34,765 nucleotides of DNA. Source: Roseivirga echinicomitans (GTDB lineage: Bacteria; Bacteroidota; Bacteroidia; Cytophagales; Cyclobacteriaceae). Each line of letters begins with the position of its first letter. Within the stretch, counting starts at the first letter, position 1. The notes beneath the pieces were generated by a model. The model worked only from the letters and a program-made list of their open reading frames with translations, did no database searches and was not told where the DNA came from. A program made the position numbers and the translations under genes. The DNA lies in contig NZ_LRDB01000006.1 of NCBI RefSeq assembly GCF_001592935.1, forward strand, positions 1 through 34,765. Reading direction: 5' to 3'. This document shows positions 1-34,765 of the stretch, piece after piece.

Positions 1-276
1 ATTGCTCAATGCAATTTTTAGATAAATAAAGAATAATGAAAGGTTTCGATAATAGAACAGCAGAAAAGGGATCCTATAAATAAGTGGGTTTCTATATGTT
101 AGTGGCACTCTAATTATATTAACTCCATTGGAGACTTCTTTCAACGGTAAGCTCGTATCTATTTGAATACCAAGCAGTGTCACGTTGTATCCGTTTTGCT
201 GTAACGACTCCGCCTGATTAATGACACGATTATCGTTTGTTAACTCATTAAAAACTATGGAAAGGACATTTTTCAT
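1..276 (-). CDS. Glycosyltransferase N-terminus (GT4-like), truncated by window edge
   Basis: An open frame of 92 codons starts with ATG at 274-276 and runs uninterrupted to base 1, so the gene continues outside the window. The N-terminus begins MKNVLSIVFNEL, then NDNRVINQAESL (residues 14-25) and NGYNV (28-32). This is the usual first beta strand and helix of GT-B glycosyltransferases, where an early D-x-R-V motif is followed by a helix and a 'G-x-x-V' strand. It would transfer a sugar from a nucleotide donor to the growing polysaccharide at the cytoplasmic face. Family membership rests on this short stretch only; donor and acceptor cannot be told. It is the last visible gene of the leftward locus and is separated from asnB by a decayed epimerase remnant. 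Confidence 0.7.
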   Translation of the reverse strand, partial: MKNVLSIVFNELTNDNRVINQAESLQQNGYNVTLLGIQIDTSLPLKEVSNGVNIIRVPLTYRNPLIYRIPFLLFYYRNLSLFFIYLKIALSN

Positions 277-303
277 TTAATATAGGTCTCTCTGGAAAGT
301 GTT

Positions 304-311
304 CAAAAGTA
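304..311 (-). promoter_or_regulatory. Possible -7 element before the truncated glycosyltransferase
   Basis: The minus strand reads TACTTTTG, a full match to the Bacteroidota TAnnTTTG -7 box, about 27 bases upstream of the ATG at 276. I find no TTG/TTTG -33 element at the usual 18-21 base spacing, so this is weak. It could restart transcription after the pseudogene region. Confidence 0.25.
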
Positions 312-370
312 CATCAGGCTTGCTCTGAAAGATAAAAAAGCTTATCAAACTGTATTCAGAAATGTTAGAA

Positions 371-616
371 TTATTCATGCAGTAAATGATGAGTTAATAC
401 TCTGTTTACCTCTTCGAGCATTGCCCTATTGAAAATTCTCAATCCCGCTTCAACATTTAAAACAGGAATATTAAATTTAGCTGCCGCCAAAGACCCCGCG
501 ATTGTAGAGTTAGTGTCTCCATAAACCAACAATATATCGACATTTTCCTTTATTAATACCCTCTGAATATCTGATAGCATTTCTGCGGTTTGCCCTCCGT
601 GACTTGACTTGCTTTA
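371..616 (-). pseudogene. Remnant of a non-hydrolysing UDP-sugar 2-epimerase (WecB/WbpI family)
   Basis: Reading leftward from an in-frame TAA at 614-616, about 80 codons match the middle of the WecB/WbpI family. They include SHGGQTAEML, LLVYGDTNSTIAGSLAAAK, IPVLNVEAGLR and FNRAMLEEVNRVLTHHL, ending at a TAA at 371-373. In the family these stretches lie around residues 75-155 of a roughly 370-residue enzyme that inverts C2 of UDP-GlcNAc-type sugars. Both the N-terminal Rossmann half and the C-terminal UDP-binding half are missing, and no start codon fits a full protein. I therefore call it a gene fragment. The second family motif here reads MLEEVNR where MPEEINR is usual. Because the locus carries the wbpA-B-D-E genes, the ancestor may have been WbpI (UDP-GlcNAc3NAcA 2-epimerase) rather than WecB; this fragment cannot settle that. 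Confidence 0.8.
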
Positions 617-680
617 CTCATTCAATCATTTTACGATAAGGATACAACAATTCTAAATCTCTACACTAAGCACATTTATT

Positions 681-2681
681 TTATCTAACATTTGGTTCAA
701 TGTGCGTTTTGTTGACTTCTAGCCAACGAGAGAAATTAATTACTCTCCATGCAAACCAACTAAATGGTCTTGACCCATTTAAAGTCTCTTTTACTTCATT
801 TTGAAGTTCAATTTCATTTAAAAAATCAACATAAGATATGACTCTTTCTATCTCATCAACATTCATGTTACTAGTCCATTCTTGTTCAGGGGTTGCAAAC
901 CCAATCTTATCAGTCCTATCTAAAATTTCATCAGGTACAATCCCTCTCATCGCTTGTCTAAAAACATTCTTCGTCAACCCATCTTTTGACAGCAAATAAT
1001 CCTCAGGTAATGATAATAAAAACTCAGCCATTTCAATGGTCAAAAACGGAACTCGACCCTCAACACTCCACTTCATGGCATTTCTATCACCATGCCTTAA
1101 CAATGAATTGATCCCAGCTCGGTGATGTCCTACTAATGACCTACGTAACTCGTATACTAGCCTACGCCCCTTTATAGGAATTTCTTCATCCTCCTTGTTT
1201 ATTTGATCATTTGCCTCCTTCATCAATTGATCCGCGTCAGCAACTAACCAAACTGGCGTGGCTGTTTTGTAAAATTTATTAATCAAGCCCCTAATGCCAT
1301 TTGTTAAACTATTCTTACCTGGCTCCACTTCATGGTTTGACGAGATTAGCCTAGAGAACCGCTTAACATTTTTAGAAATACCTTTTAATAGTATTGAAAT
1401 TGAATATGAAAAAATATATTTTACAATTGGTTTACTTGATTGATTATGCAGTTTTGACCAAGAGTGTAGAAACTTAAATAACCTTAGAAATGCCCCTTTA
1501 TCAAAATAACTCATTGAGGCATGCTCAGGATATCCAAAATATCCCGCTAACATCTCATCAGCCCCTTGCCCTTCCAAAATTACCGTAATGCCATTTTCTT
1601 TCGCTGACTTAAAAACTCGATATTGAGCATATATACTTGTACTTCCGAAAGGCTCCCCTTGAGCTATAATTAAATCATCTATTTCATCAGCGAGATCTTT
1701 ATAACTCAATTGAATCTTATGAGGGATGGCGCCAACATGATTGTTGACAATATCTACCCATTTCTCTTCGTCAACAGAAGAATTGCTCGCAATATAGCTA
1801 AACGTGTGAATGGGGATATTAGGCTCCAAATAACGCATAGCGCATACTATTGCGGAAGAATCAATTCCTCCCGATAGAGCAGCGCCAATTGGAACGTCAC
1901 TACGCATGTGCAGTTTCACACTCTCGAGAAACAATTCGCGAAGTTTAGCTACAGCATCATTGAAAGAGATATTTCTGTTTTCTTCTATGCTGGGCTTCCA
2001 CCACCGCTCTTCTTTCAATTCCAGCTCATTATCTAAGTTAATGGTCAAGAAACAGCCCGGTTTTAGAGCATTTATCCCCTTGGTCAATGTGTATTCAGCG
2101 ACATCATAACTGCTTCGCAGTAAGTAATTTACAACCGATGCAGGATTTAACTTTTTCTTTTCATCTATTAATAAAAATAAACTAGGAACTTCTGAAGAAA
2201 AGTAAAATCTTTCTTGAGTAGCGAAGTAGTAAAAAGGCTTAATGCCAAATGCATCTCTTACACAATAGATCCTCCTTTTGTCTAAATCATAAATTACAAA
2301 GGCAAACATTCCAGTGAGTTTAGCCAAGCAATTACTTCCCCACTCAATCCAGCTATTTAATAGAACTTCTGTATCAGTATCCGATTTAAAAGAATAACCT
2401 AGATCAATCAGCTCATCTCTGATTTCTTTATAGTTATACACTTCACCATTGTACGTTATCCAATATCTTCCATCCTCTGAACTCATAGGCTGATACCCCA
2501 AGTCAGAAAGGTCAATTATAGAAAGACGTGAATGCGCAAAGACTATACTTTTACCTTCATGGTTAAATGATTTTATACCTTTGCCATCAGGCCCTCTATG
2601 TGAAAGACTGTTATTGGCGCGGGTGACTTTTTCAATTAATCCATTCGGATTAGAATCGATAGCCCCTACTATGCCACACAT
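681..2681 (-). CDS. Asparagine synthase-like glutamine amidotransferase (AsnB family), copy 1
   Basis: This 666-residue protein has the complete two-domain AsnB layout. The N-terminal class II glutaminase starts MCGIVGAID, with the nucleophile Cys2 after Met removal, and shows HRGPDG (28-33), YNGEVYNY (77-84) and DTDTE (101-105). The C-terminal synthetase domain has the ATP pyrophosphatase loop SGGIDSS at 270-276. The family moves ammonia from glutamine to an ATP-activated carboxylate. In polysaccharide loci such proteins are usually taken to amidate uronic acids to uronamides, and the upstream wbp operon makes a uronic acid. Use on a sugar rather than on aspartate is my inference from context. 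RDAFGIKPF (142-150) carries Ala where the family normally has Arg (RDRFGIKP). It is preceded by a 196-base non-coding gap and followed by the epimerase remnant. Confidence 0.93.
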   Translation of the reverse strand: MCGIVGAIDSNPNGLIEKVTRANNSLSHRGPDGKGIKSFNHEGKSIVFAHSRLSIIDLSDLGYQPMSSEDGRYWITYNGEVYNYKEIRDELIDLGYSFKSDTDTEVLLNSWIEWGSNCLAKLTGMFAFVIYDLDKRRIYCVRDAFGIKPFYYFATQERFYFSSEVPSLFLLIDEKKKLNPASVVNYLLRSSYDVAEYTLTKGINALKPGCFLTINLDNELELKEERWWKPSIEENRNISFNDAVAKLRELFLESVKLHMRSDVPIGAALSGGIDSSAIVCAMRYLEPNIPIHTFSYIASNSSVDEEKWVDIVNNHVGAIPHKIQLSYKDLADEIDDLIIAQGEPFGSTSIYAQYRVFKSAKENGITVILEGQGADEMLAGYFGYPEHASMSYFDKGAFLRLFKFLHSWSKLHNQSSKPIVKYIFSYSISILLKGISKNVKRFSRLISSNHEVEPGKNSLTNGIRGLINKFYKTATPVWLVADADQLMKEANDQINKEDEEIPIKGRRLVYELRRSLVGHHRAGINSLLRHGDRNAMKWSVEGRVPFLTIEMAEFLLSLPEDYLLSKDGLTKNVFRQAMRGIVPDEILDRTDKIGFATPEQEWTSNMNVDEIERVISYVDFLNEIELQNEVKETLNGSRPFSWFAWRVINFSRWLEVNKTHIEPNVR

Positions 2682-2877
2682 AATCTTTTCGTTTTATTCA
2701 TAAGGTCACTATTATTGATAAGCCTTTCCGGTGAAACAATTCTTGATATTTGAATCATCATAACTAGGTTTATATTAATTCGGTATACTATAAAAGGCAT
2801 TTGGGAGTTGTCAAACGAGGGTAGTGTAAAACTTAAAATAGAATGACAAACGGGTGTTTAGCGTTTATGCAGAGAAC

Positions 2878-4113
2878 CTAGAATATTAGTCCTTTTCTAT
2901 CCCCACTGGCGACATATTTCGCATACCATGCTTCTCCTTGAACAAGCTGGGTCCAGCTATTCAAAAGCAGTTTCTCCTCGTGAGAAATCGGCACATAATC
3001 ATCTCTAAAAAAAGAGGGGATGTAGTCATAATCAATCGTTTCATTCTTAACAAGGTCAATCACTTTCTTACAAAAGAACCTTACATCAAGATGATTTTCC
3101 ACATAAGTCCTGCTTCTCTCGGCTAATTTTTTTCTCTCATCATAGTCGTCAATTAGCAAGGCAAGCCTTTCTTTTAATGTGTAAGGATTAACATCCACAA
3201 TCGGACAATCAACGGGATTTTGCTGCGGGTAACGTTCATAAGACATATTAGCCATTACAACAGCTCCACTAGCAAGTGCCTCGGTAGCTAATTTTCCTGA
3301 CCCTGGACATAACAGCTGATCAATTAAAATATCAGCATTGGAATACATTTCCATTGCTTTTTCATGGGGTACGTTTTCTATGAGCTGAACGATAAAGTCA
3401 TATCCTTCCTTCTGCAACTCTTCCATGGCCTTAAGCACAAATTTTGTCCCCTTAACAGATCGATCACTTGGAGCATGGACAACCACAGGCCTAGTCCTTC
3501 TTTGCGTTCTGTTCTCTGTGATTTGCTCAGCATTAACCATCATATTCCAGCGATAATAGGGACGCAACTGTAATTGAGCTTGATCCAACCTACTAAATAT
3601 AAAGTCGGCATACTTCTCAGAATTTCTAATTCTAGTCAAACGTTCGGTCAGTGCAGTTTGTGTTTTCAGTTCTTCTAAGTCATATTCTATTGGATCCAAA
3701 CCGTACTTGTTGAACTCTTGCTCCATCCCGAAAAACCATCTAACGTCATCCCCAACGAAAACCATGACGACCTTTTTTCCCTTTTTCTTCAAATACTCAA
3801 GATCCATAAAGTCATCGTTGAAACTAGATGAAATAAACACAAAGACATCGCATTCTTTAACCGCCCTTCTGAGTATATATGCATCAACAAGCTTTAACCA
3901 AATATTTCTTAATCGATAGTGAATAAAACCAGGTCTAAAAATTGGGAACTTATTCTTGACTTTAGCCGTATTAAAATCTGCAAAATCATGAATGATCACT
4001 GATGAGGGGAGGTATCTTGATACAATGAATGTTTCAACACCCAGATCAGCAAACCCATTCTTCATATCAGAAAATACTGAGGCAATATTATTTAATCCTA
4101 TAAAGACCTTCAT
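2878..4113 (-). CDS. GT-B fold glycosyltransferase
   Basis: The product has 411 residues. The N-terminal half starts MKVFIGLNNIAS and has no recognisable catalytic signature. The C-terminal half has GT4-like features: HAPSDRSVKGTKF at 213-225, a donor-domain strand and helix that recurs in the two other glycosyltransferases of this locus (HTPNHRGIKGTEF and HSPNFRGFKGTEF), and GSGKLATEALASG at 271-283, the donor-binding E-x(n)-E-type loop. It should add one sugar to the repeat unit or adaptor on the cytoplasmic side; the sugar cannot be read from sequence. The start is the only good ATG and follows a 206-base gap. It is a more distant member of the group formed by the 6313 and 7638 genes. Confidence 0.85.
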   Translation of the reverse strand: MKVFIGLNNIASVFSDMKNGFADLGVETFIVSRYLPSSVIIHDFADFNTAKVKNKFPIFRPGFIHYRLRNIWLKLVDAYILRRAVKECDVFVFISSSFNDDFMDLEYLKKKGKKVVMVFVGDDVRWFFGMEQEFNKYGLDPIEYDLEELKTQTALTERLTRIRNSEKYADFIFSRLDQAQLQLRPYYRWNMMVNAEQITENRTQRRTRPVVVHAPSDRSVKGTKFVLKAMEELQKEGYDFIVQLIENVPHEKAMEMYSNADILIDQLLCPGSGKLATEALASGAVVMANMSYERYPQQNPVDCPIVDVNPYTLKERLALLIDDYDERKKLAERSRTYVENHLDVRFFCKKVIDLVKNETIDYDYIPSFFRDDYVPISHEEKLLLNSWTQLVQGEAWYAKYVASGDRKGLIF

Positions 4114-4240
4114 TTGCGCTTACGCTTATAATACAGTTGTCATTTTTAAAACTCCATTCAGAGCAACTTCCTGGCTTTCATTTAAAAACTCTAAGAATCC
4201 GTTGATCGCTAAATTTAAAGTGCCATTTTCAAAGTTCTAC

Positions 4241-4258
4241 TAACGATATTAATCGTTA
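4241..4258 (-). repeat. Perfect 7-bp inverted repeat in the 4114-4319 gap
   Basis: TAACGAT and ATCGTTA flank a 4-base ATTA loop in the gap between the SDR stop and the start of the next glycosyltransferase. It could be an operator or an mRNA hairpin. There is no following T-tract and the stem is AT-rich, so I do not call it a terminator. Confidence 0.3.
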
Positions 4259-4319
4259 AGGATTCAACTCCAATCTTTAAAAGAACGTTTCAAATCTGAT
4301 TAACGGATATAAGTAACAA

Positions 4320-5189
4320 TTAAAAAACTTCCTCTATTATATCTTTGATTTTAACCGATGGAGAATAAATTCTTTCCTGCAAAAGGTCTATTTCTGCTAT
4401 GCAGTCATCTGCTTTTTCATTAGTATATTCAAACACTGGTTTTTTATCCAGCTTCTGAGCAATAATATCAACGATAGACTTTAAGGATAACTGTTCAGGT
4501 CCAGCTACGTTATATGTATAACTCCCTTCACTCTCCATGAGCTTATTCAATACATTGACCACATCACTGACATGAATCGGGTTGATAACAACCCCTCCAT
4601 TCTCTGTTAGCCTTATAGGCCTTCCATTATTCACATTATCTACTAATCTCGGGATTAACATCGAACGCTTTTGCCCTTTGCCATACATGAAAAATAAGCG
4701 TAACAGAGAAACATCAAAATAAGTAGTGTAGTTATGAGTTAAGATTTCACTACAGAGTTTTGTTGCAAAGTAATTTCCAAGCTTACCAAATGTATTAATT
4801 GGTGTGTTCTCATTTACTGCACCCATGCTCGTGTCATAAATTCCTCCTGTCGAAGTAAATATAAATTTTTTTGCGCCTACTAGCCTTGCATAATCAAGCA
4901 GTTTAACTGTTGAAGTCACATTAACGTGAAATACGTCAAGTGCATGTTCTGGAAATTCACGAAAGAGTTCAGACTGTGCAAGATGCATAACAGTATGAAT
5001 GTCTTTGGGCAATTCATCAGTAGACCAATCTGAATTAAAGTCATAAGCATAATACTTAACACCTGGAATAGGCTCTTGTGGCAGCTTATGTACCAAGGCA
5101 TGGACTTCATTATCACCAGTAAACATCGCGACAGCATGTCTACCCAACAAACCATTTGCACCTGTAATTAGAATTTTTTTATCTCTCAT
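4320..5189 (-). CDS. NAD(P)-dependent sugar epimerase/dehydratase (extended SDR)
   Basis: The 289-residue protein opens with the Rossmann motif GANGLLG (10-16) of extended short-chain dehydrogenases. The catalytic pair appears as YFATK (140-144), preceded by a STGGIYD strand (113-119) that supplies the serine/threonine. The family oxidises, epimerises or reduces NDP-hexoses. At 289 residues with a glycine-rich start it could equally be a 4-ketoreductase or an epimerase; the substrate cannot be assigned. It lies 3 bases downstream of the methyltransferase at 5193-6113, so the two are probably cotranscribed. Confidence 0.88.
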   Translation of the reverse strand: MRDKKILITGANGLLGRHAVAMFTGDNEVHALVHKLPQEPIPGVKYYAYDFNSDWSTDELPKDIHTVMHLAQSELFREFPEHALDVFHVNVTSTVKLLDYARLVGAKKFIFTSTGGIYDTSMGAVNENTPINTFGKLGNYFATKLCSEILTHNYTTYFDVSLLRLFFMYGKGQKRSMLIPRLVDNVNNGRPIRLTENGGVVINPIHVSDVVNVLNKLMESEGSYTYNVAGPEQLSLKSIVDIIAQKLDKKPVFEYTNEKADDCIAEIDLLQERIYSPSVKIKDIIEEVF

Positions 5190-5192
5190 AAA

Positions 5193-6113
5193 TTATATTA
5201 AACGCCCCCTAACCGTTATACCATAATGATCAACGTTTTTTTGGCTAACAACAAGATCATTCTCAAGATACCAACCTAAAATCTCATCCAAACTATGACG
5301 GCTTGCTATTTGAGGGTGATACCAATCATAATTAATCACGTTATTTTCCTCTTCGCTAAACATATCATTCCAATAGCATTTAAAAAAGAAATGATAAATG
5401 AACCTTTGTAGGTCGTATTCACCAGCCTCAATTCCCAAAATATCGACTTTCGGAACTTCGATTGTAATGCCTTTTTTTGCCATTATTCGTCCAAATTCTG
5501 TAATCTCATTTAAGGCTTTTGATGATTCTTCATAATTCATGTCAGAAATTATATTTCTGACATAGTCATCGGCATATTCACGTAATGGAGCTTTGATCTT
5601 ATAAACATAAATGGCTATTTCGCCTTCAGGTCTCAATAGCTGCACAAGGTTATCAAAAGATCTCTTAGGATCTGCTGTATGGTGTAATACCTCTTGACTA
5701 TATATAAAATCAAAGGTCCCTATATCACTTAAGTCTCCAAGTAAGTCTTTCTCAAAAACTGAAACATTCTTAAGGTGCTTTAGATTTTCGGTGGCGACAT
5801 GGGCCGCAGTCAAGTCAATACCCACAACCTCCGTATCCTCATCAGCATACTTTTTTAGTAATGCGGTGACGCGACCATTTCCACAACCGGCATCAAGTAT
5901 TCGCTTTTTACCTTTCAAAAAGGCCCTAAATTCATCCCCGTTAGAAAAACCATTCCGATTAATTATCCACTCAAATACATCAGAGTTCTCATCCGATGTT
6001 TGAGTAAATGCCAGATTAGCATTTTTTTCCCATTTGTCTTTAAAACTCTTAAAGGTTTGAGATTTATTTAAATCATTGTCGTTTGCCATAGAAAAGTTAA
6101 TTTGATTAACCAT
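5193..6113 (-). CDS. Class I SAM-dependent methyltransferase
   Basis: This 306-residue protein has the class I methyltransferase core. Motif I is ILDAGCGNG (72-80), the acidic residue that binds the SAM ribose is in VVGID (97-100, Asp100), and a later motif reads QEVLHHTADP (140-149), as in UbiE/COQ5-type folds. The region after about residue 165 is long and unassigned and may bind the acceptor. It probably methylates a sugar hydroxyl or a lipid-linked glycan. Translation could start at the first ATG or at the Met nine codons in; neither has a convincing ribosome site. It sits 3 bases upstream of the SDR gene and after a 199-base gap, suggesting a two-gene unit. Confidence 0.87.
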   Translation of the reverse strand: MVNQINFSMANDNDLNKSQTFKSFKDKWEKNANLAFTQTSDENSDVFEWIINRNGFSNGDEFRAFLKGKKRILDAGCGNGRVTALLKKYADEDTEVVGIDLTAAHVATENLKHLKNVSVFEKDLLGDLSDIGTFDFIYSQEVLHHTADPKRSFDNLVQLLRPEGEIAIYVYKIKAPLREYADDYVRNIISDMNYEESSKALNEITEFGRIMAKKGITIEVPKVDILGIEAGEYDLQRFIYHFFFKCYWNDMFSEEENNVINYDWYHPQIASRHSLDEILGWYLENDLVVSQKNVDHYGITVRGRLI

Positions 6114-6274
6114 TAGTTAGTTCGAAAAAAGAATTAATCAAAAAACTCAATTTCTCTTTTCAAGTGAAATTTGCTTTCAATTATGTCTTACACATCTCAT
6201 TAAAAGAAGCTCAAAGTCTCATAACCGGAATGCCAATATTTAATGTTATTTATTTAATTACCCTTTAATGACTA

Positions 6275-6301
6275 TTCTATAAAAAGAAATATTTTATAGA
6301 A
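6275..6301 (-). terminator. AT-rich hairpin after the glycosyltransferase stop
   Basis: TTCTATAAAA and TTTTATAGAA form a perfect 10-bp stem around a 7-base loop, beginning 12 bases past the stop codon at 6313-6315. There is only one G-C pair and the following T-run is poor. It may be a weak terminator or a 3' end stabiliser. The rest of the 6114-6312 gap holds nothing I recognise. Confidence 0.35.
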
Positions 6302-6312
6302 ATACCGAAATA

Positions 6313-7638
6313 CTATTTAGGGATCCTGTTATTTTTTAAAGGGTGTTTTACGATCGGATATTTATTGTTATACGAATCCTTATTATTGGGATTGAAAAAA
6401 TTAATTAGGTCATTTTCTTTATTGTACCATACCCTATCATGTATAGCAGAAAAAATCTCTCCCATAGCTGTATATGAATGATATTTCTCGACATACTTAA
6501 CCCCTGCTTCACCCAAACTTTTACGGAGCTCAGCGTCCTTTATTAAACATCGAAGGGTTTCTTTAATTTTCTCAGGATTTGAACTTACTGCTGGGCACTC
6601 ATTTAGATAAGAAAAACGTCTGAATACTTTAATTTCATTCTCATCGTCTTCCAAGTTAGTTATCACAGGTAATCCCGTGGCCATTCCCTCCAACGCACTA
6701 AGAGCGAAACCTAATATCAGTTGTTCAACCAGTATGTCGGCATCTTGATAAAGTTTATCTCTTACAACATCATTCTGTACATTTTCCAAAAGGCACAATT
6801 CTACCAATACCCCTTCAGCCTTTAATTCTTCTACTGCTTGAATCAAGAATTCCGTTCCCTTTATTCCCCTGTGATTTGGAGTATGATATACTTTAACAAT
6901 ACCGTTTTTCCCGTCATTCTTTGAATAATTCGTTTTTGGTCTAAACATACTGGTATTCATAGGATAAACAGCATAGGGCAGAATATCCCAACGAGCAATC
7001 TGATCAAACTGGAATCCAGCCATAATACAGTCAGCATATTCAACAAAGTACTCGATCTTTTGACTAATCAATTTTTCTCTTTTAGCACTTTCTGGGTAGT
7101 TAACCAAAAGCGCATGATGCCAAGATTTGTTATATAATTGGGAATACATCTGATAATCTGAACCGTAAGGCAGAACAACAAATTTAAGTCCACAGTTTCT
7201 ATAGAAATCCAGCTCCTTTTTCCAGTATTTAGAATCCTTCCAAACCAATCCCTCATAAGTAGTATGTATTATGTCGAAATTATCAGCTATATAAAGCAAA
7301 AGATGAATTTTGGAAAGTGAACTAAACCTCATTAAAAGCCCTCTCATAAGGGACTTAGGTTTAATATCCTCAAAGTATATATCAAAATCAGCTCTTTTAT
7401 TAATAGAGCTGTAATAGTGGGTCATGAAGGTCTTAGAATTATATCCTTTTAGTTTAAGAGCCTCATTCCAATACTTAAAATTAATTATTGGTGTAACCCC
7501 CCACATTAAACGAGGACTGGCGCTTTTTGGAATTGAACCCTTTCGCCTATACCTATACAGCCTAAAAACCAGTTTTATTAATATCTTTTCCACTATGTCG
7601 ACTATCCATCGAAACAACCTAATAATCAAATTTTTCAT
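6313..7638 (-). CDS. GT-B glycosyltransferase, diverged tandem paralogue B
   Basis: The product has 441 residues and is closely related over its length to the next upstream gene. Shared landmarks are PYGSDYQMYS (157-166), HTPNHRGIKGTEF (252-264), ILVEQLIL (302-309) and a C-terminal FFNPNNKDSYNN. It has an amphipathic, basic N-terminal stretch (LIIRLFRWIVDIVEKILIK) that may sit on the membrane. The donor-binding loop reads GFALSALEGMATG at 310-322, whereas the paralogue has TGHGLNAIEGLASG; the Gly-His-Gly is lost and one residue is deleted. Its ATG overlaps the TAA of the upstream gene (TAATG), implying translational coupling. It should be a sugar transferase of the repeat unit, but its activity is less certain than that of its twin. 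Confidence 0.83.
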   Translation of the reverse strand: MKNLIIRLFRWIVDIVEKILIKLVFRLYRYRRKGSIPKSASPRLMWGVTPIINFKYWNEALKLKGYNSKTFMTHYYSSINKRADFDIYFEDIKPKSLMRGLLMRFSSLSKIHLLLYIADNFDIIHTTYEGLVWKDSKYWKKELDFYRNCGLKFVVLPYGSDYQMYSQLYNKSWHHALLVNYPESAKREKLISQKIEYFVEYADCIMAGFQFDQIARWDILPYAVYPMNTSMFRPKTNYSKNDGKNGIVKVYHTPNHRGIKGTEFLIQAVEELKAEGVLVELCLLENVQNDVVRDKLYQDADILVEQLILGFALSALEGMATGLPVITNLEDDENEIKVFRRFSYLNECPAVSSNPEKIKETLRCLIKDAELRKSLGEAGVKYVEKYHSYTAMGEIFSAIHDRVWYNKENDLINFFNPNNKDSYNNKYPIVKHPLKNNRIPK

Positions 7639-9011
7639 TAATCGTTAGTTATATGACTATTAGTCAACGGATGGTTTATCAATGGTGTTAGATTGTTATA
7701 TGACTTCGAATTCCGAGGGTTAAAGAAATTCATAGGATCACTCGAAGGATCATCTCGCCAAATTTTCTTTTCCATTTCCGCAAACAGGGCATTAAATGCA
7801 TTATATGAATGGTATTTTTCAGCGTATTTCCGACCAGCGGAGCCTAATTGGACTCTGAGTTCAGGGTTAGTTATTAGTTTCCGCAGATTATCTTTAACAT
7901 TTTCTGGAGAAGTACTTACTATTGGACACTCATTCAAATATGAATAACGTCTGAATACATTCATAATTTCTGGATTTTCCAAATTTGACAAAACAGGAAT
8001 TCCAGAAGCCAGACCCTCGATAGCATTTAGCCCATGACCAGTAAGAATAAGTTGCTCAACCAAAATATCTGCCTTTTCCTGAAGGGTACTTCTTACTACT
8101 TCATTTTTCACCTTTTCTAAAAGAATAAAGTCAATTTTAAGACCTTCTGCTTTTAGTTCTTGAACAGCCTGAATTATGAATTCTGTACCTTTAAAGCCTC
8201 GAAAATTAGGTGAATGGGCAATAGTTACAGTTCCATTATGACCATCTGATTTTTGAACTTTAACACTTGGTTTCCATTCATTGAGATCAATACAAAGAAC
8301 ACTCAAAGGCAAAGCATCCCATCTCGCAGCATCATCAAGCATAATTGCCATTATGACAAAGTCTGCATTGACCGTCCAATAATCTACTTTTTCAGAAATA
8401 GATTTTTCGTTGAAAACCTCAGTCGGTACAGAAATCATTAGATTATGTTTAAAGCTTTGGTCAATAATTTTTGAATATTTATAATAGTCGCTTCCGTAAG
8501 GGATAATTATGACTTTTTTCCCATATAATTTCAAGAGCCTAGCCTCATTCTTAAAAAAGACAGTATTATCAAAAAAATTGAACCTAAAAGCCATTAGGAA
8601 GATATCATACTCTTTAAGTATGTAACTAAACACCTCCAACTTCTGTTTTGTTATATTCCAATTATTCCTTTTCCCTTTTATTGGGAAAAGATCTTCGATT
8701 AATATGTCAAAGTCTTCATTCGAGTTTATTATAGGAACTGCCGTAACAATGGAGTCCGCTTTGTATCCATTAGCTTTTAAAGCATTTGCCCAATATTTAT
8801 TGTTTATAATGGGGCAAGGGCCAAATAATACTCTCGGCTTGTGATCACGGGGAGTGACAATTGTTTTGAAGACAAAGTATCGATAGAAAAAATACAACAG
8901 GTGCTGCTCTAACTTCTCAAATGATTTCTTTAAACTATCACTAGATTCTCTTAAGAATACCCTGACAAATCTGTATAACCTGTATATTAACCATTTCCTA
9001 AACATATTCAA
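7638..9011 (-). CDS. GT-B glycosyltransferase, tandem paralogue A
   Basis: The 457-residue protein has a basic, aromatic-rich N-terminus (RKWLIYRLYRFVRVFLRE) suited to peripheral membrane contact. It then has PYGSDYYKYS (171-180), a donor-domain strand HSPNFRGFKGTEF (266-278) and the loop TGHGLNAIEGLASG (324-337), in which the glutamate-containing helix is the usual sugar-nucleotide contact of GT4-like enzymes. It shares one base with the downstream paralogue through a TAATG junction. The pair probably arose by tandem duplication and adds two similar or consecutive residues. Donor and linkage are unknown. Confidence 0.87.
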   Translation of the reverse strand: MNMFRKWLIYRLYRFVRVFLRESSDSLKKSFEKLEQHLLYFFYRYFVFKTIVTPRDHKPRVLFGPCPIINNKYWANALKANGYKADSIVTAVPIINSNEDFDILIEDLFPIKGKRNNWNITKQKLEVFSYILKEYDIFLMAFRFNFFDNTVFFKNEARLLKLYGKKVIIIPYGSDYYKYSKIIDQSFKHNLMISVPTEVFNEKSISEKVDYWTVNADFVIMAIMLDDAARWDALPLSVLCIDLNEWKPSVKVQKSDGHNGTVTIAHSPNFRGFKGTEFIIQAVQELKAEGLKIDFILLEKVKNEVVRSTLQEKADILVEQLILTGHGLNAIEGLASGIPVLSNLENPEIMNVFRRYSYLNECPIVSTSPENVKDNLRKLITNPELRVQLGSAGRKYAEKYHSYNAFNALFAEMEKKIWRDDPSSDPMNFFNPRNSKSYNNLTPLINHPLTNSHITND

Positions 9012-9060
9012 GATGTTAAAAATTTCTAGTTTCGATAAAAATGTAAGACTTGTAAAACCC

Positions 9061-9999
9061 CTACTTCTTTATGTCTGGAGAGGAATCGAAAACCATACCT
9101 ACTTTGATTGATAAATCTGTAAGGTAATCTGTCACCCTTAGAAGTCCCCCATGACATTTGATTAAAAATGATCCGTCTTGAAACACCTCCACAATTTCCC
9201 CTATTCGTTGCCCTGGAACATCAAGCCTTGTGTCAAAAGGGCTTACTCGATAAAGTGTGACTTTTTTATCATTGATAAAAGAAAAAGCGCCAGGATATGG
9301 TTTGGTTAAAGCTCTAACAAAATTATAAATATCCATTAAGGGCTTATTCCAATCAATTATACCGTCTTCGGGGGTCCTTTTCCCAAAATACGTAGGTATT
9401 CCAACTTGAGGTTGTACCGTGAAATCCCCTATCAATAGTTTAGGGACCCACTCCATGTACATCCTATGTGTAATCATTGACATTTTTAAATAAAGGCTCT
9501 GAACATCATCCCATTGATTGATATCAAACATTTGATAAAAGAATACATCCCCGTTATCAATGCCTGGCCTAATTAAAAAATAATGCACAATGAATCTTTC
9601 TGCACCGTTGATTAAACTCCAGTTGATTGGTGACCTTCCTCTACCCTTCGGTAAAAATTCCACACTTCCATGTCCACCAATTGCACCAATTGAAAGGGTA
9701 TCGAGAATTACACTTGGAAATAAACGCTGCCAGCCTCCCTGTATTAAGAGATCAAATTCATTCCGCTTAAAAAACTCGATATCCTCTGCTGAATTAAGAG
9801 TATACTTGCTCACGTAATATACTGGAATACCATAAGCCTTCGCAAGCGGTTCATAATCTATATAACCTGATATCTGCAACCTTTCTGCTTTTGATTTATC
9901 AACCAGAACGAAATAATCAATTTTAAGCCCACTAGCAAGCATTTTTCCAATGGCCTCATATCCAGCAACATGACAGCCACACATCACAATCTTTTTCAT
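9061..9999 (-). CDS. Formyltransferase (Fmt/GART-fold), variant active site
   Basis: The 312-residue protein has a formyltransferase catalytic domain (about 1-195) and a C-terminal OB-like domain resembling Formyl_trans_C (about 205-305, with GEIVEVFQDGSFLIKCHGG). The catalytic loop reads GGHGSVEFLPKGRG at 108-121 and the aspartate motif GIDNGD is at 146-151, so His110 and Asp148 are in place. The third catalytic residue, normally Asn two places before the His, is Gly108. Enzymes of this fold use N10-formyltetrahydrofolate to formylate an amine, such as Met-tRNA or an amino sugar on a nucleotide. The locus favours an amino sugar. It lies 26 bases after a polysaccharide-deacetylase-like gene and repeats the pairing seen at 10770-12409. 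It is unlikely to be the housekeeping fmt. Confidence 0.85.
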   Translation of the reverse strand: MKKIVMCGCHVAGYEAIGKMLASGLKIDYFVLVDKSKAERLQISGYIDYEPLAKAYGIPVYYVSKYTLNSAEDIEFFKRNEFDLLIQGGWQRLFPSVILDTLSIGAIGGHGSVEFLPKGRGRSPINWSLINGAERFIVHYFLIRPGIDNGDVFFYQMFDINQWDDVQSLYLKMSMITHRMYMEWVPKLLIGDFTVQPQVGIPTYFGKRTPEDGIIDWNKPLMDIYNFVRALTKPYPGAFSFINDKKVTLYRVSPFDTRLDVPGQRIGEIVEVFQDGSFLIKCHGGLLRVTDYLTDLSIKVGMVFDSSPDIKK

Positions 10000-10025
10000 C
10001 TTATTTCGTTTTGAAGAAAGTGAAT

Positions 10026-10763
10026 TTAAGAGACATCAAAGTTTCCAAACTTACTTAATGCTTCCCTATACTCGGATAGAACATTATTACTCCTGCCATG
10101 TACTACTCTCTTTATTCTATCAGAAGGCGACATCACTTCATCCTGCCACCAAGCCGGGTGAGTCAACACCTGTGCATTTTTGATTGAATCATCCATTAAA
10201 AAATCTTTCAACCTCCTATACTTCCAATAGCCATTGGAATCTGAGCAATAGTCATAATTCTTTTTGATGGACTCAGTATATACATTAAACAAACCTGCAT
10301 AAGCCTCCTTTTCGCAACTCATGGTAAATTCAGTTGTATTGTGAAAAGAGAAGGCTCTAATCTCAATATTAAAAATACTACGAAATAACTCCACCTCCTT
10401 TAAAAGATAGTCTTCCAAATCATCTTCCAAGGTTATTTCATAGTAATGGCTATCAAAATGAAGCCCAATATTGTGGCCTAATTCCTTTATCTTAAAAAGT
10501 ATCTCGGTAACTTCTTTTTCGAAAATATTATAAAACTCGGAATGGGGTAGAATAAAGTAATTTGCCCTCACACCCATTTCTGCTTCTATTTGTGCAAGCT
10601 TCAATGCGCTATGCATACTAAAGTCAATATCATGTCGCCACAATATTTTATTTGATGCATCTGATCCTAATTCATCGAATGTGATGAAAGTGTATTTTTT
10701 TAACGCCAAAGCAATTAGCGCTTTGTAATTTTCTCTTGTAAAATCTTCAAAGTAATAATTCAT
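10026..10763 (-). CDS. NodB/polysaccharide deacetylase-like protein A
   Basis: The 245-residue protein has features of carbohydrate esterase family 4-like hydrolases: WRHDIDFS at 42-49 gives the Asp-x-Asp motif, and LHFDSHYY at 101-108 gives the His-x3-His metal pair (His102, His106). A later LTHPAWW at 200-206 supplies the usual C-terminal histidine. It has no signal peptide, so it should act in the cytoplasm on a nucleotide- or lipid-linked sugar rather than on exported polymer. It sits between two formyltransferase genes (6 bases from the upstream one), which suggests removal of formyl or acetyl from an amino sugar, as ArnD does. That role is inference. Confidence 0.78.
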   Translation of the reverse strand: MNYYFEDFTRENYKALIALALKKYTFITFDELGSDASNKILWRHDIDFSMHSALKLAQIEAEMGVRANYFILPHSEFYNIFEKEVTEILFKIKELGHNIGLHFDSHYYEITLEDDLEDYLLKEVELFRSIFNIEIRAFSFHNTTEFTMSCEKEAYAGLFNVYTESIKKNYDYCSDSNGYWKYRRLKDFLMDDSIKNAQVLTHPAWWQDEVMSPSDRIKRVVHGRSNNVLSEYREALSKFGNFDVS

Positions 10764-10769
10764 CCTCTA

Positions 10770-11702
10770 CTAATAAAACCTAACCCTTAATGATTTGAAA
10801 AAAGTATCGGCCACTGACCTCGTACCTTTATACTCTATTTCAGACACCTTGATTTTCCCTTGTCCTGTCAGAAGTACGATTTCACCACTCTCCAAGTATT
10901 GTACTATTTGTCCTGGGATCCCACACCAATTTTCCTGATCATCAAATACTGCGGCTCTCCAAATCCTAAGAACGGCATCCTCTTTATCCAGGCAAAAAGC
11001 ACCTTCGAACGGTTCCGAACTTGCGTTTACAAGCCTGACAATTTCTTCAGCAGAAGCATGCCAATCAATCTTACCATCTTCTGGTCTTCTAGGATAACAC
11101 CTTAAAGCCATCAAAGAATTTTTGCTTTGGGCCTCTAAAACAAACTGAGGTTCTACTTTCAGTTTCTCAGCCACCTTGAGAAACATCCTTGGTATGTCTT
11201 TTTCAAACCACTGATATACCTCCCCAACTCGAGTATCAATATCTATAGGGTAAAGCTTCTTTAATAGAATATCTCCTGAGTCAAGCTCATCTCCAATCAT
11301 TCTGTGAATACACAATCCAATTTCCTTTTCTCCATTGATGATGGCCCATGCTTGACAAGCGTTACCTCGATAACGAGGTAGATCTCCACCATGGGCATTG
11401 AGGATCCCTAATGGAAATAAATCCGTAACCTCTTTCGATATAACACCACTGTAATTAATACTAATGGCAATGGCTACATCATTCGAAGTTGATAGCTTCA
11501 ATATTTTGTCTTTTGAAATTGCGGGATCATGCAGAAATGGACAATTTAGTTCATCTGCAAAAGCTTTAAAATCATCCGACCCTACTTCGTATTCTGGAGC
11601 CTCTTTGGAGGTAATAATATAAGCTATCTCAAATCCTTTACTTTGCAGTAACTTACCTGTATCAAGCAATACTTTTGTTCTCCCAATCAGAGCTACCTTC
11701 AT
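10770..11702 (-). CDS. Formyltransferase (Fmt/GART-fold), canonical active site
   Basis: The 310-residue protein has the catalytic loop NAHGGDLPRYRG at 102-113 and ELDSGD at 139-144, so Asn102, His104 and Asp141 form the canonical triad. The C-terminal region (about 200-305, ending near GQGKIKVSEIEYKG) matches the OB-like tail of Fmt and sugar formyltransferases. The start ATG overlaps the stop of the upstream deacetylase-like gene by four bases, indicating coupled translation. It likely uses N10-formyltetrahydrofolate to formylate an amino group on an NDP-sugar; the amine could come from the aminotransferase at 18571-19713. Met-tRNA formyltransferase is the alternative, but context argues against it. 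Confidence 0.88.
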   Translation of the reverse strand: MKVALIGRTKVLLDTGKLLQSKGFEIAYIITSKEAPEYEVGSDDFKAFADELNCPFLHDPAISKDKILKLSTSNDVAIAISINYSGVISKEVTDLFPLGILNAHGGDLPRYRGNACQAWAIINGEKEIGLCIHRMIGDELDSGDILLKKLYPIDIDTRVGEVYQWFEKDIPRMFLKVAEKLKVEPQFVLEAQSKNSLMALRCYPRRPEDGKIDWHASAEEIVRLVNASSEPFEGAFCLDKEDAVLRIWRAAVFDDQENWCGIPGQIVQYLESGEIVLLTGQGKIKVSEIEYKGTRSVADTFFKSLRVRFY

Positions 11703-12409
11703 TTTTTTCCTCCAAATTGTAAACTAACATCGTATAGTTTCGAGGACATTAAGCCATTCAGTGAAACATGCTCTAACAAGGCAATCAAAATATCTCTGGT
11801 CCCTAAAACTTCTCCTATATTCTGAACAGTTCTTAACAATCCCATATTCTGTTGATCATGTTTTATTTTTGTAAAACGATCATTATTCTCTGAATTTAAA
11901 TAGATATGAATGGGATGGAAATTAAAAATATTTAATCGCTTGTCCATTAAGTCTATCTTGCTATCATCAAATGGATAATCTAATGCAAAATGATAATCAT
12001 CCTCCCAGTTAAATGGAATTCTACACAAGCCATTCCATAAAATAAATGGCTTAATCCCTTGATGGTATGGTAAAAAGTGGTTTACCTCATAAGTGATTCC
12101 AAATTTTCTGTACATCTCCAGAATATACCCGCTTTGAGTAAGGCTATGAGACCTAGCACCTTTTGCCTCTGGGTACATCTCCTTTAAATTAGACATTACA
12201 TCTTCAACATTCCCTCCTTTTCCCTGTAGAATCTGATTGAAATTTGGGTGCAAACCAATTTCAAATAAATCACGATCACAATTGTCCAATACCTCTGACT
12301 TATGTGTCGTGAAAATAGTACAAGGCACATCGTATTTCTTAAATAAATCAAGGGTATCTTGAATCACCTCTTCAGGAGCCCAGTCTACATCAATAGTAAA
12401 ACAATTCAC
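11699..12409 (-). CDS. NodB/polysaccharide deacetylase-like protein B (WbmS-like)
   Basis: The 236-residue protein starts CFTIDVDWAPEE, placing an Asp-x-Asp motif (Asp7, Asp9) at the first strand of a deacetylase-type barrel. EIGLHPNFNQ (50-59) gives the first metal His54, but the second position of the His-x3-His motif is Asn58. GARSHSL (84-90) resembles the catalytic Arg motif and FHPIHIYLN (164-172) the C-terminal His motif. It resembles cytoplasmic deacetylase-like proteins of O-antigen loci such as Bordetella WbmS; this is from memory and not searched. It overlaps the formyltransferase gene by four bases, so the two products are probably needed in similar amounts. There is no signal peptide. 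Confidence 0.77.
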   Translation of the reverse strand: MNCFTIDVDWAPEEVIQDTLDLFKKYDVPCTIFTTHKSEVLDNCDRDLFEIGLHPNFNQILQGKGGNVEDVMSNLKEMYPEAKGARSHSLTQSGYILEMYRKFGITYEVNHFLPYHQGIKPFILWNGLCRIPFNWEDDYHFALDYPFDDSKIDLMDKRLNIFNFHPIHIYLNSENNDRFTKIKHDQQNMGLLRTVQNIGEVLGTRDILIALLEHVSLNGLMSSKLYDVSLQFGGKK

Positions 12410-12419
12410 ATTTCTTTTT

Positions 12420-13574
12420 TTAAATAATAAAATCGTCTAGACAATAAATAACCATTTTGTCTTTCCCTATTTTATCTATGATCTTATTTTTAATTTTTTG
12501 CCCGAAAGCGGCACTCATGATCACCATATGTGTTACAGGCTCATCTACTACATCTTGAAAGTTTTCTACTTTTATTTCAAAGCCATCGAAGTACTGATTA
12601 TAAATTCCAGCGTTATCATCAAAAAACCTGATGTTATTGTTACTTCCGATGTCGGCAATTGCCAGGTAAGGCATGGCTCTTAATGGAATATAACAGCCTA
12701 AAGTATTGTTTTCTTGAAGCCCTAAATTAATTAAGTCAACTACCTTATTTTTTAGTGTATGTAAGTTTTTATCAAATTTTTCAAATTTGCTAGTACCTTT
12801 TTTCGCAGTCCAATCCTTAGTTTCTGAAACTTTAGCAACGCAGTATAACACCCCACCAAAATCAGCCGGCCGAATACTCAACACTTCGAACCCAGCTGAT
12901 TCCACTACATTACGAAGCGATTCTTGGTCGAAGTAATTTAGATGTTCATGCAAGATCATAGACATGTCTCCAGAGTCGATATATCTTGTGCAATCTGGAA
13001 CTGCAAAAGCGATCAAACCTCCTGTATTTAAATCCTTCGCATGTTCTTTAATGAAAGCTGAGGGTTCTAAAACATGTTCTAAAACATCATAATGAATAAT
13101 CATATCCGTTTTCGGCATTTCATTGCTTGTTGGATAGAAGTCTTCTATTACCTCAATGCCTAGCTCTGCTCCAGCTTGAATCGCTATAGGACTGGGATCG
13201 ATTGCAGCCACATCAAAACCCTTTTCTTTGAGTTTCCCTAGGATATAACATCCTCCTGCGCCAACCTCTGAGATTCTTTTAGTTGATGGATTTAATTTGT
13301 CAATTGATTGTTCAATAAATTCAAGAAAATCACCACCGTAACTTATTGCTAGGTCGTGCCCTTCCTGTAAGTATCCTACGTTATAATCCTCTTTGTAAAT
13401 AGTTTCAAGATAACCCCATGTTTGATCGTTTCTTTTTTGAATGATTAATTGATAGTCTTCATTAAATTCGAAACTAAAATCAACAAAATCGGGAACGGGA
13501 TTAACGGGTGAATTTGGTTTATCTGTCATTCTCCAATAGAATGGAAGTTTCCCTAATTTAATCTCTCTTTTCAT
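12420..13574 (-). CDS. Two-domain methyltransferase (sugar C-methyltransferase-like)
   Basis: In this 384-residue protein the core starts near residue 80. Motif I is ISEVGAGGCYILGKL (101-115), Asp126 follows in AAIDPSPIAI, and DVLEHV is at 163-168. HEHLNYF at 209-215 is typical of sugar C-methyltransferases, whose central part carries an 'EH-x-x-YF' motif. The C-terminal third (about 255-384), with GCYIPLRAMPY and RFFDDNAGIYNQYF, resembles the Rossmann-like C-domain of those enzymes. The usual N-terminal zinc-binding cysteines are not visible. It probably methylates a keto- or amino-sugar intermediate. It lies 10 bases upstream of the deacetylase-like gene and 2 bases after the flavoprotein gene, within the tailoring operon. 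Confidence 0.82.
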   Translation of the reverse strand: MKREIKLGKLPFYWRMTDKPNSPVNPVPDFVDFSFEFNEDYQLIIQKRNDQTWGYLETIYKEDYNVGYLQEGHDLAISYGGDFLEFIEQSIDKLNPSTKRISEVGAGGCYILGKLKEKGFDVAAIDPSPIAIQAGAELGIEVIEDFYPTSNEMPKTDMIIHYDVLEHVLEPSAFIKEHAKDLNTGGLIAFAVPDCTRYIDSGDMSMILHEHLNYFDQESLRNVVESAGFEVLSIRPADFGGVLYCVAKVSETKDWTAKKGTSKFEKFDKNLHTLKNKVVDLINLGLQENNTLGCYIPLRAMPYLAIADIGSNNNIRFFDDNAGIYNQYFDGFEIKVENFQDVVDEPVTHMVIMSAAFGQKIKNKIIDKIGKDKMVIYCLDDFII

Positions 13575-13576
13575 CC

Positions 13577-14989
13577 TTAATTACTTTTTTGATAAACATC
13601 AACGAGAACATCTGTTTGAAAAAATAGGTTATCCTTAGCTAGGATACCAATCATTTCAATATTGCCGATATTCATGTCTGTTATCTGTTTCCGAATATTT
13701 CTTATTGCACTTATGTTGTTTTTTGATGGCATAGGAAAACCACTTTCCAAAGGTTCTGCCTTTGCGAAAACTATTTCGGTTCCTCCTTGTAAAACATCAA
13801 ATCTCTTTAGCTCATCTATTGCGATTTCTTCAAAAGACAATTTCGATTCCTCGATTTGTTGATCACTCATTAAAAGCTCAATACTGATTGGATACAAACC
13901 ATTCCTTTTTGCTCCAGAACAATAGGCATTAAAATCATTCAATCGATAAGTATGGAAACCATCTTCATAGCAAAAGAAATAGAATAGGCCAGCCATATCC
14001 AATGGCTTATCTAGCAATAGGCTAACCACCACGGTTTTCAATGGTTTATCATACTTCAATCCAGTAAAATCAACCCCTAACATCCTTCCTAAAAGTGGAA
14101 TACCTCCTGTCCAAACAAAATCCTGAATTTTGTCAATTTCAATAAGTTCCCCACCTGTAAATAGAGAAATAGAATCAACCTTGTTACTTTTTAAGTTAAC
14201 TTTCCTTAGCTCAGATGATAGTTTAAACTCAACATTTAAATCTTTCAATTTTGCTACTAGGGCCTCTATAACACGATACATCCCATAATTCCGTGGGTAA
14301 TATGCTTTTCTTCCAGAAGATAAATTAAGGGGGAGTTCCCTTTGATGACTATAAGCCAACTTAGACCTTAGAACATCCGACTTAATCAAATCGTCCAACA
14401 ATGGAGCATCATATAAAGCCACTCTTGTCATTGGTGTGAAAATAGTAGCCATGTAATCCAGTTCACCGGCAGGTTTTTGATGAATTTTCTCTACGGAAGG
14501 AATAATTGTTTTTGAGGCAATATAATTTCCAAACCGATGGTTGGCATACTCCTCTGCAGAGAGATCCGTTTTAGGTTTACTTTTAGAATCCTCTTCTTTT
14601 AGGTTAGAGAAAAACTCGAACATGCACTTTTCATATTCTTGTTTTTCAAGGTTTCTTAAATCAAAATAAGGAGTGTTTTTTTGCAAGGTATTTGAATAAT
14701 AAATACCCGCTAAATCGCGATTCTCTCCTTCCAATATTTGCCAATCTTCCTTTTCGAGTAGAGAAAAAATAAAATCATCTAACTCCTGAATCCCGGTTTC
14801 CATGATATTATGCATTCCGTAGTCAAAAACACCATAATCATCACCATAATCCAGCTTTCTTAGCAAGCCTCCAACTTCTGAATTTTTTTCAATAATAATT
14901 ACATCAGTATCTCTTTTAGAGGCCAAATAATAAGCCCTTAATAATCCTGAAATACCTGACCCAATAATGATCGATTTACTCTTCCCCAT
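13577..14989 (-). CDS. FAD-dependent oxidoreductase (UGM/protoporphyrinogen oxidase-like)
   Basis: The 470-residue protein starts with a dinucleotide-binding motif, IIIGSGISGLL (7-17), with the strand-ending Glu34 in IIIEKNSEVGGLLR, the FAD-binding pattern of amine oxidase/UDP-galactopyranose mutase relatives. FDYGMH (55-60) matches the position of the 'FDxGxH' segment in those families. It carries no signal peptide, so it is cytoplasmic. It may isomerise a nucleotide sugar (pyranose to furanose) or oxidise a sugar or amine; sequence alone does not decide. Its start overlaps the end of the FemAB-like gene by 14 bases, and the methyltransferase follows 2 bases later, so it is a firm member of the operon. 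Confidence 0.82.
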   Translation of the reverse strand: MGKSKSIIIGSGISGLLRAYYLASKRDTDVIIIEKNSEVGGLLRKLDYGDDYGVFDYGMHNIMETGIQELDDFIFSLLEKEDWQILEGENRDLAGIYYSNTLQKNTPYFDLRNLEKQEYEKCMFEFFSNLKEEDSKSKPKTDLSAEEYANHRFGNYIASKTIIPSVEKIHQKPAGELDYMATIFTPMTRVALYDAPLLDDLIKSDVLRSKLAYSHQRELPLNLSSGRKAYYPRNYGMYRVIEALVAKLKDLNVEFKLSSELRKVNLKSNKVDSISLFTGGELIEIDKIQDFVWTGGIPLLGRMLGVDFTGLKYDKPLKTVVVSLLLDKPLDMAGLFYFFCYEDGFHTYRLNDFNAYCSGAKRNGLYPISIELLMSDQQIEESKLSFEEIAIDELKRFDVLQGGTEIVFAKAEPLESGFPMPSKNNISAIRNIRKQITDMNIGNIEMIGILAKDNLFFQTDVLVDVYQKSN

Positions 14990-16028
14990 CCTTGTTAATA
15001 TTTAATTGATTAAAGGGTAAGACAAAAAAGTCTGTATACTCACTTAATAATTCCTCTGGGGTGCTCTGGAAGATATCCTTATTATTAATTTGGGTGTGGT
15101 AATAATATTTTTCATCAAAAGTCCCCCAACGTTTTTTAAACCGGTACACTCCTTCTTGAGTTTCCCAAGTCCCTCCCCAATTCCATAATTTATAGCCTTG
15201 CTCAGAAGCATCTTTCATTGCCTGAAGTATAAGTAAACTCATTGGCTGTTTATCCCTATGGTCCGACTTTATTACAGGGGTGTAGTATTCAACCGTATTT
15301 TTATGATAAAATAGCAACAAGCATGAGATAGGCTCTCCATCAAAAGAGGCAGTATAGATTTTATAGTCCTTATTAGCTTCATAAATACTAGGAAATATCT
15401 TAAAAAATTGCTCGTTTTTTGGCTTCCCTCCAATTGCTTCCATATTTTCTAAATGAACCTGATATAAAAAGTCCAGTTTAGAATTATCAACACTTATAAC
15501 TAAGCCCGACTTCATTGACTTTCGAACCATGTTCCGAGTTTTATAATGAAATAAATTCATTAGATTCTCTTCGAAATTACTTTCAAAACCAATGTCCGTA
15601 AACTGGCCAATTCTGAAATCAGTCAGGTTGCTTTTTATTCTAGAAAAATCTTGATCGGATAAAAGTGGGATAGAAATCACTGTAGATGCAGCTATCGTTT
15701 CTTTCCCTATAACTTTTTCGTTATAATAGTTTATTAAATACTGGAATACTTCATCATTTTTTGTTAATAGCCCACCATTACTCCCATAAAAAGGTAAGGA
15801 ATTTACAACCTCTCCATACTTTCCATTCTTAATCATCATAGGTAAAACGCCCACGATTTCATCCTGAATAATCGCTATTATATAAAGAGCCTCAACACCT
15901 AATAATTTTATAAGTAGGTTCCTATACTTTAATGAATGATAGAGCATTGAAGCATCATGATCGTAAACAAACTTTTCATATTTGTCTTCCCATTCATGAT
16001 TTAATATGATGCAGTTGATATCATTCAT
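14976..16028 (-). CDS. FemAB-related GNAT-fold acyl/aminoacyltransferase
   Basis: The 350-residue protein has the double-GNAT look of FemAB/BioF2-like acetyltransferases. The central region has a basic patch, TRNMVRKSMKSGL, and the C-terminal GNAT half has YTPVIKSDHRDKQP, LWNWGGTW (281-288) and FKKRWG (297-302), a signature of this group. The family attaches acyl groups or amino acids to amines on cell-wall or exopolysaccharide precursors. Here it could N-acylate the amino sugar made in this cassette. The donor (acyl-CoA or aminoacyl-tRNA) cannot be read. It overlaps the upstream methyltransferase gene by 8 bases and the downstream flavoprotein gene by 14. Confidence 0.8.
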   Translation of the reverse strand: MNDINCIILNHEWEDKYEKFVYDHDASMLYHSLKYRNLLIKLLGVEALYIIAIIQDEIVGVLPMMIKNGKYGEVVNSLPFYGSNGGLLTKNDEVFQYLINYYNEKVIGKETIAASTVISIPLLSDQDFSRIKSNLTDFRIGQFTDIGFESNFEENLMNLFHYKTRNMVRKSMKSGLVISVDNSKLDFLYQVHLENMEAIGGKPKNEQFFKIFPSIYEANKDYKIYTASFDGEPISCLLLFYHKNTVEYYTPVIKSDHRDKQPMSLLILQAMKDASEQGYKLWNWGGTWETQEGVYRFKKRWGTFDEKYYYHTQINNKDIFQSTPEELLSEYTDFFVLPFNQLNINKDGEE

Positions 16029-16662
16029 TTTTATAAATATTATCTGGTCTTTTTATTGTTTGGTCTTTAAATATGGTAATTGTAAACTCATAAGGCATAT
16101 ATGAGCAATCAAGGACGTATCTTTTTGATAATTTCTCTGATACGAATCTCAATAGCTCATTTATATTTTGATGATATGCACCCTCTTGAATAAAGTCAAC
16201 TTGGTCGGACATGAAATTCACGGACAAATAGACATTTGCTTTACTAAACAAACCTTCCAGTATTTCAAACACCAAATTTTTATGCTTTTCCAGGTCTTCA
16301 AAATAAGATATATTAAATACCCCAGAAATTAATACATAGTCAAAGCTCTTCTGTATTTCGGAATAATCTTGGATTAACTGAAAATCAGTATTTGGAAAGG
16401 TTATTTTATTTTGAACTATAAAACTGTCAACTACATCTACTCCATGATAGCTAAAATTCCCATCATGAGTCGCATTTAAGTAATCAAACATATGCCCCAA
16501 TCCACATCCAAAATCTAGAATTGAGAATTTCTTTTTTACAATTGACCTGGTTAAAGCATCAAATCTCTCTTTTTGTCTCCCTTTAGGCCAAAAGACTGAT
16601 TTTTCTGAATTACCGTATTTATCAAATGCCTCTTGGTATTGCTTTATTACGTTATCAATCAT
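16021..16662 (-). CDS. Class I SAM-dependent methyltransferase (small)
   Basis: This compact 213-residue methyltransferase has motif I ILDFGCGLGHM at 48-58, a ribose-binding acidic residue in YHGVDVVD and a motif IV-like stretch FDYVLISGVF. Length and simplicity fit an O- or N-methyltransferase acting on a small sugar or acyl substituent. It lies 6 bases after the asnB copy 2 stop and overlaps the FemAB-like start by 8 bases. Its substrate is unknown. Confidence 0.8.
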   Translation of the reverse strand: MIDNVIKQYQEAFDKYGNSEKSVFWPKGRQKERFDALTRSIVKKKFSILDFGCGLGHMFDYLNATHDGNFSYHGVDVVDSFIVQNKITFPNTDFQLIQDYSEIQKSFDYVLISGVFNISYFEDLEKHKNLVFEILEGLFSKANVYLSVNFMSDQVDFIQEGAYHQNINELLRFVSEKLSKRYVLDCSYMPYEFTITIFKDQTIKRPDNIYKNE

Positions 16663-16668
16663 GAATAA

Positions 16669-18567
16669 TTAATTCAAGCCTTCGGTCTCACCATTTAAGA
16701 AAATTCTGCACCACCATTCAAAATTCATAAATGACCAAATTAAAAGTCTATGGTTAATGTGTTGTTCATTATGCTCTTTGACTATCCTTTCTATATATTC
16801 TGGATTTATAAACTCATAAGAAACTGTTTTTTTCTTATCAAGTAGCAGCTCTTTTACATAGCCCATATTCTCACCCCTGTACCAACTTTCATCTGGTGCT
16901 GAGAACCCTTGCTTTTTACGGTCAAGAATCTTTTTAGGAATATAATCTTTCATTGCCTCTCTCAAAATCATCTTCCCATCATCAAAATTTCGATAACGTA
17001 ACTTCATATGAGCATTCTCATCTATCTTTTTAATCTCATTCGTTAGGTTACCAAGTTTGTATTTTACGGGAATTTTCTGAGCAAAATTTACCAAGTCATT
17101 GTCCATGAATGGAAACCTTTCTTCTAAACCACTTGCCATGGCCAGTTTATCCCCCACTAAAAACAAGCCTGGTAAAAATGTCTTCGCTTCGAAATACAGG
17201 GAATTTTGAATATGGGCTTCCGGACTATCGTACCTTAATGAATTATTAAAGGTGAATACCCTTTCAAAAACTGTCCGTGGCTCAGACATGTCCATTTGAG
17301 AAATCTTATCCTCTTGAAACAACGTGGTTTTTTCTCCATCAGGAACTAGTCGCTGCCAAAAGGAATAATATTGCTCAAAAAAATTCTCTTGACTAATAGA
17401 ATCAAAAATACGATAGTACCGCCAAGGGTAACCACCGAAAAGCTCATCTCCTCCAGTGCCCTGTAAGCATACCTTGACGAACTTTGATGCTAATCTTGAT
17501 ATGTAATAGTTTGGGTAAGACATACCTACCCTTAAATCTTCTAAATGGTATACTAATTTGGGTAAAGACCAACGCAAATCACCTGCATTCATTACTTGTT
17601 CGAAGTGCTCTGTCTTAAAGTGATTGGCCATCAACTCGGCATCTCTTCTTTCATCATAATTGGCCTCTACTCCTGTCACCTCACTCATGTCAAAACCACA
17701 AGTAAATGTTGACATTCTAGGGACGTATTTCGAAGCTATTGATGTTATTGTGCCCGAATCCATTCCTCCAGAAAGATAGCTCCCTACTGGAACGTCCGAA
17801 ACCATTTGCCTGGCCACAGCCTGTTCCATCAACCGCTCTGTTTCTAGCTTAGCCTCCTCAAAACTTATACCATTATCTGGCTTGGTAAAATCATAATCCC
17901 ACCAAGAGCGATGTTTTACACCTGTGGAGCTTCGCTCCATGGTAACAGTATTTGCCGGAGGAAGCATTGTTACGCCTTTGAATAAAGTTCGGAAAGTAAA
18001 TAAATTTTGGAACGTAAAATATTCATTCAAAGCACCTAAATCCACCTCCGTTTTATAATCAGGATGTTGTAATATGGCCTTAATCTCTGAGGCAAAAACC
18101 AATGTTTCTCCATTGAACCAATAGTACAGCGGCTTAATTCCAAAACGATCTCTAGATAGATACAGCTTCTTTTCTTGCTTATCCCAACAAGCAATGGCAA
18201 ACATGCCATTCAACTCCTCAACAAAGGAGATACCAAAGGCTGAAATGCCCTCAACAATCACTTCGGTATCTGAATTGGAATGAAAACTATGCCCTGCCGC
18301 CCTTAACTTTTGTCTTAACTCTAAATAATTATAGATACACCCATTAAAAACGAGTATGTACCTACCATCTCGAGATGGCATAGGTTGCGCTCCCTTCTCT
18401 GATGTATCTAAAATAGCGAGTCGTTTGTGTACAAGGCCGACATTCTCATCTATAAATATACCCTCTCCATCTGGACCTCGGTGGGCAATACTCTCACCCA
18501 TCTTCTTGAGCAGTTGGGTGGTAATGGGTTTATCATTGAGGTTAAAAACACCGGCTAATCCACACAT
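16669..18567 (-). CDS. Asparagine synthase-like glutamine amidotransferase (AsnB family), copy 2
   Basis: The 632-residue protein starts MCGLAGVF with the catalytic Cys2. It shows HRGPDGEG (29-36), the glutaminase strand FNGCIYNY (74-81), SDTEV (99-103), RDRFGIKPLYY (139-149) and the synthetase ATP loop SGGMDSG (266-272). Both domains are complete, but the family's NGE triplet reads Asn-Gly-Cys (75-77), replacing a glutamate thought to help bind glutamine. The sequence is clearly distinct from copy 1, so the two are not a recent duplication. It lies 3 bases after the aminotransferase gene. I favour amidation of a uronic acid or an acyl substituent over asparagine synthesis, by inference from context. 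Confidence 0.92.
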   Translation of the reverse strand: MCGLAGVFNLNDKPITTQLLKKMGESIAHRGPDGEGIFIDENVGLVHKRLAILDTSEKGAQPMPSRDGRYILVFNGCIYNYLELRQKLRAAGHSFHSNSDTEVIVEGISAFGISFVEELNGMFAIACWDKQEKKLYLSRDRFGIKPLYYWFNGETLVFASEIKAILQHPDYKTEVDLGALNEYFTFQNLFTFRTLFKGVTMLPPANTVTMERSSTGVKHRSWWDYDFTKPDNGISFEEAKLETERLMEQAVARQMVSDVPVGSYLSGGMDSGTITSIASKYVPRMSTFTCGFDMSEVTGVEANYDERRDAELMANHFKTEHFEQVMNAGDLRWSLPKLVYHLEDLRVGMSYPNYYISRLASKFVKVCLQGTGGDELFGGYPWRYYRIFDSISQENFFEQYYSFWQRLVPDGEKTTLFQEDKISQMDMSEPRTVFERVFTFNNSLRYDSPEAHIQNSLYFEAKTFLPGLFLVGDKLAMASGLEERFPFMDNDLVNFAQKIPVKYKLGNLTNEIKKIDENAHMKLRYRNFDDGKMILREAMKDYIPKKILDRKKQGFSAPDESWYRGENMGYVKELLLDKKKTVSYEFINPEYIERIVKEHNEQHINHRLLIWSFMNFEWWCRIFLNGETEGLN

Positions 18568-18570
18568 GCT

Positions 18571-19713
18571 TTAAAGAGATTTTAGAGTTTCGACAACATA
18601 TTCAAAATCCTCTAGCGTCATTCTGTTATGCAAAGGTATGGCCATCGAAAAATTATTTGAAGCTTGGGCTCCAGGAAAATCAGTAGGCTGAAGTCCATAT
18701 TTTTTGGAATAAAAGCCCAACATATGAACGGCATGCGTTCCTGGTCGAGTTGAAATGCCCATATCTAGTAGTTTCTGCATGATCTCATTTCTAGACATCG
18801 GTGATTTGCTTTCATCAACTATGGTAACATAACTCTGCCAACCGTGTTTGAAGTCTTGAGAATACACAGGAAGACTCAACCATTCAATTTCGGATAGCTC
18901 ATCTACATAATACTGCGCCCATTTTGCTCTTTCATCAATAAACTGATCTAGTTTACCAAGTTGTACACAGCCTAAAGCTCCTTGAAGGTCGGTCATTCTA
19001 TAATTATAGCCACAGACGTCAAAGTCAGGCAATATATAAGGTTGCGCACCATGATGCCTTTGTTCTTCAGAAACAGAAGCGCCATGATTTCTTAAGATTG
19101 AAAGTTTTTCAGCAAGCCTATCATCATTGGTGGTGATCATTCCACCTTCACCAGTCGTTACTGATTTTCTTGGGTGAAATGAAAAACAACCCATAATACC
19201 TAAGCCTCCAGCTGGCTGACCTTTATATGCAGCTCCTGCCGCACAAGCGCCATCTTCAATAATCGGGATACCCGGTGCAGCTAGCTTAATTGCATCCATA
19301 TCAACACAGAGACCAAAAAGATGCACCGCCATTATGGCCTTCGTCTTAGATGTGATCTTTGTTGATAATTGCGCTGGATCAAGGTTAAAAGTCTTAGTAT
19401 CAACATCACAAAAAACAACTTCAGCACCTTGGTGAAGCACAACGTTAGCCGTTGAAACCCAAGTAAATGCTGGAACAATCACTTCATCTCCAGGCCCTAT
19501 ATCCAAAGCGACCAACGCTAGATGTAGCGCAGTAGTGGCACTAGTTACTGCTATGGCATGTTTGACCTTATGCCTCTCAGCAAACATTACTTCAAATTCC
19601 CTAACTTTAGGGCCAGAGGTTAACCAACCTGACATAATTGGTACCTTAACAGCTTCCCATTCTTCAAGTCCAGTGCTAGGCAAAGAAATGGGGATATTTC
19701 TCTTTTCACTCAT
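18571..19713 (-). CDS. DegT/DnrJ/EryC1/StrS sugar aminotransferase
   Basis: I start this gene at the ATG at 19711-19713 (380 residues, MSEKRNIPISLPS). A longer frame reaching 19806 would run back into the ABC ATPase gene, and its extra 31 residues do not resemble the family. TSATTAL binds the PLP phosphate, EDGACAAGA stacks on the ring, and FSFHPRKSVTTGEGG holds the Schiff-base lysine (Lys183 from this start). The enzyme puts an amino group onto a keto-sugar nucleotide using glutamate or glutamine. It resembles the ArnB/perosamine synthase side of the family more than WbpE does. No 4,6-dehydratase is evident in the window, so its keto substrate may come from elsewhere or from one of the SDRs. 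Its amine is a plausible target of the two formyltransferases. Confidence 0.9.
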   Translation of the reverse strand: MSEKRNIPISLPSTGLEEWEAVKVPIMSGWLTSGPKVREFEVMFAERHKVKHAIAVTSATTALHLALVALDIGPGDEVIVPAFTWVSTANVVLHQGAEVVFCDVDTKTFNLDPAQLSTKITSKTKAIMAVHLFGLCVDMDAIKLAAPGIPIIEDGACAAGAAYKGQPAGGLGIMGCFSFHPRKSVTTGEGGMITTNDDRLAEKLSILRNHGASVSEEQRHHGAQPYILPDFDVCGYNYRMTDLQGALGCVQLGKLDQFIDERAKWAQYYVDELSEIEWLSLPVYSQDFKHGWQSYVTIVDESKSPMSRNEIMQKLLDMGISTRPGTHAVHMLGFYSKKYGLQPTDFPGAQASNNFSMAIPLHNRMTLEDFEYVVETLKSL

Positions 19714-19723
19714 ATCAGAGTTA

Positions 19724-21010
19724 TTAAATTCGTTTTGTTTTCCAACTCGTTCGCGGTTTAAAATACCCATGTACTGTGGCCCAAGGATAGTCGAGGTCAT
19801 GATCAATTGAATCGCGAAGAATTCTTATTGTTCCAACAGACTCTACAGAATCAATATCAGATCCTGTATTGTACTTAGAAATAGTAAGGTTAAATGAATA
19901 CTCACCGGGCATCAATACTTCTTCGAGCGACACCTCAAACTCATATTTACCTTTTTCAAGAGAAATAGATTTATAATTTTCATTAGGTGCAGCCATTGTT
20001 ATGGTGTCTCCTAAAACATTTATAATATGAAGTCCAATTGATGCATCAGAAACATCCGTAAAAACCTCAATTTCAATTAATAAGGTAGGTTTTTCACCAA
20101 AAAAGAAATCCTCACAGCCTTGTTCATCTTTATATGGCAGGAAGCGTGTAAATCTTACTTCACCTGAGCCATGCAAGCTTATACCCTTAGGTATATAACC
20201 ATCGCCAGTTTTGGCCAGTGAATAGGCAGATAAATAAGTACTGATAGTATCTCCTGTTTCACCAAAACTATGCACTTTTCCCTTTTCCAAGAAAATAGTC
20301 TTTTTACAAAGGGCCTTAATAGTAGGCATATGATGGCTGACAAAAATAATCGTTCGTCCACCAGTATGTCCTAATTGGTTCATTTTACCAATACACTTTT
20401 TCTGGAAATCGGCATCACCTACTGCCAATACCTCATCTACGATAAGTATATCAGACTCCAAATGTGCAGCTACTGCAAAAGCCAGGCGTACGAACATTCC
20501 AGATGAATATCGTTTCACAGGTGTATCTATGTATCGCTCTACCCCTGAGAAATCTACGATTTCATCAAATTTCTTTTTAATCTCTTGATGGCGCATCCCA
20601 AGTATGGCACCATTGAGAAACACGTTTTCTCGGCCTGTTAACTCAGGGTGGAAGCCTGTGCCCACTTCCAATAAGCTGGCTACTTTTCCTTTTATTTTAA
20701 TATGTCCAGTGGTAGGATGAGTAACTTGAGAAAGAATTTTCAAGAGTGTACTCTTACCAGCACCATTACGCCCAATGATACCAACAGAATCACCTTGCTC
20801 AACTTGAGCTGAAATGTCTCTCAAACTCCAAACAACATTGCTACTTCCCTTCTTAGTTCGATCGTTTTCCTCTCCTATTTTCAGAAATGGATCTTCTTTT
20901 CCTCTCTTTAAAGCCCACCACCTGGATATATCATTAGAGAAAGACCCCGTATTAAAAACACCTAGTTGATAGGCTTTGGAAACATTTTCTATACTAATAG
21001 CTACACTCAT
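19724..21010 (-). CDS. wzt: Polysaccharide ABC exporter ATPase (Wzt-type) with C-terminal glycan-binding domain
   Basis: I take the start at 21008-21010 (428 residues, MSVAISIENVSKAY), 4 bases after the permease stop. The upstream extension overlaps that gene and reads as non-native. The ATPase shows Walker A GRNGAGKST (80-88), the signature YSSGM (168-172) and Walker B ILIVDEVLAVGD (from 187). The wide gap before Walker A is typical of Wzt/TagH exporters. Beyond about residue 285 lies a beta-rich domain starting near GSGEVRFTRFLP and containing GLHIINVLGD, matching the Wzt C-terminal domain that recognises the finished O-polysaccharide's end group. This implies an ABC-transporter export pathway whose substrate carries a specific terminal modification. 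Confidence 0.92.
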   Translation of the reverse strand: MSVAISIENVSKAYQLGVFNTGSFSNDISRWWALKRGKEDPFLKIGEENDRTKKGSSNVVWSLRDISAQVEQGDSVGIIGRNGAGKSTLLKILSQVTHPTTGHIKIKGKVASLLEVGTGFHPELTGRENVFLNGAILGMRHQEIKKKFDEIVDFSGVERYIDTPVKRYSSGMFVRLAFAVAAHLESDILIVDEVLAVGDADFQKKCIGKMNQLGHTGGRTIIFVSHHMPTIKALCKKTIFLEKGKVHSFGETGDTISTYLSAYSLAKTGDGYIPKGISLHGSGEVRFTRFLPYKDEQGCEDFFFGEKPTLLIEIEVFTDVSDASIGLHIINVLGDTITMAAPNENYKSISLEKGKYEFEVSLEEVLMPGEYSFNLTISKYNTGSDIDSVESVGTIRILRDSIDHDLDYPWATVHGYFKPRTSWKTKRI

Positions 21011-21014
21011 AAGG

Positions 21015-21860
21015 CTAAATTGTGTCAACAAATGTTTTCTCGTATTTATTAAAAGCGTAAACACCAACAAATAACATAATGACGGTTGCAATTATCATAT
21101 ACAGAATATTCATTGTTGAAAACGAGCCCGTCCCAAAAAATGCATGGCGAAATAATTCAATGGGAAAGGTCATTGGATTGAAAGAAACCATCAACTTGAA
21201 TTTACCTGAAATACTGGATAATGGAAAAACGACTGGTGCCAAGAATAATCCTAATTGTAAAATGTAACCCAATAACATAGAAAAATCTCTATACTTTGTA
21301 GCTATGGCTGCAACCAACAAACCTAAACCAACTGCCTGAAAAGAAACTATTATAATAAGGAACGGTACCAATAAAATAGCAGGAGTAAGACTAATTGTAT
21401 CTGATGTAAACAAGTAATATACAAAGATCAATATGAGCAATAATAATTGCACCCCTAATCTCAGCATACTCGAAAACACAATACTCAGAGGCATTATTAA
21501 ACGAGGAAAATATACTTTGCCAAACATCGCTGCATTCTCCAAAAGTACACCACTGCACTTTGTTACGGTCTCAGTGAAATAAGACCAGATCATTAATCCC
21601 GAAAGATAAAATAATACTGGAGGTACTCCATCGGTAGACAAGCCTGCCACCTTACCAAAAATAAAGAAATACACGATGGTCGCTACTATTGGTCTTATGA
21701 AAAACCAAATAGGGCCGAGAATTGTCTGTTTATAAAAGGCTACAAAATCCCTTCTTACCAATAACTTTAGGAGATCCCTATACTGCCAGATTTTCTTGAA
21801 ACTAGCACGCCCACGCTTATCATCGGCATCAATAACTAGATCCCACGTTTGTTCATTCAT
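21015..21860 (-). CDS. wzm: Polysaccharide ABC exporter permease (Wzm-type, ABC-2)
   Basis: The 281-residue membrane protein has about six hydrophobic segments: FFIRPIVATIVYFFIFG, a stretch around LFYLSGLMIWSYF, LLLLILIFVYYLF, ILLVPFLIIIVSF, LGYILQLGLFLAPVVF and ILYMIIATVIMLFVGVY. The amphipathic lead-in RDLLKLLVRRDF and the YKQTILGPIWF segment are typical of Wzm/TagG/KpsM permeases. It pairs with the ATPase gene 4 bases downstream and moves a lipid-linked polysaccharide across the inner membrane. The start follows the GalE-like SDR stop by 11 bases. Confidence 0.93.
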   Translation of the reverse strand: MNEQTWDLVIDADDKRGRASFKKIWQYRDLLKLLVRRDFVAFYKQTILGPIWFFIRPIVATIVYFFIFGKVAGLSTDGVPPVLFYLSGLMIWSYFTETVTKCSGVLLENAAMFGKVYFPRLIMPLSIVFSSMLRLGVQLLLLILIFVYYLFTSDTISLTPAILLVPFLIIIVSFQAVGLGLLVAAIATKYRDFSMLLGYILQLGLFLAPVVFPLSSISGKFKLMVSFNPMTFPIELFRHAFFGTGSFSTMNILYMIIATVIMLFVGVYAFNKYEKTFVDTI

Positions 21861-21871
21861 ACTAAAAATTC

Positions 21872-22855
21872 TTACTTTTTTTGATCAACACCAGTATCTA
21901 TTCTCCAATCAATAAGTTTCTTAAGGCCATCTCTTAATTCATATTTGTAGCGAAAGCCCAATTCTTCTTCTGCCTTTACGCGAGACCCGATTCTATTTTG
22001 AACTAAAGACCTTGCATCGTCAGCAGAATAGGGTTTGTATATCACCTTCAGTTCAGATTTTTTAAGATCGAGAATGGTGTCGCATAATTCTTTAATGGAT
22101 GTCTGAACCTCGGTGCCGACATTATACATTCCGAATTTAGTATCGCTTTTTAATGCATTTACGTTACATCTAGCAACGTCTTCAACATAAATAAAATCGT
22201 AAGCCTGACTTCCATCACCATTAATGACTGGTGATTCATTGGCCTCTATTTTGTTTAGCATAATTGGCACTACGCCTGTATATGCAGCTGTCTGATCCTG
22301 ATGCGGACCATAAACATTCATGTATCTTAGACCAATTACTTCTAGTCCATACCTATCATTGAACGCAGTACACATCGCTTCGCCAGCAATTTTCGAGGCT
22401 CCATAAAAATTTTTGTTATTAAAAGGGTGATCTTCAGTCATGGGTAATTCTACTGCATCACCATAAACTGAAGCAGAAGAAGACCATATTAATTTCTTAA
22501 TATTATTCTTAACACAAGCCTCTAGAATGTTAAAAGTACCCTCAATATTTACGTGAAAAGCAGTTCTTGGGAAATCCTTACAATGTAATAACCACATGGC
22601 TGCAAGGCTGATTACATAATCTTTACCTGCCATGGCTTCATTAAGGATATCAACCTCCCTTATATCACCCCCGATAGGAAAAATAGAGCACCTTGAATCC
22701 TTTAACTGCTCATCTAAATAACTTCTTTGTCCTCTAGCAAAATTGTCATAAACAAGAACCTCTGCTATATCTTCTTTAAGCAGTTCTGCTACTACAAAAC
22801 TGCCAATAAATCCTGCTCCACCAATAACCAGAATTTTTGAGCCTTTTAATTCCAT
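21872..22855 (-). CDS. NAD-dependent nucleotide-sugar epimerase/dehydratase (GalE-like SDR)
   Basis: The 327-residue protein has Rossmann motif GGAGFIG at 12-18, SSSASVYG at 125-132 and the catalytic YGASK at 151-155, an extended SDR of the UDP-sugar epimerase type. MNVYGPHQDQTAAYTG and the C-terminal INGDGSQAYDFIYVEDVAR stretch are the usual substrate-domain landmarks. It probably interconverts NDP-sugar C4 epimers, or acts as a dehydratase, for a polymer residue. The product cannot be named. It lies between the Wzz-like gene (65-base gap) and the ABC permease. Confidence 0.9.
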   Translation of the reverse strand: MELKGSKILVIGGAGFIGSFVVAELLKEDIAEVLVYDNFARGQRSYLDEQLKDSRCSIFPIGGDIREVDILNEAMAGKDYVISLAAMWLLHCKDFPRTAFHVNIEGTFNILEACVKNNIKKLIWSSSASVYGDAVELPMTEDHPFNNKNFYGASKIAGEAMCTAFNDRYGLEVIGLRYMNVYGPHQDQTAAYTGVVPIMLNKIEANESPVINGDGSQAYDFIYVEDVARCNVNALKSDTKFGMYNVGTEVQTSIKELCDTILDLKKSELKVIYKPYSADDARSLVQNRIGSRVKAEEELGFRYKYELRDGLKKLIDWRIDTGVDQKK

Positions 22856-22920
22856 ATGAAATTTATTATTTATTAATTTTTTGTACCAGTTGTAACATTA
22901 TTCAAATCAAAAAAACCAAG

Positions 22921-24096
22921 TCACTCCTTGTCAAGAGTTATTTCGTTTAATTTTTTTCTTAAAATTCCGAAAATCACCAAGCCCGTATAAGCCATAGCCC
23001 AAAGTATCCCAAAAACAATTCCAAAAATTACATACCGTATAACGGATGAGCTGTTAAAACTGCCAATCGGAGTTAAGGGCACATAAGCAGGTTCAAATAC
23101 ATTATAAAATGGAGTGTTCTCCAAAAGGTCAATCTTCATCATTTCAACTTTTGAAGCCAAGTCCGAATAAATACCAGAATATAAACTATAATTGGTTGAA
23201 AGGTTTTCCAAAGTGGTATTGGCCATTGATGTTCTACCACCATTATTCTGATCTTGAAATTTAGCCAGTGCCAATTGGCTTTCTATAAAATTAGTCTTTG
23301 CTGTATCTAATTGTTTTTTAGCCAACATAAGATCTCTCTGCTGTTTTCCCGTTCTAATTTCAATTGTCTGTTCAACTAGTTTTTCCAAAACAAGATTATT
23401 GAGCCTAGTGCTAAGTTTAGCCGTGGGCATTTCGGTTTCTATGGTAACCGGATTTACCCCTTCTATTTTCACTCTGCCCTTCAATTCCACCATTAAACCT
23501 ATCTGTTCCATTGTAAGAGTTCTCAACGTATCTGTCGGTATTTTAACAGAACTCGAGTCCATATTGGATGTTGTGTTTTCTTCTCTTACAAAAAGGTCAA
23601 AAAAACGATTGGGTAGATTCTTAATTTTAGACACTGCTGTTCCTATAACGCTAGTCTTAGGTTGAATACGTTGTAAATAATCTGATATTGGAAGGTAACC
23701 ACCGTGTCCCTCTGATAAAATTGGCTCATCCAACAAATTCAATAAAAATGGTCTACTCTCCATGATACCTGCGAATGATTCTATTCCTAATGAACTCGTA
23801 GTAGATGCCACTGGAGGCGCCATAAAAGCATCTAAGCTCAATGCCGCTTTAGGGGAGGGAGGAGCACCGCCTCCAGGGATAATGACAGATTTAGAAACGT
23901 AAAACTCCGAATAGTTATTGGCCTGTATAATTCCAATTATTAAAAAAACAAACCCAAAAACTACAACCCCTTTCCAGAAGGATAGCAGATACTTTATAAT
24001 ACCTAAAACTGAGATTTCCTCCGTTTCAATGGTCTTATGAATAAACTGATACTTTATACTCTGTTTATTCAGTCGAAACACATTCCTTAACTTCAT
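22921..24096 (-). CDS. Wzz-like polysaccharide co-polymerase/chain-length protein
   Basis: The 391-residue inner-membrane protein has a hydrophobic segment at about 42-59 (WKGVVVFGFVFLIIGII) and another at about 354-379 (YVIFGIVFGILWAMAYTGLVIF). Between them lies a periplasmic domain with a predicted helical stretch (QQRDLMLAKKQLDTAKTNF). The Pro-rich PLTPIGSF just before the second membrane segment is the Wzz landmark. There is no C-terminal tyrosine kinase domain. It pairs with the OPX gene 1 base upstream, as KpsE pairs with KpsD in ABC-dependent capsule systems, and would set chain length or couple the exporter to the outer-membrane channel. Confidence 0.85.
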   Translation of the reverse strand: MKLRNVFRLNKQSIKYQFIHKTIETEEISVLGIIKYLLSFWKGVVVFGFVFLIIGIIQANNYSEFYVSKSVIIPGGGAPPSPKAALSLDAFMAPPVASTTSSLGIESFAGIMESRPFLLNLLDEPILSEGHGGYLPISDYLQRIQPKTSVIGTAVSKIKNLPNRFFDLFVREENTTSNMDSSSVKIPTDTLRTLTMEQIGLMVELKGRVKIEGVNPVTIETEMPTAKLSTRLNNLVLEKLVEQTIEIRTGKQQRDLMLAKKQLDTAKTNFIESQLALAKFQDQNNGGRTSMANTTLENLSTNYSLYSGIYSDLASKVEMMKIDLLENTPFYNVFEPAYVPLTPIGSFNSSSVIRYVIFGIVFGILWAMAYTGLVIFGILRKKLNEITLDKE

Positions 24097-24097
24097 A

Positions 24098-26665
24098 TTA
24101 TCGGTTGCTTACTGCCTCTATTAATAAATATGTTGATATGGTTGTGGTGATCAGAGAAATAACCCTATCAAAGTTAATTTTTTGACTTTCTGGTTTTAGC
24201 GGCACCTTGATGATTGCATCGGTAGTCACTTTTGGATAAAATTTAAAGAAAACAAATGACCTTACTCTGGCGATCTCCCCATTTGCATATTCAACATAGG
24301 CCCTACGTTTATCCGCCCTACGTTTAAAGCCCCCGGCAGTCTCTACATAGTCTAAAAAGGACTTTTCCTTCTTATATATTGCCTGAGTGGGTTGAAACAC
24401 AGCACCATCAATCTCAACCAAAGAGGATCTAGACGGCACGAAAAGTATATCACCATCCAAAAGTTTTACATTATACTGAGATTCAGGGTTACTCATAATG
24501 TCCTCATAGGATAGCCCTATTTCCATTAATTGGACCACCTTGCCATTGATAACAAACTGCTTTGAAAGCTTAAAGTTATTTTGAACATCTATACTATCAC
24601 TTTTCACACCTTCCTTAGAAGTCTTCCTATTTGAAATAATTCTTGCATTCTGAAGCTGCCCATATGAGTTCTTTATTTCATCATATTCTAATTTGGAAAC
24701 AGTGGCCTCAAATTGAGCACTGCTAATAAATTCTGAAATGGATTTTTTTCTTTCATACTCAATGCTATCATTTTCATCGCTCACGTTCTTCACTTGTCTG
24801 TAAAGCTTCAAACCATTCAGGTTGGCAGTTGGCATATAGCCACCAAACCTAGAAACTAGGTCGGAAACGCGTGTGGTTCCTTGACTTATTATATATTCCC
24901 CAGGTTGATCAACATCCCCTTTGACATAAATTGATCTGCTTTTTCTTCTTACCCAAGTATCCCTGACATAGATATTATCGTTTTCTCTTAACACAAATTC
25001 TTCAATATTCCCAATCTCTCTAGGGACCTCAATGTTAAAGTAATCATACTCTCCAGAGCCGTTTTCATTCTTCAAACGAACAATTTCTATATTACCGCCT
25101 AAAGCAGAACTCTTAATCCCATTAGAAAGAACTATTGCATCCAAGATTGTCATTCCTTCATAATAAGGCAATGATCCCTCTCTGTTCAACTGCCCTGATA
25201 AGTTGATGAATTTTGTTTCTGTAATCTCTATCTTACTAGGAATATAAACCGAACTACTCTTTTGAATATTAACTTGCTCATAAGCTCCTTTACCAACAGA
25301 CCTCACATATGGAGACAAGTCCTCATTCAACCTAAATACGGTTGCCCTATTCTGAAGAGCGTCACTTCTAACCCCACCTGCCATCTCAATCAAGTCATTT
25401 AAATTCATTTCTGGTTGCCATGAATAAAATCCAGGTCGCATGACAGCTCCAGAAATCTCTACTCTTTCAATATTGCTATCTTTTAATTTGCCTATCTCTA
25501 TTATATCCCCATCATTCAAATCCTTTAAAGGAATATTCGGTTGAACTTCTCTTATGAACTGTGATGCACCATTTAACCTTTTAAGGATTAAAGAAGTGCT
25601 ATCAGCACCTGCGGTATATCCTCCAGAAAAATTCAAAATATCATTTATCGTCTCCTCATTCTTAAGCTCGTAGATCCCAGGGTTTTTTATCGCCCCTTCA
25701 AGTTCAACCCTTCGGTTATAAGTACTCAGCACAATTACGTCTTGATCATTCAGAACGAATTCCTGATCGGTAAAGCCTTTAGAAATAAAATCATATAGAT
25801 CAAATTCTCTAATTAATTTGCTAGACCTGTATATTTTAATATTTCTGAGTGTGCCATTGGTGGTAGGTCCACCAGCTTTATATACAGCACTAAATATGGT
25901 CGATGTGGTTGAAAGAGCATAAGTGCCAGGTTTTATTACCTCACCTAGAATATTCACCACAATTGATCTAGTATTCACTAAAGTTATGTCTAAAAAAACT
26001 GTTGGGTTGGCATAAGACAAGCCAACGTGTCTTTGACTTAATTTTTCTTTAATCAAAGCCTTAGCCGATTCGAACTGCAGACCTGCAATTGACACGGGGC
26101 CTATAAAAGGCAATTGTATTCGACCTTGCTGGTCTATTGTAAAACTATAACTATCTGTAGCTTCCCCATATAAAATAACACTCAGCCCATCTCCAATTCC
26201 AAGGACATAGGTACCAGGGACGGTCATCGAGTTATAATCCTGGAATGAAAATTCACTCTCGCGAAAAAGTTTCAGCCCAAAAATTTTCTCTTCGTCTGCT
26301 GTTAATCCGCTAGAAGAAACCTTTGATAATACCGAAAATGGATCGCTGGAGGTGGAAGCCTCCATACCTCTAATTCGGTCAACTATATTAAGAGACTCCG
26401 TGTAGCTAAAGCCCCCCTCTTGTAGCAATTTAGTTACGGTTTGATAATTATATCCAAGTTTCTTAGCATTTACCCAGAAGTCATTCAATTGGCCATCCGA
26501 CATTAAATATACATTTTGCCCGCTGGACTGACTAACCTGAGCATCCAAACTAGATATAGTAACTATTTGAAGGCTTAGTATTAGCGAAAGGAAGCAAGCC
26601 GCTCTCCTTCCATATCTTATTAAAAATTTCATTCGATGAGAAATTAATTGTTGTCCTGATTTCAT
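24098..26665 (-). CDS. Wza-like outer-membrane polysaccharide export protein (OPX) with SLBB repeats
   Basis: The 855-residue protein has a signal peptide (hydrophobic core about 22-39, cleavage probably after Ala42 in SSLDAQ). If translation starts at Met12 (26632) the n-region is a more usual KFLIRYGRR. The export domain opens with YVLGIGDGLSVILYGE. Six SLBB-like repeats follow, each with a G-x-V/I-x-x-P/R-G core and a closing GG or NG: GEVIKPGTY, GAIKNPGIY, GAVMRPGFY, GQLNREGSL, GDVDQPGEY and GAVFQPTQA. It should form the periplasmic and outer-membrane conduit for the polymer. Length and repeat number are as I know them for Bacteroidota members, longer than E. coli Wza. It heads the export genes, 157 bases after upxY. 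Confidence 0.9.
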   Translation of the reverse strand: MKSGQQLISHRMKFLIRYGRRAACFLSLILSLQIVTISSLDAQVSQSSGQNVYLMSDGQLNDFWVNAKKLGYNYQTVTKLLQEGGFSYTESLNIVDRIRGMEASTSSDPFSVLSKVSSSGLTADEEKIFGLKLFRESEFSFQDYNSMTVPGTYVLGIGDGLSVILYGEATDSYSFTIDQQGRIQLPFIGPVSIAGLQFESAKALIKEKLSQRHVGLSYANPTVFLDITLVNTRSIVVNILGEVIKPGTYALSTTSTIFSAVYKAGGPTTNGTLRNIKIYRSSKLIREFDLYDFISKGFTDQEFVLNDQDVIVLSTYNRRVELEGAIKNPGIYELKNEETINDILNFSGGYTAGADSTSLILKRLNGASQFIREVQPNIPLKDLNDGDIIEIGKLKDSNIERVEISGAVMRPGFYSWQPEMNLNDLIEMAGGVRSDALQNRATVFRLNEDLSPYVRSVGKGAYEQVNIQKSSSVYIPSKIEITETKFINLSGQLNREGSLPYYEGMTILDAIVLSNGIKSSALGGNIEIVRLKNENGSGEYDYFNIEVPREIGNIEEFVLRENDNIYVRDTWVRRKSRSIYVKGDVDQPGEYIISQGTTRVSDLVSRFGGYMPTANLNGLKLYRQVKNVSDENDSIEYERKKSISEFISSAQFEATVSKLEYDEIKNSYGQLQNARIISNRKTSKEGVKSDSIDVQNNFKLSKQFVINGKVVQLMEIGLSYEDIMSNPESQYNVKLLDGDILFVPSRSSLVEIDGAVFQPTQAIYKKEKSFLDYVETAGGFKRRADKRRAYVEYANGEIARVRSFVFFKFYPKVTTDAIIKVPLKPESQKINFDRVISLITTTISTYLLIEAVSNR

Positions 26666-26757
26666 TACAGATTCTACAGGTTCACCCGGTTTTATGTATT
26701 CCTTGCTAGTTGTCTCTGAGAGTCGAAAATAAATAAATTAAATTTGTTGAGTTCAAT

Positions 26758-26783
26758 TATCATGAGATTAGCGCTTCATGATA
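26758..26783 (-). repeat. 8-bp inverted repeat in the upxY-wza gap
   Basis: TATCATGA and TCATGATA flank a 10-base loop that itself contains AGCGCT. It lies about 93 bases before the OPX start and about 40 bases after the upxY stop. Its place between an UpxY gene and the long export operon suits a pause, recruitment or attenuator hairpin, but no T-tract follows on the minus strand, so it is not a plain terminator. Confidence 0.35.
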
Positions 26784-26813
26784 TCTCCCAAAACATAAGC
26801 CCGCCTAAGAGGC

Positions 26814-26821
26814 CAAATATA
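26814..26821 (-). promoter_or_regulatory. Possible -7 element just after upxY
   Basis: The minus strand reads TATATTTG, matching TAnnTTTG, beginning one base past the upxY stop codon. No -33 TTG lies at 18-21 bases, so an internal promoter for the export genes is only possible. Confidence 0.25.
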
Positions 26822-26822
26822 A

Positions 26823-27344
26823 CTACTTCTCGAAACAATCACCTTCTTTTATAAGGTGATTAAGCCCTATCTCTGCACTAATTTCAATTCCTAAGCTTAC
26901 TATTGAAATTACTACTCTTCCTTTTTTTATTTTTCTTACCACTCCAGAGTTTCCAGAAAGTGCCCCAGTTTCAACAGTGACATGATCTCCAACTAAATAA
27001 TCGTTATTCAGCACATCAGCTGCGGGATAATCGTTAAGAAAATTATTAATCTCTCTTATTTCATTGTCACGTATCACTGCTGGCTTACCTAACCATCGTA
27101 CATTTGAAACTATGCCACTATCTTTAAGAATCTCAAGTCTCTCAGCATCATCTACCTTGGCAAATAAATATGAAGAAAAGACTGGTTCTACTACCTTCTT
27201 TTTTCTATCCGACCACTGCTTTAAAACTGTCCGTGTAGGACAATACACTTGATAACCCTTAGATGCCAATCTATCGGCAGATTTCTTTTCATTCCTTGGT
27301 TTGGTATAAAAAGCCGTCCAATATGGGTCTCTTTCTCTATTCAT
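26823..27344 (-). CDS. UpxY-type NusG/RfaH-family transcription antiterminator
   Basis: The 173-residue protein has an N-terminal NGN domain (about 8-106) with YWTAFYTKPRNEKKSADRL, followed by PVFSSYLFAKV. A KOW-type domain (about 117-150) contains LVGDHVTVETGALSGNSGVV. Such specialised NusG paralogues bind RNA polymerase and let it read through long polysaccharide operons; in Bacteroides the UpxY proteins act on the leader of their own locus. Its position directly ahead of about 27 kb of same-strand biosynthesis genes fits this job. The start overlaps the end of the upstream regulator gene by 8 bases, so the two are coexpressed. Confidence 0.9.
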   Translation of the reverse strand: MNRERDPYWTAFYTKPRNEKKSADRLASKGYQVYCPTRTVLKQWSDRKKKVVEPVFSSYLFAKVDDAERLEILKDSGIVSNVRWLGKPAVIRDNEIREINNFLNDYPAADVLNNDYLVGDHVTVETGALSGNSGVVRKIKKGRVVISIVSLGIEISAEIGLNHLIKEGDCFEK

Positions 27345-27861
27345 GCCAAATCAATAAGTGGTGGTTAGAATCAAAGACCATCTTAGAGGCCTCTTCTTGC
27401 GAATAGACCAAATACTGTATCTTTTTCGGCATCAACTCTTCAGCCCTTTTGATCAATTGGATCAGATAATGCAGGTCAGGATCCCCGATTAAAATGAGAC
27501 TCACCACATCAGAATCTTTCCCCAATGCCAAATCACCCGTCAAATACACATCTTTTAAGTCACCGAGCTTTTCGATAATTTGATCCAAAACCTCTTGTAA
27601 ACCTGTGTACTTTAACAAAATACTTCTGACCTCCTTAAACAAGGGATAGGATCTATTTGCTCTAAACACTTTTTTGTTACCAACGAAATCAGAATTCAAC
27701 ATACCCGCCTCTTCAAAACGGTTAAGCTCTAAACGAACCGAATTAGTACTCTCACTAAACTCTTCTGCCAGCCCCCTTAAATAGGCACTGGAATCTGGGT
27801 TAAGAAAGAAACGCAAAAGTAACCTAATGCGCGTTTTAGAAGATATGAGTGCCTCAAGCAT
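27337..27861 (-). CDS. Winged-helix DNA-binding protein with degenerate nucleotidyltransferase-like domain
   Basis: The 174-residue protein starts with a winged-helix region (about 1-70), MLEALISSKTRIRLLLRFF, then YLRGLAEEFSESTNSVRLEL as the recognition helix, then a wing near NKKVFRANR. The second half carries a minimal-nucleotidyltransferase-like strand turn, TGDLALGKDSDVV (108-120), followed by LILIGD. The usual S-D-x-D metal site reads Ser117-Asp118-Val-Val, so the second Asp is missing and catalysis is unlikely. It is probably an autoregulator or antitermination partner, being the first gene after the promoter and fused by overlap to upxY. It has no likeness I can see to Bacteroides UpxZ, which accompanies UpxY elsewhere. 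Confidence 0.75.
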   Translation of the reverse strand: MLEALISSKTRIRLLLRFFLNPDSSAYLRGLAEEFSESTNSVRLELNRFEEAGMLNSDFVGNKKVFRANRSYPLFKEVRSILLKYTGLQEVLDQIIEKLGDLKDVYLTGDLALGKDSDVVSLILIGDPDLHYLIQLIKRAEELMPKKIQYLVYSQEEASKMVFDSNHHLLIWHE

Positions 27862-27951
27862 TTAACAAAGTAGCTTCTTTTTAAATCAAAAACCCATTTG
27901 GGAAGATACAGCTTCGCCACCTGAGTCACATAATGATCCATTAATGAGTAA

Positions 27952-27981
27952 CAAACTTACTCAAAAAAACAAAAACACAAA
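27952..27981 (-). promoter_or_regulatory. Promoter of the regulator-upxY-export operon
   Basis: On the minus strand a TTTG -33 box (27978-27981) and a TAAGTTTG -7 box (27952-27959) are separated by 18 bases, close to the Bacteroidota consensus. Transcription would start near 27945, giving a leader of about 84 bases before the ATG at 27861. Within the leader I see only short inverted repeats (TAATG-GAT-CATTA and CCC-AAAT-GGG). No strong terminator separates this from the upstream wbp operon. Confidence 0.6.
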
Positions 27982-28030
27982 GCCGTTAACTGAATTAAAA
28001 TGTTACCTGATTCCATCTGGAACTCATTGG

Positions 28031-29173
28031 TCAACCTAGATTCTTTTCAAAAAACTTTAAAATATTTTCAATGATAAAGTCTTGTTGATCCGCTTCCATT
28101 TCTGTGTGAATCGGAAATGAGATAACCCGAGAACATAAATCTTCAGTGATTGGGAAATCCCCTTCTTTATACCCGTAATAACTGTATGCTTTTTGAAGAT
28201 GATTCGGGACTGGGTAATAAATCATAGAAGGTACACCTTTCTCTGCAAGGAATTTATTTAACGCATCCCTTTTCTCCGCACTTTTTAGCTTCACCGTATA
28301 CTGATGGTATACATGGGTAGTGAAGTCTGCAGTAAGGGGCGCGTCTATTTCCGAAACCGTTGAAAAAACATCATTGTATCGCTTAGCTACCTTCTGACGA
28401 GCAGCGCTGTAGTCATCTAAGTATTTAAGCTTTACATTTAATATTGCTGCCTGAATACTATCAAGCCTTGAATTCACCCCAATCGAATCATGATAATAAC
28501 GCTCGCTCTGACCGTGATTCACAATCATTCTTAGTTTAGCAGCCAGTTCATCATCATTGGTTGTAATTGCTCCTCCATCTCCATAAGCGCCCAAGTTTTT
28601 TGAGGGAAAAAAGGAAGTTGAACCAGCATCTCCAATGGTTCCAGCCTTAGCAACGGCCCCATCCGAGAAGGTATAATCAGCACCAATAGCTTGAGCCGTG
28701 TCTTCAAAAACCTTTAGATTTCTAGCTTTCGCTATTTTCATTATGCGCTCCATATCTGCACACTGTCCATACAAATGCACAGGAACAATAGCAACGGTGT
28801 TATCTGTGATTTTCGACTCCATGTCTTCAATATTCATATTGAAGGTGTCAGGGTAAACCTCTACAAAAACAGGTTTTAAGCCCAAAAGAGCAATAACTTC
28901 TACAGTTGCAACATAAGTAAACGAGGGAACTATGACTTCAGCACCTGGCTTAAAGGCATAGGCCATCATGATTACCTGAAGGGCATCCGTACCATTAGCG
29001 CAAGGGATTACATGCTTAACCGAAAGATAATCTTCAAGGTGCGCCTGAAATTCCTTTACAATAGGCCCATTGATAAATGTAGCCGTGTCCAGGACCTTAC
29101 CAATCTCCTGTTGAATTTCGTCCTTAATTTTTTGATATTGGCCAATAAGATCGGCCATTTGAATTGGCTTCAT
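28031..29173 (-). CDS. wbpE: WbpE-type UDP-sugar 3-aminotransferase
   Basis: The 380-residue DegT-family aminotransferase starts MKPIQMADLIGQYQ, typical of WbpE/WlbC. PLP contacts are visible: CANGTDAL (58-65), EDTAQAIGA (157-165) and FFPSKNLGAYGDGG with the Schiff-base Lys192. WbpE converts UDP-3-keto-GlcNAcA to the 3-amino sugar using glutamate, which regenerates 2-oxoglutarate for WbpB. It is the last gene of the five-gene wbp set, 3 bases after wbpB, and its neighbours make this assignment firmer than sequence alone. It is distinct from the other DegT enzyme at 18571-19713. Confidence 0.9.
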   Translation of the reverse strand: MKPIQMADLIGQYQKIKDEIQQEIGKVLDTATFINGPIVKEFQAHLEDYLSVKHVIPCANGTDALQVIMMAYAFKPGAEVIVPSFTYVATVEVIALLGLKPVFVEVYPDTFNMNIEDMESKITDNTVAIVPVHLYGQCADMERIMKIAKARNLKVFEDTAQAIGADYTFSDGAVAKAGTIGDAGSTSFFPSKNLGAYGDGGAITTNDDELAAKLRMIVNHGQSERYYHDSIGVNSRLDSIQAAILNVKLKYLDDYSAARQKVAKRYNDVFSTVSEIDAPLTADFTTHVYHQYTVKLKSAEKRDALNKFLAEKGVPSMIYYPVPNHLQKAYSYYGYKEGDFPITEDLCSRVISFPIHTEMEADQQDFIIENILKFFEKNLG

Positions 29174-29176
29174 ATT

Positions 29177-30148
29177 TTATTTTTTACTAAATGGGTGAGA
29201 AGAAAGGGGTAGTTTAGCTAAAGGATGATAATCTCCAGTTAAACCAACAGGGGTTGCGTGCCTAATATTATAAACTAACTCAATTGCTTGTCGAGTTTCT
29301 TCAACACCATAACCGTTGCCAGCAAGTATCTCAGTGTACGAGGTTGTATGAAGATCTGTAAAACCTCCACTGAATTCTAATTCATCACCTTCAACGGTAA
29401 TTGATCGAAAAGTTCTTTGTCCCTTCTCAACCACCTCTTTAGGAAGTACATTCTCGTCTATTGAAAGAAACCACCTTACGTTGGCCCTGTCCAACTCTAG
29501 AAAACCCGATGCTCTGTCATGTGTATGAACGTGGATTTTATTTGATTTAACGCCACCGAAAATCCAACTTAACATGTCAAAAAAGTGAACTCCTATGTTC
29601 GTTGCAATTCCACCAGACTTATCAACATCTCCTTTCCATGAGGTATAATACCAATGTCCTCTAGAGGTTAAGTATGTTAAGTCTATATCGTAAATTTTAT
29701 CCTTTGGCCCCTGGTCTATTTTGTTTTTGAGGGCAATTATACTTGGGTGCACTCTTAGTTGCAGAATATTCCAAACTCTTTTCCCAGTCGCTTCTTCTAC
29801 TTTACTAAGCGCATCAATGTTCCAAGGGTTTAATACTAATGGTTTCTCACAGATGGCATCAGAACCCACTCTCAATGCCGTTCTAATATGAGCATCATGT
29901 AAGTAATTTGGAGTACAGATACTCGTATAGTCAAGTTGAATACCTTTATCGTTCTTCAGCTTATAAATATGCCGATCGAACCTTTCAAACTCCACAAAAA
30001 AGTCAGCGTTTGGAAAGTATGAATCCATAATTCCAACACTATCAAAAGTGTCCAGAGCGGCTACTAGATTATTATTCGTTTCCTTAATTGCATTTAAATG
30101 CCTTGGAGCTATATATCCTGCTGCCCCGATAAGTGCGAAATTTTTCAT
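29177..30148 (-). CDS. wbpB: WbpB/WlbA-type UDP-GlcNAcA 3-dehydrogenase
   Basis: The 323-residue Gfo/Idh/MocA oxidoreductase has an N-terminus (KNFALIGAAGYIAPRHLNAI) close to what I recall of WbpB/WlbA. The Rossmann glycine motif lies at 8-12, CTPNYLHDAH at 78-87 and the family EKP motif at 101-103 (Lys102). It oxidises C3 of UDP-GlcNAcA, with 2-oxoglutarate restoring the bound NAD. It overlaps wbpD by four bases and precedes wbpE by three, the classic arrangement for making UDP-2,3-diacetamido-2,3-dideoxyglucuronic acid. Confidence 0.93.
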   Translation of the reverse strand: MKNFALIGAAGYIAPRHLNAIKETNNNLVAALDTFDSVGIMDSYFPNADFFVEFERFDRHIYKLKNDKGIQLDYTSICTPNYLHDAHIRTALRVGSDAICEKPLVLNPWNIDALSKVEEATGKRVWNILQLRVHPSIIALKNKIDQGPKDKIYDIDLTYLTSRGHWYYTSWKGDVDKSGGIATNIGVHFFDMLSWIFGGVKSNKIHVHTHDRASGFLELDRANVRWFLSIDENVLPKEVVEKGQRTFRSITVEGDELEFSGGFTDLHTTSYTEILAGNGYGVEETRQAIELVYNIRHATPVGLTGDYHPLAKLPLSSHPFSKK

Positions 30149-30717
30149 ATGTTTTTGGTCACTTGACCATTAGAAAGTGTGTATAATTCATTTGATTCTG
30201 GGCATTCGGCAGTACCCTTTTCATTAAAGTTGAGCCTATGCCCAAATTCGCTTATCCAACCGATTTGTCTTCCTGGGTTTCCAACAATAAGTGCATAGGG
30301 TAAAACCTCTTTGGTAACCACCGTTCCTGCACCGATAAAAGCGAACTGTCCTATATCATTACCGCAAACAATAGTGGCATTAGCGCCTATAGAGACACCT
30401 TTTCTAACCACAGTTCTCGAGTATTGCCCTCTTCTGTTTACTGCACTTCTTGGGTTAATAACATTAGTAAAAACCATCGATGGGCCCAAAAAAACATCAT
30501 CTTCGCAGGTTACACCAGTATAAATACTCACATTATTTTGGACCTTCACATTATCGCCTAAAACAACCCCTGGGCTAACAACTACATTCTGTCCAATGTT
30601 ACAATTCTTCCCGATGATACAATCAGTCATGATATGTGAAAAATGCCAAACCTTAGTACCTTCACCTATTTGACAGTTCTCATCGACTATTGCAGAATCA
30701 TGTGCAAAATATTCCAT
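30145..30717 (-). CDS. wbpD: WbpD/WlbB-type UDP-amino-sugar N-acetyltransferase
   Basis: I start this gene at the ATG at 30715-30717 (190 residues, MEYFAHDSAIVD), directly after the stop of the SDR gene. An ATG 33 bases earlier would overlap that gene and add an atypical tail. The protein is a left-handed beta-helix built from hexapeptide repeats such as IGEGTK, IGKNCN, IGQNVV and LGDNVK. GPSMVFTNVINPRS and the closing GNPGRQIGWISEFG are landmarks of WbpD/WlbB. It acetylates the 3-amino group from acetyl-CoA. It overlaps wbpB by four bases. Confidence 0.93.
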   Translation of the reverse strand: MEYFAHDSAIVDENCQIGEGTKVWHFSHIMTDCIIGKNCNIGQNVVVSPGVVLGDNVKVQNNVSIYTGVTCEDDVFLGPSMVFTNVINPRSAVNRRGQYSRTVVRKGVSIGANATIVCGNDIGQFAFIGAGTVVTKEVLPYALIVGNPGRQIGWISEFGHRLNFNEKGTAECPESNELYTLSNGQVTKNI

Positions 30718-30718
30718 A

Positions 30719-31774
30719 TTAAATATTATAAAAATTTCTATACCACTCAATAAACGCTCCTACTCCATCTTCTAAAGTTGTTTCAGGCTTATAATCAAAA
30801 TTATCAATTAAACCCTGAACATCCGCATAAGTAGCCGATACATCGCCAGGCTGCATTGGCATAAACTCCTTTTCTGCCTTCATACCCAACGCTTTTTCAA
30901 TCGTTCTCACGAAATCGATCAGCTTCACAGGTGAATTGTTCCCAATATTGTAAATCTTATAAGGCGCCTTCGATGATCCAGGGTCGGGAGTTTTACCTGA
31001 CCAACTTTCATTGCCCTTTGGAGGATTGTCATTTACTCTGGTGATCCCTTCAACAATGTCATCAATGTAAGTGAAGTCTCTTGACATTTCTCCATTGTTG
31101 AAAACTTGAATGGGCTTTCCATCTAAAATAGACTTCGTAAATAAAAACAGCGCCATATCTGGTCTTCCCCATGGCCCATAAACTGTAAAAAATCTTAACC
31201 CCGTTGTTGGCAACCCAAACAAATGACTATAAGTATGAGCCATTAACTCATTGCTTTTTTTACTGGCCGCATATAGGCTAATCGGATGATCTACATTATG
31301 GCTTGTAGAAAAAGGACGCGTTTCATTCAAACCATAGACTGAAGAACTACTCGCATACGATAAGTGCTTCACTTTATTATGCCTACAAGCTTCCAAGATA
31401 TTTACAAAGCCTACAATATTACTGTCGACATAAGCCTTCGGATTTTCTAAACTATATCTGACCCCTGCTTGAGCGGCAAGGTGAATAACCTTATCGAAAT
31501 TCTCTAGTTCAAATAAACGATTCAAGTTTTCAGCATCTTCTAGTTGACACTGGATGAAGCGATAGGAATCGAAGGTTGAACTTTGAACTAATTTATTATA
31601 CTCAACTGCTTCTGGATTGATACCCGTATCTAATAACCTTCCATGCTTTAAACGGACATCATAATAATCATTAATTGAGTCTAGCCCAACCACCTCATCT
31701 CCTCTCTCAAGGAGCTTTTTGGCCAAATGAAATCCGATGAACCCAGCCGTTCCGGTAATTAGAATTTTTGCCAT
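30719..31774 (-). CDS. UDP-uronate C4-epimerase-like SDR
   Basis: The 351-residue extended SDR has GTAGFIG (8-14), a following strand ending [17 protein letters not shown] (31-47), SSSSVYG (142-148) and the catalytic YAASK (168-172), plus [14 protein letters not shown]. The INDYYD and [10 protein letters not shown] segments are those of UDP-glucuronate 4-epimerases (CapI/LspL type). In this operon it could instead turn UDP-GlcNAc3NAcA into its galacto epimer, or epimerise the WbpA product. It begins immediately after the dehydrogenase stop with no gap. Confidence 0.88.
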
Positions 31775-33061
31775 TTACAATCTAGCTGTAATTGTTTCTT
31801 TTGGAAGAAATGATTTCACATCATAAATGACAGCGTCTGGATCTACATTCTCAGGTCGCATCATAGAAAGAAATTCATTATGTGCCACAGCCAAGACAAT
31901 CCCATCGTATGACTTCATGTCGAAATCAGACTCACTAACTAAGTCTAAGCCATACTCATGCTTCACCTCTTTAGGTTCGGCCCATGGATCAAAAACATCA
32001 ACATTTACATCAAATTCTCTTAATTCCTGAATAATATCGATAACTCTTGAGTTACGAATATCTGGGCAGTTTTCCTTGAAAGTAATGCCCAAAACGAGCA
32101 CTTTAGAATCTTTGATAACTTTCCCCTTCTTCATCAAAAGCTTAACCACTTGACTACCAACATAAGGCCCAATACTATTATTCAACCTTCTACCTGCCAG
32201 CAAAATCTGTGGATAGTATCCTGCTTTTTTTGCCTTTTGAGCCAAGTAATAAGGATCAACACCGATACAGTGCCCTCCAACTAAGCCTGGTCTAAATGGT
32301 AAGAAATTCCATTTTGTACCAGCCGCTTCGAGCACATCAACCGTATCAATACCCATCTTATTAAAGATCATTGCCAATTCATTAACGAAAGCAATGTTAA
32401 TATCTCTTTGTGAATTCTCAATTACTTTTGCGGCTTCCGCCACCTTAATTGAAGCCGCTTTGTAAGTGCCGGCTGTAATTACACTCTTATAGAGCTGATC
32501 CACTGTTTCAGCTATCTCTGGCGTTGAACCAGAAGTTACTTTCAAAATCTTCTTTACCGTATGTTCTTTATCTCCAGGATTGATACGTTCGGGTGAGTAG
32601 CCACAATAAAAGTCCACATTGAATTTTAAGCCCGATTTCTTTTCTAAAACGGGAACGCAGTCCTCTTCAGTAGCACCAGGGTACACCGTAGATTCATATA
32701 TAACGATATCTCCTTTTTTAAGCACCGTACTCACAGTTTCTGAAGCCTTAATTAACGGTGTCAGGTCGGGGTTTTGATCATCATCAATCGGGGTTGGAAC
32801 TGTGACGATGAAAATATTACAGTCCTTAATATCTTCTAGCTTATTCGTATTGAAAAGACCTACTTCAGCATGTTGTTTCACCAATACAGAAGATAAAAGA
32901 TCATTTTCGACCTCAAGTGTTCGGTCATGACCGTTATTTAATTCTTCAATTCTTGATTGATTGATATCAAAGCCAAAGACTTTATATTTCTCCGCAAAAG
33001 CTACTGCCAACGGAAGGCCAACGTAGCCTAATCCAATGATTGCAATTCTATTATTCGACAT
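31775..33061 (-). CDS. wbpA: UDP-sugar 6-dehydrogenase (WbpA/TviB type)
   Basis: The 428-residue protein has NAD-binding IIGLGYVGLPLA (8-19), the central domain with ESTVYPGATEEDC and SPERINPGD (156-164), and catalytic Cys265 in GGHCIGVDPYYL. It oxidises C6 of a UDP-N-acetylhexosamine twice to give the uronic acid. The SPERINPGD motif and the wbpB-D-E partners favour UDP-GlcNAc, as for WbpA, over UDP-glucose; the symbol is assigned on that basis. It is the first gene of the leftward wbp operon, 20 bases from a promoter element. Confidence 0.9.
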   Translation of the reverse strand: MSNNRIAIIGLGYVGLPLAVAFAEKYKVFGFDINQSRIEELNNGHDRTLEVENDLLSSVLVKQHAEVGLFNTNKLEDIKDCNIFIVTVPTPIDDDQNPDLTPLIKASETVSTVLKKGDIVIYESTVYPGATEEDCVPVLEKKSGLKFNVDFYCGYSPERINPGDKEHTVKKILKVTSGSTPEIAETVDQLYKSVITAGTYKAASIKVAEAAKVIENSQRDINIAFVNELAMIFNKMGIDTVDVLEAAGTKWNFLPFRPGLVGGHCIGVDPYYLAQKAKKAGYYPQILLAGRRLNNSIGPYVGSQVVKLLMKKGKVIKDSKVLVLGITFKENCPDIRNSRVIDIIQELREFDVNVDVFDPWAEPKEVKHEYGLDLVSESDFDMKSYDGIVLAVAHNEFLSMMRPENVDPDAVIYDVKSFLPKETITARL

Positions 33062-33080
33062 GCTAAAAATTTGTTCGGCA

Positions 33081-33110
33081 CGAAATTAGGGATTATTAAA
33101 GATTCTTCAA
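33081..33110 (-). promoter_or_regulatory. Promoter of the wbp operon
   Basis: On the minus strand TTG (33108-33110) and TAATTTCG (33081-33088, one mismatch to TAnnTTTG) are separated by 19 bases. The start would fall near 33075, leaving a leader of roughly 14 bases before the ATG at 33061. Confidence 0.5.
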
Positions 33111-33217
33111 GTGGAATAAAAAGATTCTTCACATAATAAATTATCACATTACTTTTTAACTCATACCACCTTAGGCTATTAACCCATAAACTTTAGACAT
33201 ACTTTCTTTAAAGCAGT

Positions 33218-33225
33218 TATCTTTG
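33218..33225 (+). promoter_or_regulatory. -7 element of the ccm operon
   Basis: TATCTTTG matches TAnnTTTG exactly and ends 9 bases before the ccmB ATG, so the transcript would be nearly leaderless. The -33 region is weak (TTTA at 33192-33195, 22 bases away). It is divergent from the wbp promoter in the 33062-33234 gap. Confidence 0.5.
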
Positions 33226-33234
33226 CCTTCTCAA

Positions 33235-33918
33235 ATGAATAAGAATCAAATACTCTCACTTATAGGGAAGGAACTTCTCTCCGAATGGCGACAAAGGTAT
33301 GCGCTTAACGGCATGATCCTCTACTTGGCAAGTACCATCTTCATTTGCTATATGAGTTTTGGATTAAAGGCGGGTGCCATAGACGCGATAACCTGGAATG
33401 CGTTATTCTGGATTATACTGCTCTTTACGGCAGTAAATTCAGTAGCCAAAAGTTTTATTCAGGAATCACGTGGAAGAGCACTTTACTATTATTCTATAGC
33501 TAGTCCTACGGAAATCATAGTTTCAAAAATCATCTACAATGCGCTTTTGTTATTGGTCTTGGCCCTGGTTGGCTTTGTTATCTATTCATTTGTGATGGAA
33601 AGAGCCAACGAAGAAGGAGCTACGTTTGACTTACTCTATTTTCTTATTGCCATAGTGCTTGGTTCACTAGGCTTAGCATCGAGCCTCACCATGATTTCAG
33701 GAATTGCCTCTAAAGCAGAGAATAGTACTTCTTTGATGGCCGTTTTGAGCTTCCCGGTCATACTTCCCATTATCCTCATGGTAATCAAGCTTTCTAAAAA
33801 CGCCATGGATGGTCTTGACCGATCTGTAAGTACGGATGAAATTCTAATACTTGTGGCCATAAATGCAATTGTATTCTCGGTATCCTACTTGTTATTCCCT
33901 TATCTTTGGAAATCATAA
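33235..33918 (+). CDS. ccmB: Heme exporter permease CcmB
   Basis: I start at the ATG at 33235 (227 residues, MNKNQILSLIGKELL). A TTG 12 bases earlier is inside the promoter element. The signature LSEWRQRYALNG of Bacteroidota CcmB proteins is followed by about six membrane segments, including ILYLASTIFICYMSFG, ALFWIILLFTAVNSV, LLLLVLALVGFVIYSF and LSFPVILPIILMVIKL. CcmB is the membrane part of the heme-handling ABC exporter of cytochrome c maturation. The ccmA ATPase is not adjacent here. CcmC follows after 71 bases. Confidence 0.92.
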   Translation: MNKNQILSLIGKELLSEWRQRYALNGMILYLASTIFICYMSFGLKAGAIDAITWNALFWIILLFTAVNSVAKSFIQESRGRALYYYSIASPTEIIVSKIIYNALLLLVLALVGFVIYSFVMERANEEGATFDLLYFLIAIVLGSLGLASSLTMISGIASKAENSTSLMAVLSFPVILPIILMVIKLSKNAMDGLDRSVSTDEILILVAINAIVFSVSYLLFPYLWKS

Positions 33919-33965
33919 AAGAAGCGCAACCATTCTGAGATAACTCTCGTCTAACCGCTTTCTTT

Positions 33966-33986
33966 AATTAACCAAAAAAGTTAATT
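33966..33986 (+). repeat. Inverted repeat before ccmC
   Basis: AATTAAC and GTTAATT flank the loop CAAAAAA and end 3 bases before the ccmC ATG. The short AT-rich hairpin may tune translation; it is weak and I assign no function. Confidence 0.25.
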
Positions 33987-33989
33987 GTC

Positions 33990-34652
33990 ATGAAGAAAAA
34001 CTGGTGGAAAGCCCTCGCCTTAATCTTGGTAACCTACACGCTATTGGCAGGCTTACTCATGGATGCCCCCCGCTTAAACATTCTAAACGAAACTATCCGA
34101 AACCTCCATTTCCATGTCACCATGTGGTTTGGAATGGTGATCCTGCTCACCGCATCGATGGTTTATGCAATTAAATATTTGCGATCTGGGCAAATCGCCT
34201 TTGACGATAAGTCGGTAGAAATGGCCAAAGCTGGAGCTTTACTTGGTAGTATGGGAATTATTACCGGAGCCGTTTGGGCAAATTATACTTGGGGAGAACC
34301 TTGGAGCGGTGACTCTAAGCAAAATGCTGCCGCTATCTGCCTTTTAATTTACTTCGCTTATTTGGTGTTGCGTAATTCAATGAAAGACGAACAGCAAAGA
34401 GCACGAGTAAGCGGTGTTTATAACATATTCGCTTATGCGGCAATGATCCCACTCCTCTTTATTTTACCAAGACTCGACCCTAATTCATTACACCCAGGCA
34501 ATGGAGGAAACCCAGGCTTCAACGCTTATGACCTTGATAGTAAACTGAGAGTGATTTTCTATCCTGCTGTAATTGGATGGACATTGATGGGGGTATGGCT
34601 TGCCTCATTAAAAATTAGAACTCGACAAATTGAACGCGCTTTAGAAGATTAA
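33990..34652 (+). CDS. ccmC: Heme handling protein CcmC
   Basis: The 220-residue membrane protein has about six hydrophobic segments. The CcmC/CcsA tryptophan-rich motif appears as WANYTWGEPWSGD, before KQNAAAICLLIYFAYLVLR. Likely heme-ligand histidines lie in NLHFHVTMWFG and in NSLHPGNGG. It presents heme at the periplasmic face for attachment by the Ccm system. It sits directly between ccmB and a small ccmD-like gene. Confidence 0.92.
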   Translation: MKKNWWKALALILVTYTLLAGLLMDAPRLNILNETIRNLHFHVTMWFGMVILLTASMVYAIKYLRSGQIAFDDKSVEMAKAGALLGSMGIITGAVWANYTWGEPWSGDSKQNAAAICLLIYFAYLVLRNSMKDEQQRARVSGVYNIFAYAAMIPLLFILPRLDPNSLHPGNGGNPGFNAYDLDSKLRVIFYPAVIGWTLMGVWLASLKIRTRQIERALED

Positions 34653-34657
34653 ATAAT

Positions 34658-34765
34658 ATGAAAAAATTTCTCACAGTCCTTTTCCTTTGCTTCAGCTTAG
34701 CTTCCGTAGCTCAAGAAATTACTAAAGACAGTTATACCGATCAGACCGTTGAAATGGCTGATACG
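34658..34765 (+). CDS. CcmD-like small membrane protein, truncated by window edge
   Basis: Thirty-six codons from ATG at 34658 run to the window end, beginning MKKFLTVLFLCFSLASVAQE, a clear signal peptide with likely cleavage before QE. Then comes an acidic stretch ending EMADT. In Bacteroidota a short protein with signal peptide plus one membrane helix commonly follows ccmC and is annotated as CcmD family. Position and start fit, but the diagnostic helix lies outside the window. It begins 5 bases after the ccmC stop. Confidence 0.6.
   Translation, partial: MKKFLTVLFLCFSLASVAQEITKDSYTDQTVEMADT

Follow-up and report, generated by a model that had tools for sequence, protein, structure and literature searches.

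A four-gene set of formyltransferases and NodB-fold proteins as candidate N-acyl exchange module in a surface-sugar cluster of Roseivirga echinicomitans

Closest described systems

The wbm O-antigen locus of Bordetella is a close described counterpart of the locus analysed here. Its 2,3-diacetamido-uronic acid chemistry (excerpt of PMC2279256) resembles that of our cluster, and WbmS, of which one of our proteins is a homologue, takes its name from a Bordetella locus in which a role in terminal-sugar modification is predicted for the middle genes (PMC3849452, accessible part). Among the annotated genes of a novel wbm locus are those for a formyltransferase, an aminotransferase, a methyltransferase and an asparagine synthase (PMC12243275, in excerpt). 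The crystal structure of WbmS (3HFT/BB0128) has been public since 2009 and is termed uncharacterized in a survey from 2024 (partial text of PMC10967932). In the open-access literature, we came across no activity ascribed to a WbmS protein. According to work of Vinogradov in 2000, the Bordetella chain end reportedly bears a 2,3,4-triamino-galacturonamide with formyl and N-formyl-N-methylalanyl groups.

A second related system is ArnB-ArnA-ArnD of L-Ara4N lipid A modification (excerpt of PMC12748117). Further, the O6 O-antigen of Pseudomonas aeruginosa contains GalNFmA next to GalNAcA carboxamide, so 2-N-formyl uronic acids do exist (PMC10609480 and PMC4773840, accessible parts); the likeness, N-formyl uronic acid together with carboxamide chemistry, concerns the glycan. 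In the open-access literature we found neither the origin of this 2-N-formyl group nor a described route swapping N-acetyl of a glycan precursor for N-formyl. In lipid A synthesis, LpxC deacetylates the amine of a UDP-sugar and LpxD then attaches another acyl group. The exchange proposed below shares this deacetylate-then-re-acylate logic, although the protein families are unrelated and the donor would be formyl-folate instead of acyl-ACP.

The four-gene set and its cluster

The analysed stretch of R. echinicomitans DNA, 34,765 nucleotides long, is referred to as the window. Four of its genes, all on the minus strand, are arranged along transcription in the order D1-FT1-D2-FT2. D1 (11699..12409, 236 aa), assigned by PF22537, is a WbmS-family NodB-fold protein and putative cytoplasmic amino-sugar N-deacetylase. 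FT1 (10770..11702, 310 aa) and FT2 (9061..9999, 312 aa) are formyltransferases according to Pfam, and D2 (10026..10763, 245 aa), a NodB/CE4-fold protein according to its predicted structure, is a putative second N-deacylase. D1 and FT1 overlap by 4 bases; FT1 and D2 are separated by 6 bases, D2 and FT2 by 26. An earlier sequence-only reading gave coordinates, strand, order, overlap and the 6-base gap correctly. It also regarded the set as duplicated pairs, which we could not uphold: tandem duplication of one formyltransferase-deacetylase pair is ruled out, since FT1 and FT2 are 23% identical and fall into separate clades, and D1 and D2 give no significant BLASTP match. Profile comparison of D1 with D2 returned a probability of 13.7 with 4 D1 sequences, a weak value, and 74 with 26. 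D1 and D2 are two different NodB-fold families, not copies.

Both formyltransferases exceed the Pfam cut-offs for Formyl_trans_N and Formyl_trans_C, and ArnA is the best PDB sequence match of each. They comprise formyltransferase domains only, lacking fusion to the UDP-GlcA decarboxylase of ArnA, as had been read from the sequence. FT1 possesses the Asn-His-Asp triad (N102-H104-D141), in place of which FT2 has G108-H110-D148. This Asn-to-Gly change marks a whole class of formyltransferases, as Gly, His and Asp are invariant in 12 aligned FT2-class sequences (picked as G-class). Degeneration of FT2 as originally formulated is thus rejected, and formyl transfer by this class is putative. In the tree, the FT1 clade has 27 members, gathered from D1-anchored loci, a sampling that barely probes their link to D1 from the formyltransferase side; the FT2 clade has 4, each encoded directly after D2.

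D1 matches the WbmS-like family PF22537 with 200.2 bits (cut-off 27; residues 5-183, positions 2-186 of the 186 in the profile) and 3HFT in phmmer (1.4e-37). The best Foldseek match of its predicted model (pLDDT 94.6) is again 3HFT (E 8.7e-23, TM 0.84/0.82, rmsd 1.7), which places D1 within the WbmS fold and the wider NodB fold. Outside its own family, Salmonella ArnD comes first (8t0j, E 1.1e-7, 12% identity). Eight residues (D7, D9, H54, R86, H88, D137, H165 and H168) are kept in 26/26 selected sequences, and each of them in 70-75 of all 76. The MT2 motif of CE4 enzymes is defined by two metal-binding histidines (PMC10967932, in excerpt). D1 has H54 and, in place of the second histidine, N58, hence no HxxxH; among 26 aligned family members this position is N in 19 and H in one. 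Because its own residue set is conserved across the family, a degenerate D1 is not supported.

For D2, no Pfam family exceeds its cut-off and NCBIfam gives no match; a DUF3290 match below cut-off was taken as chance. No ArnD-named NCBIfam match was obtained for D1 either. CE4/NodB deacetylases top the Foldseek list of the D2 model (pLDDT 93.0) and assign it to the NodB fold: the best match, a distant one, is 2vyo (E 3.2e-5, TM 0.50/0.58), and 2iw0 and PdaC are found as well, with 3HFT absent among the 50 matches listed. The protein of 2vyo is called probably inactive (available text of PMC10967932). Residues R43, D45, G100, H102, H141, D175 and H202 are kept in 22/22 selected D2 sequences and in 26 or 27 of all 27. 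A D, H, H, D, H series is common to both families, its first site being D7-x-D9 in D1 and R43/D45 in D2. D2 of the window carries HxxxH (H102, H106), and H106 is histidine in only 5/22 D2 sequences, that of the window included. Since the second metal histidine is missing from D1 and mostly also from the D2 family, metal catalysis by both is only putative. The sequence-only reading had remarked that one pair has canonical residues in the formyltransferase and the other in the deacetylase-like protein. This is literally true of FT1 and D2, but it does not indicate lost function in their partners, and the divided roles deduced from it find no support in a conserved G-H-D class and a D1 with a residue set of its own.

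The surrounding genes are also on the minus strand. Just upstream of D1 lies a methyltransferase (12420..13574; Methyltransf_23, 9.7e-17), a 31% identical relative of which also precedes D1 in locus L039. Next to it, further upstream, is a gene for an FAD/NAD-binding amine-oxidase-like protein (13577..14989; NAD_binding_8, 9.7e-12), of a type adjoining D1 in L048 and L054. Further genes encode a FemAB-like N-acyl/aminoacyl transferase (14976..16028; Acetyltransf_6 and FemAB; 114.9 bits with the XrtA FemAB model, under its cut-off of 260.35), a small methyltransferase (16021..16662; Methyltransf_12) and an asparagine-synthase-like amidotransferase (16669..18567; TIGR01536, 441.5 bits, cut-off 267.1) that probably forms a uronamide. 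Profiles of these three match in 10, 14 and 37 of 68 D1 loci, respectively. Then come a sugar aminotransferase of ArnB/PseC/perosamine type (18571..19806; DegT; best PDB match ArnB, 3.3e-75), presumably acting at C4, the ABC transporter components Wzt (19724-21091; ABC_tran and Wzt_C domains) and Wzm (21015-21860; ABC2_membrane), and an SDR epimerase/dehydratase (21872..22855) with 6dnt as first PDB match, before WbpP and WbgU. A five-gene set at 28031..33061 encodes a DegT protein, a GFO/IDH oxidoreductase, a hexapeptide acyltransferase, an SDR protein and a TviB-like UDP-GlcNAc dehydrogenase (569.9 bits with the TviB model, just under the cut-off of 592). We infer that it serves UDP-2,3-diamino-uronic acid synthesis. 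That formyltransferases and NodB-fold proteins stand together in a polysaccharide locus, as first proposed, is borne out.

Co-occurrence across genomes

Genes following D1 on its strand were surveyed for 73 D1 genes, derived from 68 loci, the window and one more. A formyltransferase is next in 23/73 cases, compared with 21/871 other genes (Fisher 4.7e-16), and a hexapeptide acyltransferase in 12/73, compared with 37/871 (1.7e-4); both values are uncorrected for relatedness, and the background of 871 leaves out direct D1 neighbours on both sides. After two further D1 genes comes a GNAT acyltransferase, and in 22/73 the next gene is unmatched by any profile used. It is as if D1 prepared a free amine for attachment of another acyl group. 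All formyltransferases right after D1 (FT1 and 22/22 relatives, from nine phyla) have the N-H-D triad.

In 9/68 D1 loci, D1 is accompanied by D2 and by two or more formyltransferases; these loci belong to Ignavibacteriota, Bacteroidota, Pseudomonadota, Bacillota and Gemmatimonadota. One Cytophagales and one Polaromonas contig repeat the order D1-FT-D2-FT, the last formyltransferase of the latter being a short relative with N domain only. In Bradyrhizobium, an ORF in which Formyl_trans_N is fused to D2 adjoins a WbmS-methyltransferase fusion. Of 26 D2 relatives, 10 have a formyltransferase as direct neighbour and an eleventh is joined to one in a single ORF. In the 32 stretches anchored on D2 elsewhere than in the window, which are 2.3-3.8 kb long and include some duplicates, such a neighbour occurs in L102 only. 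The expectation that the pairs travel together is therefore well supported for D1 and its formyltransferase and only in part for D2.

Search for FT1-type enzymes without D1 anchor constitutes a thin test: it retrieved 1/296 genomes in the phylum of the window, namely its own, and 8/348 in the family that includes the Dorea genome, where one match is that genome itself (L067) and seven, scoring better with the G-class profile, were not counted. None was confirmed in viral contigs, and one FT1-type enzyme, encoded on a Paracoccus plasmid, lacks a D1 gene at a distance of up to 8 kb. Within the family to which the Polaromonas genome belongs, WbmS exceeded the cut-off in 1/299, Polaromonas itself, and no Bordetella locus was recovered.

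A proposed N-acyl exchange and its alternatives

The reading we prefer, and to which we give about even chances, is that the four genes form an N-acyl exchange module, in which amino-uronamides of an O-antigen-like glycan exported by an ABC transporter lose N-acetyl and gain N-formyl or another acyl. It is supported by gene content, predicted folds, conserved residues, co-occurrence and one fusion, from which we infer activities, substrate, position and order. The cluster would make a UDP-GlcNAc-derived 2,3-diamino-uronic acid (28031-33061), to be aminated at C4 by the ArnB-like DegT enzyme (18571-19806) and amidated at C6 by the asparagine-synthase-like enzyme. While the sugar is still in the cytoplasm, as nucleotide sugar or as part of a chain awaiting export, D1 (and D2) would remove N-acetyl; amines liberated in this way, or those newly introduced, would be formylated by FT1 (and FT2). 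Another amine may receive a (methylated) aminoacyl group through the FemAB-like protein and the methyltransferases. The completed group may serve as a chain-end cap recognised by the Wzt_C domain, in the manner of other O-antigens exported by ABC transporters.

Presence of the TviB-like dehydrogenase, ArnB-like aminotransferase and amidotransferase in the same cluster points to exchange. If the precursor does come from UDP-GlcNAc, it bears a 2-N-acetyl group, so that N-formyl at this position would need prior deacetylation. Besides the uncharacterized state of the WbmS family, the incomplete metal histidines, the D1 neighbours unmatched by any profile, the scarcity of formyltransferases in D2-anchored stretches and the Paracoccus enzyme without D1, two points count against exchange: the fold closest to that of D1 beyond the WbmS family is ArnD, a deformylase, and the formyltransferases could act on aminotransferase products without D1 or D2.

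The former point leads to the formylation-deformylation module originally suggested, in which FT1 and FT2 would formylate an amine only transiently, pulling the aminotransferase forward and allowing transfer, and D1 and D2 would later restore the free amine, as in the ArnA/ArnD system. Its components do have likenesses here, with formyltransferase domains closest to ArnA, an aminotransferase closest to ArnB and a D1 model closest to ArnD after 3HFT, and a G-H-D formyltransferase immediately precedes D1 in ten loci. However, no formyltransferase was found in the sequence stretch around D1 in 30/68 loci, which argues against obligate ArnD-like deformylation, nor by relaxed search in 13/36 loci with at least 8 kb on both sides. 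The slot after D1 can be filled by hexapeptide acyltransferases instead. The window also departs from the Arn pathway in lacking the decarboxylase fusion, an ArnD-named NCBIfam match and, among its 30 ORFs of at least 100 aa, any GT2 (ArnC-like) or ArnT-like Pfam family. We thus consider this explanation unlikely.

An uncoupled scheme appears to us equally improbable. Here the formyltransferases would act on C3/C4 amines made by the aminotransferases, and D1/D2 would separately deacetylate C2 or another site, leaving a free amine or a site for FemAB-like alanylation; gene proximity would reflect only one shared complex sugar. Two aminotransferases and two formyltransferases in one cluster are in agreement with this, as are D1 without formyltransferase, FT1-type enzymes without D1, and the FemAB, FAD and methyltransferase genes near D1 in L048, L054 and the window. 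On the contrary, succession of D1 and an N-H-D formyltransferase in nine phyla, together with the formyltransferase-D2 fusion, suggests coupling. Pseudoenzymes usually lose conserved polar residues of the kind kept in D1 (all eight) and in D2 (R43, D45, H102, H141, D175 and H202), so it is very improbable that D1 or D2 are catalytically dead sugar-binding or scaffold proteins, even with the second MT2 histidine absent from D1 and unkept in the D2 family and with inactive CE4 relatives (2VYO, BA3943) among the structural matches.

The preferred N-acyl exchange can be extended to a two-armed, mobile form, which we regard as rather doubtful: WbmS-type and D2-type proteins, each with its own formyltransferase class (N-H-D and G-H-D), would replace N-acetyl by N-formyl at two sites of a single amino-uronamide, building the chain-end cap read by Wzt_C. 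If this were true, the orphan WbmS family would gain a function and 2-formamido uronamides a route, and the G-H-D class would represent formyltransferases that do without the catalytic Asn. For WbmS, uncharacterized since its structure of 2009, and for the route from N-acetyl to N-formyl, the conserved gene neighbours point to partner enzymes and a probable substrate, and thereby make both questions testable.

Organization of the set and relationship of its members

Four genes on the minus strand are read in the order D1 (11699-12409), FT1 (10770-11702), D2 (10026-10763) and FT2 (9061-9999), with a 4-base overlap between D1 and FT1, a 6-base gap between FT1 and D2 and a 26-base gap between D2 and FT2. 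They are contained in a run of minus-strand ORFs that leads from 33061 down to 681. D1 belongs to the WbmS-like Pfam family (PF22537, 200.2 bits), the formyltransferases FT1 and FT2 both consist of Formyl_trans_N and Formyl_trans_C domains, and D2 is not assigned to any Pfam family over cut-off.

The sequence-only reading regarded the two formyltransferase/deacetylase pairs as duplicated. This is not borne out: FT1 and FT2 are 23% identical and fall into separate clades, and D1 and D2 give no significant BLASTP match, which rules out tandem duplication of the pairs. FT1 is placed in a clade of 26 sequences (SH-aLRT 98; 27 at SH-aLRT 94) from ten NCBI phyla. FT2 is found in a clade of 4 (SH-aLRT 96), together with Cytophagales, Microscilla and alphaproteobacterial sequences that are 51-55% identical to it. 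The tree (53 rows) was constructed by a quick method with no bootstrap from loci fetched through D1, and is thus silent on how often such formyltransferases occur without D1. Comparison of D1 and D2 family profiles gave a probability of 74% (E 2.8e-5, 97 columns; 13.7% with only four D1 sequences) and superposed the DxD motifs, the GIHPN/GLHFD motifs and RSH/FSFH.

Structural models of both proteins were predicted. The D1 model (pLDDT 94.6) matches the Bordetella WbmS structure 3HFT (8.7e-23), followed by Salmonella ArnD (1.1e-7), 3RXZ and 3QBU. Top matches of the D2 model (pLDDT 93.0) are CE4 chitin and peptidoglycan deacetylases (2vyo, 3.2e-5), and 3HFT is absent among the 50 structures listed for it. 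Residues D7, D9, H54, R86, H88, D137, H165 and H168 of D1 are conserved in all 26 selected sequences, and in 74, 73, 74, 75, 74, 72, 70 and 72, respectively, of all 76 aligned rows. The same is true for R43, D45, G100, H102, H141, D175 and H202 of D2 in 22 of 22 selected sequences (26, 27, 27, 27, 27, 27 and 26 of all 27 rows); position 47 is D or E, with D47 in 25 rows. The second histidine of the HxxxH motif is present in D2 of the window (H106), but in only 5 of the 22 D2 sequences. D1 has N at this position, and H occurs in 1 of 26 sequences. H88 of D1 and H141 of D2 may serve as third metal ligand.

The formyltransferases fall into two classes. Enzymes encoded right after D1 carry Asn-His-Asp in FT1 and in 22 of 22 relatives, these 23 covering nine phyla, while separate formyltransferases right before D1 carry Gly-His-Asp in 10 of 10 scorable cases (the fragment in locus L090 is unscorable, the fusion in L076 has Asn, and L024 repeats L057). 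After D2, Gly is found in the window, L039, L046 and L054, and Asn in L071 and L093; in L102, a stretch anchored on D2, the gene after D2 encodes an enzyme of the Gly type that is 33% identical to FT2. The absent Asn of FT2 is thus a class trait.

Neighbours of D1 in other genomes

Scanning a one-genome-per-species collection with the D1 alignment yielded 68 loci. Local profiles were applied to 74 D1 genes (the window, L025 and L028-L095, with L024 dropped), 73 of which have a next gene. On the same strand, this gene encodes a formyltransferase in 23 cases, a hexapeptide acyltransferase in 12 and a methyltransferase profile match in 4; 22 are unlabelled, 10 bear other labels and 2 lie on the opposite strand. 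As background, genes of these loci that do not adjoin D1 encode formyltransferases in 21/871 cases and hexapeptide acyltransferases in 37/871, all these counts ignoring kinship, with Ignavibacteria over-represented. Pfam scan of 20 unlabelled genes (L075 and L086 left out) revealed, among others, 2 GNAT acyltransferases and 3 methyltransferases, so that D1 is followed by a formyltransferase or other acyltransferase in 37 of 73 cases.

Formyltransferase and D2 occur together in 20 of the 68 loci, formyltransferase alone in 18, D2 alone in 4 and neither in 26 (Fisher 0.0009), the fused L076 ORF being scored for both; gene maps label this fusion as D2 only (37 formyltransferase loci instead of 38, and 31 loci lacking one instead of 30) and miss D2 of L070. 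No formyltransferase match was detected in 30 of 68 loci, nor in 13 of the 36 that extend for 8 kb or more in both directions. Of 32 stretches anchored on D2 from outside the window (duplicates included), one has a formyltransferase next to D2. Co-occurrence of the pairs is well supported for D1 and its following formyltransferase, and only in part for D2. A Paracoccus plasmid encodes an FT1-type enzyme with no D1 within 8 kb. WbmS itself is rare: it exceeds cut-off in 4 of 296 genomes sampled from the phylum, one of these being the genome of the window, and in 1 of 299 of the Polaromonas family sample, the Polaromonas genome itself. Within the phylum of the window, 23 of 345 genomes have a D2 relative.

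In 9 of 68 loci (L029, L033, L039, L046, L054, L068, L070, L091, L093), D1 and D2 are accompanied by two or more formyltransferases; the order is D1-FT-D2-FT in L039 and L093 and FT-D1-FT-D2 in L029 and L033. In L054 (Microscilla), 15 ORFs match window proteins at >80 bits, with identities that include 82% (EPI), 69% (DegT, amidotransferase), 55% (methyltransferase), 52% (FT2), 51% (FemAB, FT1), 42% (FAD), 38% (D1) and 29% (D2). In Bradyrhizobium altum (L076), a single ORF joins Formyl_trans_N (35.4 bits, cut-off 26.1), close to neither FT1 nor FT2, with D2, and the ORF next to it joins WbmS with a methyltransferase.

Several further arrangements were observed. In four loci (L047:3950-5077, L053:1905-3041, L055:4378-5547, L095:10745-11842), D1 is immediately followed by a member of one family, roughly 370 aa long, which is a candidate alternative acyl- or ligase-type partner; it gave no match in Pfam (four members), NCBIfam (two tried) or PDB (one tried). 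A relative in L040 (4859-5905) immediately precedes a formyltransferase. In four Helicobacteraceae loci, the genes after D1 represent one family (L065:2303-3403, L069:8746-9870, L080:8809-9933, L086:8912-10024); of three scanned, one exceeds the sulfotransferase cut-off, one is below it and one has no match. A 759-aa ORF of a Desulfobacula MAG (L049:5863-8139) joins radical SAM and D2-like domains. The 39.8-kb plasmid NC_008013.1 of Lawsonia intracellularis carries a WbmS-family gene, annotated as hypothetical, between a methyltransferase gene and asnB; a DegT aminotransferase is encoded close by.

Surrounding cluster and possible role

Upstream of D1, the minus strand (28031-33061) encodes a TviB-like UDP-GlcNAc dehydrogenase, SDR, hexapeptide acyltransferase, GFO/IDH oxidoreductase and DegT aminotransferase, a type of set known for UDP-2,3-diamino-2,3-dideoxy uronic acids. 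Next come a NusG-family protein, an SLBB export protein, another SDR, Wzm, and Wzt with a Wzt_C domain. The NusG-family protein (26823-27344) heads the export genes and is perhaps a locus-specific antiterminator. A 391-aa protein between exporter and SDR (22921-24096) has no Pfam or NCBIfam match at the thresholds used, and L017 ends with a relative that shares 29% identity with it. A second DegT (closest to ArnB), an asparagine-synthase-like amidotransferase, two methyltransferases, a FemAB-like protein and a flavoprotein separate Wzt from D1. Glycosyltransferases, a methyltransferase, another SDR and a second asparagine-synthase-like gene are located downstream of the four genes.

WbmS and sugar formyltransferases are already known, and 3HFT is listed as uncharacterized in PMC10967932. 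No description of their coupling was found in open-access literature, from which subscription papers are mostly missing.

The sequence-only reading proposed an ArnA/ArnD-like module, in which a sugar is formylated and later deformylated. This less probable alternative has genuine backing from structural and sequence matches to Arn enzymes, ArnA for both formyltransferases, Salmonella ArnD for the D1 model and ArnB for the second DegT. The best single account is replacement of N-acetyl by N-formyl or by a different acyl group. A UDP-GlcNAc-derived precursor would start with a 2-N-acetyl, which would have to come off before formyl goes on at the same site. Exchange is also favoured because a formyltransferase or other acyltransferase follows D1 in these 37 cases, and because D1 occurs without formyltransferases.

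We read the cluster as directing an ABC-exported, O-antigen-type polysaccharide of N-acyl-rich uronamides. The modified sugar may form a cap at the chain end, as reported NMR structures would suggest. Such a cap would also fit the Wzt_C domain and comparison with Bordetella (PMC3849452).
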